A stretch of DNA of 64,000 nucleotides, taken from NCBI RefSeq assembly GCF_003860405.1, contig NZ_CP034170.1, positions 744,001 through 808,000 of the forward strand, given 5' to 3'. How positions within the stretch are numbered: the stretch's first letter is position 1; every line of letters begins with the position of its first letter. The DNA comes from Nakamurella antarctica (GTDB taxonomy: Bacteria; Actinomycetota; Actinomycetes; Mycobacteriales; Nakamurellaceae). The translations under genes were made by a program, and so were the position numbers. A model generated the notes under the pieces. That model had not been told where the DNA came from. It made no database searches and saw nothing but the letters and a program-made list of their open reading frames with translations. Positions 1 to 64,000 of the stretch are shown here, in pieces.

Positions 1-215
1 TGGTACGAACCAGAAATGACGATCTCGGCGCCAGCGGCAAAATACTCGGCATGCGCGCGGGTGAGGGATTCTGGGTCTTCCAGCAAGAACCGTGCGGACC
101 ACAGCTCGGATGTCAGATCGTGCCCGTGGTGCTCCAGAAGACTGCCGAGACCGCCGTCAAGGACCACATTTCCACGGGCAATTCGATCCGCAACCGCGGT
201 CTTGATGTGAGGCAT
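1..215 (-). CDS. mmuM: Homocysteine S-methyltransferase, 5' part (runs off window)
   Basis: The reverse strand is open from an ATG at 213-215 to the window edge, giving 71 codons of an N-terminus. The protein has the opening strand VLDGGLGSLLEHHG, then LWSARFLLEDPESL and AGAEIVISGSY, which is the first part of the TIM barrel of the homocysteine S-methyltransferase family (PF02574). These enzymes transfer a methyl group from S-methylmethionine or a related donor to homocysteine to make methionine in the cytoplasm. The C-terminal cysteines that bind zinc lie outside the window, so activity cannot be judged. It lies 92 bp downstream of the acyl-CoA ligase gene on the same strand and could be co-transcribed with it. 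Confidence 0.8.
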   Translation of the reverse strand, partial: MPHIKTAVADRIARGNVVLDGGLGSLLEHHGHDLTSELWSARFLLEDPESLTRAHAEYFAAGAEIVISGSY

Positions 216-307
216 GGGTTCAGCATATTGGCTCTACCCACTCGGGGACGACTCGCAAAAGCCGGGTGCTAACCTCAGAAATCACCTCACCCCAGAAGGG
301 GATGCTC

Positions 308-2122
308 CTAGTTTTTATACAAACTGTTGAGTAGTGACATGTTCTGTTGCTCAACGGTTTTACGTCGGACCTTGAGTGACGGAGTGATGGATCCATCTTC
401 GATGGTGAGGTCCTTGGGCAGGATTTCGAACTTTTTGATGGTTTCCCAACGCTCGAGCTTGCTGTTGAGTTCTTGGACTTGGCCGTCGATGAGGTCGCGG
501 ACCTGCGGCGCCTTCGTCAGCTCTGCGTAGCTCTTACCCTCCAGCCCGTTGGTCTTTGCCCAGTCGGTGATGGCGTCCGCATCCACGGTGATCAAAGCCG
601 ATACGAAGTTACGTCCCTCACCGTGCACCACGATCTGACTGGCATAGGGCGAGATGGCCTTGAAGAGGATCTCGATCTTTTGAGGGGCGATGTATTTGCC
701 ACCGGATGTTTTGATCAGGTCCTTCTTGCGGTCGGTCACCATCAACTTGCCGTCGACCATTTTTCCAATATCCCCCGTACAGAACCAGCCGTCGGCGTCG
801 AGTACTTCTGCGGTGACGTCGGGGAGGTTGTGATAACCGCTCATCACGCCCGGTCCACGAACCAGAATCTCGCCGTCCTCGGCGATTTTTACTTCGGTAC
901 CTGTCAGCGGCGGGCCAACGGTACCGAATACCAAATCGTCCGGTCGCCCCACGAATGTCGCGGCGCTGGTTTCGGACAGCCCATATCCCTCCACGAGTGG
1001 CATCCCCACTGCTGCGTACCACTGAGCCACCGGGCGTGAGAGGGCGGCGGATCCGGAAACGAAGAAGCGAATCCGACCACCCAGTCGAGCCTGAACCTTG
1101 GCAAACACCAGCTTCTGGGCGACCCCGTGCTGCAGCTTCAGAGTGGCCGGGACAGACTCGCCGGCGAGCGTGCGCCTTGAAACCTCGTGTCCGATCGTGA
1201 ATGCCCAGTTAAAGATCTTGGTCTTCAACCCACCCTCGCCCTGCGCGGTGAGCATGACTTTGGCGCGAACCTTCTCGAAGATCCTCGGTGCGCCAGCCAT
1301 GAAGGTCGGTTTTACCACCGCTAGATTCTCGACGATCCGATCGAGGTTGCCGTCGACAGCGGTGCTGAAACCGAGCCTCAGTTGCACGGCCAGCAGGACC
1401 TTGCCGAAAACGTGGGACAGCGGCAGCCACAGGTATTGCACATCGCTGTCGTCGAGGATGTTCATCTTCTCGACAGCCCAGCCCTCGTACGTCCAGCTGC
1501 TGTGCAGCAACCGCACCCCCTTGGGCTTTCCGGTGGTCCCGGAGGTGTAAATCAGGGTGGCCAGGCTATCGGGTCGGATCGCCGCGATAGCCTCGGTGAC
1601 CAATGCCGGGCTAGAAGCGAGCAGTTCGCGCCCGTGTTTTTCCAGCTCTGCGAGCGTGATGACGAGGTCGGAATCGCCGACGCCGTCTATCACGATGATT
1701 TTGAACAGGTCCGGCAGGTCCGCGAGCTTGGACTTGACCTTGTCGACCTGGGTTTGGTCTTCGACGATGACGATGCGCGAACCGGAATCGAAGGTTACGT
1801 ACGCGACGTCTTCGGCGGCAGTAGTCGGATAGATGGTGGTGGTGGCGGCGCCCGCGCACATAATCCCGAGGTCGGACAAGATCCATTCGATCCGGGTGCT
1901 GCAGATGATGGCGACCCGCTCTTCGGGCTTGATGCCGAGGCCGATCAAACCGGCAGAAATTGCGAAAACCCGGTCCTGTGTCTGGGCCCATGTCAGTGAT
2001 GACCAGTCGCCGCCGGACGGATAGCGGAAGGCTTCTCGGGTCGGCGTGGCCCTGACGCGGTCGGTGAACATCTGGCCAAACGACGTCTGGCGATCAGCGA
2101 CTGCGGGTGCGGATGGGGGCAT
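308..2122 (-). CDS. Long-chain fatty-acid--CoA ligase (FadD15-like AMP-forming synthetase)
   Basis: This 604-residue enzyme activates fatty acids to acyl-AMP and then acyl-CoA. The phosphate loop LIYTSGTTGKPKG lies near residue 190, followed by YGLSETSA, the GWFCTGDIG motif near residue 440, and the hinge DRKKDLIKTSGGKYIAP. The catalytic C-terminal lysine is probably in TPSLKVRRK near the end. The frame is open upstream to 2221, but the start is placed at the ATG at 2122 because GGAGGA sits 5 bases before it and the family homology begins there. The length and the long lid region fit the bacterial long-chain class (mycobacterial FadD15) rather than short- or medium-chain ligases. The exact substrate is not readable. 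Confidence 0.9.
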   Translation of the reverse strand: MPPSAPAVADRQTSFGQMFTDRVRATPTREAFRYPSGGDWSSLTWAQTQDRVFAISAGLIGLGIKPEERVAIICSTRIEWILSDLGIMCAGAATTTIYPTTAAEDVAYVTFDSGSRIVIVEDQTQVDKVKSKLADLPDLFKIIVIDGVGDSDLVITLAELEKHGRELLASSPALVTEAIAAIRPDSLATLIYTSGTTGKPKGVRLLHSSWTYEGWAVEKMNILDDSDVQYLWLPLSHVFGKVLLAVQLRLGFSTAVDGNLDRIVENLAVVKPTFMAGAPRIFEKVRAKVMLTAQGEGGLKTKIFNWAFTIGHEVSRRTLAGESVPATLKLQHGVAQKLVFAKVQARLGGRIRFFVSGSAALSRPVAQWYAAVGMPLVEGYGLSETSAATFVGRPDDLVFGTVGPPLTGTEVKIAEDGEILVRGPGVMSGYHNLPDVTAEVLDADGWFCTGDIGKMVDGKLMVTDRKKDLIKTSGGKYIAPQKIEILFKAISPYASQIVVHGEGRNFVSALITVDADAITDWAKTNGLEGKSYAELTKAPQVRDLIDGQVQELNSKLERWETIKKFEILPKDLTIEDGSITPSLKVRRKTVEQQNMSLLNSLYKN

Positions 2123-2494
2123 GAAAGTCCTCCTTGACAGGGTGAACAACAGGTAGAACCGAGCGTCAATTCGTATCGAAAAAACTAGCGAGCAGAACAT
2201 CGGGCCGCCACCAACGACCACAGCGGGGCAGGTCGCGCGTGCAGCTATGTGTGATGAACCTTACCGACGCTTGACCTGCCATGCGATCAGGGCGCGTCGA
2301 TCGCCAGCAAGCAAAGCCTCTGTATTCGGCCGCCAGCCATGGACGACTAACAATTCGGATCAAATCCGAGAGGTCACAAATGAGTGACAAATATGACTCG
2401 AACCGCGAGTGGCTGCCGGTGATCATGGCTGGTAGCAGGCACAATGGAGGGTGTGAAAAGCACGAAACGGGCAGTGCTGGGGGATGGCGCAAAA
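2123..2494. promoter_or_regulatory. Divergent intergenic region between the ligase and L,D-transpeptidase genes
   Basis: This 372-bp stretch separates two genes transcribed away from each other, so it should hold both promoters. It contains the GGAGGA ribosome-binding site of the ligase gene at its left edge. I see no coding region or convincing hairpin in it. Confidence 0.4.
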
Positions 2495-3829
2495 ATGAAA
2501 TCGAAGATGGTCATCGCGGTTTTGGCCACGGGCGCCCTGTTTCTGAGCGCGTGCACCGGGGTCAGCGATCAATCGGCGCCCAGCACGGCCGGTTCACTTT
2601 CGAGAGATGCCAGCACTTCCAGCGTCTCGGCATCCTCAGCTGCTACCGTTCCAGCCCTGCGGCCTACCGCGCCGGGAGCGTCGTCGGTGACCGCTTCGGC
2701 ATCATCAACCACCACGGCATCATCAACTCCCCCTGCCACGCCGACCTCCTCTAGCCCGGCGGCCCCTGCGACCCCGCCGGTGCAATGGTCTTTCTCGCCC
2801 GCAGCAGATGCCGTAGATATCTCCCCGGTCGAGCCGGTGGTGGTGTCCGTTGCGGCGGGGTCGTTGGTGGCGGTGACCATGACCAATCCGAACGGCATAG
2901 CGGTGGAAGGCGTGCTGGCGGCCGATTCGTTGTCCTGGAAATCGACGACGCCGCTGGGTTACGGGAAGACGTACGCAATCGCCGCGGTGGCTGTTGACGC
3001 GGGTGGAGTTCAGGTGCCGCAGGCGTATAGCTTCAGCACCCTGACCCCCCGCAACAAGGCGCTCACCACCGCCTTCCCCACCGACGGAATGACGGTCGGT
3101 GTGGGCCAACCCATCGCACTATTTTTTGATGAGGGCATTGCAGACAAAGCTGGGGTTGAGAAGTTGATCTCGATCACCTCTGCTCCGGCGAACGTGGTCG
3201 GCGCCTTCTATTGGATGTCCGACAGGCAAGTGAACTGGCGGCCCCAGGAATACTGGCCCGCGGGCACGGCGGTCGAGGTTGCGGTTACTACCTATGGCAG
3301 GGACTTGGGCAATGGCATCTACGGCCAGGCTGATAAAAAATTCTCCTTCACCATCGGCCAGTCGAAGATCGCCACGGTGGATAACAACACTCACATGATG
3401 ACGGTGAGCGTCGACGGCGCGGTGGTGAAAGAGATGCCGGTCTCGTTAGGCACCAACAAGTACCCGACCTACAACGGTGTCCACGTGGTAGCCGAGGCCT
3501 ACGACAAGAAGATCATGGATTCATCAACCTGGGGATTGGTGGGAGCCGGGGCGTACCGAACAGAGGTTTTGTACGCGACGCGCATCTCTTCGTCGGGAGA
3601 GTTTGTCCACGCCGCACCGTGGTCGGTCTGGGCACAGGGCTCAGAGAACGTGTCCCACGGTTGCGTGAACGTCTCGACCGAAAATGCGCTCTGGTTCTAC
3701 GAGAACTTTGGCTTTGGCGACATCGTCGATATCCGCAATACGGTTGGCCCGCCGCTGCAGGTCTGGGATGGCTACGGGGACTGGAACGTGCCGTGGGAAA
3801 CCTACAGCCAAGGCGGCTTTCGCAGCTAG
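2495..3829 (+). CDS. L,D-transpeptidase lipoprotein (YkuD domain, Ig-like N-domains)
   Basis: This protein is predicted to make 3-3 peptidoglycan cross-links outside the membrane. A lipoprotein signal with lipobox LSAC ends at residue 20 of the start chosen here. A Ser/Thr/Ala/Pro-rich tether follows (about residues 25-95), then two immunoglobulin-like domains as in mycobacterial LdtMt2, then the YkuD domain. The catalytic motif SHGCVNV lies near residue 387, and the preceding GTNKYPTYNGVHV matches the conserved substrate-side segment. The frame is open from 2444 and an ATG there is possible, but the ATG at 2495 gives a normal lipoprotein signal length. The gene stands alone; its upstream neighbour is divergent. 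Confidence 0.9.
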   Translation: MKSKMVIAVLATGALFLSACTGVSDQSAPSTAGSLSRDASTSSVSASSAATVPALRPTAPGASSVTASASSTTTASSTPPATPTSSSPAAPATPPVQWSFSPAADAVDISPVEPVVVSVAAGSLVAVTMTNPNGIAVEGVLAADSLSWKSTTPLGYGKTYAIAAVAVDAGGVQVPQAYSFSTLTPRNKALTTAFPTDGMTVGVGQPIALFFDEGIADKAGVEKLISITSAPANVVGAFYWMSDRQVNWRPQEYWPAGTAVEVAVTTYGRDLGNGIYGQADKKFSFTIGQSKIATVDNNTHMMTVSVDGAVVKEMPVSLGTNKYPTYNGVHVVAEAYDKKIMDSSTWGLVGAGAYRTEVLYATRISSSGEFVHAAPWSVWAQGSENVSHGCVNVSTENALWFYENFGFGDIVDIRNTVGPPLQVWDGYGDWNVPWETYSQGGFRS

Positions 3830-3937
3830 AGGCGCGGCTGCTCGGGGGTAGGCCGGTGGGGGATCAAGGCCCTGGGAAACTAGAATGATGAGTAGCGCGG
3901 GCCAGCCCGCCAGCGCCCACGCCAGAGATGGAATCCG

Positions 3938-4786
3938 ATGAGCCTGACCTTGCCCGGTGAAGTACCCAATGTGGAACTACGAGATGGAAACCACATACCC
4001 CAGTTAGGGTTTGGCGTCTGGCAGATTCCCGATGACGAGGCGCAGGGTGTGGTGGAAACCGCCTTGGAAGTGGGGTACCGACACATCGACACCGCAGCTG
4101 TTTACGGCAACGAAGCGGGGGTGGGTCGAGCGCTGCGCCACTCGGGAATTGACCGTTCGGATGTTTTTGTCACCACGAAATTACGAAATATCAACCAGGG
4201 ATATGACGAGGCAATGCGTGCCTTTGACGTCAGCGCCACCAAGCTGGGGATCGATGTCGTGGACCTGTATCTGATTCACTGGCCCCGGCCCGCTCACGAT
4301 CTGTATGTCGACTCGTGGAAGGCGCTCGTCCGTCTTCAGGAAGAGGGACGAATCCGGTCAATTGGCGTGTCCAATTTCCACCAGTCGCATCTGGAAAAAG
4401 TGATCGCCGAAACGGGCATCACACCCGCTATCGATCAGATCGAGCTGCATCCCTACCTTCAGCAGCAGGCGATGCGGGAGTTCAATGCGGCCCACGGAAT
4501 TGTGACCGAGGCGTGGTCACCGCTAGGGCAATGCAAGGGCCTGCTGGATGACCCCATCCTCACCGACATTGCCCGTAGAAACGGCGTGACAGCTGCCCAA
4601 ACCGTTCTTAGCTGGCAACTCTGGCTCGGGAATGTGGTGATTCCGAAATCGGTGACGCCATCGCGCATCGAAGAAAACTTTGCTGCTGTTGCTGTCAATC
4701 TGCAGACCGCCGATCTGGCCGCTATCGGCAAGCTGGATCGTGGCCTCCGTTACGGCTTCGACCCCGAGATCGCTGAACACGACTGA
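3938..4786 (+). CDS. Aldo/keto reductase (2,5-diketo-gluconate reductase-like)
   Basis: This 282-residue NADPH-dependent oxidoreductase has the family signatures GYRHIDTAAVYGNE (the catalytic Asp and Tyr region), an LIHWP strand with the catalytic His, and IPKSVTPSRIEENF in the cofactor-binding C-terminal part. The length is normal for AKR5-type enzymes that reduce aldehydes and keto-sugars. The start follows a purine-rich AGAGATGGA. The last codons and the stop form the first unit of a 15-bp tandem repeat (listed separately). It converges with the LysR gene, 78 bp away. The physiological substrate is unknown. Confidence 0.9.
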   Translation: MSLTLPGEVPNVELRDGNHIPQLGFGVWQIPDDEAQGVVETALEVGYRHIDTAAVYGNEAGVGRALRHSGIDRSDVFVTTKLRNINQGYDEAMRAFDVSATKLGIDVVDLYLIHWPRPAHDLYVDSWKALVRLQEEGRIRSIGVSNFHQSHLEKVIAETGITPAIDQIELHPYLQQQAMREFNAAHGIVTEAWSPLGQCKGLLDDPILTDIARRNGVTAAQTVLSWQLWLGNVVIPKSVTPSRIEENFAAVAVNLQTADLAAIGKLDRGLRYGFDPEIAEHD

Positions 4787-4849
4787 GCCGAACACGACTG
4801 AGCCGAACACGACTGAGCCGAACACGACTGAGCCGAACACGACTGAGCC
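4775..4849 (+). repeat. Five perfect 15-bp tandem repeats spanning a stop codon
   Basis: The unit GAACACGACTGAGCC is repeated five times without error. The first copy encodes the last residues Glu-His-Asp of the aldo/keto reductase plus its TGA. Because 15 is a multiple of three, each later copy puts another in-frame TGA after the same three codons. The array fills most of the gap to the convergent LysR gene. Confidence 0.95.
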
Positions 4850-4864
4850 GTGGGGGCGCAGGCG

Positions 4865-5845
4865 CTACCGGGCAAGCTTCGTTGCCATCTGAATCAAATC
4901 TCGGCCGGGGCCGGACGGAGGTGTCGCCGTTCCCACCCACACCGCACGCAACGACCGCCGCAAACCCAGCCCCGCGATCTCCACGCTGACTAATCTGCCC
5001 GCTGCGACATCATCAGCAACGGCCAGTTCAGACAGCACCGCGGGGCCAGCGCCAGCCAGCACCGCAGCGCGCACGGCCGCGCTGGAGGATAGTTCGACGC
5101 CGGGGGTTGCGATTTCGATCCCTTCGCCGTGCGCAGCCGCCCACTCGTTGAGCGCGGTCACAAACGCATCACGCGTACCGGATCCACTTTCGCGCCATAC
5201 CAGGGCGGTCGACGCCAACTGTCGTACCGTCAGAGCGTGCGCTGCCAGCGTCCACGGGTGGTCTGGCCGCACCACAAGCAATAGTTGGTCGAGCGCAACC
5301 ACTGTGGACCGCAGCCCGGCAGGGAGACCGGGGCTCTCGATGAAGCCAATATCTGCTTCGCCGCACAAGACGGAGCGACACACTGCTGCGCTATTCTGTG
5401 CCGTCAATCGCACTCTCGTGGCGAGAAGTCCCAACCGCTGCTGGGATTCACTGAGCGCAACAAGCCACCGTGGCACCAGGTGCTCGGCCAGCGTTAAGCT
5501 GGCGGCGACATGCAGTTCAACCGCACGATCGGTGCGCAGGCTCATGATGGCTACGTCAAGCTGCTGTGCCACCTGTACCAGCGTGGACGACCATTGCGCC
5601 AATAGGACGCCAGATTCGGTAAGCGTTGAGCCGTGGCTCCCACGGGCGATAAGGGAAAGTCCGACGCGAGTTTCGAGCGCGCGCAGGCGCTGGCTTGCAG
5701 CCTGTTGGCTGATCCCCATGGCAGCTGCGGCTCCATTAATGGAGCCAGAACTGGCTACTGCCAGCAGAAGTTGCAGGCTGGGTACATCAGGAACTCGCGG
5801 GGAAAGCGGCACCGGTGCAGCGTACCGGGAACCTGGCGCGAGCAT
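4865..5845 (-). CDS. LysR-family transcriptional regulator
   Basis: This 326-residue protein has an N-terminal winged helix-turn-helix (LLAVASSGSINGAAAAMG, then ISQQAASQRLRALE) and a LysR-type periplasmic-binding-like effector domain to the C-terminus. The N-terminus is about 20 residues longer than typical LysR proteins, so an internal start (for example the GTG just before PDVPSLQ) is possible. It lies 42 bp downstream of two lipoprotein genes on the same strand and may be co-transcribed with them. It converges with the aldo/keto reductase gene, a possible but unproven target. The effector is unknown. Confidence 0.85.
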   Translation of the reverse strand: MLAPGSRYAAPVPLSPRVPDVPSLQLLLAVASSGSINGAAAAMGISQQAASQRLRALETRVGLSLIARGSHGSTLTESGVLLAQWSSTLVQVAQQLDVAIMSLRTDRAVELHVAASLTLAEHLVPRWLVALSESQQRLGLLATRVRLTAQNSAAVCRSVLCGEADIGFIESPGLPAGLRSTVVALDQLLLVVRPDHPWTLAAHALTVRQLASTALVWRESGSGTRDAFVTALNEWAAAHGEGIEIATPGVELSSSAAVRAAVLAGAGPAVLSELAVADDVAAGRLVSVEIAGLGLRRSLRAVWVGTATPPSGPGRDLIQMATKLAR

Positions 5846-5887
5846 CGCTGCTGCCCGGACCGTCAGACCGGGATGAGACGGCTGACG

Positions 5888-6727
5888 CTAGGCCAATTTA
5901 CCGACGATTACACGCAATGCGGCAAGCGCATAGCTCCCGAGAGTGGTTGGTGCGGATGATAATTCGGCCCCGTCCGCAGACACGGTGATGGCTACGCCAT
6001 TGACGACCGTCACCGCGTACCCCACCGCCACTGCGGTAACAGCGCTCGTGCCGGCGAACCGGGTGGCGGGGAAGCCGGCGACACTTTCGTCGCTGGTGGT
6101 CACGTCGTCCAACGACAGTGACTGCGCGGTCACCATGGTCGCGATAGCAGCAGTCGGCGCGAGATTTGCCAGGTCGCCGCCCAAGTAGGTCTTGACAGAC
6201 TCTGCCGTGATGGTCAGCCCGTAGCTGCCGGTGGCAGTGGTGTAGAGGCAGGCCCTCGTGCTGCCAATACTGATATCGCTTGCGCTATCGAAGTTTCCGG
6301 CCCCGATCGCGGTGGTGACGTCCGAGGGGGAGATGAGGCTACAGATGTTGCTGATGACGGCTGTGGACGCAGCGGGCGGCGGTCCAGAGGCTGAGGTGGG
6401 TGACTGAGCTGCACTGGATGACTCCGCTGCACTGGATGACTGCACTGGGACATCTGGCGGCGCCGTGATGCTCTCGCGTCCCGCGGCACTCGGGGCGGTT
6501 TGAGGCGAGATGTCCTCTAGCGCGGCAGGTGTCGTCATTTCAGCATCCGTCGACGCCCGGCCGAGCTCTGGAGGCTTCGAGGTGTCGCTGGCCGCGACAG
6601 ACGGTACGGCGGTCATCGCAGTGTCAGCGGAAGGCGGCGCCTCGTCGGGTGTGGAGCAGCCCGCGAGCCAGGCGATGCAGCAGCCCGCCACCAGAGCAAA
6701 AACCTTCGTGCGGCCGACTGGCTGCAT
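5888..6727 (-). CDS. Lipoprotein with DUF3558-like C-terminal domain (copy 2)
   Basis: A lipoprotein signal ends at the lipobox LAGC (about residue 24). A low-complexity Ser/Ala/Pro/Thr tether of roughly 100 residues follows, then a compact domain with two cysteines (NICSLISPSDV and RACLYTT). The domain resembles the DUF3558 type found in many actinobacterial lipoproteins. It is clearly paralogous to the next gene upstream: both have C-x-LI-x-P-x-(D/E)V, C-(L/I)Y and YLGG(D/E)(L/V)A at matching places. The start is 3 bp after the stop of that gene, so the two form an operon. Part of the tether is encoded by an 18-bp near-repeat around 6408-6440. Function unknown. Confidence 0.75.
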   Translation of the reverse strand: MQPVGRTKVFALVAGCCIAWLAGCSTPDEAPPSADTAMTAVPSVAASDTSKPPELGRASTDAEMTTPAALEDISPQTAPSAAGRESITAPPDVPVQSSSAAESSSAAQSPTSASGPPPAASTAVISNICSLISPSDVTTAIGAGNFDSASDISIGSTRACLYTTATGSYGLTITAESVKTYLGGDLANLAPTAAIATMVTAQSLSLDDVTTSDESVAGFPATRFAGTSAVTAVAVGYAVTVVNGVAITVSADGAELSSAPTTLGSYALAALRVIVGKLA

Positions 6728-6730
6728 GTG

Positions 6731-7483
6731 CTAGCCCACCTTCGCGGCCGCCACGCCAGCGACAGCGATCGCGGGGCCTGCCAGGCTTGCCGGATCGACG
6801 TTCAATCCTTGACCGTCAAAAGTGACGACGATAACGGTAGCGCCGGACAGGAAAGAGATCGAGGCGTTTGGTGCGGTAGTGATGCTGTGGCCCGTAGTTT
6901 GCGCCGCCGGTATGGACCCCACCAGAATTTCTTTACTCATGGGATCACCGACGGTCAGTTCTTGGGCTGAAATGAAAGTGGCGACGGCTTCCTTCGGTGA
7001 AGCGGTTGCGACCTCGCCGCCGAGGTACCCCTGTGCGGGCTCGGCGGCGATGCTGATGGCAGATAGATTGGCGCCGGCGCCATAGATGCAATGTGGCATC
7101 TCTTCGCTGCCGATATCGGTGGCGTTCAGAAAGACATATTCACCGGTCACTGCGGAAACTTCAGCGGGGGTGATGAGCCCGCATAACCCTGTGGTGTCAA
7201 CAACTGTGCCTGAGCCACCCGAGTCTGCGGAGCCAGCATCAGGGACTTGAACTGTTTGCGCGGGCGCGGCGTCCGGCGCTCCAGGCTGGGCGGAATCGAC
7301 GGTCGGATCCGCTGGGGCCGCGCTGGCGGCGGCCGGACTTGCTGCGCTCGCGCCAGGGGCGGCGGTGGCACTGCCGGGGCTGTCCGAGGAACACGCGCTT
7401 GCTGCGAGAATTACCGCGGTACAAAAGGCTGTAAGGGCGATGCGGCCACGGGCGGGCGAGTGGCGGCGTGGAAGCTGCGTCAT
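6731..7483 (-). CDS. Lipoprotein with DUF3558-like C-terminal domain (copy 1)
   Basis: This 250-residue protein has a lipoprotein signal ending at SAC (about residue 31), an Ala/Pro/Ser-rich tether and a C-terminal domain with the same two-cysteine pattern as its neighbour (GLCGLITPAEV and PHCIYGAG). It is the first gene of a two- or three-gene unit with the second lipoprotein and perhaps the LysR gene. Its upstream region (298 bp) is shared with the divergent cation-efflux gene. The two paralogs are well diverged outside the cysteine motifs, so the duplication is not recent. Role unknown; it is predicted to be anchored outside the membrane. Confidence 0.75.
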   Translation of the reverse strand: MTQLPRRHSPARGRIALTAFCTAVILAASACSSDSPGSATAAPGASAASPAAASAAPADPTVDSAQPGAPDAAPAQTVQVPDAGSADSGGSGTVVDTTGLCGLITPAEVSAVTGEYVFLNATDIGSEEMPHCIYGAGANLSAISIAAEPAQGYLGGEVATASPKEAVATFISAQELTVGDPMSKEILVGSIPAAQTTGHSITTAPNASISFLSGATVIVVTFDGQGLNVDPASLAGPAIAVAGVAAAKVG

Positions 7484-7781
7484 GAGGTCCTCGGTCTTCA
7501 GGCGTGAGGGTACGGGTCAGGGTCACGGCGACCGGCAACCAGTGTGTTTGACACTTTAAGTGACGTCCCGTGTACTGAGAGCGAATTGCAAAAAAAACTT
7601 TGCTGACAAGTCGAGCGGAATACCGCAGGTTTCCTGTAGGTCAGCCTGAGCTGGGTGTTCGAGTTCCTCGCAGACTCCAGCGTCAGCGACAATATGCGGG
7701 TAGCCGCCGCCTCGAACGACGCCACGGTGTTGTGAAGGCGCGCTGTTCACCACGCGTTGCACACGAAGAAATGAGAACGGC

Positions 7782-8747
7782 ATGAGCACCTCGGGCGGTA
7801 ATAAGGCAATCTTCGCTGCGTTGGCGGCGAACTTGGGTATTGCCGTCTTCAAATTCGTGGCCTTCTTATTCTCTGGCTCCTCGTCCATGCTCGGGGAGTC
7901 CATCCACTCGCTCGCCGACTCGGGCAATCAGGTACTCCTGCTGGTCGGCGGCAAGCGGGCCAAGCGCGCACCCACCCCGTTACACCCGTTCGGCTACGGT
8001 CGCGAGCGCTATGTCTACGCCTTCATCGTTGCCATCGTGTTGTTTTCAGTCGGTGGCTTGTTTTCGCTCTACGAGGGCATCCACAAAATTCAGCACCCTG
8101 AGCCGCTGGACAGGGTATGGATCCCGATCGCCGTATTGCTCGGAGCCATTGTGCTAGAGGGGTTTTCGTTCCGCACAGCGATCAAAGAGTCGAATTTGGT
8201 TCGCGGCAACGTGACGTGGTGGCAGTTTATTCGGCGCGCGAAAGCGCCCGAGTTACCCGTCATTTTGTTGGAGGATTTCGCAGCTTTGATCGGTCTGCTT
8301 CTCGCGTTGATCGGTGTAAGTGCAGCGGCCATCACCGGCAACGGCATCTTTGACGGCATTGGCACGGCCTTTATCGGGCTGCTGCTGGTGCTCGTGGCCA
8401 TCGTCCTTGCCGTGGAGACGAAGTCGCTACTGCTCGGCGAAGGTGCCTCGAATGCGGACGTGAAGACCATTACCGATGCGGCCGAGGCCGGCGACTCGAT
8501 CGAAAAGGTCATCCATATGCAGACCCTCTATCTCGGCCCGGACGAGCTGCTGGTGGCGATGAAAGTCGGTGTGCACTCCAGTGACACCGCTGCCGACATC
8601 GCCAGTGCCGTCAACGAAGTCGAAGCACGGGTGCGGGCGGCCGTGCCGATCGTCACGGCCCTGTATGTGGAGCCCGACATCTTTGACGCGCGCCATCGAC
8701 CAACACTGCGTGCCCGGACACAGCCGCCTGCGACTGGGAGCCACTAA
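7782..8747 (+). CDS. Cation diffusion facilitator (Zn/Co/Mn efflux family)
   Basis: This 321-residue membrane transporter of the CDF family exports divalent metals by proton antiport. The metal-site motif HSLADSGNQ in the second helix carries the His-x-x-x-Asp pair, followed by a loop with HPFGYGRERYVYAF, which is typical of the SLC30A9-like branch. Helices occupy about residues 10-30, 75-95, 115-135, 165-190 and 195-215, and a cytoplasmic C-terminal domain follows (VIHMQTLYLGPDELLVAMKV). The ATG at 7782 is preceded by a weak GAAGAAATGAGA site. It converges with sodA across a shared terminator. The metal specificity is not clear from the motif. Confidence 0.88.
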   Translation: MSTSGGNKAIFAALAANLGIAVFKFVAFLFSGSSSMLGESIHSLADSGNQVLLLVGGKRAKRAPTPLHPFGYGRERYVYAFIVAIVLFSVGGLFSLYEGIHKIQHPEPLDRVWIPIAVLLGAIVLEGFSFRTAIKESNLVRGNVTWWQFIRRAKAPELPVILLEDFAALIGLLLALIGVSAAAITGNGIFDGIGTAFIGLLLVLVAIVLAVETKSLLLGEGASNADVKTITDAAEAGDSIEKVIHMQTLYLGPDELLVAMKVGVHSSDTAADIASAVNEVEARVRAAVPIVTALYVEPDIFDARHRPTLRARTQPPATGSH

Positions 8748-8765
8748 TAGGGGCTGGTAGCCCAT

Positions 8766-8801
8766 AAAAAACGGCGGTCCTTGTCAGGGACCGCCGTTTT
8801 T
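8766..8801. terminator. Bidirectional rho-independent terminator
   Basis: A 14-bp perfect inverted repeat (AAAAACGGCGGTCC and its complement) with a short loop has an A-tract on the left and a T-tract on the right. It can therefore end transcription from both the cation-efflux gene and the convergent sodA gene. Confidence 0.95.
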
Positions 8802-8819
8802 AAGTAGTTCGAAGCGATA

Positions 8820-9443
8820 TCAGCCGTTAATGAGTCCGGCGGTGTGGCTCTTCGCGCGCTCGAAACGTGCGGTCACATCCGCCCAGTTGATGACGCTCCA
8901 CCAAGCGGTGACGTAGTCAGCCTTCACATTCTGGTACTGCAGGTAGAAGGCGTGCTCCCACATGTCCAGCATCAGCAGAGGAACCTGGCCGAACGGAATG
9001 TTGCCCTGCTGATCGAACAGCTGGAACAGGTTAAGTCGCTGGCCCAGGGTGTCCCACGCGAGCACCGACCAGCCGGAGCCCTGGATGGCGTTGGCGTTGG
9101 CGCTGAACTGCTTCTTAAATCCGTCGAACGAACCGAAATACTCGTCGATGGCCGCTCCCAGTTCGCCATCGGCCTTGTCGCCGCCGCCAGCGGCCAAGTT
9201 TTGCCAGAAGACCGAGTGGTTGATGTGGCCACCGAGGTGAAACGCGAGGTTTTTCTCGAGGAGGTTGATGGTGGCAAAAGATTCCTTCTCCCGAGCCTCG
9301 GCAAGCTGCTCGAGCGCGGTGTTCGCGCCGGTCACGTAGGCGGCATGGTGCTTGTCGTGGTGCAGTTCCATGATCTTGCCGGAGATGAACGGCTCCAGCG
9401 CTGCATAGTCGTAGGGGAGTTCGGGAAGTGTGTATGGCGCCAT
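8820..9443 (-). CDS. sodA: Superoxide dismutase [Mn/Fe]
   Basis: This 207-residue enzyme dismutates superoxide. The metal ligands are visible: the N-terminal His in [13 protein letters not shown], the second in [12 protein letters not shown], and the Asp and His in [11 protein letters not shown]. The frame extends upstream to 9488, but the ATG at about 9443 is chosen because AAGGAG lies 9 bases before it and the protein then begins [13 protein letters not shown], the normal N-terminus. No export signal is present. Mn versus Fe use cannot be decided safely from the sequence. Confidence 0.95.
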
Positions 9444-9532
9444 GAAAATGATCTCCTTGGGCACGTTGATGGTGCGTTCGACTGACATTTTGAGCCTATA
9501 CCGCGGTGGTGTGGGTCAGGCGGGGGCAGTGC

Positions 9533-11161
9533 CTACCCCCAGGTGGGGATCCAGATCCGCGCGGTGAGCTCGGCATTGGTGAGCGGATCGCCATTCAGGA
9601 TGGGCCACATGAAAATGAAGTTTGCGACCACCACGGCCACATACAGGCAGACAATTGCCAGCGAGAGTGCGCGGCGCTCTACGCCCGCTTTTCGCTGGCC
9701 AAGCACATCGCCGAGAACGAGGGCGATCGTGATGATCAGGAATGGCGCGACGGGCGTCATATAGAAGAAATACATCTGCCGATCGAGGTTGAAGAACCAG
9801 GGGAGGTAGCCGGCGGCGTACGCCCCCACCGCTGCCGCATAGCGCCAGTCTTGCCTGCCGATAATTTTCCACAGCGCCCAGAACAGCACCGGTAGCGAGA
9901 GCCACCACATAGCCGGGGTACCGACGAGGAAGATGCGCTTGGCACAGTCGGCCACCCCGTTACAGCCCGTGGCGTCTGCGCCGCCGCTCACGTAGTACAG
10001 GACTGGCCTGGTGCTCATGGGCCACGACCACGGCTTGGATTCCCATGGGTGACGACTCGCAAACACCGCCGGTGTCACCAGCTTTGAGTGAAATTGGAGC
10101 ATCTCCAGCTGCCACTTGGCCCACGACGTCAGGGCATTGCCCGTCAAGTGCCTGGCCCACGCGGTTTCGGAGGCGAACCACGCCCACCAGCTCCCGAGGT
10201 ACACGGCGACCGGCACCACGGCCATGGACCACAGCGCGGGCACGAGGTCCCGGCGCACGACGGCCCGCGTCGAACGTGAGATGCCCGCGGACCGGCGCGC
10301 GCTGATGTCCCAGATCACGGTGATGACGCCAAAGGCGGCCACCCAGTAAATACCTGACCACTTGACGCCGGTGGCGCAGCCGAACATGACCCCGGCAGCG
10401 AAACGCCACCAGCGTGCTCCCACCCGGGGGCCGAATTTCGTCAGGGCAATGCTGCCGTCTTCCACAGCCTGCGCGAGCCGGGTTTTCATCAGATCGCGGT
10501 CGGCAACGATGCACGCGAAGCCGGCAACGACGAAGACGGCCTGGATCATGTCCAGGAGGCCGGTGCGCGATTGGACGTGCGATACGCCGTCGCAGATCAG
10601 CAGGATGCCGGCGAGGCCGCCGATCAGGGTCGAGCGCGTCATGCGGCGGACGACGCGGATCACCAGGAATACGCAGATCACCCCTGCCACCGCGGTGGCA
10701 AAGCGCCAGCCGAAGGCGTTGTAGCCAAACAGCTTTTCGCCAATGGCGATGATTTGTTTGCCCAGCGGCGGGTGGACCACCACGGGGTAGGCGTAGTTGT
10801 CTTCGTAGCCGCCGTTGGTCAAGACCTGGAAGGAGTTCAGTGCGTAATACTTTTCGTCGAAAATGGGGGTTCCGCCATCGGTCCGAAAACCCAGCTGCCA
10901 GAACCTGACGAGGACGGCAACCAGAGTCAGGACGCCGGTGACGATCCAGCCGCGACCCACGTCGGTGGGCATGTCGTCATGCCGGACCTTCGCTGCGCCG
11001 ACGGGAGGCTCTAGTGCTGGCATTTGCCCAATCGCGACTACTCCGAAGGCCGGGTCGGTGGCCTCGCCCTCCGGTTGATCCGCGCTCAGTCCGTCGCCAT
11101 CGGAATTGGCAGGTGCCGCGCCGAGGAGATCGGGATCGGCGGCGCAGGGAGCAACGGTCAT
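9533..11161 (-). CDS. pmt: Protein O-mannosyltransferase (dolichyl/polyprenyl-P-mannose dependent)
   Basis: This 542-residue polytopic membrane protein transfers mannose from a polyprenyl-phosphate donor to secreted proteins. The first extracellular loop has the acidic catalytic pair in PIFDEKYY, followed by VVHPPLGKQ, both typical of the PMT family (PF02366); about ten hydrophobic segments follow. It matches the position of mycobacterial pmt (Rv1002c), next to rsmI. The frame extends to 11221, but the ATG at 11161 is chosen because a -10-like hexamer TACGAT lies exactly 7 bases before it, the arrangement of a leaderless transcript. Likely substrates include the Ser/Thr/Pro-rich lipoproteins seen in this window (inference). 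Confidence 0.9.
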   Translation of the reverse strand: MTVAPCAADPDLLGAAPANSDGDGLSADQPEGEATDPAFGVVAIGQMPALEPPVGAAKVRHDDMPTDVGRGWIVTGVLTLVAVLVRFWQLGFRTDGGTPIFDEKYYALNSFQVLTNGGYEDNYAYPVVVHPPLGKQIIAIGEKLFGYNAFGWRFATAVAGVICVFLVIRVVRRMTRSTLIGGLAGILLICDGVSHVQSRTGLLDMIQAVFVVAGFACIVADRDLMKTRLAQAVEDGSIALTKFGPRVGARWWRFAAGVMFGCATGVKWSGIYWVAAFGVITVIWDISARRSAGISRSTRAVVRRDLVPALWSMAVVPVAVYLGSWWAWFASETAWARHLTGNALTSWAKWQLEMLQFHSKLVTPAVFASRHPWESKPWSWPMSTRPVLYYVSGGADATGCNGVADCAKRIFLVGTPAMWWLSLPVLFWALWKIIGRQDWRYAAAVGAYAAGYLPWFFNLDRQMYFFYMTPVAPFLIITIALVLGDVLGQRKAGVERRALSLAIVCLYVAVVVANFIFMWPILNGDPLTNAELTARIWIPTWG

Positions 11162-11188
11162 AGTCAAGATCGTAGGGTGAACGGCGTG
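11159..11188. promoter_or_regulatory. Back-to-back leaderless promoters for pmt and rsmI
   Basis: On the plus strand TAGGGT (11173-11178) is followed by 7 bases and the GTG at 11186. On the minus strand TACGAT (11174-11169) is followed by 7 bases and the ATG at 11161. Both fit the TANNNT -10 pattern with the start codon at the predicted transcription start. The two hexamers share the TA at 11173-11174. No Shine-Dalgarno fits either start. This is a prediction from spacing, not from data. Confidence 0.6.
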
Positions 11189-12112
11189 ACTACTGGCGCC
11201 GAAACTACTGACCCCTCGCAAAAGCGTGGCGAACTGGTCCTAGCCGGGACGCCGTTAGGGCGGGTAAGCGATGCCTCCCAAGGCTTGAAAAATGCCTTGG
11301 AATCAGCGGATCTGATTGCCGCTGAAGACACGAGACGGTTACTCAGACTTGCCGCGGACCTTGGGATAACTCTGACTGCCAAGGTGGTGTCGTTCTACGA
11401 GGCGGTCGAGGAAATCCGAACCCCGATGCTTGTCGAGCGGATAGCCGGCGGCGCGCAGGTGGTGTTGGTGACAGATGCGGGAATGCCATCGGTGTCCGAC
11501 CCCGGATACCGATTGGTCGCCGCTGTGGCAGCCGCCGGATTGCACGTGACAAGCGTTCCGGGGCCGAGCGCCGTAATCACCGCTTTGGCGTTGTCGGGTC
11601 TGCCAAGTGATCGCTTCACCTTCGAGGGTTTCCCGCCGCGTAAACCCGGCGAACGCAGACGTGCCCTCGGCGAGCTATCCGGCGAACTGCGGACGATGGT
11701 TTTTTTCGAGTCGGTGCACCGCATCGGCGAGTCCTTGGACGCGATGGTTGAGGCGTTCGGTGCTGCACGCCCCGCGGCGCTGTGTCGAGAGCTGACGAAG
11801 ACTTATGAACAGGTACGGCGGGGAACCCTGGGCGAGCTCGCGACGTGGGCCGCAGAGGGGTTGCGCGGTGAAATCACCGTGGTGGTCGCCGGTGCCAGTG
11901 GCGACGTCGTGACCCAGCCCGCCGATGACGATCTTGCTGCCCAGGTTGATGCGCTGGTCGGTGGCGGCCGAACACGCCGGGACGCCGTTGACGAGGTAGC
12001 GGCGCGGCACGGGCTCAATCGCCGAACGGTCTACGCAGCTGCTACCGCCGCGAAAGCCGGACCCGGCAGCGCTGCTGCGGGCTACGGTGAACACGGAACT
12101 GCAAATTGTTGA
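11186..12112 (+). CDS. rsmI: 16S rRNA (cytidine-1402-2'-O)-methyltransferase
   Basis: This 308-residue SAM-dependent enzyme methylates the ribose of C1402 in 16S rRNA. The family start GELVLAGTPLGRVSDAS is followed by ADLIAAEDTRRLLRL, LVTDAGMPSVSDPGYRLV and the long VPGPSAVITALALSGLP segment, and a C-terminal helix-turn-helix-like tail lies near HGLNRRTVY. The GTG at 11186 is preferred over an in-frame GTG at 11177 and over the longer open frame to 11024, because of the leaderless -10 spacing and where homology begins. It is divergent from pmt as in mycobacteria. Confidence 0.93.
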   Translation: MTTGAETTDPSQKRGELVLAGTPLGRVSDASQGLKNALESADLIAAEDTRRLLRLAADLGITLTAKVVSFYEAVEEIRTPMLVERIAGGAQVVLVTDAGMPSVSDPGYRLVAAVAAAGLHVTSVPGPSAVITALALSGLPSDRFTFEGFPPRKPGERRRALGELSGELRTMVFFESVHRIGESLDAMVEAFGAARPAALCRELTKTYEQVRRGTLGELATWAAEGLRGEITVVVAGASGDVVTQPADDDLAAQVDALVGGGRTRRDAVDEVAARHGLNRRTVYAAATAAKAGPGSAAAGYGEHGTANC

Positions 12113-12161
12113 AGGCCGGCCCAGAGGGTTCCCGGCACCGATTGATCTGAGGCGACTACCG

Positions 12162-12635
12162 ATGTCTGAATTAAAAGCTCAACTGCGCGCGGACCTTACG
12201 GCGGCGATGAAAGCCCGCGACGAACTCACCAAGGCAACACTTCGCATGGTGATTTCGGCCATCACCAACGAAGAGGTCTCCGGCGCCACCGCCCGCGAGC
12301 TCACCGACCCCGAGGTGATGATCGTTTTAGCTCGCGAGGTCAAGAAGCGCAAGGAATCTGCCGAGGCCTTTTCCGCTGCGGGCCGCACCGAGTTGGCGGC
12401 GCGCGAGGTCGCGGAGTCTTCCGTGATCCAGGCCTACCTGCCCGCGCAATTGAGCGATGAGGCGTTGTCCGGACTGGTCGATGCTGCCGTGGCGGAAGTC
12501 GCCGAGCAGAGCGGCGGCGCGGTCACCATGAAACAGATGGGGCAGGTCATCAAAGCGGTCCAGGCACGAGCTGCTGGCCAGGCAGACGGCGGCCGTGTCT
12601 CCGGCGCGGTGAAAGCCGCGCTCGCCAAGATCTGA
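12162..12635 (+). CDS. GatB/YqeY domain protein
   Basis: This 157-residue protein is of the YqeY family, related to the tail domain of the amidotransferase subunit GatB that contacts tRNA. The family opening MSELKAQLRADLTAAMKARD and the motif AREVKKRKESAEAF are visible, and the length is typical of stand-alone YqeY proteins. The ATG at 12162 is used because homology starts there, although the frame extends to 12087. Its cellular role is not established. It lies 49 bp after rsmI and 56 bp before gnd on the same strand, so the three could share a transcript. Confidence 0.88.
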   Translation: MSELKAQLRADLTAAMKARDELTKATLRMVISAITNEEVSGATARELTDPEVMIVLAREVKKRKESAEAFSAAGRTELAAREVAESSVIQAYLPAQLSDEALSGLVDAAVAEVAEQSGGAVTMKQMGQVIKAVQARAAGQADGGRVSGAVKAALAKI

Positions 12636-12691
12636 TTTGCTCCTGCCCAGCAAGCCCACCCCGCATCCCGCCCAAGGAGTTGGTAATTTCC

Positions 12692-14158
12692 ATGACCGCA
12701 GACCACAGAACTGAAAACGCAAAACTCGCCGACATCGGCGTTACCGGCCTTGCCGTCATGGGGTCAAATTTGGCCCGTAACTTCGCCAGCAAAGGCTTCG
12801 TTACCGCAGTTCATAACAGGACGAGCGCCAAAACGCGGGCACTGATTGAGCAGCACGGTGGCGACGGCGAATTCATCGCCAGCGAAACGACCGCAGACTT
12901 CGTGGCCTCGCTCGCCGTCCCACGAAAGATCATCATCATGGTGAAGGCCGGCGCCCCCACGGACGCCGTCATTGACGAACTTTCCGCCTTGCTGGAGCCG
13001 GGCGACATCTTGGTCGACGGCGGAAACTCGCAGTTCCTCGACACGCGTCGCCGCGAGGAAACCGCGCGCGAAAAGGGCATTCACTTTGTGGGCAGCGGGA
13101 TCTCGGGCGGCGAGGAAGGTGCGTTGCTCGGTCCCTCGATCATGCCTGGCGGTTCGGCGCAGGCCTACGAGTCCCTGGGGCCGATCTTGGAGAAGATCTC
13201 CGCCCACGTCGACGGCGTCCCATGCTGCACCCACGTGGGTACCGATGGCGCCGGCCATTTCGTGAAGATGATCCACAACGGCATCGAATACGCCGACATG
13301 CAGTTGATCGCGGAGGCCTATCAGTTGCTCCGTACCGCTGCCGGCTTGACCCCGGTGGAGATCGCCGACGTCTTCGCAGAGTGGAATACCGGCGAACTCG
13401 AATCGTTCCTCGTGGAGATCACCGCGCAGGTGTTGCGCCAAGTGGACGCCGAAACAGGCTCCCCACTGGTCGATGTCATCCTTGATGCCGCGGGCCAGAA
13501 GGGCACCGGCACGTGGACGGTGCAGACCGCGTTGAATCTGGGCGTTCCGGTGTCCGGTATCGCCGAAGCGGTGTTTGCCCGCGGGCTCTCCTCGGCAGCG
13601 CACCAGCGTGCCGGAGCGCAGAAGATCGGCTTACCCGGCCCCAGCAGCCCCTGGGTCGTCGAAGACAAGGACGCGTTCATCGAGCAGGTGCGGTTGGCGC
13701 TGTACGCCTCCAAACTGGTGGCCTACGCGCAGGGCTTCGACGTCATCGCAGCGGGAGCTAAGGAGTACGGCTGGGATATCGACAATGGCGCCATGGCTCG
13801 CATCTGGCGCGGCGGCTGCATCATCCGTGCGGTGTTCCTCAACCGCATCACCGAGGCTTTTGACGAAGATGCGAGTCTGCTGTCTCTCCTTTTCGCGCCG
13901 TACTTCACGGAAGTGATGACGCGGGCGCAGGACGCCTGGCGCGCCGTGGTCGCTGGCAGTGCGCTCTCCGGCATTGCGACGCCGGGCTTCTCGTCGTCGC
14001 TGGCCTATTACGACGGACTCCGCGCAGAGCGCTTGCCGGCCTCCGTGATTCAGGGTCAACGCGATTTCTTCGGCGCCCACACTTACAAGCGCGTCGACAA
14101 GGAGGGCACCTTCCACACGCTGTGGTCGGGCGATAAATCTGAGGTCGAGGCCTCTTAG
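12692..14158 (+). CDS. gnd: 6-phosphogluconate dehydrogenase (decarboxylating)
   Basis: This 488-residue enzyme oxidises 6-phosphogluconate to ribulose-5-phosphate with NADP in the oxidative pentose-phosphate pathway. The N-terminal Rossmann motif is GLAVMGSNLARNFASKGF, the substrate signature is GAGHFVKMIHNGIEYADMQ (with the catalytic Lys), and the C-terminal helix domain contains WRGGCIIRA. The long form (about 480 residues) is the classic dimeric type. An AAGGAG site lies at 12674-12679; the ATG at 12692 is preferred to the TTG at 12680, which touches that site. It can feed ribose-phosphate to prs, encoded elsewhere in the window. Confidence 0.96.
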   Translation: MTADHRTENAKLADIGVTGLAVMGSNLARNFASKGFVTAVHNRTSAKTRALIEQHGGDGEFIASETTADFVASLAVPRKIIIMVKAGAPTDAVIDELSALLEPGDILVDGGNSQFLDTRRREETAREKGIHFVGSGISGGEEGALLGPSIMPGGSAQAYESLGPILEKISAHVDGVPCCTHVGTDGAGHFVKMIHNGIEYADMQLIAEAYQLLRTAAGLTPVEIADVFAEWNTGELESFLVEITAQVLRQVDAETGSPLVDVILDAAGQKGTGTWTVQTALNLGVPVSGIAEAVFARGLSSAAHQRAGAQKIGLPGPSSPWVVEDKDAFIEQVRLALYASKLVAYAQGFDVIAAGAKEYGWDIDNGAMARIWRGGCIIRAVFLNRITEAFDEDASLLSLLFAPYFTEVMTRAQDAWRAVVAGSALSGIATPGFSSSLAYYDGLRAERLPASVIQGQRDFFGAHTYKRVDKEGTFHTLWSGDKSEVEAS

Positions 14159-14168
14159 AACTAGCGGG

Positions 14169-14204
14169 CCCCGCCTGTCGAAGCAGCGGTCTCGGCAGGT
14201 GGGG
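14169..14204 (+). terminator. Hairpin after gnd (no U-tract)
   Basis: Twelve bases starting CCCCGCCTG pair with CGGCAGGTGGGG across a 12-base loop, with one or two G-T pairs. It lies 10 bp after the gnd stop. There is no T-run, so it may slow or end transcription only weakly. Confidence 0.5.
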
Positions 14205-14257
14205 ACCAGCCAAGTTTGGGTACTCGGGGGTAGTCACCGACGACTAAACTCCGATCC

Positions 14258-16078
14258 ATGACTCATGTACTTACCGCGGTGGCATGGCCCTATGCCAACG
14301 GCCCTCGGCATATTGGCCACGTTTCCGGATTCGGTGTTCCGTCCGATGTCTTCTCCCGCTACCAGCGGATGATCGGCAACGAGGTGTTGATGGTCTCCGG
14401 AACCGACGAGCATGGCACGCCGATTCTGGTGCAGGCCGACGCCGAAGGCGTGACTCCGAAACAGCTTGCGGACCGCTACAACCGCGTCATCGTCGAGGAT
14501 CTGCAGAGTCTGGGTCTGTCCTACGACCTGTTCACCCGCACCACCACCACCAACCACTACGCCGTGGTCCAAGAGCTCTTCCGGACGGTGCACCGCAACG
14601 GCTATTTCGTCGCGCAGACAACGATGTCGGCTATTTCGCCCTCCACCGGGCGCACACTTCCCGACCGCTACGTCGAAGGCACCTGCCCCATTTGCGGCTA
14701 TGCCGGCGCCCGCGGCGATCAGTGCGACAACTGCGGCAACCAACTCGACGCCATCGACTTGATTAACCCACGGTCCAAGATCAACGGCGAGGTGCCCAAG
14801 TTTGTGGAAAGCGAGCACTTCTTCCTCGACCTGCCCGCATTGGCGCAGGCGCTGGGGGAGTGGCTGCACACCAGGACCGACTGGCGTCCCAACGTGCTGA
14901 AGTTCTCGATGAACTTGCTGGCCGATATCAGGCCGCGGGCTATGACGCGCGACATCGACTGGGGCATACCGGTTCCGCTGGATGGCTGGCGCGATCGCGG
15001 CGACAAGAAACTCTATGTGTGGTTCGATGCCGTCATCGGCTATCTGTCGGCTTCTATCGAGTGGGCGCGCCGCTACGGCGTCGACGCCGACGAGTGGAAG
15101 CTGTGGTGGGAGAACAAAGATGCCCACCAGTACTACTTCATGGGCAAGGACAACATCACCTTTCACTCGCAGATCTGGCCTGCGGAGCTCCTGGCGTACA
15201 ACGGGAAGGGTTCGCGCGGCGGGCAACCCGGGCCGCTGGGTGCACTCGATTTACCGACCGAGATCGTGTCGAGCGAATACCTGACGATGAGTGGCTCAAA
15301 GTTCTCCACCTCCCGGCAAAACGTCATCTACGTTGGCGATTTTTTGAAAGAGTTCGGACCGGATGCGTTGCGGTACTTCATTTCTGTCGCTGGCCCAGAG
15401 AACCAGGACAGCGATTTCACCTGGGACGAGTTTGTTCGCAGAACCAATTCCGAGCTAGCCAACGAGTGGGGCAACCTGGTCAACCGGTCGGTGTCAATGG
15501 CGCACAAGAACTTTGGGCAGATCCCAGCAATGGTGAATCCCACCGACCTCGATGTTGAGCTACTGCGTGCCTCCGAGCAGGCTTTCGCCACTGTGGGAGA
15601 TCTGTTGGCGCGCAACCGCTTCCGCGCAGCGACTACCGAGGCGATGCGGGTTGTTGGCCTGGCCAACCGCTATTTATCCGAGACCGAACCATGGAAGCTT
15701 GGCGGGGATACCGAACGACAGGGCACGGTGCTGCACGCCGCACTGCAGGTGGTCGATGACGTCAAGACGCTCCTCACGCCATTCCTGCCACATTCTTCGC
15801 AGAAGATTTTCGAAACGCTGGGCGGCGAAGGAGTGTGGGCGGCCCAGCCGCGGATCGACGAGGTCGAAGATCTGGGCGACGAGATCGAAGGTGAGATGGG
15901 TTTCGAGGGCGGCAGCTACCCCGTCATCACCGGCGACTACAAAAACCAACAGGCCATCTGGAATCGTCGGGGCATCACCACTGGCGCGCCGCTGGCGAAG
16001 CCCAGCCCGTTGTTTGCCAAGCTCGAGCCGAGCCTTGGCGAAGACGGCCCCGAATGGGCGCCGATCGTCAAGGGCTGA
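14258..16078 (+). CDS. metG: Methionyl-tRNA synthetase
   Basis: This 606-residue class I aminoacyl-tRNA synthetase charges tRNA-Met. The HIGH motif appears as [11 protein letters not shown] near residue 15. A zinc knuckle with four cysteines (CPIC...CDNC) lies near residues 145-163. The KMSKS-like loop is [10 protein letters not shown] near residue 348, a variant common in this branch. The anticodon-binding helical domain follows with [11 protein letters not shown]. There is no C-terminal tRNA-binding (EMAP-like) extension. The tatD gene begins 2 bp after the stop, so the two are co-transcribed. Confidence 0.97.
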
Positions 16079-16080
16079 CG

Positions 16081-16971
16081 ATGTCGATACCAGCGTCGGC
16101 GGATTCAGCTCGGGGCGTTCCGTTGCCTACCGAACCCGGCATTGACACTCGCAAGGCCGCCGACCCACCGGCGCCGTTAGAGTGCGAGATCATTGATGCC
16201 CACACACATCTCGATGCCTGTGGGTGTGTCTCCGCTGACGATATTGCGGCAGTGATGGACCGAGCGAAATCAGTCGGCGTCGTTGGCGCCGTGACCGTCG
16301 CGGACGACCTCGACTCCGCAATCTGGGCCGCGTGGGCAGCGACGCAGCACCCGAATGTCTACGCGGCGATCGGCTTACACCCCACCAGGGCAGACATGCT
16401 GGATACTGCAGCAAGGTCAACGCTGGAGAAGCTCGCTTGCCAACCCAAAGTGGTCGCTATCGGGGAGACAGGCCTGGACTATTACTGGGACGCAGCCGAT
16501 CGCGCCGCGCAGCGGGAGGCATTCGCCTGGCATATCGACCTGGCAAAGCGCAATCAGAAACCGTTGATGATCCACGACCGCGAGGCCCATGACGATGTGC
16601 TGGAAATTCTGCGGGCTGAGGGCGCACCGGACGTGGTGATCTTCCACTGCTTTTCGGGAGATGCGGCGATGGCGCGGGTCTGCGTCGACAAGGGCTACAT
16701 TTTGTCCTTCGCTGGTCCCGTGTCGTTCAAGAATTCTCGTGATCTGCAGGAAGCGGCGACGCTCATTCCGCCGGCGCAGATGATGCTGGAGACGGACGCG
16801 CCCTTCCTCACACCCCACCCTCAGCGGGGCAGGCGCAACGAACCGTACGCGTTGCCGTACACACTGCGGGCAGTGGCAGCACTTCGTAATGTGGATGAGA
16901 ACGAGCTGGGTGCAGCTGTGATTGCGACCACCCGCCGGGTGTACGGGCTGGGCGGTTCTGAGCGGGGATAG
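16081..16971 (+). CDS. tatD: TatD-family metal-dependent DNase/hydrolase
   Basis: This 296-residue protein has a metal-dependent hydrolase fold: IIDAHTHLDACG carries the first His pair, AIGETGLDYYWD the conserved Glu, IFHCFSG another His, and LETDAPFL the catalytic Asp. TatD enzymes are 3'-5' exonucleases or deoxyribonucleases. About 35 residues precede the usual family start, so the N-terminus is slightly long. The ATG at 16081 lies 2 bp after the metG stop. The order metG-tatD-rpfB-ksgA-ispE is conserved in actinobacteria. Confidence 0.93.
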   Translation: MSIPASADSARGVPLPTEPGIDTRKAADPPAPLECEIIDAHTHLDACGCVSADDIAAVMDRAKSVGVVGAVTVADDLDSAIWAAWAATQHPNVYAAIGLHPTRADMLDTAARSTLEKLACQPKVVAIGETGLDYYWDAADRAAQREAFAWHIDLAKRNQKPLMIHDREAHDDVLEILRAEGAPDVVIFHCFSGDAAMARVCVDKGYILSFAGPVSFKNSRDLQEAATLIPPAQMMLETDAPFLTPHPQRGRRNEPYALPYTLRAVAALRNVDENELGAAVIATTRRVYGLGGSERG

Positions 16972-17056
16972 CCAGCGAAGCGGACTCTCCGGGTAGTCCA
17001 CAAGAGGGAAATTTCTCTCATTGCGGGATCAGCTGTTGCGGTCGCTGGACCTGGCC

Positions 17057-17084
17057 GTTACCGTCTTGTAATAACCGCCGGGAT
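17057..17084 (+). promoter_or_regulatory. Promoter/operator block shared by the two rpfB genes (copy A)
   Basis: GTTAC, six bases, GTAATA and then GCCGGGAT occur here 248 bp before the first rpfB-like gene. The same block, with the first two elements at identical spacing, occurs before the second rpfB-like gene (19113-19139). It could be a promoter with a TAATA -10 element, or a direct-repeat operator of the GTNAC-N6-GTNAC type reported for the regulator MtrA, which controls rpf genes in related bacteria. A perfect GGAAATTTCC palindrome follows at 17104. Confidence 0.5.
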
Positions 17085-17109
17085 AGCGCGATCCGGTGCA
17101 TCTGGAAAT

Positions 17110-18957
<1,848 letters not shown>

Positions 18958-18984
18958 CAGCTCATTGAGTAATCGCTTCATCGC

Positions 18985-19033
18985 GGCGGGGCTCGGCATC
19001 ATCCTGAGGGAGATGCCGGGCCCCGCCGTTTTT
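18985..19033 (+). terminator. Rho-independent terminator after the first rpfB
   Basis: A 16-bp near-perfect stem (GGCGGGGCTCGGCATC with GATGCCGGGCCCCGCC) and an 11-base loop are followed by GTTTTTT. It separates the two rpfB-like genes, so the second needs its own promoter. Confidence 0.95.
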
Positions 19034-19112
19034 TATCCCATCCGCGGAATCTTTCGAAACAGAAGCTGTCGGGCGGTGCACACTTCGAACTTGCTAGCAC
19101 TCTGGCGGAGCC

Positions 19113-19139
19113 GTTATGATTTTGTAATACAGCCGGGAT
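19113..19139 (+). promoter_or_regulatory. Promoter/operator block shared by the two rpfB genes (copy B)
   Basis: GTTAT, six bases, GTAATA and GCCGGGAT repeat the block found before the first rpfB-like gene; the third element is one base closer. It lies 125 bp before the second rpfB-like gene and directly after the terminator, so it is the likely promoter/operator of that gene. The leader that follows lacks the riboswitch-like blocks seen at copy A. Confidence 0.5.
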
Positions 19140-19264
19140 GGGGAAGTCCTGGGTGCAGGTCGACGTGGTGCCACGGATTTTTGGGCATCCATCGACGATC
19201 TCGAAGGGTTGCATAGGCTAGGCGCAACCGGACCGAGCGCGCCCACCTCTGCTCGGAATCAGAA

Positions 19265-20497
19265 ATGACCTGGAGCACCGTGACCCTGCCTGACCAGCAC
19301 TCGAACACCCCTGCGGCGCAGGCTGCCCCGTCGCTCGAGGGCGCAGACATCGCAACGACGTCTCCGGTAGCGAAGCCCTTTTGGCGCCGCCTCCGCAAAC
19401 CTGCTTTGATCAGCGCGGCAGCACTCACCCTGTTACTCGGCGCGGGCGCCGGCACGGTGATGGCGATGACGAAGACCGTCACGATCACCGTGGATGGCGA
19501 GTCCCAGCAGGTCAAGACCCTCGCGGGATCTGTGACAGGCGCGCTGCAAGCGGCGGGCCTGACGGTCGCCGAGCATGATTCCCTAGCCCCCTCCTCCGAT
19601 GTCGCCATTACCGACGGATCCGCGATTGCCATTAACCGGGGCCGGGAGCTGACGCTGACGATCGATGGCAAATCGGTGACCGTGTGGACGACCGCAAAGA
19701 CAGTTGACCAGGCAATGGCGGAGATCGGGCGATACCCGGACGACTACAAGCTTTCGGCTGACCGATCCAGGCCGATCCCGCTGGATGGCCTCAGCGTCAC
19801 CGCGCAAACATTCCATGCGGTAAGCACCGTGGACGGTGCAGGGGTGGCAAAAAATTATCGGACCGTAGCAACCACTGTGGGAGCCCTGCTGGCCGAGCAG
19901 GGCATCGCGTTAGGTCCACTCGACACCGTCACCCCCGCGGCCACCAGTGCGCTGACGGACGGCATCACGGTCCAGGTGACCAGGACAACGAAGTCGCGGG
20001 TCGTTGTCTCAGAAGCTCTTCCGCAACTCCCCGACAGCACCGTGGACGCACCGGATCTAGCCGTCGGCACCAACGAGGTAATCGCCACCGGCGCAGCAGG
20101 GAGCACTGATGTCACCTTTGAAATCACGTCGGTGAACGGTAAGGAAACGAGCCGCACCGAAGTTTCCCGCGCCACCACGTTGGAGCCCACAGGAACCGTC
20201 ACCAAGGTGGGTAGCAAACTGCCGTACGAAGAGGTCGGCAAGAGAGTCTTCTTCCACGACACGGAGTTCGGGGTCAACTGGGACGGGCTCGCGATGTGCG
20301 AATCCACGAACAACCCCAAGGCCGTCGATCCGACAGGCTCCTGGTACGGCATGTTCCAGTTTGATTTCGCCACCTGGGCGACGGTTGGTGGATCGGGTAA
20401 CCCGGCTGACGCGCCAGCGACAGAGCAACTGATGCGCGCCAAATTGCTCTACCAGTCCCGCGGTCTAGAGCCGTGGCTATGTGGATGGGCTGCCTAA
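19265..20497 (+). CDS. RpfB-like resuscitation-promoting factor (second of tandem pair)
   Basis: This 410-residue paralog of the preceding gene has a short cytoplasmic part, a membrane segment (PALISAAALTLLLGAGAG), two DUF348 repeats, a G5 domain and a C-terminal Rpf domain beginning VNWDGLAMCESTNNP with the conserved Glu. Compared with the first copy it lacks one DUF348 repeat, most of the acidic N-terminal tail and the long Ala/Pro linker. The Rpf domain has a different middle segment (DPTGSWYGMFQFDFATW), so the two may differ in substrate reach. It has its own promoter-like block and sits 60 bp before ksgA. Confidence 0.92.
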   Translation: MTWSTVTLPDQHSNTPAAQAAPSLEGADIATTSPVAKPFWRRLRKPALISAAALTLLLGAGAGTVMAMTKTVTITVDGESQQVKTLAGSVTGALQAAGLTVAEHDSLAPSSDVAITDGSAIAINRGRELTLTIDGKSVTVWTTAKTVDQAMAEIGRYPDDYKLSADRSRPIPLDGLSVTAQTFHAVSTVDGAGVAKNYRTVATTVGALLAEQGIALGPLDTVTPAATSALTDGITVQVTRTTKSRVVVSEALPQLPDSTVDAPDLAVGTNEVIATGAAGSTDVTFEITSVNGKETSRTEVSRATTLEPTGTVTKVGSKLPYEEVGKRVFFHDTEFGVNWDGLAMCESTNNPKAVDPTGSWYGMFQFDFATWATVGGSGNPADAPATEQLMRAKLLYQSRGLEPWLCGWAA

Positions 20498-20557
20498 GTC
20501 GAGGGTGATCATTGCTGATTTTCGCCGGGAGTGCCGGTGCGTGTCAGGATATCTTGC

Positions 20558-21427
20558 GTGACAGATCCCAGCCTTAGCGCCCCGGTTTCCCTCCTCGGCG
20601 CCAGCAGGATCCGGGAGCTAGCCACGGAGCTAGACCTCAAGCCCACGAAGTCGCTCGGCCAAAACTTCGTGCATGACGCGAATACCGTTCGACGTATCGT
20701 TGCCAGCGCTCAATTGCGGCCCGAGGATGTGGCGCTCGAGGTCGGTCCCGGGCTGGGCTCCCTCACCCTGGCGTTAGTTGAGGCGTGCCGCGCCGTCAGT
20801 GTGGTGGAGATTGACCCCCGGCTCGCAGCGCGCCTCCCCGCTACGGTGCTAGAGCTCGCCCCGCAGTACGTGGACCGACTCCATGTGGTGCTCGCTGACG
20901 CTCTCGCGGTCAAGGCCGAGCAGTTCCCCGAACCCCCCACCGCGATGGTGGCAAACCTGCCGTACAACGTGTCGGTGCCCGTGTTACTACACCTGCTCTC
21001 GGAACTGCCATCGATACGGCGGGTGCTGGTGATGGTGCAAGCCGAGGTGGCAGACCGCCTCGTCGCCGGTCCAGGTTCGAAAACCTATGGCAGTCCTTCG
21101 GTGAAGACCGCCTGGTACGGCGTCGCCAAGCGCGCGGGTTCGATCGGACGGAACGTGTTCTGGCCAGCACCGAATGTCGACTCGGCGCTGGTGGCGTTCG
21201 ATCGTCATACGACACCGACCGACGGTGACCGGCTGGCGGTCTTCAAGGTGGTGGACGCCGCATTCGCGCAGCGGCGCAAGACTTTACGGGCCGCTCTCTC
21301 CGGTTGGGCCGGGTCGCCCGCACGCTCCGAGGAGATTCTCCGCGCCGCCGGCGTCGACCCGGGAGCCCGCGGCGAAACACTCGACTTTCGAGCATTCAGG
21401 GCTATTGCACAGGCGGCCCAGAAGTGA
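20558..21427 (+). CDS. rsmA: 16S rRNA dimethyladenosine transferase
   Basis: This 289-residue SAM-dependent enzyme (also called KsgA) dimethylates A1518 and A1519 of 16S r[12 protein letters not shown] is the signature before motif [14 protein letters not shown] is motif I, and [15 protein letters not shown] is motif IV. The start is taken as the GTG at 20558, with AGGA 8 bases before it; the frame extends upstream to 20531. The stop overlaps the GTG start of ispE by four bases, so translation is coupled. Confidence 0.96.
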
Positions 21428-22341
21428 CACCCGGCAGCGTGCGCGTGCGCGTTCCAGCGAAGATCAACCTCCACCTGGGGGTCGGCGAGGTTCGGCCCGA
21501 CGGTTTCCACGAACTTGTCACCGTCTTCCATGCTGTCGACCTGTATGACAAGTTGACAGTGGCTAACGGCAAAGGTCTTCGCGTGCGCACCGTCGGCATT
21601 GCCGGCGCGCCAGCGGATGGCGACAACCTCGCGGGCCGAGCAGCCTTGCTGTTGGCCGCCCACGCTGGAATCCCCTGCGACGTGCGGATCGAGATTGTCA
21701 AGACCATCCCGATCGCTGGCGGGATGGCCGGAGGCAGCGCCGATGCGGCTGCAGCACTGCTGGGTTGCGCCCAGTTGTGGAATCTGGAGCTAACCCGTGC
21801 TGAGCTGGCCGGGTTCGCGGCCGAACTCGGAAGCGATGTACCGTTTGCGTTGACTGGCGGCACGGCGGTGGGGACGGGCCGAGGCGAGCTCATTGCTCCC
21901 GTGCTTGGTAAACACCCGCTGCATTGGGTCCTCGCGATATCGGACGGTGGGCTTTCCACTCCTGCCGTCTTCGCGGAGTTGGACCGGTTACGCGCTGCTG
22001 GCGATGTGCCGCGGGTGGGCGGCGTCACAGCGCTACTGGCCGCGCTTGTCTCCGGTGATCCTGGACTGCTGGCGAGCCACCTCGGCAACGATATGCAAGC
22101 CGCCGCGGTGTCGCTGCAACCGCACCTACGCCGCGTGCTGTTCGCCGGAACCCAAGAGGGCGCGCTCGCGAGCATCGTGTCCGGCTCGGGCCCCACGGTC
22201 GCCATGCTGTGCAGAAGTGCGGAGCATGCTGCCGAGGTGGGAATAAACATTGCGGGCCTGGGTATTTGCAAATCGGTCCGAGTGGTGTCCGGACCGGCGC
22301 CCGGCGCCCGGATCATCAGCGATAATGAGAAGTCAGCTTAG
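21424..22341 (+). CDS. ispE: 4-diphosphocytidyl-2-C-methyl-D-erythritol kinase
   Basis: This 305-residue GHMP kinase of the non-mevalonate isoprenoid pathway phosphorylates CDP-methylerythritol. The N-terminal [11 protein letters not shown] and the ATP-binding [20 protein letters not shown] are both visible, and [10 protein letters not shown] lies near the C-terminus. Its GTG start overlaps the rsmA stop (GTGA). A longer open frame upstream lies inside rsmA and is not part of the gene. It supplies prenyl units, including the lipid carriers used by pmt and by the polysaccharide cluster. Confidence 0.96.
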
Positions 22342-22403
22342 ATCTGCCGGTGCACCTAGCCGCCAGCAATCACCGTTTCACAACCAAAGGATCTCCTTTT
22401 CCG

Positions 22404-24209
22404 ATGGCCACCGCCGCCAATCTCGTCAACCTTGAAGCCGTCACCGTGAACCTCGTTCACCGAACGTTGCTCGACCGCATTTCGCTTGGCGTTCAAACGG
22501 GCGACCGAATTGGCGTTCTCGGACTGAATGGCTCGGGCAAAACCACGCTGTTGCAGGTGCTGGCAGGCCTCAAGCAACCCGACTCCGGCCGGGTCGCCAC
22601 CGGTCGTGGAACTCGCGTGGAGGTGGTCACCCAGAAGTCGGCGCTGGCCCCCGGAAGTACCGTCAAGGACATCGCATTGGGATCTTTCGGCGACGCCGAA
22701 CACGCTTGGGCGTCGGACTCGTCGGTGCGCTCCGTGCTCGACGGCCTGGGGTTGGGCGGTATTGGTTTGGATTCGCCCGTCGACAGCCTGTCCGGTGGTG
22801 AACGCCGCCGTGTTGCTCTGGCGGCTGCCCTGGTAACGGATGCAGACCTGCTCATCCTTGACGAACCCACCAACCACCTCGACATCGAAGGTGTTGCTTG
22901 GCTTGCGTCGCACCTGGTGGCGAGGAAGGGCGCTCTCGTGGTCGTCACCCACGATCGGTGGTTCCTCGATGCGGTGGCAACGCTGACGTGGGAAGTGGTG
23001 GACGGGGACGTCCACATTCGCGAAGGTGGTTACTCCGACTGGGTTTTCGCCCGCGCGGAGCGGCTGCGCCTTTCCGACGCTGCGGAGGAGCGCCGACAGA
23101 ACCTGGCGCGCAAGGAACTCGCGTGGCTGCGCCGGGGTGCGCCGGCCCGTACATCCAAGCCGAAGTACCGCATCGAAGCAGCCGAAGTGCTGATCGCCGA
23201 TGTGCCCCCGCCGCGAAACACCGTGGAACTGCAGGCGTTTGCCCGACGACGTCTCGGCAAGGACGTACTGGACGCCGAGGGTATTACCGCGGGCGTCATC
23301 GCGTTGGACGGCAATGAGCGCATCCTGCTCGATGACGTGACGTGGCTGATTGGCCCGGGTGATCGTTTCGGGATCGTCGGGGTCAACGGTTCCGGAAAGT
23401 CCACACTGCTGAAGGTCCTGCTGGGATTGCATCCGACCAAGTCCGGGATTATCAAACGTGGCCAGACCGTGCGGATCGGGTATTTGTCGCAGGAGGTGCA
23501 CGAACTCCCCACCCAGATGCGGCTGATCGAGGCTGTCACCGAAGTGGCCAGAATGGTCAACCTCGGCGGCAAGGATCTGACGGCCGGGCAGCTGTGTGAA
23601 AGGTTCGGTTTCACCAACGAGCAGCAGTGGACCAGGGTCGGGGAGCTCTCGGGTGGGGAGCGCAGGCGCCTGCAAATGCTGCGCATTCTGATGGACGAGC
23701 CAAATGTGCTTGTTCTCGATGAGCCCACCAACGACCTCGACACCGACACACTGTTGGCGTTGGAGGATCTGCTGGACGCGTGGCCCGGAACACTGCTTGT
23801 TGTTTCGCACGATCGGTACCTGATCGAGCGCGTCTGCGACAACGTCGTGGCACTCATGGGCGACGGCAAGATCAGCCAGCTGGTCGGCGGGGTCGAAGAA
23901 TATCTGCGACGCCGCGAGGGCATGGCTGGGATGCAGGTGCGCGTGTCCGCGGGGGCGGCGCCGGAACCTGCGGGCCCAGGGCTGGATGCAGCCGCAAAGC
24001 GGTTGCTGCGCAAGGATCTTCAAAAGCTGGAGAAACGTCTGGAGTCGCTGGATCGCAAAGAAACTGAGTTACTCGGAAAGCTGGCCGTGGTGGGCGCTGA
24101 CTACGCCAAGGCGGCCGAGCTGAACGCGGAACTCGCGCTCACCCGCACTGGCAAGGACGAGACGGAAATCGAGTGGATGGCAGTGTCGGAACAGTTGGAG
24201 AGCGACTGA
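22404..24209 (+). CDS. ABC-F family ATPase
   Basis: This 601-residue protein has two ABC ATPase domains and no membrane segments. Domain 1 has LGLNGSGKTTLL, LSGGERRRVAL and LILDEPTNHLD; domain 2 has VGVNGSGKSTLL, LSGGERRRLQM and LVLDEPTNDLD. A charged linker lies between them and a C-terminal coiled coil (about 530-600), as in Uup, follows. ABC-F proteins act on ribosomes as translation factors or target-protection factors. The ATG at 22404 follows AAAGGA; the frame is open from 22350. It lies 62 bp after ispE. Whether it confers resistance or has a housekeeping role cannot be told. Confidence 0.93.
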   Translation: MATAANLVNLEAVTVNLVHRTLLDRISLGVQTGDRIGVLGLNGSGKTTLLQVLAGLKQPDSGRVATGRGTRVEVVTQKSALAPGSTVKDIALGSFGDAEHAWASDSSVRSVLDGLGLGGIGLDSPVDSLSGGERRRVALAAALVTDADLLILDEPTNHLDIEGVAWLASHLVARKGALVVVTHDRWFLDAVATLTWEVVDGDVHIREGGYSDWVFARAERLRLSDAAEERRQNLARKELAWLRRGAPARTSKPKYRIEAAEVLIADVPPPRNTVELQAFARRRLGKDVLDAEGITAGVIALDGNERILLDDVTWLIGPGDRFGIVGVNGSGKSTLLKVLLGLHPTKSGIIKRGQTVRIGYLSQEVHELPTQMRLIEAVTEVARMVNLGGKDLTAGQLCERFGFTNEQQWTRVGELSGGERRRLQMLRILMDEPNVLVLDEPTNDLDTDTLLALEDLLDAWPGTLLVVSHDRYLIERVCDNVVALMGDGKISQLVGGVEEYLRRREGMAGMQVRVSAGAAPEPAGPGLDAAAKRLLRKDLQKLEKRLESLDRKETELLGKLAVVGADYAKAAELNAELALTRTGKDETEIEWMAVSEQLESD

Positions 24210-24233
24210 CCCAGTTGCGGGGGAGCGTGGGCG

Positions 24234-25124
24234 CTAGTAGGTGAGGCTGACGAGTCGGTCAATGTCTGCCCGCAGCGGCGACGACGTACTTGCGCCCCGC
24301 ACCGTGGTGGCCAGTGCGCCCGCGCAGCACGCGAAGCGCACCGCCTGGAGGGGCGATTGCCCTTCCGCCCACGCCACGGCGAACGCACCAGCAAACCCGT
24401 CGCCGGCGCCGGTGGTGTCAATGGGATCGATATCGGGCACCGGAACCTGAAACGCTGCGCCGTCAGGTCCGCGGTACCGCGCCCCGGCGCCGCCCAGGGT
24501 GACAATGACGTGTGCGACGTGGTCAGCGGCGCTGCCGATCTCTCGCGCTTCACCCTCGTTGACGATCAAAATTGTGGTGGCGGCGAGCAGTTCCGCGGAT
24601 AAGTTCTGCATCGGTGACGGGTTGAGAAGTACTGGGACGCCTGCGGTCTGAGCGGCTTGCGCTGCGGCGACCACCGTCGTCATTGGGATTTCTAGTTGGC
24701 AGACCAGCATGGCCGAAGAGGCAATGGCGGCGGTGTCGCTGTCTGCGAGACTGGTCATGGCGAAGTTTGCGCCGGGCACCACGACGATGGTGTTTTCCGC
24801 GCTTTTGTTGACGGCAATGGCTGCGATGCCACTCGGACCGGGCGCTGTGCGCAGCAGGCTGCAATCCACCCCGGCAGCGTGAAGGTTGGATCGAAGTTCG
24901 GCGGCGAAACCATCAGAACCGACCGCCCCGATGAAGGTGACGGCGCCCCCGGCCTTAGCTGCAGCAATGGCCTGGTTGCTTCCTTTGCCGCCGGGAATCG
25001 TCTGGAAACTGTTACCCAGTAGCGTCTCTCCGGGTTCGGGCAGTGCATCGGTTGTCACCACCAAGTCCATGTTGACGCTGCCCACCACGGCGATAGCGGG
25101 GGCGGTGGGGGGAGGGGTCGTCAT
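24234..25124 (-). CDS. rbsK: Ribokinase (PfkB family)
   Basis: This 296-residue carbohydrate kinase phosphorylates ribose to ribose-5-phosphate. The N-terminal strand GSVNMDLVV and PGGKGSNQAIAAAKAGG match the ribokinase signature 1, and DTTGAGDGFAGAFA near the C-terminus is signature 2 with the catalytic Asp. It converges with the ABC-F gene, 24 bp away. No ribose transporter lies nearby. Its product can feed the PRPP synthase encoded in this window, though no operon link is seen. Confidence 0.93.
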   Translation of the reverse strand: MTTPPPTAPAIAVVGSVNMDLVVTTDALPEPGETLLGNSFQTIPGGKGSNQAIAAAKAGGAVTFIGAVGSDGFAAELRSNLHAAGVDCSLLRTAPGPSGIAAIAVNKSAENTIVVVPGANFAMTSLADSDTAAIASSAMLVCQLEIPMTTVVAAAQAAQTAGVPVLLNPSPMQNLSAELLAATTILIVNEGEAREIGSAADHVAHVIVTLGGAGARYRGPDGAAFQVPVPDIDPIDTTGAGDGFAGAFAVAWAEGQSPLQAVRFACCAGALATTVRGASTSSPLRADIDRLVSLTY

Positions 25125-25245
25125 GGGATTTCGCTCCGGGGCTGGTGGGGACGCTCTGGATGTGCTGATGTGGGTTCAGCCCAAGAAGCGGAACCCCGCA
25201 CCTATCCCATCACGCCCACGCTGCGGTCTCGCACCCGCAGTCTCC

Positions 25246-25323
25246 CGCCCCTACCCCGCAACCACACGCCCCTACCCCGCAGCCACACGCCAATACCCCG
25301 CCGTCTCCCGCCCCTACCTCGCC
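25246..25323 (+). repeat. Four-unit degenerate tandem array, 21-bp period
   Basis: A CGCCCCTACCCCGCA-like core occurs at 25246, 25267, 25288 and 25309, separated by six-base variable links (ACCACA, GCCACA, GTCTCC); GTCTCC also precedes the first core. The strand is very C-rich and G-poor. It lies in the noncoding region upstream of rbsK. Confidence 0.85.
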
Positions 25324-25381
25324 GAGCGGTGGCCTATGACGCATTTGCCTGCCCCATACTCGCGATAGCCCACCGCTCGGC
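25321..25381. repeat. 17-bp inverted repeat with an extra direct copy of one arm
   Basis: GCCGAGCGGTGGCCTAT (25321-25337) pairs with 25365-25381 at 16 of 17 positions across a 27-base loop. The last 14 bases of the right arm region (CACCGCTCGGCGAA, 25371-25384) occur again at 25439-25452. It could be a large hairpin or a double operator. No T-run follows. Confidence 0.8.
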
Positions 25382-25541
25382 GAACGAAGACGGCGACCGA
25401 GCTCGGCAGACGAAGTCGGCGAATCTCGGGCGACAAGGCACCGCTCGGCGAAAGGAAGCCTCCGGGTGCGCCCCGCGCACCCGGATAGGCCCCGCGCGAT
25501 GAGACGCAGGGCAGGGCCTTGCGGCCATTAAAGTAATCGGT

Positions 25542-27188
25542 ATGAGCACCTTCATCTCCGCGATCTACTCCGCTGCCGCCGGGGGAGCGGGCATCGTCAC
25601 CGGGGAGCCGCGTGCCGCCCTTCGCACCTCGTGGGCAGATATCCACGAACTGGCGCTCCGGGGAGCAGCCGCGTTGGTGGCCGACGGTGTGAAGCCCGGC
25701 GAGGCCGTCGCTATCTTGGCGGCCGATCCGCTGGAAGTGGCGCCTGCCGTGCAAGCTGTCTGGCTCGCCGGCGGGTCGGTGACGATGTTGCATCAGCCGA
25801 CGGCGCGGACTGATCTGGGCAAGTACGCTGCCGGTACCCTGCAGGTGCTGAAGGTGATCAAGGCCAGTCGGGTAATTGTGGGGGAGCAGTTCTCCGACGT
25901 CGCCCAGATGCTCGACGGCACCGGTGTGCGGGGCTTGCTCGCAGCCGACATCGCTAGTCACCCGGAGCGTTTGGCCTCACCGGTGGAAGTGGACGAGGAC
26001 GCGACGGCGCTGCTGCAGCTGACGTCGGGCTCGACCGCTGCGCCCAAAGCCGTTCGTATCTCGCATCGCAACGCCTGGGACAACCTGACCGCACTCGCTC
26101 GACGCGCCCAGGTCGACCCCGCCACGGATGTTTTCGTCTCGTGGTTACCGCTGTTCCACGATATGGGGATGGTCGGTTTCCTGACCCTGCCGATGGTGAT
26201 GGGGTTGGAACTGGTCAAGGTGACACCGATCGACTTTTTGCGGTCGCCGCTGCTGTGGTTCGAGCTGATCTCCAAATACGGCGGGACACACACGGCTGCA
26301 CCGAATTTTGCATACGCCCTGGCTGCCAGGGTGCTTGCCAATGCGGAAAACCTGGACCTTTCGTCATTGCGCTTCGCATTCAACGGAGCCGAGCCAATCG
26401 ACGTCGACACGGTCGACCGGTTCTTGGCCGCCGGAGCGCATCTGGGGTTGCCCTCAACCGCAATGGTCCCGGCTTATGGAATGGCCGAGACAACCTTGGG
26501 CGTGAGCATTCACGTTGTGGGACAACCCGTGCGTGTGGACATCATCGACGCGCACGAATTGGAACAGAACCGACGCGCTGTTCCGGCGCAGCCGGGGTTG
26601 GCCCCTGACGGGACCGAGACCACCCGATCGTTTCCAACATTGGGACCGCCACTCGACGGCCTGGAGGTCCAGGCCCGGGATGACGACGGCAACATATTGG
26701 GCGAGCGCGAAGTCGGCACATTGTTTATCCGGGGAGTAGCTGTCACCGACACCTACTTGACAGGGGACGGGGCTCTGCCGACGCAGGGCAGCGACGGGTG
26801 GCTCGACTCCGGCGACCTCGGATACCTCACAGATTCCCTGGTGGTGGTATGTGGCCGTGTCAAAGACGTCATCATCATGGGCGGCCGCAACATCTATCCG
26901 ACCGATATCGAGCGCGTGGCCGCGGGGGTGGATGGTGTTCGCGCTGGCAACGCCATCGCTGTCCGGTGGACAGCGCCAAGTGGTCGGGAATCCTTTGCGG
27001 TGGCAGTGGAATCACGGCTGGCCGAGGATCCGGAGCAGGTTGAGCGCATGGCGCGCGAGATTCGGACCGCGGTCACCACAGCGATCGGTGTCCGGCCGGC
27101 GCAGGTGCGCGTGTTGCCCGTGGGGTCGATTCCGAAAACGCCGTCCGGCAAGCTTCGCAGAGCGGCCGGGGTCGCGCTGATCGACTGA
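25542..27188 (+). CDS. Fatty acyl-AMP ligase / acyl-CoA synthetase, Rv1013 (Pks16)-like
   Basis: This 548-residue adenylate-forming enzyme shows the phosphate loop LTSGSTAAPKAVRISH, VSWLPLFHDMGMVGFLTLP (the acyl-AMP-ligase-type motif), PAYGMAETTL, a GDLGYL motif and GRVKDVIIMGGRNIYPTDIE. The C-terminal PSGKLRRA carries the usual catalytic lysine. The closest match I can recall is mycobacterial Rv1013, misnamed pks16, which occupies the same place between ispE and pth. It probably activates a fatty acid for transfer, but the acceptor is unknown and no carrier protein or polyketide synthase lies nearby. It converges with pth. Confidence 0.88.
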   Translation: MSTFISAIYSAAAGGAGIVTGEPRAALRTSWADIHELALRGAAALVADGVKPGEAVAILAADPLEVAPAVQAVWLAGGSVTMLHQPTARTDLGKYAAGTLQVLKVIKASRVIVGEQFSDVAQMLDGTGVRGLLAADIASHPERLASPVEVDEDATALLQLTSGSTAAPKAVRISHRNAWDNLTALARRAQVDPATDVFVSWLPLFHDMGMVGFLTLPMVMGLELVKVTPIDFLRSPLLWFELISKYGGTHTAAPNFAYALAARVLANAENLDLSSLRFAFNGAEPIDVDTVDRFLAAGAHLGLPSTAMVPAYGMAETTLGVSIHVVGQPVRVDIIDAHELEQNRRAVPAQPGLAPDGTETTRSFPTLGPPLDGLEVQARDDDGNILGEREVGTLFIRGVAVTDTYLTGDGALPTQGSDGWLDSGDLGYLTDSLVVVCGRVKDVIIMGGRNIYPTDIERVAAGVDGVRAGNAIAVRWTAPSGRESFAVAVESRLAEDPEQVERMAREIRTAVTTAIGVRPAQVRVLPVGSIPKTPSGKLRRAAGVALID

Positions 27189-27198
27189 CGACTCAGGA

Positions 27199-27774
27199 TC
27201 AGGTCCCGTGCACCTTGTTCTGAGCGTCGACAAGACCCAGTTGCACAAGGTCTTCGACGGCATCCGCGGCGAAGGCTAACTCGAGGTCAAGTTCCTTGCG
27301 CTCGGCGGCCGAGAAATCTTTCAGCACATAGTCTGCCGGGTCTTGACGCCCCGGCGGGCGACCGATCCCGAACCTGACCCGTGCGTATTCCTTCGAAGCC
27401 AAACTGGCCGAGATCGACTTCAGGCCGTTGTGTCCGCCCTCGCCGCCGCCAGCCTTGAGCCGGATGGTGCCAAAGGGAAGGTCCAACTCGTCGTGGATAA
27501 CGATGACGTCGGCGACGCCGACCTTGTAGAACCGCGCCAGCGCTGCGGTGGCGCCGCCCGAGAGGTTCATGTACGACTTGGGTTTCGCGACGACGACGCG
27601 ATTACCACCGAGCCGTCCCTCGCAGATGTCGGCCCCGGACTTGTGAGACTTGAAGGGGGAGCCGATGCGGGATGCCAACAGCGCTGCCGCCATAAAGCCG
27701 ACGTTGTGTCGATTCCCGGCGTAACCGGGTCCAGGGTTCCCGAGGCCGATAATCAGGGACAGTTCGCTGGGCAT
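27199..27774 (-). CDS. pth: Peptidyl-tRNA hydrolase
   Basis: This 191-residue enzyme releases tRNA from stalled peptidyl-tRNA. It has [17 protein letters not shown] (with the catalytic His), [10 protein letters not shown] and [15 protein letters not shown] followed by [18 protein letters not shown] lies 5 bases before the ATG at 27774. It is downstream of rplY on the same strand with an 87-bp gap holding a hairpin. The rplY-pth pairing is usual in bacteria. Confidence 0.96.
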
Positions 27775-27806
27775 GGGGTCCTTAGAAGATCAGGGATAAC
27801 CACAGC

Positions 27807-27846
27807 GGGGCGTGCCCGAGCCGGATGTCCGGACCGAGCACACCCC
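27807..27846 (-). repeat. Intergenic hairpin between rplY and pth
   Basis: Bases 27807-27825 and 27828-27846 form an imperfect 19-bp stem with 15 pairs, starting from a GGGG/CCCC clamp. On the strand of the two genes a T-run precedes the stem instead of following it, so this is not a standard terminator. It may reduce read-through or act as an mRNA processing site between rplY and pth. Confidence 0.5.
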
Positions 27847-27861
27847 GTTAGGAAAAAAAGA

Positions 27862-28464
27862 TCAGGCTTCTTCGGCAGGGGCTTCGGGAGCAGCGAGATC
27901 GGTCTCGCCTTCCATGTCCTCGGCTGTCGGCGCTGCGGAGACCGCGACGACGAGGGCTTCGGGATCGCCAGCCAATGTTGCGCCCGCGGGCAGCTCGATC
28001 TGGCCAGCGAGGATCTGGGTGCCAGCCTCGAGGCCTTCGATGGACACTTCGATGCTGTCCGGAATATTGAGCGCTTCGACTTCGATTGAGAGGGTGGTCT
28101 GGTCGGTAAGGACCAAGGTTCCAGCCGCTGCTTCGCCGGTTACGTTGACGGAGATGTCAACGGTAACCTTCTCGCCCTTGCGGACGAGGATGAGGTCGAC
28201 ATGCTCGACGTAGTCGCGTAGCGGGTGCCGGATGACGGACTTCGGCAGCGCCAACTCGTCGCCGCCATCAATACCCAAGGTCATGACGGTGTTAGCGCCG
28301 CCACGGATGGCGCGGCCGAACTCGCGTGCGTTGAGTGCGAAGTGGCGGGGCTCGCTGCCGTGGCCGTAGAGGACTGCGGGAATTTTGCCGTCGCGGCGGG
28401 TGCGACGCGAGGCGCCCTTGCCGAACTCGGTGCGGACTTCAGCGGTAAGGCGAACTTCGGACAT
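27862..28464 (-). CDS. rplY: 50S ribosomal protein L25 / general stress protein Ctc
   Basis: This 200-residue protein of the long CTC type binds 5S rRNA in the large ribosomal subunit. It has the N-terminal L25 domain (VRTEFGKGASRRTRRDGKIPA, shown here in part, then VLYGHGSEPRHFAL) and the all-beta TL5 C-terminal domain, and ends in an acidic Glu/Ala-rich tail (about residues 180-200). AGGAGA lies a few bases before the ATG. It is upstream of pth on the same strand, as in mycobacteria. Confidence 0.95.
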   Translation of the reverse strand: MSEVRLTAEVRTEFGKGASRRTRRDGKIPAVLYGHGSEPRHFALNAREFGRAIRGGANTVMTLGIDGGDELALPKSVIRHPLRDYVEHVDLILVRKGEKVTVDISVNVTGEAAAGTLVLTDQTTLSIEVEALNIPDSIEVSIEGLEAGTQILAGQIELPAGATLAGDPEALVVAVSAAPTAEDMEGETDLAAPEAPAEEA

Positions 28465-28764
28465 CGGTTATCTCCTATGCGAGAGGCCTCTCGGGGTGAA
28501 TCCCCTGGGGTGGGCCTGCTGGGGTGGATCTTTGGCTCAACCTCGACGAACGGCACGGGGAGCGAATCCACCCTGTCGATAACGGCTAACCCAGTACTGG
28601 ATTGCCCTCGCCGAGGTACTGCCACGACATTACCGCAGCGGTGTTGATCGGCCAAAACCGTTCGGTAAGCCCACGTGTGGCAAGCTCGCATCCGGTGCCA
28701 GCTGACTGCGGCGAGGCTCGTCTTGATCCCGAGAAGGCGCCACCTGGGAAAGGGGAGCACTGCA
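28465..28764. promoter_or_regulatory. Divergent region between rplY and the GntR gene
   Basis: This 300-bp region must hold the promoters of rplY (left) and the GntR regulator (right). Close to rplY there is a perfect 12-bp palindrome GAGAGGCCTCTC (28481-28492), then GGGG, five bases and CCCC (28493-28505). In the rplY leader these could fold into two adjacent hairpins just before the ribosome-binding site. No gene was seen. Confidence 0.45.
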
Positions 28765-29505
28765 ATGTTGTGCCAGTTGACGCTGGACCGTACCGGTCCG
28801 ACCCCCCTCTACCTCCAGCTCGCACGGTTTTTCGAAGAACTGATCGCTCGCGGGGAGCTTGTGCCGGGTGAGCGCATCGATACCGAAGTCGTGATTGCTC
28901 AGACGCTCGGGCTTTCCAGGCCGACGGTGGCCCGGGCTATCAATGAGTTGGTAGACAAGGGATTATTGCTGCGCCGCAGGGGATTTGGGACCGAAGTGAG
29001 CAACGCGGTGGAACACCGCGAGGTGGAACTCACCAGCCTGTTTGAAGACTTGGTGCGGAACGGCCGCAAACCTCGCACGCAGGTGCTGGCGATCGAATGC
29101 GATGTGCGCAACCCCAAGGCTGCGCTGCTGCTGGGGCTTGATTCGGACTGCCCACTGGTACACCTGAAGCGCTTGCGGCTGGCCGAGAATCAGCCCATTG
29201 CGGTAATGGACAATTGGCTGCCGATGTCGTTTGCGGACCTTACGCAGGCGCAACTCACCGAGGACGGTCTGTACGGCGTGTTGCGGGCCAGAGGTTCGGG
29301 GCCAGCGATGGCGCGCCAGCAGATCGGGGCCAAAGCAGCGGGGGTGGAGGAAGCGCGTTTGCTCCAGGTACGTCGCGGAACCCCGTTGATGACGATGATG
29401 TCGCGGGCCTATGACGCGTCAGGCGCGGTGGTCGAGTGCGGGCGCCACGTGTACCGAGCAGATGTGTACTCGATCGAAGTGATGGTGCAATCCGATCGGA
29501 CGTAA
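28765..29505 (+). CDS. GntR-family (HutC/UTRA) transcriptional regulator
   Basis: This 246-residue regulator has an N-terminal winged helix (PLYLQLARFFEELIARGELV, then LGLSRPTVARAINELVDKGLLLRRRGFGTEV) and a C-terminal UTRA ligand-binding domain (about residues 85-240; CPLVHLKRLRLAENQPIAVM). The ATG at 28765 has AGGGGAG about 8 bases upstream; the open frame to 28675 has no such signal. It is convergent to the aldolase-SDR-DUF6421 cluster, with 13 bp between stops, and is the only regulator near it, so it is a candidate controller. Its ligand is unknown. Confidence 0.88.
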   Translation: MLCQLTLDRTGPTPLYLQLARFFEELIARGELVPGERIDTEVVIAQTLGLSRPTVARAINELVDKGLLLRRRGFGTEVSNAVEHREVELTSLFEDLVRNGRKPRTQVLAIECDVRNPKAALLLGLDSDCPLVHLKRLRLAENQPIAVMDNWLPMSFADLTQAQLTEDGLYGVLRARGSGPAMARQQIGAKAAGVEEARLLQVRRGTPLMTMMSRAYDASGAVVECGRHVYRADVYSIEVMVQSDRT

Positions 29506-29518
29506 GGGGGGACCAGTA

Positions 29519-30565
29519 CTACGGGACCAGTTGCTTCAGTGCACCGACGAACGCCTCGACATCGGCGGTTGTGGTGTCCCACGAACACATCCAGCGGACC
29601 TCGCCGGTAGCCATATCCCAGTCGTAGAAACGGAAATGCTCACGCAGCTTGTCGGGTACCCCCGCTGGCAAAATTGCAAATACCGCATTGGCCTGCGGCT
29701 GCCGCGTGATGGTGACGCCTTCGATGCCATCGACGGCATCTGCCAGGTGGCGCGCCATCGAGTTGGCGTGCTGGGCGGATCGCAGCCACAGGTCGCCTTC
29801 CAAGAGGGCAATGAACTCTGCGGAGATGAACCGCATCTTTGACGCCAGTTGCATGTTCATTTTGCGCAGGAATTTGAGGCCACTTGATGCGCCAGGGTTG
29901 AGCACCAGAATGGTCTCCCCGAACAGCAGGCCGTTCTTGGTGCCGCCGAAGGACAACACGTCGACGCCGGCGTCGGTGGTGAATGCCCGCAGCGGAACAC
30001 CAAGGGCAGCAGCGGCATTGGCGATCCGGGAACCGTCCATGTGGACGGTGAGGCCCAACGAATGTGCGTGTTCGCAGATTGCCGTTACCTCGGCCACGGA
30101 GTACAGGGTGCCGAGTTCGGTGGACTGGGTAATCGAAACCACCTGCGGCTGTGCGCGATGCTCGTCGCCGAATCCCCAAGCCTGGGCATCGATCAGCTCC
30201 GGAGTCAGCTTCCCGTCCAGGGTGGGCACCGTCAGAAGTTTGATGCCGGCCACCCTCTCGGGAGCCGCGTTTTCGTCGGTGTTGATGTGTGCGGTTTCAG
30301 CGCACACCACTGCGCCCCAGGGCGACAATAACGATTGCAGCGAAAGAACATTCGCGCCGGTGCCGTTGAAGACCGGGAACGCCTCTGCCTGGGCGCCGAA
30401 GTGGGCGCCAAAGATCTCTTGTAACCGTGCCGTGTACACATCGGCGCCGTAAGCCACTTGGTGGCCACCGTTGGCGGCCCCGATGGCAGCGAGAACCTCC
30501 GGATGGACGCCCGCGTAATTATCGGATGCGAAGCCGCGCTCTTGGTCGTTATGCAGTTTCTTCAC
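29519..30565 (-). CDS. PLP-dependent threonine aldolase / beta-eliminating lyase-like enzyme
   Basis: This 348-residue fold-type I PLP enzyme has the low-specificity L-threonine aldolase layout. The N-terminal FASDNYAGVHPEVLAAI and an aromatic-free active-site loop are followed by HMDGSRIANAAAALG (the PLP-binding Asp) and SFGGTKNGLLFGE (the Schiff-base Lys). It would cleave beta-hydroxy amino acids to glycine and an aldehyde, but related proteins have other activities. The start is a GTG with AAGGA 8 bases before it. It is the last gene of a same-strand cluster with the SDR and the DUF6421-like protein, after a 126-bp gap. Confidence 0.85.
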   Translation of the reverse strand: MKKLHNDQERGFASDNYAGVHPEVLAAIGAANGGHQVAYGADVYTARLQEIFGAHFGAQAEAFPVFNGTGANVLSLQSLLSPWGAVVCAETAHINTDENAAPERVAGIKLLTVPTLDGKLTPELIDAQAWGFGDEHRAQPQVVSITQSTELGTLYSVAEVTAICEHAHSLGLTVHMDGSRIANAAAALGVPLRAFTTDAGVDVLSFGGTKNGLLFGETILVLNPGASSGLKFLRKMNMQLASKMRFISAEFIALLEGDLWLRSAQHANSMARHLADAVDGIEGVTITRQPQANAVFAILPAGVPDKLREHFRFYDWDMATGEVRWMCSWDTTTADVEAFVGALKQLVP

Positions 30566-30644
30566 AGGGTGAATCCTTCCATCAGAGCCGCCTCCGGTTT
30601 ACCGGATTGGGAGCCTGACCGGTGAGCAGGAGCTTCGCAGTTCT

Positions 30645-30686
30645 GAATGCGGTGTTCCGTGAGCAGAATGCGGTGTTCCGTGAGCA
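30645..30686 (+). repeat. Perfect 21-bp tandem duplication
   Basis: Two identical copies of a 21-bp unit beginning GAATGCGGTGTTCCG lie head to tail in the gap between the SDR and aldolase genes, 6 bp after the SDR stop on the minus strand. They may be a duplicated operator or a simple slippage product. Confidence 0.9.
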
Positions 30687-30691
30687 AAAGG

Positions 30692-31444
30692 TCAGGAAAT
30701 GAGCGAAATGGCGGCGCCGTTAAGTTCGGCTGCGGGGCGAGACCATAAACCGACCACGGTTCGGGCCAATTCGCGGGTGTCGGTGAAGCCCGGAAACGAC
30801 TTCTCTGGCTGCGCGTGGCGGTCAGCCTCCGTGACGAGCGCCTTGATCACCAGCGTGAGCGCCGCAGCAGTTTGTTCCGTCGGAGCCGTTCGGTGTCCAG
30901 ATTGTGCAAGCCGGAACGAATCGGCCACGGCGCCCATCCACGCCTGCGCCGCCGCCTTCGCCGCTGCGTAGTTCGCGTTGCCAGCGGTGGGGGCTGCCGC
31001 GGCGGTGGCTCCGACAATGACGACGCGGGCCGAATCCGAATGCAGGAGTGCAGTGTGGAACGCTCTGGTGACGTTTCGCAGGGTAGCGACAAGCGCAGTG
31101 ACCAGAAATTCCCAGTCGGCGTCGCTCTGGCCGACCAACCCGCCGCCTCCTCGCCATCCACCAACGAGGTGGATCACTCCGTCGACGGGGCCGATGCTGT
31201 CGGCCAGAGCGGTGACGGCAGCGAAATCTGCCAAATCGCAGACCTGGGTGGTGAGGAGCGGATGCCGGACCTGCAAGTCGGCTAATCGAGATACGTCCGA
31301 CGCGACAGCAATCACAGACGCGCCGTTGTCGATCAACTCAGCACAGACTGCCTGCCCCGCAACCCCTGTCGCGCCCGTCACGACAACCACCCGGCCGGCG
31401 ACCGGCGTGCCACGGGTGGGCGAGCCTGCTGGCGCGGTGATCAT
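30692..31444 (-). CDS. Short-chain dehydrogenase/reductase (SDR)
   Basis: This 250-residue protein has the nucleotide-binding VVVTGATGVAGQAVCAEL and the D-G-V-I-H-L-VGGWRGG strand. The catalytic tetrad region reads VVIVGATAAAAPTAGNANYAAAKAAAQ in two pieces: the Tyr-x-x-x-Lys is present (YAAAK), but the usual Ser before it is not obvious. The ATG overlaps the stop of the DUF6421-like gene (ATGA), so translation is coupled. A longer upstream frame lies inside that gene and is not real. The substrate is unknown. From memory, a similar SDR accompanies DUF6421 genes in Streptomyces. Confidence 0.82.
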   Translation of the reverse strand: MITAPAGSPTRGTPVAGRVVVVTGATGVAGQAVCAELIDNGASVIAVASDVSRLADLQVRHPLLTTQVCDLADFAAVTALADSIGPVDGVIHLVGGWRGGGGLVGQSDADWEFLVTALVATLRNVTRAFHTALLHSDSARVVIVGATAAAAPTAGNANYAAAKAAAQAWMGAVADSFRLAQSGHRTAPTEQTAAALTLVIKALVTEADRHAQPEKSFPGFTDTRELARTVVGLWSRPAAELNGAAISLIS

Positions 31445-33384
31445 CCGGTGATCCCAGCGGTGGATTCGACTACGCCTGCGAGCTTGCGGGACAACGCTTC
31501 GTAGAACATGGACAGCGGGAACTCGTCCGGCAGCACGGCGTCCGTCAACCCCTTGGGCGGGCCATCGAACGGGAGCGCTGCGGGACCCTGCGCCCACGTC
31601 GAGGCTGGGTTGGGGGTCAACACGGTGGCAACCAGCTCGTACGCAGCAAGCCAATGGGACGTTTTCGGCCGGTCGATGGAGCGCCAATACAGATCTTCGA
31701 TGCGGCGACCCAGTTCGAGCACTGCCTCGGTGACGTTTTCCCAATCAATGCTCAGGCGGTTGTCGGTCCAGTGCAGCACGTGATGCTGATGCATCCAGGC
31801 GAAGAGCAGCTGCCCGCCCAGCCCGTCGTAGTTACGCACCCGGCTGCCGGTGATCGCAAAGCGGAAGATGCGGTCGAAGATGATTGCGTACTGCACGAGC
31901 CGGGCGTGCGGCACGCCAGAAGCTTCGAGCTTGACCGATTCCTTGAATGCCGTCAGATCGCAGCGCAGTTCCTCCAGCGAGTAGAGGAAGTAAGGCATCC
32001 GCTGCTTGATCATGAACGGGTCGAAGGGCAGGTCGCCGTGCATGTGGGTGCGGTCGTGGATCAGGTCCCACATCACGAAGGTCTCTACCGCCAACTGCTG
32101 ATCCTCCAGCAACCGCGCGGCGTCCGGTGGCAGTGCCAACCGGGTGGTTGCGGCGGCAGAGCTGATGACGGTCCGGAATCTGGCGGCCTCGCGGTCTGCG
32201 AAGATTCCGCCCCACGTGAAGGTCGGGACCTCGCGCATGGCAATGGTTTCCGGGAATAGGACCGCGGAGTTGGTGTCGTAACCGGCGGTGAAATCCAGGA
32301 ACCGGATGGGGACGAAAAGCTTGTTGGAGTAGTCGCCGGCTTCCAGCTCGGCGATGAACTCGGGCCACACCACGTCGAGCAGAACAGCTTCGAAAAGCCT
32401 GTCGGGGCTGCCATTTTGGGTGTACATCGGGAAGACTACGACGTGTTGTAGGCCGTCAACGCGATGCTGTTCGGGGTGGAACGCGAGAAGCGAATCCAAG
32501 AAGTCCGGGACGGTAAATCCACCGTCAGCCCACCGCGCGAAATCTGCGACCAAAGCGTGCAGGTAGTCGGCGTCGTGCGGGAAGGAGGGAGAGAGCAGCT
32601 CGATTTCGGCGGTGATGGCGGTGACCGCGGCTGCTGCCCCTTCGTGGTCGGACGGGACGGAACCGTCTGAGATCTGGAAGGTGCGGAGCACCGTGACGGC
32701 GGCTTTGAGGCGGCGCCAGCCTTCGTGGTGGGCATTGACCACGCCCGGGCTGGCAGCGCCTTCGTGAGTGCCGCCGCCGCGGGCTGCCCAGGTCACCGCG
32801 TTGAAGATGAGCTGTGTTGCGGAGTCATCACTCTCGGCTTCCGGATCAACAGCAAGGACGGCTACGCGGCCGGATCCAAGAGTGCCTATCGCGCCAGCAA
32901 CAGATCCCGGGGTCTGCCCGGTTCCCGCCCCGCGCAGGATCGCGGCGCTGCCGGAGCCAGTGGCCAGTGTTGCAGTTGCCCGTAGGCGAGCGGGGCTGAC
33001 TTTGGCGAGCAGATTCTGATTGAACGGCGCGACGAACCGCAGGGGAGCGGTCTCGTTATCGGCGTCCACAAGTCCGGCGCTGACAGCGGAGTCCGAGCCG
33101 AGCGGGCCGATCTCGATGTCAGCCAATGTGGCAACCGCGGTTGCGGCGGCATTGATAGCCGCCCCTCCCACGACGACCATCCCCACGCCACTCGTCACCA
33201 ATTCCCGAAGGCCGTCAAGGTCTGGGTCACCGGGCATCACCACAATGACGTCAGCGTCAATTGCCGACGTCACGACCGGGTAGCCCCTGGCGAGCAGCAT
33301 GCTGCGCACGCCTTCGGTGCCGTTTCCTCCAACGCGGGGATGGGCGAACATCACCTTCGGGAAAACGGCGCTGTGGTTCGTCAT
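31441..33384 (-). CDS. DUF6421-like protein with an extra N-terminal domain
   Basis: This 647-residue protein of unknown function has a C-terminal ~430 residues (from about 215) that I recognise as the DUF6421 family known from Streptomyces: DGLQHVVVFPMYTQNGSPDR, DFTAGYDTNSAVLFPETIA, a His-rich MWDLIHDRTHMHGDLPFD, and LPDEFPLSMFYEALS near the end. The conserved His/Asp/Glu clusters suggest a metal or catalytic site. The first ~200 residues form a separate alpha/beta domain (KVMFAHPRVGGNGTEGVR, VIVVMPGDPD, MVVVGGAAIN, RVAVLAVDPE) resembling glutamine-amidotransferase-like or ThuA-like folds, which I do not recall in the Streptomyces proteins. GAGGAG lies 8 bases before the ATG. It leads an operon with the SDR. 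Confidence 0.72.
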   Translation of the reverse strand: MTNHSAVFPKVMFAHPRVGGNGTEGVRSMLLARGYPVVTSAIDADVIVVMPGDPDLDGLRELVTSGVGMVVVGGAAINAAATAVATLADIEIGPLGSDSAVSAGLVDADNETAPLRFVAPFNQNLLAKVSPARLRATATLATGSGSAAILRGAGTGQTPGSVAGAIGTLGSGRVAVLAVDPEAESDDSATQLIFNAVTWAARGGGTHEGAASPGVVNAHHEGWRRLKAAVTVLRTFQISDGSVPSDHEGAAAAVTAITAEIELLSPSFPHDADYLHALVADFARWADGGFTVPDFLDSLLAFHPEQHRVDGLQHVVVFPMYTQNGSPDRLFEAVLLDVVWPEFIAELEAGDYSNKLFVPIRFLDFTAGYDTNSAVLFPETIAMREVPTFTWGGIFADREAARFRTVISSAAATTRLALPPDAARLLEDQQLAVETFVMWDLIHDRTHMHGDLPFDPFMIKQRMPYFLYSLEELRCDLTAFKESVKLEASGVPHARLVQYAIIFDRIFRFAITGSRVRNYDGLGGQLLFAWMHQHHVLHWTDNRLSIDWENVTEAVLELGRRIEDLYWRSIDRPKTSHWLAAYELVATVLTPNPASTWAQGPAALPFDGPPKGLTDAVLPDEFPLSMFYEALSRKLAGVVESTAGITG

Positions 33385-33567
33385 CTGATCATCTCCTCGT
33401 TACAGAAATCCACCTTCGGAACACTTCGAATTGTGGAATGGGTGGTGCTGAAATTTCGCGGCAAGTCGACAAGATTCGCCAGGGAATCTCTACTGTACCG
33501 GAAATTATGCGGCGAAATCTTCCTTGTGCCATAGATTATGCTGTACGACGGATCTGATCACGACCGC

Positions 33568-33601
33568 AAAAAGCCCCGGGGCGCGGACGTCTCGGGGCTT
33601 T
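33568..33601 (-). terminator. Rho-independent terminator of the glmU-prs unit
   Basis: AAAGCCCCG pairs with CGGGGCTTT across a 14-base loop; on the minus strand the stem ends in a T-run. It lies 18 bp after the prs stop. Confidence 0.9.
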
Positions 33602-33619
33602 GTCGCGGGAGAGGCGCTG

Positions 33620-34597
33620 CTACTCCAGGTCAAACAGCGACGTGACAGATCCATCCTCGAACACTTGGCCAATGGCGGCCGCGATCAGCGGCGCAATGGA
33701 GAGCACCGTCAGCTGCGGGAAGTAGTGCTCGGGGGGGATGAAGAGGGTATTGGTGAGGACGACCTCGCTGGCGCCGCAGGTAGCGAGGCGTTCGGCGGCC
33801 GGATCGGAGAGGACCCCATGGGTAGCGGCGATGACGACGTCTTTGGCGCCGGCCTCAAAAAGCCGGGTAGCTGCTTTGGCGATGGTCCCGCCGGTATCAA
33901 TCATGTCGTCGACCAGAATGCAGAGCCGCCCTTCGACCTCACCGACGACGCGGTTGGCAACCACCTGGTTCGGTTGGTGTGGATCGCGGGTTTTGTGGAT
34001 GAAGGCAACGGGGGTACCGCCGAGGCGCGCCGCCCACTTCTCCGCCGTGCGGACACGACCGGAATCCGGCGAAACCACCGAGATCTGCTGACCGACGTAT
34101 TTGGTAGCGATGTAGTCGCCGAGCAACGGTTGCGCCACCAAATGGTCGACGGGCCCATCAAAGAATCCCTGAATCTGGTCGGTGTGCAGATCGACGGCCA
34201 TTACCCGGGACGCACCAGCGGTTTTGAGTAAATCGGCGATGAGGCGAGCGGAAATCGGCTCGCGGCCGCGGTGCTTTTTGTCTTGACGCGCGTACGGGTA
34301 GAACGGGAGCACAACGGTAATCCGCTTGGCAGAGGCGCGCTTGAGAGCATCGATCATCAGCAGCGTCTCCATCACCCACTTGTTCAACGGCGCGCCACAC
34401 GACTGAATCAAAAACGCGTCAGAGCCGCGAACCGACTCGTTCGAGCGAACGAAGATCTCGCCGTTGGCGAAGTCGTATGCCGTTTGTTCGGTGACGTCGA
34501 CGCCCAAATGCTCGGCGATTTCGTCGGCGAGCTGGGGAAAGCCCCGCCCCGAGAACAGCATCAGGTTCTTCCGAGTGTTAATCGAAATATGGTTCAC
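33620..34597 (-). CDS. prs: Ribose-phosphate pyrophosphokinase (PRPP synthase)
   Basis: This 325-residue class I enzyme makes PRPP from ribose-5-phosphate and ATP for nucleotide, histidine and tryptophan synthesis, and for arabinan donors in some actinobacteria. It has FANGEIFVRSNESVRG, the flexible-loop/ATP-binding region PFYPYARQDKKHRGREPISA, and the PRPP-binding LVDDMIDTGGTIAKAA. The start is a GTG that overlaps the glmU stop by four bases (GTGA). The glmU-prs order is as in mycobacteria. Confidence 0.97.
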   Translation of the reverse strand: MNHISINTRKNLMLFSGRGFPQLADEIAEHLGVDVTEQTAYDFANGEIFVRSNESVRGSDAFLIQSCGAPLNKWVMETLLMIDALKRASAKRITVVLPFYPYARQDKKHRGREPISARLIADLLKTAGASRVMAVDLHTDQIQGFFDGPVDHLVAQPLLGDYIATKYVGQQISVVSPDSGRVRTAEKWAARLGGTPVAFIHKTRDPHQPNQVVANRVVGEVEGRLCILVDDMIDTGGTIAKAATRLFEAGAKDVVIAATHGVLSDPAAERLATCGASEVVLTNTLFIPPEHYFPQLTVLSIAPLIAAAIGQVFEDGSVTSLFDLE

Positions 34598-36126
34598 GCT
34601 GGGGCGTCCTCTCCAGGCACTGCGGTGGCATCAAGGGTGACATTCGGATCTAGGGCGCCGGCTGCGCGGGCTGACTTGGCCATCGGTGTGTCCGGATGAC
34701 GCCGCAATACCCACGCTTGGCTCGCAGTTTGCCGACTGCGCGCTATCCCGAGGTCGCCGGGCTGCACGCTCTCACTGATCGCGGAGCCAGCCGCGGTGTA
34801 AGCGCCGTCCCCGATGGTGACGGGGGCGATCAGCGTGGTGTGGGTCCCGACGAAAGCTCGCGCTCCGACGACGGTCGGGTACTTGTGGACGCCGTCGTAA
34901 TTCGCCGTAATGGTCCCGGCTCCAATATTGGAATCGGCGCCGATCGTGGCATCACCAATATAAGAAAGGTGCGGCACTTTGGAGCCAGCCCCGATCGTGG
35001 TGTTCTTGACCTCAACGAACGCGCCGACCTTTGACCCGGCGCCGAGCACCGCGCCCGGCCTGAGGAAGGAGAACGGGCCAACGGAAGCGCCGGCTCCGAT
35101 CACCGCGCCGGTGGCTTGGGTCCGCACGATGGTGGCGCCGTCTTCGACAATGCACGCCGAAAGTGTCGTGTCGGGCCCGATGACGCAGTGCGAGCCAATC
35201 ACCGTCCCAGCCTCCAGACAGGTGTGGGGTTTGATCTGGGTGTCGGGGCCGATCTGGACGCCCGCATGTATCCACGTAGTGGCCGGATCCAGGATGGTGA
35301 CACCGCTGAGCTGTGCCCGACGAACTAAGCGCTCATTGAGTTGACGAGCCATCTCGGCGAGTTGAACGCGATCGTTCACCCCCTCGGTTTCCGCGGCATC
35401 GTCGGCGACCAGCGCTCCCACCTTCCGGCCGTCGCCGCGCGCGATGGCGACTACATCGGTGAGGTAGCGCTCGCCCGAATTGTTGGCCACTGTCAGCCTT
35501 GTCAGCCCGTCGGCGAGCACAGCGGCGTCAAAGGCGTACACGCCGGAGTTGATTTCAGTAATGAGTTGCTGCTCGGAGTCGGCATCTTTTTGTTCGATGA
35601 TCGCTGCCAACTCACCGGCCGCATCGCGAATAATCCGCCCATAGCCGTAGGGGTTTTCCACCATGGCGGTCAGAACGGTGACCGCGTTGCCCGATAAGGA
35701 ATGGGCGCGAGCGAGCGCCTGAAGAGTCTCGCCGCGCAGCAATGGCACGTCGCCGTAGGTAACGATGACAGTGCCGGACAGTTCCTCGGCGACCGCCAAG
35801 GCGCAGGCAACGGCATGGCCGGTTCCCAATTGCTCGTGCTGGATCGCCACGGTGATGTCCGGGGCTGTCGTTCGGAGGAATTCGCCGACCACTTCGCGCC
35901 CGTGGCCAATGACGGCAATGAGGTGCTCCGGTTTCACCGACTTCGCGGCGGCAAGGGCGTGTCCCAGGAGCGATCGGCCGGCAACTTCATGCATTACTTT
36001 GGGCAACGCTGACTTCATCCGGGTCCCGGCGCCGGCGGCAAGAACCACCACTGCGGAGACCTGCGGAGAATCGCCGGAAGAAGGTGAGCTGCTGGCGTGT
36101 GGTTTTGGCGTTTCGGCCACCGGCAT
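34594..36126 (-). CDS. glmU: Bifunctional GlmU: UDP-GlcNAc pyrophosphorylase / GlcN-1-P acetyltransferase
   Basis: This 510-residue enzyme makes UDP-GlcNAc, the precursor of peptidoglycan and of cell-surface glycans. The N-terminal uridylyltransferase has LAAGAGTRMKSALPKVMH, GTGHAVACAL and VTYGDVPLL; the C-terminal left-handed beta-helix acetyltransferase has many hexapeptide repeats and FVEVKNTTIGAGSKVPHLSY. The ATG at 36126 follows AAGGGA; the frame extends to 36219 without support. It has a ~25-residue Ser/Pro-rich N-terminal extension and a ~30-residue Ala-rich C-terminal tail. tRNA-Gln lies upstream on the same strand. Confidence 0.96.
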   Translation of the reverse strand: MPVAETPKPHASSSPSSGDSPQVSAVVVLAAGAGTRMKSALPKVMHEVAGRSLLGHALAAAKSVKPEHLIAVIGHGREVVGEFLRTTAPDITVAIQHEQLGTGHAVACALAVAEELSGTVIVTYGDVPLLRGETLQALARAHSLSGNAVTVLTAMVENPYGYGRIIRDAAGELAAIIEQKDADSEQQLITEINSGVYAFDAAVLADGLTRLTVANNSGERYLTDVVAIARGDGRKVGALVADDAAETEGVNDRVQLAEMARQLNERLVRRAQLSGVTILDPATTWIHAGVQIGPDTQIKPHTCLEAGTVIGSHCVIGPDTTLSACIVEDGATIVRTQATGAVIGAGASVGPFSFLRPGAVLGAGSKVGAFVEVKNTTIGAGSKVPHLSYIGDATIGADSNIGAGTITANYDGVHKYPTVVGARAFVGTHTTLIAPVTIGDGAYTAAGSAISESVQPGDLGIARSRQTASQAWVLRRHPDTPMAKSARAAGALDPNVTLDATAVPGEDAPA

Positions 36127-36279
36127 GCGGATGTCCCTTGTGACGTTGGCGATCTCGGCGATGTTCCGAGCTTCCGGGTGACGAGTACGGGGCCTACGCC
36201 CTAACCTCAGCCGGGCCACGCCCCGGCAACTCTAGTCGGGATTAGTCGGGCTGGGAACCCGCGGGATGACTCTTCTGTG

Positions 36280-36351
36280 CTCCGCCGCCAGGACTCGAAC
36301 CTGAAATATCTGAACCAAAATCAGAAGTGTTGCCAATTACACCACGGCGGA
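36280..36351 (-). tRNA. tRNA-Gln (anticodon TTG)
   Basis: The 72-nt minus-strand sequence folds as a full cloverleaf: acceptor TCCGCCG with CGGCGGA, a four-pair D stem GTGT/ACAC, an anticodon stem TCTGA/TCAGA enclosing loop TTTTGGT (anticodon TTG), and a T arm with TTCGAGT. CCA is not encoded. Its place upstream of glmU matches mycobacteria. Confidence 0.97.
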
Positions 36352-36625
36352 TTGTCGTATCGGGTGCGTGTACATCATTCCATGCCGGGAGGGGCGGTTG
36401 TGTCCACTTTCCGGGCAGCACTAAGTCCGGTGCAGCGAGAGGCCAGTGCAGGAGGGCCCGGTGTCGCCGCAGAGAGCCGGGTTCCCGCGCTCTGGCTCCG
36501 CGCTCCATCCGGCGTAGGATCACGCGTGCACCCTCTCTTACCTCGCACCCCCGCACAGTGAGTTGGGGGCTTCTTGCGTGTCCGGCGCCAGTGCTGCGCC
36601 GGTTGAAAGGGACATTGTTCTTACT

Positions 36626-39600
36626 ATGACTTCACCCGCATTGTCCGGCCTCCTGACGGCAGTTCTCCGTGACGAATTCTTTGCCGACATCGTCCAAGCA
36701 GCCGGAACGCCCAGTTTTCACATCACGGGCCCCTCGGCCACCCGCCCCTTTGTGGCCGGCGTTCTCGCCTGCGATAAAGAAGCCGGCGGCGCTGGTGTGC
36801 CCGTTCTGGTGGTGACGGCCACCGGCCGTGAAGCGGAGGCACTCACCGCGGCCTTGGGCGATCTGCTGGGCGATGAACACGTGATGATTTTTCCGTCATG
36901 GGAGACCTTGCCCCACGAACGATTGAGCCCGCGGGCCGATACCGTGGGGCGTCGGATGGCGCTGCTGCGCCGGCTTGCCCACCCGGAGGAATTCCCCACC
37001 GGCCTACCCAAGGTGATCGTGACAACAGTCCGGTCCATGATCCAGCCGATGGCACCCCATCTTGGTGAGCTCGAGCCGGTAAAGATTGTTCTTGGCCAGG
37101 ATTGGGAGCTCAGCGAACTGGTGGAGAACCTCGTAACGCTGGCCTACAGCCGGACCGAACTGGTCAGTAAGCGCGGCGAAATGGCCGTCCGTGGCGGGAT
37201 TCTCGACATTTTCCCGGCTACTGCTGAACACCCGTACCGGATTGAATTCTTCGGTGACGAGGTCACCGATATTCGCACCTTTGCCGTGACTGACCAACGG
37301 TCCCTCGAAGCCGTGACGACGATGACGGCCCCGCCATGCCGCGAGATTCTCTTGACAGCGCAGGTTCGCGAGCGAGCCAAGCAGCTGTCAGCAACGGCGA
37401 CGGGCGACGCCACATTGGCCGAAATGCTTGACAAGCTGGCATCGGGAATCACGGTGGAGGGGATGGAGTCGCTGATCCCCGCTCTGGTGGCCGGGAAGAT
37501 GGTGATGTTGCCCGAACTGATCCCCGCTGGCACCCACGTCATCCTGGCCGACCCGGAGAAGATCCGGTCCAGAGCGGTGGACTTGGTCCGGACCGGGCAA
37601 GAATTTCTGACAGCCTCGTGGATGGCCGCAGCAACCGGCGGCAAAGCGCCCATCGACCTTGGTGAATCGGCGTACCGAGACCTCGAGGAAGCCTTCGATG
37701 CCGTCCGGGACAACGAGTGCCCACTATGGCGGCAAGCGCCCTTCGGCGACGGGGAGATCCCCACCACCCCCGTCATCAGCGCTGCCCCGGCATACCGCGG
37801 CGAGTTTGAACCAGCTATGGACCATGCGCGAGAGCGAGCTGCGGCTGGCGGCGTCACCGTCATCGTCGTTGCGGGCTCCGGCACCGCGATTCGGGCTGTC
37901 GAGCGGTTGGCAGAGGCTGACCTGGGCGCCAGCCTGGCTGCCGATGGCATCATCACCGAGCCGAAAGCGGGTGTCGTCACCGTCGCTCGTGGCCGACTGG
38001 AGTCTGGTTTTGTGTTGCCGCGCAGCCACTTTGCGATTATCACCGAATCGGATCTCACTGGCACCCGCGGGGTGGGCGCCGACGCTGGCAAGGCGAAGAT
38101 GCCCTCCCGCCGGCGCAACGCCGTAGACCCGTTGGCGCTCAAGCCGGGCGACTACGTAGTGCATAACCAGCACGGCATTGGCAAGTACATCGAGATGATG
38201 CAACGCACCGTGGGCGGCGCCGTTCGCGAGTACCTCGTCGTGGAATACGCCCCCGGCAAACGCAACCACCCGGGCGATCGACTTTTTGTTCCCACCGATG
38301 CCCTCGATCAGCTATCCCGCTATGTCAGCGGTGAAGCGCCCACGCTCAACAAGCTGGGCGGCGCCGACTGGGTGAAGACAAAAGGTAAGGCACGCAAAGC
38401 CGTTCGGCAGATTGCGGCGAAACTGGTACAGCTCTACGCCGCGCGAGCCTCGGCCCCCGGGCACGCCTTCGGACCGGATACCCCCTGGCAACGTGAGCTC
38501 GAGGATGCGTTCCCCTACACCGAGACCCAGGATCAACTCGCCGCGATCAACGAGGTCAAGGCGGACATGGAAAAGGCCGTTCCGATGGATCGGGTCATCT
38601 CCGGCGATGTCGGCTACGGCAAGACAGAAATCGCGGTCCGCGCCGCTTTCAAAGCGGTACAGGACGGCAAGCAGGTCGTCATCCTGGTGCCGACGACTCT
38701 ACTGGCGCAGCAGCATCTTTCGACCTTTGGCGAACGGATGGCGGCCTTCCCTATCAACGTGAAGGGGCTATCGCGGTTTACCGAGGAACGCGAATCCAAA
38801 CAGACGATCAAAGGCTTGGCAGACGGCACCGTCGACATCGTGATCGGGACGCATAGGCTTCTGCAACCTTCCATCGTTTATAAGGACCTCGGGTTGGTCA
38901 TCGTCGATGAAGAGCAGCGGTTCGGTGTCGAGCACAAAGAGCACATCACCGGATTGCGCGCCCACGTGGATATGTTGACTATGTCGGCCACCCCGATCCC
39001 GCGCACGCTAGAGATGAGCTTGGCGGGGATCCGCGAAATGTCGACCATTCTCACCCCACCGGAGGAGCGGCACCCGATCCTGACCTATGTCGGTGCCTAC
39101 GACGACAAGCTGGTAGCCGCCGCGATCCGCCGCGAGGTACTGCGGGAGGGCCAAGTCTTCCTTGTCCACAACAAGGTCTCCGATATCGACAAGGTAGCCA
39201 GCCGGATCAGGGAACTTGTTCCGGAAGCCTCGGTGGCAGTGGGGCATGGGCAGATGGGCGAGCACGCACTCGAAAAGGTGATTGACGGATTCTGGGCGCG
39301 CGAATTTGACGTTCTGGTTTGCACCACCATCGTCGAGACCGGACTGGATATCTCCAATGCCAATACCCTGATCGTGGATCACGCCGAGGTGCTCGGGCTC
39401 TCTCAGATGCACCAGCTGCGGGGCCGCGTGGGCCGCGGGCGAGAGCGCGGATACAGCTACTTCCTCTACCCGCCGGACAAGACGCTCACCGACACCGCGC
39501 ACGACCGGCTCGCGACCATCGCGCAGAACTCGGACCTGGGGTCAGGTATGGCAGTGGCGATGCGCGACCTCGAGATCCGCGGCGCTGGCAGCATCCTCGG

Positions 39601-40195
39601 CGCCGAACAAAGCGGCCACATAGCCGGCGTCGGCTTCGACCTCTACGTTCGCTTGGTCTCTGAGGCCGTCGACACTTTCAAGAAAGAAGCGGGCGCCGCA
39701 GCGGGGGATCCAGAACCGGTAGAGGTGGCCGAAGTTCGAGTAGAACTACCCGTCGATGCCAACATTCCCCACGAGTACATCCCTGGGGAACTACTGCGAC
39801 TGGATGCCTACCGCAAAGTTGCGGGAGCGGGTACCCACGACGAGATCGAAGCCGTCCGCTCCGAGTTGGTCGACCGGTTTGGACCACTGCCAGCACCGGT
39901 AGAAGCGCTCTTGGCGGTTGCCGCCCTGCGTCAAGCGGCCCGCGAAGTGGGCGTCACGGAAATTGCAATGATGCCCAAAGGCATCAGATTCTCTCCTGTC
40001 GATGTCCCCGAGTCTGTTCAGATGCGACTGGCGCGGGTGTATCCCGGCTCTACCTATCGCCAGACCTCGCAAAATCTGCTGCTGCTGACTCCGGGGGAAT
40101 CGAACCGGGTGGGAGCGCCGGCGCTGCGCGACAACGCCATCTTGGCGTGGGCGCATCACGTGCTCGCTGACCTGAGCCCGGCCCGGGTGCGGTAA
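36626..40195 (+). CDS. mfd: Transcription-repair coupling factor Mfd
   Basis: This 1189-residue ATP-dependent translocase releases RNA polymerase stalled at DNA damage and recruits UvrABC. It has a UvrB-like N-terminal module (FPSWETLPHERLSPRADTVG), the RNA-polymerase-interacting CarD-like domain (KPGDYVVHNQHGIGKY), the helicase Walker A GDVGYGKTEIAVRAAF, DEEQ box VIVDEEQRFGV, TMSATPIPRTLEMSL, the RecG-like motif region QLRGRVGRGRERGYSY, and the C-terminal TRCF domain. The ATG at 36626 is where homology begins; the frame is open from 36563. A terminator follows the stop directly. Confidence 0.97.
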   Translation: MTSPALSGLLTAVLRDEFFADIVQAAGTPSFHITGPSATRPFVAGVLACDKEAGGAGVPVLVVTATGREAEALTAALGDLLGDEHVMIFPSWETLPHERLSPRADTVGRRMALLRRLAHPEEFPTGLPKVIVTTVRSMIQPMAPHLGELEPVKIVLGQDWELSELVENLVTLAYSRTELVSKRGEMAVRGGILDIFPATAEHPYRIEFFGDEVTDIRTFAVTDQRSLEAVTTMTAPPCREILLTAQVRERAKQLSATATGDATLAEMLDKLASGITVEGMESLIPALVAGKMVMLPELIPAGTHVILADPEKIRSRAVDLVRTGQEFLTASWMAAATGGKAPIDLGESAYRDLEEAFDAVRDNECPLWRQAPFGDGEIPTTPVISAAPAYRGEFEPAMDHARERAAAGGVTVIVVAGSGTAIRAVERLAEADLGASLAADGIITEPKAGVVTVARGRLESGFVLPRSHFAIITESDLTGTRGVGADAGKAKMPSRRRNAVDPLALKPGDYVVHNQHGIGKYIEMMQRTVGGAVREYLVVEYAPGKRNHPGDRLFVPTDALDQLSRYVSGEAPTLNKLGGADWVKTKGKARKAVRQIAAKLVQLYAARASAPGHAFGPDTPWQRELEDAFPYTETQDQLAAINEVKADMEKAVPMDRVISGDVGYGKTEIAVRAAFKAVQDGKQVVILVPTTLLAQQHLSTFGERMAAFPINVKGLSRFTEERESKQTIKGLADGTVDIVIGTHRLLQPSIVYKDLGLVIVDEEQRFGVEHKEHITGLRAHVDMLTMSATPIPRTLEMSLAGIREMSTILTPPEERHPILTYVGAYDDKLVAAAIRREVLREGQVFLVHNKVSDIDKVASRIRELVPEASVAVGHGQMGEHALEKVIDGFWAREFDVLVCTTIVETGLDISNANTLIVDHAEVLGLSQMHQLRGRVGRGRERGYSYFLYPPDKTLTDTAHDRLATIAQNSDLGSGMAVAMRDLEIRGAGSILGAEQSGHIAGVGFDLYVRLVSEAVDTFKKEAGAAAGDPEPVEVAEVRVELPVDANIPHEYIPGELLRLDAYRKVAGAGTHDEIEAVRSELVDRFGPLPAPVEALLAVAALRQAAREVGVTEIAMMPKGIRFSPVDVPESVQMRLARVYPGSTYRQTSQNLLLLTPGESNRVGAPALRDNAILAWAHHVLADLSPARVR

Positions 40196-40196
40196 G

Positions 40197-40230
40197 CCCG
40201 GCTGTGGCCTTCGCGATCAGCCGGGGTTTT
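40197..40230 (+). terminator. Terminator after mfd
   Basis: CCCGGCTG pairs with CAGCCGGG across a 13-base loop, followed by GTTTT. It begins 2 bp after the mfd stop. Confidence 0.8.
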
Positions 40231-40569
40231 GAGGGCTTACAGCGCCCCGGTGATTGTCAACAGCAGCGTGCGACGTAGCTCCGGGTCGGGCGGCGATCCT
40301 GGGCCGGCTTCGTCCGAGACTGGGCTTATCGCCAAGGCTGCACGACGAGAGCGGATCGGCTGAAAGCGCCGGAGCCTGATGCAAGGTAGACGCCTCTACT
40401 AAGGCCGCAACCCCGCGGGTGTCGGCACGGCTAGGTAGGGGATCGATAGAGAAGACTCGTCCCACGCCAGCGCCAGGACACGAGGTGTCCCGCCGAAAAG
40501 ACCTACACGCCTATGGCAAGCTGACCATGCCGCCGGTGTCGGCGCTCACGCCAACTAAAAGAGGTCGCC
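40231..40569. other. Noncoding gap between mfd and the SurA-like gene
   Basis: This 339-bp stretch has no credible gene on either strand. It presumably holds the promoter of the lipoprotein gene, whose GAGG ribosome-binding site is at its right edge. No clear repeats were seen. Confidence 0.4.
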
Positions 40570-41520
40570 ATGGTCGCTAGTCTTCGCCAACAGCTGGGTC
40601 AGCGCTGCGCTCCCGGTAGCCGTGTGCGCGCAGGCGCGGGGATGCGGAAAAGCGCGGTGGCGTTGGTAGTGCTGCTGTTTGGCGTTGCGGGCTGCACGCC
40701 TTCGGTCTCCGCTGCGGCAGTGGTTGGTGGTAAGGCAATCAGCACCCAGGACATCGATGCGCGGGCCAAGCTGGTTTTGGAAATGGTGACTAAGGATAAA
40801 GCCAGCGACCGCGGCTCCGAAAGCTCGTTGGTGACCCTTTCGCGCAACGAGGTGACAACCGGCATCAGACATCAACTCTTGGTGCAAACCGGAGCCTCTG
40901 CGCCACTGGACACGGCGTACGTCAGTGACGTCATTGCCAAACTGGGCGGAGAGCAGGCGGTGGCCAACGCGCTGTATGCGGTGGACGCGGCCGACTTGGT
41001 GGCCCGTTCGATGGATCTAGCCGACCAGTACAAGTTGTTGACCGACGCCGTCGCCGCCGGGGTGGCAGTGACGATCCCCACCGTTAAATTCGATTTGGTG
41101 CAGTACAAAACCGTGGCGCAGGCGCAGGCGGCCAAGTCCACCTATTCCAACGCTCCCGCCACCTTTGCAGCGGCTGCCGCACAGGGCGCCTCGCAGCAGG
41201 CGGGACAGGTGGGTTTTGAAGCGACCCCTTTGACGCTGCCCACGCTGGTGGGAGTTGGGCTGTTCTCGGCTCGACCGGGCGATTTTTTGATAGTTCCCCA
41301 AGGGGCCTCCGCGGTCCTGGTCAACGTGACTGACGTCGGTTCTGCTGTGGGGCCAGTGTCGCCGGAGAATTTTGCCAAGCTGAGCGCCGGCGGCGTGGTG
41401 GCCATGGCTGGTCTTTATCTCGCGGAGCGCACCACTGGCATCAGTGTTGAAGTGAACCCCCGTTACGGTTCGTGGGATTCCCGAATGATGCAGGTCGTCG
41501 CAGCGCCAGGGCGCGCCTAA
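40570..41520 (+). CDS. SurA N-domain-like lipoprotein (secreted chaperone/foldase-like)
   Basis: This protein of up to 316 residues has a lipobox VAGC and then AAVVGGKAISTQDIDARAKLVLE, the opening helix pattern of SurA/PrsA N-terminal chaperone domains. No canonical parvulin isomerase motif is evident in the C-terminal half, so it is probably a chaperone-type lipoprotein without isomerase activity. The ATG at 40570 has GAGG 6 bases before it; an internal ATG at 40642 would give a shorter signal peptide. In many actinobacteria such a gene sits between mfd and mazG; here mazG is about 20 kb away, beyond the polysaccharide cluster. Confidence 0.75.
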   Translation: MVASLRQQLGQRCAPGSRVRAGAGMRKSAVALVVLLFGVAGCTPSVSAAAVVGGKAISTQDIDARAKLVLEMVTKDKASDRGSESSLVTLSRNEVTTGIRHQLLVQTGASAPLDTAYVSDVIAKLGGEQAVANALYAVDAADLVARSMDLADQYKLLTDAVAAGVAVTIPTVKFDLVQYKTVAQAQAAKSTYSNAPATFAAAAAQGASQQAGQVGFEATPLTLPTLVGVGLFSARPGDFLIVPQGASAVLVNVTDVGSAVGPVSPENFAKLSAGGVVAMAGLYLAERTTGISVEVNPRYGSWDSRMMQVVAAPGRA

Positions 41521-41944
41521 ATCGCCCTTATCGCCACTGCGTCTACGGCGAAAACCCGCTGCCCTCTCGATTTCAGGTTCCCTAATGGCCTAGTGTCATA
41601 ACTGTATGTGTGCGTATCGAAGATGTACGCCCACGTGGGTGAAGATGAGCTGCTGTGCGCTTGATGCAACCCTCGAAGAGCGGATCCACTGTCCTCAATG
41701 CCCTATTTAATCTGGCATAAGGCTGAGTTCGGGCGCCCTCCCGTGCTGCGGGCGGAGTTCGGTTGACGAGTACGGACCGTCAGTCTTCGCTACTAATGGT
41801 AGTTCTTTGGATCGAGTTTCCTCCTAAGGGGGGAATTAATGTACCGTTGATTCATCGGCGGTTGCTTTGAGTATTAATCGAAGAAATCGTCACCCAAAAG
41901 CACCAGCGGGATGCCCCGGTGGTCGTAGACGGAGAGAAGCGACG
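41521..41944 (+). promoter_or_regulatory. Long leader/promoter region of the polysaccharide cluster
   Basis: This 424-bp noncoding region precedes the first gene of the cluster and is AT-richer than its surroundings near 41780-41890. A hairpin ACCAGCGGG/CCCGGTGGT (41902-41923, 8 of 9 pairs) ends about 7 bases before the GGAGAG ribosome-binding site and could affect translation. A GGAGAG site (41931) leads to the ATG at 41945. I see no confident promoter or known riboswitch. Confidence 0.4.
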
Positions 41945-42235
41945 ATGAAGAAGCTGGTAATTATGGTGCTCGCATCTATGGCTGCACTGATCAGCCCCGC
42001 AGTGGCGGGTGCGCAAGCCCTGACCGAGTCGGCAGCGGCTGAAGGCAGCGTCAACGTGGGCTCGACGGGGTTCCTGGCCCGCCCGGCGCTTTTGGGATTG
42101 ACTATGGGCGCCACTTTGTGGTTTGCCATAGCCCTCCTCGCGGTTGTGTTCGCGATGGTCGCTCTGAGCCGGAGCAGGTCGGCATTCGCCCGCGCTGACA
42201 GCGTGCGGCCGGCCGGGTCACTAAGCGAGCGCTGA
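41945..42235 (+). CDS. Small exported/membrane protein, first gene of the polysaccharide cluster
   Basis: This 96-residue protein has a signal peptide (MKKLVIMVLASMAALISPAV with an AGAQ cleavage site), a short Ala/Gly/Ser/Val-rich outside segment and a second hydrophobic helix (ATLWFAIALLAVVFAMVAL), followed by an Arg-rich cytoplasmic tail. GGAGAG lies 8 bases before the ATG. The stop overlaps the next start (TGATG), so it is translated together with the initiating sugar transferase. I do not recognise a family; it may be an accessory of the transferase or simply a leader gene for coupling. Confidence 0.65.
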   Translation: MKKLVIMVLASMAALISPAVAGAQALTESAAAEGSVNVGSTGFLARPALLGLTMGATLWFAIALLAVVFAMVALSRSRSAFARADSVRPAGSLSER

Positions 42236-43859
42236 TGTCGCTCCTCGATCACCGCGGTGTATCAAAAACAAGCATCGTGAGACCACCTCTCAGCCAGGCC
42301 GCGCCACACCGCTCCCGCAACGCCGGCGGCTCTGTAGCTACTTCGTCAGCTGTTCCAGCGCCTTCTCGGTCTTACTCCCGCCCAGCTGTGGCAGCTGCCC
42401 CGGCTCCCGAGTTCGACTGGCGTCGGGCGTATGTGCGTCGTCTGTTGGCCACGGACATGCTTGTCATCGTCTGGGCCATTGCGGGCGCGCACCTACTGCG
42501 CACGTCGATGCGGTCGGCATCGCCGATAGTTGACCCCTTTGGTTTCGACTTCCTCGCTGCCAGCGCTCTCGTAGTGGGACTGTGGGCACTTTTCCTGGCG
42601 GTTCTCAACTCCAGGGACTCACGCGTGGTCGGATTTGGATCTGAAGAGTACAAACGGGTCCTGAATGCAACATTTATCGTATTTGCGCTGGTATCGATGT
42701 CGGCGTATCTGTTCGGCTTGGATATGCCGCGGAGCTACCTGCTACTCGTGATGCCCGCCGGCCTGCTCGGTTTACTCCTCGGCAGGTATGTCTGGCGACG
42801 GTGGCTGCATCTGCAACGAGATCGCGGAATGTACTCGGCAAATGTACTTGCAGTAGGCAACCTGGAAACCGTGAGCCAACTCGTCTCGGAATTACGTCGC
42901 TCACCGCGCGCGGGCTATCGCATCGTTGGTGCGTGTGTCACCCAAGGCAGCAAAGCCGCAGATGCTGCCCGCTCCGCGGTGCAATCTAACCGCTTTGTCG
43001 AGGGCGTGCCGGTTTTGGGATCACTCGATCAGATCGTCAGCGCGGTGCGTCTGGTCAACGCTGACGTGGTCGCGGTCACGGCCACGTCTGCCTTCGGGCC
43101 GGCGGCGGTTCGTAAATTGAGCTGGGATCTAGAAAAACTGCCAACCCAGTTGATCTTGGCTCCAGCTTTGACAGATATTGCAGGGCCCCGCATTCACACC
43201 CAGCCTGTTGCAGGTCTTCCATTGATACACGTGGAGCGCCCCACCTACAGCGGGCCCACCCGAATTTTGAAGAAGGCTTTCGACGTAGTCGGCAGTATGA
43301 CGCTGTTGCTGATTTTCAGCCCGTTGATGTTGGGGCTGGCGATGGCGATCAAGACGGGCAGTCCCGGGCCGGTCTTTTTCCGTCAGGAGCGCGTCGGTGT
43401 TGACGGTGGTCGCTTCAGGATGGTCAAGTTCCGCTCGATGCGCGTGGACGCAGAGGCGCTCCTGGCGGACCTAAAAGCGGAGCAGCGTGATGCCGGGAAC
43501 GACGTCCTCTTCAAAATGAAGGACGACCCCCGCATCACGAAGGTCGGTAAGCTCATCCGCCGATACAGCCTCGACGAACTTCCGCAGCTGCTCAATGTTC
43601 TCAAGGGCGAGATGAGCTTGGTGGGACCGCGTCCCCCCTTGCATCCGAAGTGGCGATGTACCGCCATGATGTTCGCCGTCGACTCCTCGTGAAACCAGGA
43701 ATGACGGGCCTGTGGCAGGTCTCGGGCCGCTCGGATCTGACCTGGGACGAAAGCGTGCGCCTCGACCTCTCGTACGTTGAGAACTGGTCCATCACGGGTG
43801 ACTTGGTGATTTTGTTCAAAACCGCCAAAGCGGTCATGTCTTCGAGCGGTGCTTACTAA
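42235..43859 (+). pseudogene. Initiating polyprenyl-phosphate sugar-1-phosphate transferase, frameshifted
   Basis: As written, the frame from the ATG at 42235 stops at 43692 and a second frame continues to 43859. Joined by adding one C to the C6 run at 43633-43638, they give a 541-residue WcaJ/CpsE-type transferase: membrane helices at about 60-170, a nucleotide-binding-like central domain, and a C-terminal sugar-transferase domain (GPVFFRQERVG, FRMVKFRSMR, SLDELPQLLNVLKGEMSLVGPRP, then VKPGMTGLWQVSGRSDLTWD). It would start the repeat unit on undecaprenyl-phosphate. The break falls just before the essential C-terminal motif, so the truncated form should be inactive. The rest of the gene looks fully conserved, so a sequencing error or a slippage switch is more likely than old decay. 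Confidence 0.85.
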
Positions 43860-44260
43860 AGCTCCGGCCGTGGAGGTCATTCCACGCACTGCCAAGAAAA
43901 TAGCGGCCCCTACCTCAATCCAACATCAAATCCAACATCAGATTCGAGTCTGCACCGAGAGAGAATCACTCAGTGTCTGCTCAATGTCACTGAACGTCAT
44001 CGCGTTCACTACGCAGAGCTAGCGTCGGGGCGCGCCTCTATGGCAGTATCGGTGAAAACGTCTCCCTGACCACCCCACATGGACTATCTGGCGCTTAACT
44101 CTTCGAAGGTGCCGGACGGAACATGGAGGTCGCCAACAGCGCCGCTAGTACCGCTACGCGGACAGCCCGTACTCCCCGGGCCGCGCTCCTTGGTGGTCCG
44201 AATGTGGGTCGTCAAGCAGGCAACGAGATACGCACTCATGGGCGTAACAGAAACTGAGGC
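43860..44260 (+). other. Noncoding region before the GH16 gene
   Basis: This 401-bp gap contains a short direct repeat ATCCAACATCA (twice near 43918-43941) and nothing else I can name. It probably carries a promoter for the GH16 gene. Confidence 0.35.
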
Positions 44261-46639
44261 ATGTACGTGCGAGCGAGATGGCTACACACTGCAATTGCGG
44301 CAGTAGTGACGATAACGGTATTGGGCCCGGGACCAGGTGCCGTGGCCGAAACACCGGATATCCAGCAAAGCGCGCCAACGCAGGGCACCAATGAGCAGGT
44401 AGCCGAGTATTGCCTGCGCCCCGTGGCAGATTTGCTCCCCGCGGGCTCGCAGTGGTCGTGGCAGTTCGATAAGGATGCCCCTCCCTCCACTTGGTCGGCC
44501 CAGGGATTTGACGATTCAGCATGGTCAGTGGGGCCAGCGCCGCTCGGATTTGTGGCCAAGGGGATCGCCACCGATGTTTCTGCGAAAACGACTCGACCGG
44601 GACCGCGAGTTGCTTACTTCCGGTCGAAGTTCGAAGCGCCGAAGCTGCCGCAGGGCGCTTCCATTGTGGTGAACACGGTGGCCGATGACGGACTCATTCT
44701 GTACGTCAATGGTCAGGAGATCGGAAGATCCAACGTGATCAGCGGCCCAGATTCCCACGATCTTTTCGCCAGTTCGTCTTTCTTCGGGCCGGTGACCTAC
44801 ACGATCCCCGCGTCCCTACTGCGCGTGGGCACCAACGACATCAGCGCCTCCGTCCACCTGAACTTCCGGGCGACACGAGCGATCTCCTTCGATGCTCGGG
44901 TGCAGATTCTGACCCCCGACTTCTCCACGCCCCCACAATCTGAGGCTTGTCCGATAGCCGCAACTGAGCTGCTTGCCGCTGGTTCGACATGGTCGTGGCA
45001 GTTCAAGACTTCGGCGCCGGGCGGTAACTGGGCCGGAGTTGGGTTTGACGACTCGGCCTGGTCGACAGGCCCCGCGCCGCTGGGTTTCGCGGCGAAAGGT
45101 GTCGTCTCCAACATCGCCCCTAAGGGTGTGCGTCCTGGGCCACGGGTAGCTTATTTCCGGAGTGATTTCACAGCGCCCGCGCTCTCCGGCACCGAGTCGG
45201 TAGTGGTCAACACTGTCGCCGACGACGGGGTGGTGATGTACGTCAACGGGGTCGAGGTTGGCCGCTCGAACGTGATTGCTGGCCCGGACTCGAACATGTT
45301 GTTTGCCAGTACGTCCTACAAGGGACCCGTTTCCTTCGATATCCCCGTAGCGCTCATCCACGAGGGCCAGAATACGATCAGCGCGTCAGTCCATCTGAAC
45401 TATCGGGCCACGAGGGCAGTGGCCTTTGACGCTGAAATCGAAATGTTGACGCCTGCTGCGGCTCCTCCCGCGGCGCCGACCAGCCCCACACCGGAATCTG
45501 TCGCACCTTCCCCGGAAGCCAGTGCGTCAACTGAGCCGCCAACTACAGCGCCCGCAACCACTACGCAGATCAACGAAACACCTACGTCCAGTGCCGCTAC
45601 GGCCTTGACGTCGGAATCGCCTCTGAGTGAAGCCGTGCCCCAGACTGGCGCTCAGACGACTGGCGCTCAGACGACTGGCGCTCAGACGACTGGCGCTCAG
45701 ACGACTGGCGCTCAGCCCCCAGTCTCTGCGGTTCCTGCCGCGCCGGCAGCTTCGGCAACGTCACCGGAAACTATCCAGGTCAGCGGGGCGAGTTCAGCTG
45801 CCCCCTCGACCACTATCTCCTTAGTACCCGCCACCAGTTCCACACTGGGGGCGCCGCCACCGGCAGATCCGGCGGTGCTGGCGAATTGGGGCGCCCCGGT
45901 ATTTCGGGACGAGTTCAACGCCACCACGGTGGACTCGACCAAGTGGCGCGTTCGCGACAAAACTCGCCTAGCCTACGATCAGGCGATTATTTCAGCGTCC
46001 CAAGTCAAGGTGGCTAACGGCAACCTCAGTATTGCCACCCAGTGGCTTGCCAATCCTGTTCTCGGCACGGAACGCCCGAGGTACTTCAATACCGGGTACA
46101 TCGACACCATTGGGCTATTTTCGCAGCGTTACGGGCGATGGGAAATGCGTGCGAAGCTGCCGTTGGTGACGGGGGCCTCAAGAGGCATCTGGCCCGCCTT
46201 CTGGCTTCGAGACTCTCGCGGGTTGGGTGAGATCGACATCATGGAGGCGATCGGCGCTCCCCACGACCAGATGGGGTCGCAACCCGAGGGCACCTTTTCC
46301 AGCACCGTGCATCAGTCCACCAACCACGAAGCTGGCACAGTCAGAGTCAGCACTTTGAATAAAAAACTTCCGACTGTAATAGGCGGCTACCACACGTGGG
46401 CGCTGGAGTGGGACCCTGCGGGGATGCGCTTTTATTACGACGGTGCGCTGGTGTGGGCGCCGACTACCAAAGACAACCCGTGGTTCAACACCGCGTTTAC
46501 CGATGCAGGGGTCAATATTCGCATCGATACACAGGTTGGGTTTTGGTGGATGGGGTACGCAGATCCGCTCCACAAGGAATGGACTACCGATGCGTCCTAC
46601 GATATCGACTACGTCCGGGTGTGGAAATACAATCCTTGA
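44261..46639 (+). CDS. Secreted GH16 glycoside hydrolase with two N-terminal jelly-roll-like modules
   Basis: This exported protein of up to 792 residues has a signal peptide (cleavage near AVAET), two ~165-residue modules (about 55-220 and 228-400) with the shared pattern F/WDDSAWS-GPAPLGF...VADDG...YVNG.E..RS...HLN, a Pro/Thr/Ser/Ala linker with a 15-bp repeat, and a C-terminal GH16 catalytic domain (about 545-792). The GH16 nucleophile/acid-base motif is GEIDIMEAIG, after GIWPAFWLRD. GH16 enzymes cut or transfer beta-1,3/1,4-glycans such as laminarin, agar or succinoglycan-type polymers, so it may trim or release the polymer made here. The start may be the GTG at 44267, which has GAGG at the better spacing. 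Confidence 0.88.
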   Translation: MYVRARWLHTAIAAVVTITVLGPGPGAVAETPDIQQSAPTQGTNEQVAEYCLRPVADLLPAGSQWSWQFDKDAPPSTWSAQGFDDSAWSVGPAPLGFVAKGIATDVSAKTTRPGPRVAYFRSKFEAPKLPQGASIVVNTVADDGLILYVNGQEIGRSNVISGPDSHDLFASSSFFGPVTYTIPASLLRVGTNDISASVHLNFRATRAISFDARVQILTPDFSTPPQSEACPIAATELLAAGSTWSWQFKTSAPGGNWAGVGFDDSAWSTGPAPLGFAAKGVVSNIAPKGVRPGPRVAYFRSDFTAPALSGTESVVVNTVADDGVVMYVNGVEVGRSNVIAGPDSNMLFASTSYKGPVSFDIPVALIHEGQNTISASVHLNYRATRAVAFDAEIEMLTPAAAPPAAPTSPTPESVAPSPEASASTEPPTTAPATTTQINETPTSSAATALTSESPLSEAVPQTGAQTTGAQTTGAQTTGAQTTGAQPPVSAVPAAPAASATSPETIQVSGASSAAPSTTISLVPATSSTLGAPPPADPAVLANWGAPVFRDEFNATTVDSTKWRVRDKTRLAYDQAIISASQVKVANGNLSIATQWLANPVLGTERPRYFNTGYIDTIGLFSQRYGRWEMRAKLPLVTGASRGIWPAFWLRDSRGLGEIDIMEAIGAPHDQMGSQPEGTFSSTVHQSTNHEAGTVRVSTLNKKLPTVIGGYHTWALEWDPAGMRFYYDGALVWAPTTKDNPWFNTAFTDAGVNIRIDTQVGFWWMGYADPLHKEWTTDASYDIDYVRVWKYNP
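45644..45715 (+). repeat. 15-bp tandem repeat in the GH16 linker
   Basis: ACTGGCGCTCAGACG is repeated 4.8 times without change, encoding Thr-Gly-Ala-Gln-Thr units in the linker before the GH16 domain. Copy number changes would alter only linker length. Confidence 0.95.
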
Positions 46640-46700
46640 CAGTGAGGGCGGCCTCGGAATAGTTGCAAGTGGCCCACTTGTGATGTGATCGATTCGGCGA

Positions 46701-47468
46701 ATGCGAGTGCGTGTAATGGTGGGGACGGCCGCAGATTCCGCGGATAAATTGTCGTATTCAGCGGCCGTCAGACAGCTCGCCCATGCGCAAAAGCCGGGGC
46801 TGGGAGTTCCGGCGTACACGCGCTGGGTGAATAGGCGGATGGCAAAGTATGTCGCGGCCCTCGCCTACCGCTGGGGCTTGACACCCAATATGGTGAGCGT
46901 CATTAGCGCAGCGATATCAGCGGTCGGAATCACGGTTCTTGTGCTGATCCGGCCTACCTGGTGGAGCGGGGTGGCTGCCGCTGTGCTCTTCGCGTTCGGG
47001 TATCTTCTCGACTCTGCAGATGGTCAGGTAGCCCGCTTGACGGGTCGATCGGGTCCGGCGGGGGAATGGGTCGATCACGTGGTTGACGCGATCCGGATTC
47101 CAGCCATCCACCTCGCGGTCATGGTCGGAATCTTTCGGAGTGCAGGTCTGCCGGATTGGACGCTGGTGCTGCCGATTCTGTACTGCCTCCAAGCGGTAGG
47201 GCTGTTTATGAGTCAGATTTTGGCAGAGCAACTTTCAAAGTTCCATGGGCTCGCAGTGACCGCGCCGGGGACCGGGCGGCGCCAATCCTTCGTGCTGATC
47301 CCGACGGATACGGGAACTTTTTGCTGGCTGTTCGTGGCCTGGGGCAATCCACAGTTATTTCTCTGGCTCTACGCGGCGATGCTGGTTGTGAACTCCGCGC
47401 ATGCAGCGATATCCATGCGACGCAAATACAAGAAATTGCTTCAAATAGGCAGTCCCACAGCCGGGTAA
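46701..47468 (+). CDS. CDP-alcohol phosphatidyltransferase family protein
   Basis: This 255-residue membrane enzyme has the full family motif D-G-x2-A-R-x8-G-x3-D-x3-D, seen here as DGQVARLTGRSGPAGEWVDH followed by VVD. These enzymes transfer an alcohol or phospho-alcohol from a CDP-linked donor. It has about six helices. In this setting, with a TagD-like cytidylyltransferase in the same cluster, it may use a CDP-alcohol to make a modified lipid or to add a phospho-alcohol to the polymer (inference). An alternative start is the ATG at 46716. Confidence 0.87.
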   Translation: MRVRVMVGTAADSADKLSYSAAVRQLAHAQKPGLGVPAYTRWVNRRMAKYVAALAYRWGLTPNMVSVISAAISAVGITVLVLIRPTWWSGVAAAVLFAFGYLLDSADGQVARLTGRSGPAGEWVDHVVDAIRIPAIHLAVMVGIFRSAGLPDWTLVLPILYCLQAVGLFMSQILAEQLSKFHGLAVTAPGTGRRQSFVLIPTDTGTFCWLFVAWGNPQLFLWLYAAMLVVNSAHAAISMRRKYKKLLQIGSPTAG

Positions 47469-47517
47469 ATCAGTTCCGTCCAATCGTGATCCCTCTAGCA
47501 GCGAAGGACTTCTCCTC

Positions 47518-48444
47518 GTGACTGCACCTGTTAACCCACCTCTGGTGAGCGTGATCATTGCTACTCGCGGGAGGCCCGAACTGTTGAGGGTGGCGGTGCG
47601 AGCCATTCTTGCCCAAGACTATGAGGGTCCTATCGAGTTGATCGTTGTGTACGACAACATTGAAATCGATCGGCTTGGCGATATCGAGGTTCCAGCGCGG
47701 CGGAGCCTGACCACGATCTCCAACGCCCGGACCCAGGGTCTGGCCGGTGGGCGTAATACCGGCATCGAAGCTGCTCACGGCGAATACGTAGCGTTTTGTG
47801 ATGACGATGACCATTGGTTGGCCCCGAAGCTATCGCGGCAAATGGCCATCTGGGAATCTGACCCACACGCCGCCCTCGTCGGGTCCGGCATTCGGATCCA
47901 CACCGAAAAAGGCGAGCATGTTCGCCTTCCGCCCCGTCGGGTGATGTTCGCCGACTTGCTCAAGTCCCGGATTACCGAACTGCACCCTTCCGGGTTTTTG
48001 ATGCGACGGTCCGGCTTGGTTTCGGGGTACGGGTTGGTGGACGAGGAGTTGCCGGCGTCCTACGGCGAGGATTATGACCTCCTACTTAGGGCCGCTCGCA
48101 CTGGTCCCGTGCTCAGTGTTACCGAGCCGCTGGTAATCGTTAACTGGAACCGGCCCTCCTTCTTCTCCGGCAAATGGGAGGGGATCGCCGCAGGGCTGAC
48201 CTATCTCTTGAACAAGTTCCCAGAATTCGAGACCAGTCCCGCGGGCACCTCGAGGATCGCCGGCCAGATCGCCTTTGCACATGCAGCGCTGGGTAATCGA
48301 CCGGCGGCGAAGAAATGGGCCAGACTGGCAATCGGTGGTGACCGACGTCAATTGCGCGCCTACGCTGCCTACGCGGTGGCGGCGCGTCTGGCTCCGGCGG
48401 GCCTGATGGTTCGACTCGTCAACCTTCGCGGCCGCGGACTGTAA
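47518..48444 (+). CDS. Glycosyltransferase family 2
   Basis: This 308-residue GT-A fold enzyme starts SVIIATRGRPELLRVAVRAI and has the nucleotide-binding Asp region FCDDDDHWLAP (a DxD-type motif) near residue 102. There is no membrane segment, so it works at the inner membrane face on lipid-linked repeat units. The start is a GTG after TTCTCCTC with a poor ribosome-binding site, 49 bp after the CDP-alcohol gene. The sugar is unknown. Confidence 0.88.
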   Translation: MTAPVNPPLVSVIIATRGRPELLRVAVRAILAQDYEGPIELIVVYDNIEIDRLGDIEVPARRSLTTISNARTQGLAGGRNTGIEAAHGEYVAFCDDDDHWLAPKLSRQMAIWESDPHAALVGSGIRIHTEKGEHVRLPPRRVMFADLLKSRITELHPSGFLMRRSGLVSGYGLVDEELPASYGEDYDLLLRAARTGPVLSVTEPLVIVNWNRPSFFSGKWEGIAAGLTYLLNKFPEFETSPAGTSRIAGQIAFAHAALGNRPAAKKWARLAIGGDRRQLRAYAAYAVAARLAPAGLMVRLVNLRGRGL

Positions 48445-48476
48445 GCAACCCGGAACATCAGAGAGGGTTCTGCCAT

Positions 48477-49385
48477 ATGCCGCTTCTCAGCGTCCTATTG
48501 CCAGTAAAGAACGGCGACCAGACCATTGAAGGCGCCGTACGTTCCACGTTGCGCGGGATGCCCAAAGATTCGGAACTGGTCGTATTCAATGATGGCAGTA
48601 CCGATAGAACTGTCAGCAAATTGGCTACCATCGTCGATTCCCGGCTCCGGATAGATAGTTCCGACGAATCTCGGGGCGTGGCTATGGGGTTGAATCATTT
48701 GCTGGAAATCACCGACAGTAAATATGTGGCCAGAATGGACGCTGACGACTACAGCCTGCCGTGGCGGTTCATCCAACAGCTCCACGCCTTGCGCTCTGGA
48801 ACCGATGTGGTCTTTACCCACCGAGTTGACTGGCGACCCGAGCGAAAGCGTGTCACACCGACGGCCCCGCTCGCGATCAGCGACCGCGCTTTCCCGTACT
48901 ACCTGATGTTGTCGAATCCGGTTGCTCATTCGACAATGGCCGCGTTGCGGCAAACGGTGGTCTCGGTGGGTGGCTACCGAAACGTACCCAGCGAAGACTA
49001 CGATTTGTGGCTCCGCCTTGCCGCAGCCCGCGCGGACCTGCGAAGGCTTGCGTTGTGGGGTTTGGCCTATCGACTGCACCCGAGCCAGATCACCGCGTCG
49101 ACCGAGTGGCGCCACAGGTCCTGGTCGGATCCCCTTATCGCAGAGGCTTTCTCGTTGCTCTCTGTACAAAGATTGGGGGAGCCCTCTCGCCGGTTGGTCG
49201 CTATCGGTGCGGACCAGGCGACACCACAGGCGGACCTGCTGCGCGAACTGGGGGAGTTCGGACGCCGATTCAAGGCGGCAATCCACCATCTTGAGCGTCC
49301 CGAACGCTACCTGGTGAAACGAAAACTTGCGCAAAGAATCACAGACGTTACGACGGCAGTAATGAATCGGGCTGCAGTTTTGTGA
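48477..49385 (+). CDS. Glycosyltransferase family 2
   Basis: This 302-residue GT-A enzyme starts PLLSVLLPVKNGDQTIEGAV, has VVFNDGSTDRTV and the donor-site VARMDADDYSLPWR near residue 85. The GAEDYDLWLRL-like acceptor motif is seen as PSEDYDLWLRLAA. It lies 32 bp after the previous GT2 gene. Its last 38 bp overlap the 3' end of the convergent polymerase gene. Confidence 0.9.
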   Translation: MPLLSVLLPVKNGDQTIEGAVRSTLRGMPKDSELVVFNDGSTDRTVSKLATIVDSRLRIDSSDESRGVAMGLNHLLEITDSKYVARMDADDYSLPWRFIQQLHALRSGTDVVFTHRVDWRPERKRVTPTAPLAISDRAFPYYLMLSNPVAHSTMAALRQTVVSVGGYRNVPSEDYDLWLRLAAARADLRRLALWGLAYRLHPSQITASTEWRHRSWSDPLIAEAFSLLSVQRLGEPSRRLVAIGADQATPQADLLRELGEFGRRFKAAIHHLERPERYLVKRKLAQRITDVTTAVMNRAAVL

Positions 49386-50700
49386 GCTGGTTGGCGCTCG
49401 CGATGCGGGGGCGGATGAGTACGCCAGCGCAGATCATGACAATGCAGAGCCCTGTTCCGATGATGCCGTAGAAGACTATTTCCACCAGCGAAACGACGAT
49501 GGCGGTGTTCATTGCCAACCCAATTCCGCTGTGATGCCTGCGGGTTCTGACTACGGCCCAGATTAACGCCCCTACAAAAAACGCAGCGGCCGGAAATCCG
49601 TGGGAGAACAGGACCATCCACAATTGTCCCTGCGTCCCTGCCGAAGGGATGCCGGCGGATACGGACGGCCGGGGCGCTCCGTAGCCGAAGATCGGGGACT
49701 CCAGCGACCGTGCCAAAGTTTCGCCGTACAGGCTGGCTCGATCGGCGGTGGTACTGCTGGTATCCAACCGTTGCGTCAGTCTCTCGGAAATTGGGAGCAC
49801 TAGGAAGGCCAGACCGACGAGAACTCCCAGCCCTAGCAGCCCGGAGATGACCCGAAATCTCCCCACGGCAACCGAGCGGATCGCAATGTAGAGCGCCGCG
49901 ACCCCTAGTCCGACAAACATGCCGCGGTTCAGGGTGAGGAAAGCTGGCACCAAAGAAAGCGGGAGTGCCGCGAGCAGCCACCAGAATTTCCACGTACCCC
50001 GGACCGCAAACATGTACGCAATGACTATGGGCGTCAGAATCGAGTAGGCGTTCCCCCATGCGTTCGTGTACAGGAAAGGGGCGCTGGGTCGGGGGTCGAA
50101 CATGAAATATGACTCGGGGTTGAACTGCGTGACGCGTCTGAAGGCCATTTCTCGCACGAGGTCGTTGGTCAGCAATGATTGCGGCAAAATGAATGCCAGG
50201 GGAGTCTTGAAAGACAACAGTGGCGCGAACACACCCAGGTATCCGCCCGCGGTGATAACCAGCCAAAAGCTGGTTAAGACACCTGCTGCGTACTGAACTG
50301 TCACAGCAGCGCGAGCGTTGTAGACATAGATAAAAACCACGGTGGCCGCCAGATACAGCGCCGCACGATAGACGAACCCGATCAGCCGGGGAAAGCTGTC
50401 GATTTCGATGACAGAGGCGACCATGCAGATGATGAACAGCAGCCAGATTCCGAGTCCTCGAGGCACCCGGACGGAGCGGCCGCGGAGCAAATAAAAGCTC
50501 ATCAGGATCGCCGTCACCGGCCAGATCATGTCGCCAAGGCCGAGAACCCACCACAGTGGATAGCCGGCGAGGGGCAATGCGAGCGGCCAAGTGGGAAAGA
50601 CACGCGGGTGGGACGGTGAATCGAGGAAACTTGTGCCGCCCAGGTTTTCACTGCCCACGACTGTGCGTGCCAGCGGGCCAGTGGTGGTGTGGGGTTTCAC
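49348..50700 (-). CDS. O-antigen ligase/Wzy-type polysaccharide polymerase
   Basis: This protein of about 450 residues has some eleven hydrophobic helices (LPLAGYPLWWVLGLGDMIW onward) and a large outer loop before the last helices (about residues 315-360) with RASLYGETLARSLESPIFGYG, the pattern of the O-antigen ligase / WzyC family. It would polymerise repeat units outside the membrane. It is on the opposite strand to its neighbours, convergent with the GT2 gene (38-bp overlap) and divergent from the Wzz gene. The frame is open to 50814; the GTG at 50700 is a reasonable start but neither has a strong ribosome-binding site. Confidence 0.85.
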   Translation of the reverse strand: MKPHTTTGPLARTVVGSENLGGTSFLDSPSHPRVFPTWPLALPLAGYPLWWVLGLGDMIWPVTAILMSFYLLRGRSVRVPRGLGIWLLFIICMVASVIEIDSFPRLIGFVYRAALYLAATVVFIYVYNARAAVTVQYAAGVLTSFWLVITAGGYLGVFAPLLSFKTPLAFILPQSLLTNDLVREMAFRRVTQFNPESYFMFDPRPSAPFLYTNAWGNAYSILTPIVIAYMFAVRGTWKFWWLLAALPLSLVPAFLTLNRGMFVGLGVAALYIAIRSVAVGRFRVISGLLGLGVLVGLAFLVLPISERLTQRLDTSSTTADRASLYGETLARSLESPIFGYGAPRPSVSAGIPSAGTQGQLWMVLFSHGFPAAAFFVGALIWAVVRTRRHHSGIGLAMNTAIVVSLVEIVFYGIIGTGLCIVMICAGVLIRPRIASANQLTKLQPDSLLPS

Positions 50701-50921
50701 GTCATCAGTTTGTACCTCTTCTGGCGCGCTGGCGAATCTGTTGCCCGTTACCCCGCGGACGTAAAAGCGATGGGGCGGGCGACAGAATACGGAGGAGTAC
50801 AGAACGCGCCCCACAGCTTCTGAGGATGACCAGACAGCGCGTCTTAATGAGGGACAATGGAGGACGACGCGAAGCTGGGCGAGTAAGGCTGACGGCGTTC
50901 GATATCAGGGAGCAGGGTGAT

Positions 50922-52976
50922 ATGGGCCAGCAGGATGAACGCAACGAGGTTCGCGTGGGGGAGTATGCCGCCATTTTGTCCTCGCGCTGGCGTGTGCTGG
51001 CAGTCCTTTTTGTGGCGGGCATCGTCGTTGCTCTCGGCTATCTCGTCTTTACCCCCAGCGCTGTCACTGCATCTACGCAAGTCAACGTCTTCGTGATCTC
51101 AACGGATCCGTTTAATCCATCGAAGTCCGCTTCGGGGTTGCTCGACGGTGCGACAGAGGAGCAAATCGCAACCTCTTATGTCGTGAGTTCGCTTGCGGTG
51201 CAACAGATGTCTACTAGCCGGTCTATTGGTGAGGTCCGTGACCACCTAGAGGTGACAACAGTTCCCGCCGCCACGGTGCTGCAATTCAACTACACCGATT
51301 CCACTGCTGAGCAGGCGCGCTCAGGCGCGGATGCACTGGCAGCTGCGTATCTCAACTTTCGAGCCACCGAGGCGCAGGGGCGCGTCAACACTACGGTGGA
51401 CGCCATCGACAAGCGGGTGGCCGAGCTTCGCAAGTCTCTGACCGAAACCAACACTCGCGCCGGTTTTGCCGCGCCCAACAGCACGAGGGCCAACCAGGCA
51501 GCGAGCGACCGTGAGCTTGCCACCAGTGAAATCAACAGTCTGCTCACCCAGAAAAGCACCCTCGAGCGGATAGACACCACTGGTGGTTCCGTCCTCTCGC
51601 TTGCAGCCGAGAACGCCGTAGTGAGCGCCCCGAACGCAGCTACCGTCCTAGCGACCGGGGGCATAGCAGGGTTAATTTTAGGTGTAATCCTGGCGTTTGT
51701 GGTCAATGCTGTTGACCGGCGACTGCGCAGCCGGCGAGATGTCGAACGCGCTACCAGGAGGCCGATACTGGCAGAATTAACGTTGCAAGAGGGCACATTG
51801 CCCGCCTTTGGTGCTGATCACGAGGCTTTACGCCTTGCTCGCGAGCGCATCATTTCCACGATGCCGAACAGCGTCGGCGTGATCGTCTTGTTCGAGGCCA
51901 CCGGCGCGAAACTCTCGGACGTAGGTTTGAACCTTGCACTGGTCCTGTCGCAGGGAGGGCGCGAGGTTGACCTCATTATCCCAGCGGCGGCGACCAACTC
52001 GATCGACCGGATCATTGTCGCGCTCGACCTGATGCCTGCCGAGGGCGGGCAAGGCCGCCTGTTCCGGTCCGACAAGGCCCCCTCGCTCAACTTGTTATTT
52101 TCGGCTGCGGGTACCGACTTTTCCGACGCGGATCACATCTTGACGGATGAGGTCAAAGGCCGCATTGCGCGCAACCGCGCTGACCGCTTGATGGTCTTGG
52201 TGCTGCCCTTCGACACCGAACACGCGACTCGCATTGCCACGCAGCGTCTGTGCGACGCCTTGGTGGTGGTGATCGAGAAAGAAGCCGCGACATCGACGTC
52301 AATTTCTGATCTGGTAACGGAGTGTGAGCAGGCGGGGGTAGTGGTGCTCGGCTCGCTGATCGTTCCGCGGGGGCGTATTTGCAACTCGGTTGCGCCGAGC
52401 CACGCCGCTATTCGAGCCTCGAACTTGGCGCGTTCGGTGGCCCATTATCGGTCCGAGGCCGTCGCGCAGGCGCTGTTGGAAAATCACCACGACACCAGTC
52501 CCGAGGACACCGATATGTCTTCAGGCAGAGCAGCGGTCAACCATGGCTCTTTTGGCGACCGCGCCTTGGGCGACCGACCCCGTGACCATGATGACTTTGA
52601 TTACCAAGCATTCGACGACAGCTCTTTCGGGGGAGAGGTGGCCCATCACCCGCCCGCTGAAGCCGCGACACCGGACCCCAGAGCAGACGAGACTGAAGAC
52701 CACAGACCCGTCATGGCGGCATCAGCTGGCGCATCTGAAGCGGGTGATGCTGAAGCGAGTGATGCTGAAGCGGTTGATGCTGAAGCGGGTGATGCTGAAG
52801 CTGGGGATGCCGAAGCGGGTGATGCTGAAGCGGGTGATGCTGAAGCGGGTGATGCTGACCCGCAGCCAGAGGCCATCCGGAGGCCATCGAACGGACCCAC
52901 CCCCACAACGTCGAATACCCGACGAGTATCCGGTCGTAGCCCGGCTGGCGGTAGGTCACCCCGGAAGCGCCGCTGA
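50922..52976 (+). CDS. Wzz/Wzc-like chain-length protein with a degenerate kinase domain and acidic repeat tail
   Basis: This 684-residue protein has the Wzz layout: helix 1 (RVLAVLFVAGIVVALGYLVF, about residues 25-45), an outside domain with coiled-coil heptads, and helix 2 (VLATGGIAGLILGVILAFVV, about 240-260). A cytoplasmic domain then resembles a bacterial tyrosine kinase (BY-kinase) but the Walker A position reads FEATGAKLSDVGLNLALVL instead of a GxGKS/T loop, and no C-terminal tyrosine cluster is present. The tail has eight DAEAG-type repeats and ends in an Arg-rich RRVSGRSPAGGRSPRKRR. The ATG at 50922 follows GGGAGCAGGG. The stop overlaps the next start (TGATG). Confidence 0.82.
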   Translation: MGQQDERNEVRVGEYAAILSSRWRVLAVLFVAGIVVALGYLVFTPSAVTASTQVNVFVISTDPFNPSKSASGLLDGATEEQIATSYVVSSLAVQQMSTSRSIGEVRDHLEVTTVPAATVLQFNYTDSTAEQARSGADALAAAYLNFRATEAQGRVNTTVDAIDKRVAELRKSLTETNTRAGFAAPNSTRANQAASDRELATSEINSLLTQKSTLERIDTTGGSVLSLAAENAVVSAPNAATVLATGGIAGLILGVILAFVVNAVDRRLRSRRDVERATRRPILAELTLQEGTLPAFGADHEALRLARERIISTMPNSVGVIVLFEATGAKLSDVGLNLALVLSQGGREVDLIIPAAATNSIDRIIVALDLMPAEGGQGRLFRSDKAPSLNLLFSAAGTDFSDADHILTDEVKGRIARNRADRLMVLVLPFDTEHATRIATQRLCDALVVVIEKEAATSTSISDLVTECEQAGVVVLGSLIVPRGRICNSVAPSHAAIRASNLARSVAHYRSEAVAQALLENHHDTSPEDTDMSSGRAAVNHGSFGDRALGDRPRDHDDFDYQAFDDSSFGGEVAHHPPAEAATPDPRADETEDHRPVMAASAGASEAGDAEASDAEAVDAEAGDAEAGDAEAGDAEAGDAEAGDADPQPEAIRRPSNGPTPTTSNTRRVSGRSPAGGRSPRKRR
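52738..52859 (+). repeat. 15-bp tandem repeat in the Wzz-like gene
   Basis: About eight copies of a GCGGGTGATGCTGAA-type unit, some with one or two changes, encode Gly-Asp-Ala-Glu-Ala. The perfect copies are grouped at the 3' side. Confidence 0.95.
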
Positions 52977-53731
52977 TGCACGAGAAGAATAAATCTGTTG
53001 AAGTAGTCGGAGTCCGAGTGGACAACTTCACCATGGATCAACTAGTCGACCAGCTGTTGGATTGGACAACGCTGCCGGGTCTCCATATTGCTGTGGGCGT
53101 CAACGCGCACGTGTGTAACCTAGCCGCAAAGGATCAAGCCTTTAGGGACCTTGTCCAGGCCTCAGATCTCAATTACGCAGATGGGCAATCGGTGGTGTGG
53201 GCAGGTCGCTTGTTGGGCGGCGATGTTGGCGAAAGAATCGCTACCACTGATCTCGTATTTCCGTTAGTCCAACAATGCGCCGCACACAGCAAACGTATTT
53301 TTCTTTTCGGCGGCAAGCCGGGGGTAGCAGAACTAGCTGCAGCACGATTGCAAAAATTTGCCCCCGGCCTTCAATGCAGCACTTCGGATGGCTACGTCAG
53401 TAAAGAAAACATGCCAGCCCTGATCGACAAGATCAATAATTTCGGCACCGACGTTTTGTTGGTGGGTCTCGGAGACCCGTTGCAGCAGGAGTGGGTTGCC
53501 AACTCCCGTGGCCAGCTGTTGGTTCCGGTTGCGCTTACCTGCGGCGGCCTTTTTGATTGGACCAGCGGCCACAATAAGCGCGCGCCCCGATGGATGATTG
53601 CGGCAGGTTTGGAGTGGCTCTGGCGGCTCGCACTCGAGCCCCGACGATTAGCAAAGCGCTATGTGGTGGGCAATCCCGCCTTCGTCTTCAGGTTGGTCAA
53701 ACAAATACTGTCGAAAAAGTTCCAGGACTGA
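52976..53731 (+). CDS. WecG/TagA/CpsF-family glycosyltransferase
   Basis: This 251-residue GT26 enzyme has the family core: VNAHVCNLAAKDQAFRDLV, the SDLNYADGQSVVWAGRLLGG motif with the catalytic Asp, KRIFLFGGKPGVAE and LLVGLGDPLQQEW. Family members add ManNAc or similar sugars to a lipid-linked primer (TagA, WecG). It is translationally coupled to the Wzz-like gene through TGATG. With the TagD-like gene it gives this cluster a teichoic-acid-like flavour. Confidence 0.92.
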   Translation: MHEKNKSVEVVGVRVDNFTMDQLVDQLLDWTTLPGLHIAVGVNAHVCNLAAKDQAFRDLVQASDLNYADGQSVVWAGRLLGGDVGERIATTDLVFPLVQQCAAHSKRIFLFGGKPGVAELAAARLQKFAPGLQCSTSDGYVSKENMPALIDKINNFGTDVLLVGLGDPLQQEWVANSRGQLLVPVALTCGGLFDWTSGHNKRAPRWMIAAGLEWLWRLALEPRRLAKRYVVGNPAFVFRLVKQILSKKFQD

Positions 53732-53751
53732 TATCTCGCTGTTGCCGGTTC

Positions 53752-54629
53752 TTAGCAATCAGCGTTATCTGGGAACGTGTGCTCGCTGAGAATCCATTTG
53801 TTGTCAATGAACTTCATAACGTAGATGTTGAGGCTCCGTGCGGGGGTTCCAGCGTTATCCAGCGGAAGATCCGAGTCGTCAAAAATGCGAACAGAGGACG
53901 AATCCAAGCACACCTGAATCTTCATGCTGGGGGGATCCGCATTCAGTGCGACATCCGAGATAGCCAATGACGCGATAGTAGGAACACCCTCCTGACGCCA
54001 GCCGTTATTGGCGAATTCAGCAGCATTTGCTTGGAGTTCGCCCAGCAAAGCGCCAGTCGCTATGGTGCTCAGCGAAGCAGTGTCGCCAGTGCCGTTGACC
54101 AAGTCGACCGCACTGCCCAGCACGTCGCCGACCATCGCCGACGCCTGGGGAGTGTCGGGGGGTTGGAAACATTCGGTGGCGCCGCCACTGTGGTCGATTC
54201 GCTCGACGCTGGATTGGCTGGGGCTGCCGACGCTTCGACTGCTGGTGACCCTTCGACGGACGTCACGGAGGCGGGGGCTGACGCCGATCCGCCGCCGATC
54301 TCGGTGGGAATGGATTCGACTGTAGTGAGAGCGGAATTGGTCGCCAGCGAACTTGCTGCCTCGGTCGGCGCAGTGGTATCTGATGACGTCGCGGAATAGG
54401 TCACGACCGTGGGGGTGCTATCTGCGGAATCACTTTTTTTGTTACTGACCACGATCACCACCACTACTGCAGCGACAACCACCAGTGCGGCGGAAGCGGC
54501 AATAGCAATGGTCTTTGAAGTGGAGCGGCCAGGAGCTCGATGGGAGGCTCTGGTCTGCTCCTCAGCCTTTTCTGGAATCTCAGGATTGACCGCTGCATCC
54601 AAGGGCGGATTTTCCTCGTCATAGTCCAT
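53752..54629 (-). pseudogene. Membrane-anchored protein with NTF2-like outer domain, frameshifted
   Basis: The frame from the ATG at 54629 stops at 54069 and a second frame covers 54135-53752. Adding one base to the G6 run at 54157-54162 (C6 on the coding strand) joins them into a 292-residue protein: an acidic cytoplasmic N-terminus, one membrane helix (AIAASAALVVVAAVVVVIVV), a long Ser/Thr/Ala/Pro linker, and a C-terminal alpha+beta domain (MVGDVLGSAVDLVNGTGD to FPDNADC) like Mce-associated or NTF2-like exported proteins. It lies on the minus strand, convergent with the TagA gene. Function unknown; the position suggests a role with the polymer machinery. Confidence 0.7.
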
Positions 54630-54744
54630 CGTGATGCTCCGTACCGTTGGTGTATCGCAGGGGGATTACGGCACTACTATCCCAGAAAACTAATTTTTAC
54701 TTCCTCGCCGCAGCCTGCCGGGCGAGGCGAGGCGAGGAAGAGCC

Positions 54745-56280
54745 ATGTCGAAGACGGTTGACGCCGAGGACTCACAGAGAGGTTCTGAGTCCGGAAGTCT
54801 TGCACGGGGGGGACTCGCGAGCTTCGGCGGCGCAGCCATCAGCGCTGTGATGGGGTTTGCTCTGACTTTTGTTTTAGCTCGTGGTCTGGGCGAAGCTGGC
54901 TCGGGTGTCGTGTTGCAAGCGACGGCGATATTCGCGATCACCGTCAGCATTGGCAAGCTCGGGATGGATTCGGCCGCAATTTGGTTGATGCCGAGGTTGT
55001 TGGTCGACGCACGTTCGGAGATTCGTTCCGCGGTCAACTTCCTGTTTGCGATCAGTGCTGCCGCCGGGATTCTGGCGGGAATTTTAATTTCACTCGTGGG
55101 TCCGGTAGTTATCGGTGATTCTGCAGTTGAGTCTCGAGAATTAGGCTCTTCGCTGGTTGCCCTGGGCTGGGCAGTTCCAGTTGCAGTGCTTGTCCTGGTA
55201 GCTCTGGCCGCAATTCGCGGACTCGGCAAGTTACTGCCGTACGTAGCAATTGGGAGCATCGCGCTTCCGGCGGCGCGTCCAATCGCTGTGCTTCTGAGCC
55301 TGTGGTTTGCTGGCTCGGCGTTGGCAGCCGTCTGGGCGTGGGCGGCCCCGTTGCCGTTTGCGCTTGTGGGCGCTCTTGTTCTGCTCGGAGTACAGATCCG
55401 CAAGCTCACTGCAGGCACCGATCGCGGCCGCAGAAAGAACTGGCCCAGTCGCGAGCGACGTTCGCAGATCTTAGGTTTCGCTCTGCCGCGGACACTATCC
55501 GCGGGGCTGGAGCAATCCCTGCTGTGGCTAGACCTCATCCTGGTAGGCGCGCTAGCGGGGGCGTCGGCGGCTGGCATTTATGGCGGCGCGAGTCGATTCA
55601 TCGCCGCGGGCTTGATCGTCGACACAGCTTTACGGGTAGTGGTCTCACCGCAGTTCAGCTCTCTGCTTCATCGCGGTGACATCCCCGGCGTGCAAAGGCT
55701 TTACGGGACTGCGGCCACGTGGCTTGTGCTCTTCAGTACTCCTATTTACATCGTGCTTGCCATCTACGCGCCGACAATCCTCGGTTGGCTGGGTCCGGGA
55801 TTCGCGGCTGGCTCACATGTTCTTGTCATCCTGTCGGTGGGCGCAGTAATTACGTTTGCGGCGGGGAATATTCATTCCGTGCTCTTGATGAGTGGCCGCA
55901 GTGGCTGGGCGGCTTTCAACAAAGCCATAGTCCTTGCCGTCAATGTTGCTGGCAACCTGGTCCTCGTCCCCGTGATGGGAATCGAGGGGGCGGCGTTGAG
56001 CTGGGCGGCAAGCATGATGATTGATGCCTGCATGGCCGCCTTCGAGGTCCACCGTTTTCTGGGAGTCAACGTGGACGCTTCTGCAGTGGCGTACGGGCTG
56101 CTCGTGCCCAGTATGTGTGTGGGGATCCCAGCAGGTGTTTTTCGAACCTTTTATGGATCACACAATTGGACGCTGGCTCTGAGCGTCGCTCTCGGCGGGG
56201 TGCTTCTAGCAGTGTGGTGCCGTCTGGATGCGCACAAGCTCAAGCTCAGCGATCTCCGGGCGAGGCCAGGACGAGGATAG
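54745..56280 (+). CDS. Wzx-type polysaccharide flippase (MOP superfamily)
   Basis: This 511-residue protein has about fourteen hydrophobic helices with the family opening SLARGGLASFGGAAISAVMG and FVLARGLGEAGSGVVLQA. It would flip the lipid-linked repeat unit across the membrane for polymerisation. GAGGAAGAG lies 2 bases before the ATG, inside a short run of GGCGA units. It is transcribed divergently from the frameshifted NTF2-like gene; 115 bp separate the starts. Confidence 0.88.
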   Translation: MSKTVDAEDSQRGSESGSLARGGLASFGGAAISAVMGFALTFVLARGLGEAGSGVVLQATAIFAITVSIGKLGMDSAAIWLMPRLLVDARSEIRSAVNFLFAISAAAGILAGILISLVGPVVIGDSAVESRELGSSLVALGWAVPVAVLVLVALAAIRGLGKLLPYVAIGSIALPAARPIAVLLSLWFAGSALAAVWAWAAPLPFALVGALVLLGVQIRKLTAGTDRGRRKNWPSRERRSQILGFALPRTLSAGLEQSLLWLDLILVGALAGASAAGIYGGASRFIAAGLIVDTALRVVVSPQFSSLLHRGDIPGVQRLYGTAATWLVLFSTPIYIVLAIYAPTILGWLGPGFAAGSHVLVILSVGAVITFAAGNIHSVLLMSGRSGWAAFNKAIVLAVNVAGNLVLVPVMGIEGAALSWAASMMIDACMAAFEVHRFLGVNVDASAVAYGLLVPSMCVGIPAGVFRTFYGSHNWTLALSVALGGVLLAVWCRLDAHKLKLSDLRARPGRG

Positions 56281-56446
56281 TCTGCACGTTTGGGGGCATC
56301 ACTGTTGATTCCTGTGAGCAAACGGTAACTCTCTGTCCGTATTGCGCAAATTGACACGATTGCTTATGCTCCATTTGGGTGGTAACAACCTCACAGCATG
56401 CACATGCTGTAGCAAGACTGCCCCCGAAGACAGGATGGAGCGCAGC

Positions 56447-59400
56447 GTGCGATTACGAAAGTTCGGACTAGCAAGTGCTTTGATGGCCGCTGCCGTAGTG
56501 GCCCAAGGCTTTTTCTCGGTGTCCGCCTCGGCTGACGCCGTGGTAGCCGACGGGACGAGCGCCGACCGCGCTGCCCCCTCCTGTTGGGACATTAAGCAAA
56601 ACATCCCGTCGAGTGTTGATGGCCCGTACTGGCTTCAGACCCCGGCACTACAAGCACCACAACGCTTCTACTGCGATATGACTTATGACGGCGGCGGCTG
56701 GGTGATGATCGGTAAGGGTCGCAACGACTGGCAGGACAACTACCTGGGCCAGGGCGATCCGGCTGATCTCTTGACACCGAATCGATCCCCCGCAGGCTTC
56801 GGCATGGTTCAACTGGATTCCCGGACTGTTGATGGGTTGCTCAACAAAACCCGCGTCGACTCACTCACCGACGGAGTTCGTGTTCTGCGCGCGAAGGACC
56901 CGAGCGGCAGTACATGGCAGAACGTGACTTTCGGATGGGCCAATCGGGATCGCTGGGTCTGGACCGTTCCGGCCGGTCACTCCACGCAATGGTTTGAATT
57001 TGATAAGAGCGGCAAGGTCAACGGCGGCGCCACAGCCAACTTCGGCCTGGATAGCGGATACCTGAGATCCACCTTCAGCTACACCCTCTCGCAGAAGTGG
57101 GTTGCTGGCTTTGCTTACGGCCCTAGCGTCACCACCGGGTCGAATAACGCGAGCACCTTCATGTGGTCGGCGCTCGCAAACGGTGGATCACCCATTCCCT
57201 ACGCCGAGGTCTACGTTCGCCCGAAACTGCGCGCGGCCGACGTGAGCTACACGGCTATCCCTGACGCAGGCACCGAAGCCACTGCGCAGAAAGCTGTGGC
57301 GAGCTCGTACTCGCTGCCAGGGAGTTGGGGCGTCATTGGGCGTTTTAATGGTCGGACGGCAGAGGGCAACTCGGAGGTCCAGTCTTTCGGACAGATCGGC
57401 GACGTTGTCTATGTCGCAGGTAACTTCCAGTTTGTTCAAAAGGGAGCCAACGCGACAGGTGCGAACAAAGTAGAGCAACCAGCCCTGGCAGCATTCAACT
57501 CCACCACTGGCGATTTCATCCCCACGTTCAAGCCGACCTTCAATGGCCAGGTCAAGTCGGTCCTCGCATTACCCAACGGCAAGCTCCTGGCAGCTGGCGA
57601 ATTCACTATCGCGAACGGACAGCCCGCGAAGGGCACCGTCCTTTTGGAGCCCGACACGGGAAAATCAGTCAGCTACTGGAATCTCCAGATCGAAAACCGT
57701 GTTTCCGGTGGAGCATTGACCATTCGCGACATTTCGATTTCTGGTGATTACGTCTACCTCGGCGGGGCCTTCACCCACCTGACAGGTGGCACACGCACCA
57801 CGGCGATCTACTCCCGCAATGCCGCCCGCATCCAGTGGGCCACGGGGACGCCGGACAGCGGTTGGAACCCTGAGTTCAACGGAACCATCATGGATACAGA
57901 TGTGAGCCCCGACGGCACGCGGATGTACGCCGCGGGTTACTTCACCAGCTCGAAGGGGGTGCCCGCACTGAAAGCGGCCGCGGTGCAGACCGTTTCCGGC
58001 GCCCCCCTGGCTACCCCCACATGGGCCCCCGTGTGGAGCAGCAATGGAGCCAATTACCAGCAGGCAATCCGCGCGGTCAACGACAAGGTGTACGTCGGAG
58101 GGTCAGAACACTCGATCTTCGGCTTCTCATCAACGACCTTCGCCAAGGTCAACGGCACGACCATGCACGGTATCGGCGGTGACTTACAAGCCATCGATAC
58201 CTCGGGGACTGTCGTTTATGGCGGATGCCACTGCGGAAGTTGGGCCTATCAAAACTCTCTTACCTGGCCAGACCCCGGGTACAACTGGAATCAAGCTGAC
58301 AAGATCCAGTGGATCGGTGCATGGGACTCCGCCACGGGTGAATTCATCCCCAGCTTCAACCCGCCAGGACTGTCCAGCGCTAACGCAGGTGTGTGGGCGA
58401 TTTTCGTCGCCAAGGATGGAACCGTTTGGAGTGGCGGCGATCTGACGGGAACTCGCACGAGTCCCACGGCCAGCCAATGGGCTGGTGGCTTCGTGAGATT
58501 CCCCTTGAACGACCACACTGCACCAAGCGCACCCACGGGACTTCGCAGCACTGGAACCACACCGACGACCGTGAATCTGGCGTGGTCCGGGTCTACTGAT
58601 GCGGCAGGCCCAGTCACCTACGAGATCCTCCGCAACGACAGGGTGATCGCCACTACCACCACTTTGACCGCGACCGTTTCCGTAGTGAGCAGCGCAGATC
58701 GATTCTTTGTTCGAGCCATCGATGCGAGCAACAATCGCTCTGCCAGCAGCGCGGTGCTCGGAACTCCGCCACCGCCGGACCCTCAACCGCAGCCCGGAGA
58801 TCCCAATCTCATCCCTGCCGGCTCGCAGTGGGCTTATCGGAATCAAGCAGCTGCCCCCGCAGCTGACTGGAAGGCGACATCTTTCGATGACAGCACGTGG
58901 ACCGTGGGTGCTGCGCCCTTGGGCTTTGGAACCACCGGATTGCTTACCAACATCGACGTTCCGGCGCCAACCTCAAATCGCGCGGCGGTCAATTACTTCC
59001 GACGTTCGTTCACTGTTCCCAACGCATCAACTGTTCAGTCGCTCACGTTGACCACACTGGCTGATGACGGCGAGGTCGTCTACGTCAACGGATCCGAAGT
59101 GGCACGTACCAGAGTGTCAGCAGGAGCCGTCGGCAATACGACCTACGCCAACGCCTCGATCTCGACGACGGCCGCACGCGCCACTCCTGTCGTGATCCAG
59201 GTTCCTGTGGAACTGCTCGTCAACGGTAAGAACACCGTCGCGGTAACTACGCACCTGAACTACAAGTCCACATCGAACATGAGCTTCGAGCTTTCGGCTG
59301 TGGCAACGTACAAGACGCCTGTTGTGCCGCCGGTTGTGCCGCCGGTTGTCCCGCCGGTTGTGCCGCCGGTTGTGCCGCCGGTTGTCCGCCGGTTGTGCCG

Positions 59401-60030
59401 CCGGTTGTGCCGCCGGTTGTGCCGCCGGTTGTGCCGCCGGTTGTGCCGCCGGTTGTGCCGCCGGTTGTGCCGCCGGTTGTGCCGCCGGTTGTGCCGCCGG
59501 TTGTGCCGCCGGTTGATCCGCCGGAAACGGTGGTAAGTGCGGGAGACCAGTGGTCATATCTTTACAATCCGGCCGGCCCGGCCGCCGACTGGAGTGGCAC
59601 CGCCTTCGATTCCAGCAGTTGGTCCACCGGAGCGACACCGATCGGATTTGGAGCCACCGGTATGGCGACCGATATCAATGTGCCGGTAGCCAATCGGACA
59701 CCAGTGGCGTATTTCAAAAAAACCGTGAACATCACGGATGCCCCCAGCGTCATGGGATTCACCCTCACAACCGTTGCCGACGATGGCGTTGTCGTCTACG
59801 TGAACGGCACCGAAGTGGGACGCACTCGAGTGTCAGCCGGACCGATCACCAACGCGACGTATGCCAATGCTGCGGTGAATACCACCGCTGCGAACGCCGC
59901 GCCAATAGTGATCAACGTTCCAGTCGACCTTCTGGTCAGCGGAGCCAACAGCATTTCCGTTTCAACACATTTGAATTACAAGAGCACGCCTAATATCAGC
60001 TTTACCATGTCGGCATCTCTCATACGCTGA
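56447..60030 (+). pseudogene. Large secreted surface protein (fibrinogen-like, propeller, FN3, two modules), frameshifted
   Basis: The frame runs from the GTG at 56447 (GGAG 6 bases before it) into a 12-bp repeat, where a unit lacks one base at 59381-59387; reading continues out of frame to 59536. Restoring one base gives 1194 residues ending at 60030. Order: signal peptide (cleavage near ASADA), fibrinogen-like domain (SCWDIKQ, then FYCDMTYDGGGWVMIGKG), a ~430-residue beta-propeller-like region, a fibronectin type III domain, module 3 (about 785-960), a Val-Pro-Pro repeat linker and module 4 to the end. Modules 3 and 4 match those in the GH16 protein. The loss would remove module 4 and add an Arg/Cys-rich tail. 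Probably an adhesin or polymer-binding protein. Confidence 0.8.
59319..59520 (+). repeat. 12-bp tandem repeat (Val-Val-Pro-Pro) holding the frameshift
   Basis: About 17 copies of GTTGTGCCGCCG (a few with GTC) form the linker between modules 3 and 4. One unit at 59381 reads GTTGTCCG, one base short. The array is long enough for frequent slippage or misassembly. Confidence 0.95.
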
Positions 60031-60038
60031 TTTTTCTG

Positions 60039-60077
60039 GGTGCCGGCTCCCACGTCATGCTCGTCGGAGCCGGCACC
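60039..60077 (+). terminator. Perfect 12-bp hairpin after the surface-protein gene
   Basis: GGTGCCGGCTCC pairs fully with GGAGCCGGCACC across a 15-base loop, 8 bp after the stop. There is no T-run after it, so termination may be partial and the acetyltransferase gene could still be read through. Confidence 0.7.
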
Positions 60078-60097
60078 GAGTAAACCTGAGGACAACA

Positions 60098-60574
60098 ATG
60101 AACCTGCGCGAGGACATCAGAGTTAATCGAGGTCAGAGCAAGGGGCAGTTTGTAGTGGTCTGCTTTCGCATCGCGCATCGTCTGAGGACCCCACTAGATG
60201 TGCGACCACGGATCTATGCCATCGGAGTGGGTATTGCCTACAGACTCCTCGTTGAGTGGATCTTGGGTGTCGAGATTCCGTGGAAGACCCGCATTGGCCC
60301 CGGACTCCGGATCTTTCATGGGGTGGGCATCGTCATCAACGATCGCACCGTTATTGGTAGCAATGTGTCCATCCGCCAAAACGTCACCCTTGGTAATAAA
60401 GGAGCAACCGGTCCCTGCCCCACGATTGGCGACAACGTGCAACTCGGAGCAGGGTGCATTGTGATCGGTGGAATCACCATCGGCGATGGAGCCGTCGTCG
60501 GGGCTGGCGCGGTGGTGACGAAAGACGTGCCCGCTGGCGCGACCGTCGTCGGAAATCCTGCGCGCATTCTCTAG
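60098..60574 (+). CDS. Left-handed beta-helix acyltransferase (serine acetyltransferase-like)
   Basis: This 158-residue protein has an N-terminal helical part and a C-terminal hexapeptide-repeat domain (IFHGVGIVINDRTVIGSNVS, then TIGDNVQLGAGCIVIGGITIGDGAVVGAGAVV and VVGNPARIL). The active His is probably in FHGVGIV. Related proteins O-acetylate sugars in polysaccharide clusters, or serine in cysteine synthesis; the location favours polymer modification. GAGGA lies 5 bases before the ATG. Confidence 0.88.
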   Translation: MNLREDIRVNRGQSKGQFVVVCFRIAHRLRTPLDVRPRIYAIGVGIAYRLLVEWILGVEIPWKTRIGPGLRIFHGVGIVINDRTVIGSNVSIRQNVTLGNKGATGPCPTIGDNVQLGAGCIVIGGITIGDGAVVGAGAVVTKDVPAGATVVGNPARIL

Positions 60575-60898
60575 TACGCCCCTTGAATAGGCCTCAGGTC
60601 TAGGTGGCGCTTGGCTGCCCATAATTCCTGAAGGTACCCGGTGCTTGCTTACCGTAGGCCGGACATAACAGGTGGTTACCGATGCTCGCTGCAGAAAGTC
60701 TCATTCGAGTGAATTAAGTGGATTTGATAGGATCCAATGCTCTCTTTGAGTGATAATGAATATGGCATAAGAGGCTGTTGCGACACTAAGGTGGTCGCGA
60801 ATCCTCGCTTCGAGGGTAATAGCACCGAAGTTGTCACTCCCTTGATCTCGACCTGAATTTGCTTCGTGCATACGGCTAGCAGTGAAGGAAACTCCACC
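60575..60898 (+). other. AT-richer noncoding region before the TagD-like gene
   Basis: This 324-bp gap is noticeably AT-richer than the genes around it (for example 60690-60780). No gene or strong hairpin is seen. It probably contains a promoter for the cytidylyltransferase-VanZ-mazG run. Confidence 0.4.
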
Positions 60899-61345
60899 AT
60901 GCGCATTGGTTACGCCCCTGGCGTCTACGACTTGTTCCACATTGGTCATCTCAACATCCTCAAGCACGCCAAGAGTCAGTGTGATTTCCTCATCGCTGGG
61001 GTCGTATCCGACGAAATGTCGCTACTGACCAAGGGCAAGTCGCCGGTGGTGCCTCTGTGCGAACGCCTCGAAATCGTCAGCAGTATCAATTATGTCGATC
61101 GCGCTGTGGCTGAAGTCGTTCCGGAGAAGCTGGACACCTGGCGGTCCGTTCACTTCGATATCATTTTCAAGGGCGATGATTGGCGCGGGACTACTAAGGG
61201 CGCCAAGCTCGAAGCGGACTTTGCCGCTGTAGGTGTAGAGGTGATGTATTTTCCCTACACGATGCATACCTCCAGCTCGTTGCTGCGCAGATTTATTGCC
61301 GGTTCGGTCTCCCATAGCGATCATGAACTGAGTACCGGAAGCTGA
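60899..61345 (+). CDS. TagD-like cytidylyltransferase (glycerol-3-phosphate or related)
   Basis: This 148-residue nucleotidyltransferase has GVYDLFHIGHLNILKHAK with the HxGH motif, the substrate segment IIFKGDDWRGT, and a C-terminal TSSSLLRR in the position of the usual STT motif. Family members make CDP-glycerol, CDP-ethanolamine or similar. AAGGA lies 10 bases before the ATG; the frame extends to 60866. Its product may feed the CDP-alcohol phosphatidyltransferase of the cluster. The next start is 2 bp after the stop. Confidence 0.88.
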   Translation: MRIGYAPGVYDLFHIGHLNILKHAKSQCDFLIAGVVSDEMSLLTKGKSPVVPLCERLEIVSSINYVDRAVAEVVPEKLDTWRSVHFDIIFKGDDWRGTTKGAKLEADFAAVGVEVMYFPYTMHTSSSLLRRFIAGSVSHSDHELSTGS

Positions 61346-61347
61346 CC

Positions 61348-61896
61348 GTGGCAACTGCTCGCCCCAATTCGGCGACGCGGGAACTCGGTCCGGCGAAAGG
61401 TACATCCATCGTGAAGGCTGCTGGTTACCGGGTGAGGTGGCTACTCATGGTGGTGGCGGTGATAGCGGTGCTGTGCATCGTCCTTTCACCCAACCGCCCC
61501 GCCGCTGGCGCACAGTCACATCTGCGAGCGTGGCTTGACACCGCCAACAAGGGGTGGCTTCCTCCTTTCATCACCTTTGAGCTCGTCGAATTTCTTGCAA
61601 ATGTCGTCATGTTCGTACCCATTGGCGTCCTGGGAATACTGGTGGGTGGCCGAGGGTGGCCGGCGCTGATCTCGGGAACGATGTTCTCGGTCCTTCTTGA
61701 ATTGTTTCAGGCATTGTTGCTTCCGGGGCGTGTGGGCTCGGTTGTTGACGTAGCCGCAAACACGATGGGAGTGCTCTGCGGCGTATGCGTCGTGGCTCTC
61801 TGGCGTACGAGGTTTCGACGACCAAGCGATTCAGATGCCCTGCGGCACCCTGACATCTCACTGGGCGGCTCGGAGGCGAGCCGCCCGGTGAAATAA
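61348..61896 (+). CDS. VanZ-family membrane protein
   Basis: This 182-residue protein has four or five helices with the VanZ pattern FLANVVMFVPIGVLGILVGG, then ELFQALLLPGRVGSVVDVAANTMG. VanZ gives teicoplanin resistance in enterococci, but most family members have unknown roles in the envelope. The GTG start lies 2 bp after the TagD-like stop, so the pair is coupled. A later GTG at 61411 is also possible. Confidence 0.85.
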   Translation: MATARPNSATRELGPAKGTSIVKAAGYRVRWLLMVVAVIAVLCIVLSPNRPAAGAQSHLRAWLDTANKGWLPPFITFELVEFLANVVMFVPIGVLGILVGGRGWPALISGTMFSVLLELFQALLLPGRVGSVVDVAANTMGVLCGVCVVALWRTRFRRPSDSDALRHPDISLGGSEASRPVK

Positions 61897-61902
61897 TGAG
61901 GT

Positions 61903-62682
61903 ATGGCTGCCTCGGAAATTCCCGTTCACTTGCCCGCTTCGCCAGGAGTGGCGCCAGCAACCGGCTCCTCTTCTGTGAATGTGGTGGGTACCTCGTTGTT
62001 GGCCGCGGTCGCGGTGATGGACCGGCTACGGTCTGCCGGTGGATGCGCCTGGGATGCGACGCAGACAAGCCAATCGTTGTTGCGGTACCTCGTCGAGGAG
62101 TGCTTCGAACTCGTCCAGGCAATCGAAGACGATGATGCTGTGGCAATTCAAGAGGAGCTGGGGGACGTGCTCCTGCAAGTGCTGTTTCACTCACGCATCG
62201 CTGCCGAGCGCCCGGGTGGATTTGACATCGACGACGTGGCGAAGGGACTTGCCGACAAGCTGACGAGGCGCCATCCGCACGTCTTTGCTCCTGAGAGTGG
62301 CGTGCCCTTGGCCGGGGACACGGCCGTGCATCAGCAGTTTCGTTGGGACGAGCTCAAGAAGGCCGAAAAGGGACGCGATTCTGCTCTAGCTGGAGTCGCG
62401 ATGGCTGCTCCGGCCACAGCTCTAGCTGGCAAGCTTGGTGCAAGAGCAGCAAAGTCATCGCTCAATGTGCCACTGCCGGATGGCGACTCGCTCGCCGCCC
62501 AGATATTTCGGCTCGCCTACGAAGCCGGAGCGAACGGTGACGATCCGGAAACGGCTGTCCGCGCGCTCGCCAAGGCTCACGCTGAGCGGATGCTTGCAGC
62601 TGAGCGCACGCTCAAGGCTGAGCGTGCGCCCGACTCCGAGAGTACGAACAGACCGGAAAACGCGACTGACGCGGCGCTCTGA
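61903..62682 (+). CDS. mazG: MazG nucleoside triphosphate pyrophosphohydrolase
   Basis: This 259-residue all-helical enzyme hydrolyses NTPs to NMPs and pyrophosphate and cleans the nucleotide pool. The family core is GGCAWDATQTSQSLLRYLVE and the metal motif EECFELVQAIEDDDAVAIQE followed by ELGDVLLQV. The length fits the two-domain actinobacterial form, although the second half is less typical. TGAGG lies just before the ATG. In mycobacteria mazG follows mfd directly; here the polysaccharide cluster lies between them. It begins 6 bp after the VanZ-like stop. Confidence 0.93.
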   Translation: MAASEIPVHLPASPGVAPATGSSSVNVVGTSLLAAVAVMDRLRSAGGCAWDATQTSQSLLRYLVEECFELVQAIEDDDAVAIQEELGDVLLQVLFHSRIAAERPGGFDIDDVAKGLADKLTRRHPHVFAPESGVPLAGDTAVHQQFRWDELKKAEKGRDSALAGVAMAAPATALAGKLGARAAKSSLNVPLPDGDSLAAQIFRLAYEAGANGDDPETAVRALAKAHAERMLAAERTLKAERAPDSESTNRPENATDAAL

Positions 62683-62689
62683 ATAGGCG

Positions 62690-63751
62690 TCAAGCGTTGT
62701 CACCCGGAAGGGTGACCCCGATCTGACGCCGAATCTCATCAACGGTCTCGAGGATCTGAATGGTCTCCGTGGAGGGCAGCAATTCTGAGTGCGGGGCTCC
62801 GGCTGCGATAAGTCGGGCAACTTCTGCTGCCTGAAAGCACAGGCCGGAATTGCCGGTGAGATGGTTAGCATCCCAGGTGAGCGTTGAGCCATCCCGCGAA
62901 ATCAATGACACTGAGGCGGGATTGTAGAACAGGCCGGGGATTTCAATCCGTGCTGCGGTACCCGAGATTGACGCGGAGGTAGGCGTTTTGGCGTACGAGG
63001 TGGTGTTGACGAGTGCCTGGCTTCCACCCGGTCCGCCCAAAATCACCGATACTTGACCATCAACCCCGGTGAAAGCCTTGTGGCCGCTCGCGATGATGCT
63101 GGTGGGGTTCCCCAATGCGAAGGAGGCGAACGACAGTGGGTAGATCCCCAAATCCAGCAGTGCGCCGCCGGCCAGCGCGGGGTTAAATATGCGGTGGTTG
63201 GGGTCGGGAGCAAAGTACTGGCCATGGTCTGCGAAAAGCGTGGTGACCTCACCCAATGCGCCGTCAGCAAGCAATTGCCGCACCACGTCGATATGCGGCA
63301 AGAATCTTGTCCACATGGCTTCCTGAACCACAACGCCAGCACGTTCTGCGGCCGCGACCACTTCTCGAGCCTGGCGTGCATTTTGCGTAAACGCCTTCTC
63401 CACCAGTACGTGCTTTCCCGCATTAATCGCTAGCAGCGCGTGCCGATGATGTTCGGAGTGTGGGCTTGCGACGTAGATGACGTCAACATTTGGATCCGCT
63501 ACGAGCTCTTCGTAGCTTCCGTGCGCGGCGTCAATTCCGTGCGCTGCCGCGAAAGCGGTGGCCCGATCGAGGGAACGAGAGCCCACCGCGGTAATTTTCT
63601 GGTTCGTGTGCTCGTTGAGAGCTCGACAGAAGCTGCCCGCGATTCCTCCGGGCGCCATAATTCCCCAGCGCTGAGGTGGTGCGGCGGCTGGGTCGGGGGT
63701 ACGTGGAAGCGGTAGCGAGCGCGGGAAGGGCGGGGGAGTTGCTGTCGTCAT
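62690..63751 (-). CDS. Gfo/Idh/MocA-family oxidoreductase
   Basis: This 353-residue NAD(P)-dependent sugar-type dehydrogenase has WGIMAPGGIAGSFCRALNEH (nucleotide-binding), VDVIYVASPHSEHHRHAL and the catalytic EKAF segment GKHVLVEKAFTQNARQA. The C-terminal domain has the HRIFNPALAGGALLDLGIYP motif. It is most like the dihydrodiol-dehydrogenase/glucose-fructose-oxidoreductase branch. GGAGAA lies 3 bases before the ATG. It converges with mazG, 7 bp away. Substrate unknown. Confidence 0.9.
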   Translation of the reverse strand: MTTATPPPFPRSLPLPRTPDPAAAPPQRWGIMAPGGIAGSFCRALNEHTNQKITAVGSRSLDRATAFAAAHGIDAAHGSYEELVADPNVDVIYVASPHSEHHRHALLAINAGKHVLVEKAFTQNARQAREVVAAAERAGVVVQEAMWTRFLPHIDVVRQLLADGALGEVTTLFADHGQYFAPDPNHRIFNPALAGGALLDLGIYPLSFASFALGNPTSIIASGHKAFTGVDGQVSVILGGPGGSQALVNTTSYAKTPTSASISGTAARIEIPGLFYNPASVSLISRDGSTLTWDANHLTGNSGLCFQAAEVARLIAAGAPHSELLPSTETIQILETVDEIRRQIGVTLPGDNA

Positions 63752-64000
63752 CGTTTCTCCGTGTGGGAAGTAGCTTTTGTCCGACCCGGCACCGGTTGAA
63801 ACCGAGATCGGAACCGTCGAGTTCTCACTGACAGTAGGTCACTGGCCCGACAGAGACACGACACGCGACAGGCTGGAGGCGCGACACGCGACGGGCTGGG
63901 TTATCCACATTGTGACTGCCCCGGCGAGTGGTGGCGGTCTCGGCTCTTGTATCAATGCACCTGTCCGCCCAGTTCCAGCTTCAAATAATTGCACCGGCCA
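63752..64000. other. Noncoding end of window with an 18-bp repeat and a DnaA-box match
   Basis: CGACACGCGACAGGCTGG (63859-63876) recurs with one change at 63882-63899. The 9-mer TTATCCACA, identical to the DnaA-box consensus, follows at 63901-63909. Only one such box was seen, so this is not evidence for an origin. No gene start is visible before the edge. Confidence 0.5.

Follow-up and report, generated by a model that had tools for sequence, protein, structure and literature searches.

A module shared by a GH16 protein and a fibrinogen-like protein of an actinobacterial exopolysaccharide cluster, and its candidate role in polymer binding

A module of about 165 residues occurs four times in a stretch of 64,000 nucleotides from Nakamurella antarctica (contig NZ_CP034170.1, positions 744,001 to 808,000, here called the window), twice in a secreted GH16 protein and twice at the end of a gene for a fibrinogen-like secreted protein, within one polysaccharide cluster. 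Bacteria only distantly related to this one also have the module on both proteins, and this recurrence suggests a role in tethering the two to the polymer. On balance, we favor the reading in which the module is a carbohydrate-binding-type domain through which matrix protein and polymer-cutting enzyme alike would stay attached to the polymer of the cluster.

The four copies, delimited by alignment, are M1 (44426..44914), M2 (44960..45457), M3 (58802..59308) and M4 (59524..60027); coordinates are window positions on the + strand unless noted. The initial annotation had grouped them as one module with a shared motif order, and both proposals hold. BLAST E-values are at most 6.3e-63 within one protein and at most 2.7e-37 across proteins, and local alignment scores for the six module pairs, 305-574, each exceed those of all 300 shuffles made per pair (top shuffle 70), so that the relationship stands far above chance. 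Pairwise identity is 64% for M1-M2, 57% for M3-M4 and 36-41% between proteins. Alignment gives 41 columns invariant across M1-M4, with the annotated motif order present in every copy. Single letters of the motif vary: AGDQW in M4, GFV in M1, GFA in M2, and AF for SF in M2. The signature near the end of the module reads HLNFR in M1 (44855-44869), HLNYR in M2 (45392-45406) and HLNYK in M3 (59252-59266) and M4 (59968-59982). A fifth copy lies outside the window, at genome positions 2187309-2187800, on a second GH16 gene, and contains an in-frame TAG.

The secreted GH16 protein of the window (792 aa, ORF 44261..46639) has a signal-peptide-like start, judged by eye, followed by M1, M2, a repeat-rich linker with a 15-base tandem repeat (TGAQT units, 45643..45715), and the GH16 catalytic domain, as annotated. 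Pfam model Glyco_hydro_16 scores 53.3 bits against a cut-off of 22. The E-x-D-x-x-E pattern is the catalytic motif of GH16 enzymes, and the alignment shows it as EIDIME in the window protein and also in L107, L234 and L235, homologs in which the module is again N-terminal to the catalytic domain. ExoK is likewise of GH16 type. Sinorhizobium meliloti relies on ExoK and ExsH to make low-molecular-weight succinoglycan (PMC4916376). The window protein would resemble ExoK in being a glycanase that belongs with an exopolysaccharide system. It differs in bearing two N-terminal modules and in scoring far below the NCBIfam equivalog cut-offs for ExoK (18.8 vs 350 bits) and EglC (45.6 vs 700 bits).

The gene for the fibrinogen-like secreted protein (ORF 56342..59536, aligned with 10 relatives, likely start ATG 56435) encodes, in order, a GGGWT fibrinogen-like domain, a DUF5122-type propeller, an FN3 stretch, M3, and a repeat linker with a frameshift. 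NCBIfam model GGGWT_bact (NF040941) scores 69.5 bits, above its cut-off of 30; matches to DUF5122, Fibrinogen_C and fn3 all fall under their Pfam cut-offs, and the FN3 stretch matches 1k85. The N-terminal domain matches intelectin and fibrinogen-like lectins (4wmq, 6usc) over about 50 residues, a match limited to the GGGW stretch.

M3 and M4 had been annotated as the end of one protein. They do end the gene, but M4 is not in the frame of M3. Between them lies an array of 12-base repeats encoding PPVV units (59316..59524), in which 16 unit starts give 15 spacings, 14 of 12 bases and one of 11 bases (59381 to 59392). This one-base loss puts M4 out of frame with M3 in the assembly, so the ORF that contains M3 ends in shifted repeat and M4 falls in a separate ORF, 59395-60030. 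The second module of L201 likewise lies in a different frame. A programmed frameshift in the linker was considered as a recurring feature because L020 showed two overlapping frames, and was rejected: the repeat of L020 contains an N, L023 sits at the edge of its contig, and 18 two-module ORFs plus one three-module ORF read through in a single frame.

The surrounding genes include an initiating sugar transferase-type gene (42235..43692, Pfam Bac_transf) that near its 3' end continues in another frame, a CDP-alcohol phosphatidyltransferase (46701..47468, CDP-OH_P_transf), and two GT2 glycosyltransferases recognized by Pfam (47518..48444 and 48477..49385). Next come a Wzy/O-antigen-ligase-like membrane protein on the - strand (49348..50814), whose Wzy_C score of 24.6 bits is below the cut-off of 31.7, and a chain-length (Wzz)-like protein (50556..52976), named from its shape, which has homologs in relatives and no Pfam match over 50898-52973. 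Pfam also identifies a WecG/TagA/CpsF glycosyltransferase (52976..53731), a Wzx-type flippase (54745..56280, Polysacc_synt, 43.6 bits vs 28.2), a hexapeptide acyltransferase (60098..60574) and a cytidylyltransferase (60866..61345, CTP_transf_like). The designation Wzx/Wzy-type refers to the joint presence of flippase, glycosyltransferases and initiating sugar transferase family, each above its Pfam cut-off.

Could the system be decaying in this genome, with modules that are relics and a polymer no longer made? The frameshift before M4, the frame change in the sugar transferase and the in-frame stop in the fifth copy all fit such a history, as does the finding that, among 17 genomes of the genus, only this one has the fibrinogen-like protein. 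However, the remaining cluster genes listed above appear as single open frames, M4 is open to its end, and single-base differences may be assembly errors. We regard decay as rather unlikely; it would be compatible with any function of the module in relatives.

To examine the cluster elsewhere, 42 loci were located through the fibrinogen and propeller part of the protein, with polysaccharide genes playing no role in selection. At least three of the ten polysaccharide families of the window were found at 40 of these loci and in none of 20 control stretches, 19 of which had no such family and one of which had a single one. The CDP-alcohol phosphatidyltransferase, which does not adjoin the fibrinogen-like gene in the window, is the nearest tracked gene in 31 of the 42 other loci. 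The module is borne by 40 of 46 fibrinogen-like ORFs, a share that may be somewhat inflated because the proteins used to build the fibrinogen-like profile were first found through the module. In 38 of the 40 it is followed by just 0-6 residues of the ORF; these include L181, which runs off its contig. In a sample of the phylum, three of six module-bearing genomes have the module in this kind of cluster.

The GH16 profile matches 11 of the 42 loci and none of the 20 controls. Most GH16 genes there lack the module, which is present on 3 of 13, a count that includes one weak match (L197) and one gene (L202) truncated short of the expected module position. Three genomes from two other genera (G294, G610 and G495) have the module on both the GH16 and the fibrinogen-like protein of one cluster. 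In G571, the GH16 protein of the same cluster type has a Pfam CBM_4_9 domain in the slot that the modules occupy in the window.

Repeated, independent fusion of module and GH16 domain was also considered. A tree of 15 catalytic domains, from which L202 was omitted for its short length and L169 as a duplicate of L229, puts all five module-bearing GH16 proteins in one clade (95/96). The module tree favors two origins of the fusion, with p-AU for a single clade of 0.033 when a group of six rows, chosen after the first tree was seen, is used, and 0.123 with four rows. A single fusion, kept in several lineages, seems the simpler reading.

The same architectures bear on a possible role of the module in docking or assembly, in which the copies on the two proteins would bind one another to form a surface complex, or would attach to a common surface component other than the polymer, such as a wall glycan or lipid-linked glycan. 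Tandem modules, seen in 18 of the 46 fibrinogen-like ORFs, would suit this role, as would the presence of modules on more than one kind of protein in a cluster, propeller-only proteins among them (L178, L179, L184), and a C-terminal place in the fibrinogen-like protein, where an anchor would be. We nevertheless consider docking unlikely. The module is on one ORF only in 34 of 40 module-bearing loci within the 20 kb seen (32 after G610 and G495 were extended), so most loci have no second partner protein in view. Nor is a pure C-terminal sorting signal expected ahead of a GH16 catalytic domain, and the module is N-terminal, rather than always C-terminal, in the GH16 proteins of the window, L107, L234 and L235.

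The initial annotation had linked the module to polysaccharide loci. This holds for the subclade to which the window's modules belong, by the comparison of loci and controls above, but not for the wider family: a scan of 45 carriers from outside the actinobacteria gave CotH matches in 20 and lamin-tail matches in 18. Iterated profile searches find the same module, with the same core residues, in Verrucomicrobia, Planctomycetes and other groups, where CotH, lamin-tail, PhoX and metallophosphatase proteins carry it. With such carriers outside the subclade, the family as a whole need not bind sugars. Beside these carriers, blastp with window proteins over flanks of up to 8 kb, a search that would miss other kinds of polysaccharide genes, returned from the polysaccharide families of the window only one acyltransferase match each at L029 and L031. 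Modules of the exopolysaccharide clusters group together in the tree (SH-aLRT 97) and share a signature that the CotH, lamin-tail and phosphatase carriers lack. Column 150, which sits between an N and an R, is aromatic in 96% of the 86 distinct subclade modules vs 1% of 116 others, and column 112 is aromatic in 95% vs 26%. The signature could mark ligand contact, although it may instead reflect shared descent.

The module probably has a galactose-binding-like beta-sandwich fold. By profile, the nearest solved chains belong to carbohydrate enzymes: rhamnosidase 3w5m (SaRha78A; E 1.8e-12), sialate acetylesterase 7kmm and beta-galactosidase 8q2h. The profile match to 3w5m and to GH2 beta-galactosidases lies over the FDDSxW and NG core; for 3w5m it covers only positions 6-114 of 164. 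Domains of the FDDSxW type in GH2-type enzymes are often structural. The whole GH16 protein scores narrowly above the Pfam cut-offs for BetaGal_ABD2 (26.5 vs 23; best stretch 108-185, in M1) and Laminin_G_3 (28.6 vs 27.6; 310-343, a 34-residue piece of M2), while M4 is below the Pfam cut-off and M2, searched by itself, hits no Pfam family at E 0.01. At that threshold, matches among 84 modules comprise 10 CBM-like, 7 BetaGal_ABD2, 3 BetaGal_gal-bd and 2 Laminin_G_3.

These observations also bear on whether the module is a structural beta-sandwich spacer that has no ligand and was spread by domain shuffling among secreted proteins. The family is broad, its carriers are unrelated secreted proteins, and the residues conserved throughout it (W, W, DDG, NG) resemble those of a protein core. 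A spacer appears improbable, however, in that one subclade is tied to polysaccharide clusters and has its own aromatic and N/R signature, and a known CBM occupies the same slot in one relative, G571.

Under the carbohydrate-binding reading, the actinobacterial subclade would have adapted to the polymer that Wzx/Wzy-type clusters produce. The C-terminal modules would keep the lectin-like fibrinogen-like/propeller protein inside the polymer matrix, and the modules ahead of the GH16 catalytic domain would hold to that polymer a glycanase that trims the chains or sets their length. Literature searches, mostly outside subscription journals, showed no account of a fibrinogen-like protein in actinobacterial exopolysaccharide clusters among the papers listed, and the accessible part of PMC12419801 does not mention "fibrinogen". 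More tentatively, we propose that these loci represent an undescribed, recurring type of actinobacterial Wzx/Wzy exopolysaccharide cluster, with the fibrinogen-like/propeller lectin as its hallmark and often beside a CDP-alcohol phosphatidyltransferase, and that the module is a new carbohydrate-binding family, specific to a polymer class, that brings the matrix protein and the depolymerase to one and the same chain.

The fibrinogen-like protein, the module-GH16 protein and the CDP-alcohol transferase make a tractable protein set for studying a polysaccharide system that occurs across several actinobacterial families. The module offers a clear residue signature that can be used in binding tests. 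If the proposal is correct, the module could serve as a tag for these polymers and the enzyme as a tool to cut them, and the system would show how a producer could bind its matrix protein and depolymerase to the polymer it makes itself.

Four related copies of a module of about 165 residues lie in two genes of the window. The GH16 gene (44261-46639) carries two, M1 (44426-44914) and M2 (44960-45457), and the fibrinogen-like gene (56342-59536) two more, M3 (58802-59308) and M4 (59524-60027), the last of them in another frame and reaching 60030. M1 and M2 share 64% identity, M3 and M4 57%, and pairs across the two genes 36-41%; all six pairwise scores lie far above those of shuffled sequences (300 per pair), and 41 columns are invariant across all four copies. 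The sharing of modules reported in the initial annotation is confirmed after one correction; the motif order it gave is right, individual letters differing between copies. The correction concerns the single frame assumed for M3 and M4. The repeat between them has 16 unit starts and 15 spacings, and because one spacing (59381 to 59392) is 11 bases rather than 12, the two modules are not in one frame in this assembly.

The initiating sugar transferase gene of the cluster (42235-43692, continuing to about 43860) shifts frame close to its 3' end and runs on in a different frame for the C-terminal part. A fifth module copy occurs outside the cluster, at 2187309-2187800 of this single-contig, 3.38 Mb genome (locus L012, 9310-9801), ahead of another GH16 domain, which shares 69% identity with the one in the window; an in-frame TAG stands close to the start of this copy. 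The break before M4, the frame change in the sugar transferase and the stop in the fifth copy may be assembly errors or decay. Cluster genes contain three minisatellite arrays, at 45643, 52735 and 59316; the one in the chain-length-like gene is a 15-base tandem repeat (52735-52858) that encodes AGDAE units in the acidic tail of the product. The flanking genes (36563-40195 and 61903-62682) we take to be mfd-like and mazG-like, and the cluster ends in what is presumably a VanZ-like small membrane protein (61348-61896). At locus L022, too, an mfd-like gene is found some 5 kb away from the fibrinogen-like gene. VanZ proteins are proposed, in excerpts of one report (PMC12419801), to act on lipid-linked glycans.

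No Pfam family spans the module. The entire GH16 protein passes two Pfam cut-offs narrowly, those of BetaGal_ABD2 (via M1) and Laminin_G_3 (via a 34-residue piece of M2); M2 by itself has no Pfam match at E 0.01, and M4 falls under the Pfam cut-off. Against solved chains, a profile of 84 modules matched carbohydrate enzymes, namely rhamnosidase 3w5m (E 1.8e-12), as well as sialate acetylesterase 7kmm and beta-galactosidase 8q2h. We would expect the module to fold as a galactose-binding-like beta-sandwich.

At the level of the sequence family the module is not novel. Scanning public genomes turned up 93 relatives, 80 of them retained, and iterated profiles gathered 95 ORFs with 157 module rows, some partial. 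The 45 module proteins from the non-actinobacterial scan (a single protein per locus, none above 1450 aa, from 67 loci) include 20 with CotH, 18 with a lamin tail domain, 6 with a metallophosphatase and 4 with PhoX. Next to the non-actinobacterial copies (up to 8 kb of flank), the acyltransferase alone among the ten polysaccharide families of the window was matched, once each at L029 and L031. Actinobacterial copies are found on phosphatases (loci L014, L028, L065 and L111) and on CotH (L110). Six of 396 sampled genomes of the phylum have the module. Three of these (N. antarctica, G251 and G294) house it in the cluster type described here; in the remainder it lies on a protein combining FN3 and a propeller-like part (G306), on CotH (G195) and on a phosphatase (G262). 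Since carriers are largely CotH, lamin tail proteins and phosphatases, the family as a whole is not a polysaccharide-locus module; the tie to such loci proposed for the window's copies fails for the family and holds for their subclade.

In a quick tree of 89 modules, one group (SH-aLRT 97) holds 40 of 41 rows labelled fibrinogen-like (L036 lies outside) and the four GH16 rows, together with a single propeller-only row and a single L030 row out of three; the L030 rows are labelled "other" in the tree, although the L030 proteins are distant fibrinogen-like ones. The cluster link was tested by searching genomes with alignment A3, which covers the fibrinogen and propeller part but no modules; its 11 rows, one of them the window's, had themselves been found through the module. 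Matching genomes numbered 4 of 396 in the phylum sample and 1 of 17 in the window's genus (N. antarctica itself in each), 15 of 249 in the family of G294 and 29 of 245 in that of G251. The 44 family-level genomes supplied 42 loci, drawn from 40 of them; G715, G722, G852 and G860 were omitted, and so were G151 and second places in G776, G829 and G841. Controls were 20 stretches of 20 kb, chosen arbitrarily in 20 of the same genomes. Blastp with the ten polysaccharide proteins of the window (E 1e-5, minimum 60 residues) found 3 to 9 polysaccharide families at 40 of the 42 loci and none at two (L163 and L181), versus zero in 19 controls and one family in the other. The module is present at 40 of the 42. 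Among the papers listed by literature searches, none came up on such a subclade, tied to polysaccharide clusters and marked by the fibrinogen-like protein.

Among 46 fibrinogen-like ORFs, 6 have no module, 21 have one, 18 have two and 1 has three. The last module ends 0-6 residues from the ORF end in 38 of 40 ORFs, and 67 and 77 residues from it in the other two; L181, one of the 38, is truncated by the contig end. Tandem fibrinogen-like genes occur within one cluster at L177, L108, L192 and L195, and in the last three it is the second gene, not the first, that bears the module. At L201 (13848-14885), much as in the window, the second module of a fibrinogen-like gene lies in a different frame. 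A CDP-alcohol transferase occurs at 31 of the 42 loci, and at every one of them, counted by eye, no other tracked gene separates it from the fibrinogen-like gene; in the window it is not adjacent. Propeller-only secreted proteins adjoining the fibrinogen-like gene bear modules at L178, L179, L180 and L184, and these, one L180 module excepted, fall in another branch of the family tree.

A GH16 profile matched at 11 of 42 loci versus 0 of 20 controls, L197 being a weak match lacking a Pfam match and L202 being cut by the stretch end. Extending 20 of the clusters by about 15 kb per side (11 kb on one side in G571) yielded GH16 genes in G610 and G495 and, farther away, a GH16-like gene in G541 that may not belong to the cluster. 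Three of 13 GH16 genes (G294, G610 and G495) carry the module, and in each of these clusters the fibrinogen-like protein has two; the pairing seen in the window is thus met again in two more genera, which belong to a different family. That the modules dock the two proteins to each other is a live alternative to polymer binding. The other GH16 genes have no module in the stretches examined; that of L108 seems by eye to be membrane-anchored, and that of G571 has a Pfam CBM_4_9 domain (86-213) followed by GH16 (304-511). All five module-bearing GH16 proteins fall in a single clade (95/96) of the catalytic-domain tree (n=15), while the module tree favours two groups (p-AU 0.033 for a group chosen after the fact, 0.123 with fewer rows).

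The residue signature was drawn from 86 distinct modules of these clusters and 116 others, with other-branch propeller-only modules in neither set. Column 150 is aromatic in 96% of cluster modules versus 1% of others, preceded by N in 87% and followed by R in 82% of cluster modules, and at column 112 the aromatic shares are 95% and 26%. The equivalent positions of M2, Asn380, Tyr381, Arg382 and Phe348, are the best candidates for ligand contacts; the signature could instead reflect common descent.

The cluster encodes a sugar transferase, glycosyltransferases, a flippase, a Wzy-like protein (below the Pfam cut-off) and a chain-length-like protein, named from its shape, and most likely produces and exports a polymer. 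The GH16 enzyme and its fibrinogen-like counterpart, both carriers of the module, appear by eye to be secreted. A mere spacer role for the module is also a live rival, and the proposal of the initial annotation that the modules bind this polymer or dock to each other is partly supported. The tie to the cluster, the domain architectures and the residue signature are observed, whereas polymer binding, the fold and trimming are inferred from them. Under polymer binding, the reading we hold most likely, the module would keep the fibrinogen-like protein on the polymer as a lectin-like matrix protein and the GH16 protein on it as a trimming enzyme, which may act much as ExoK and ExsH do in trimming succinoglycan, as described in excerpts of PMC4916376.
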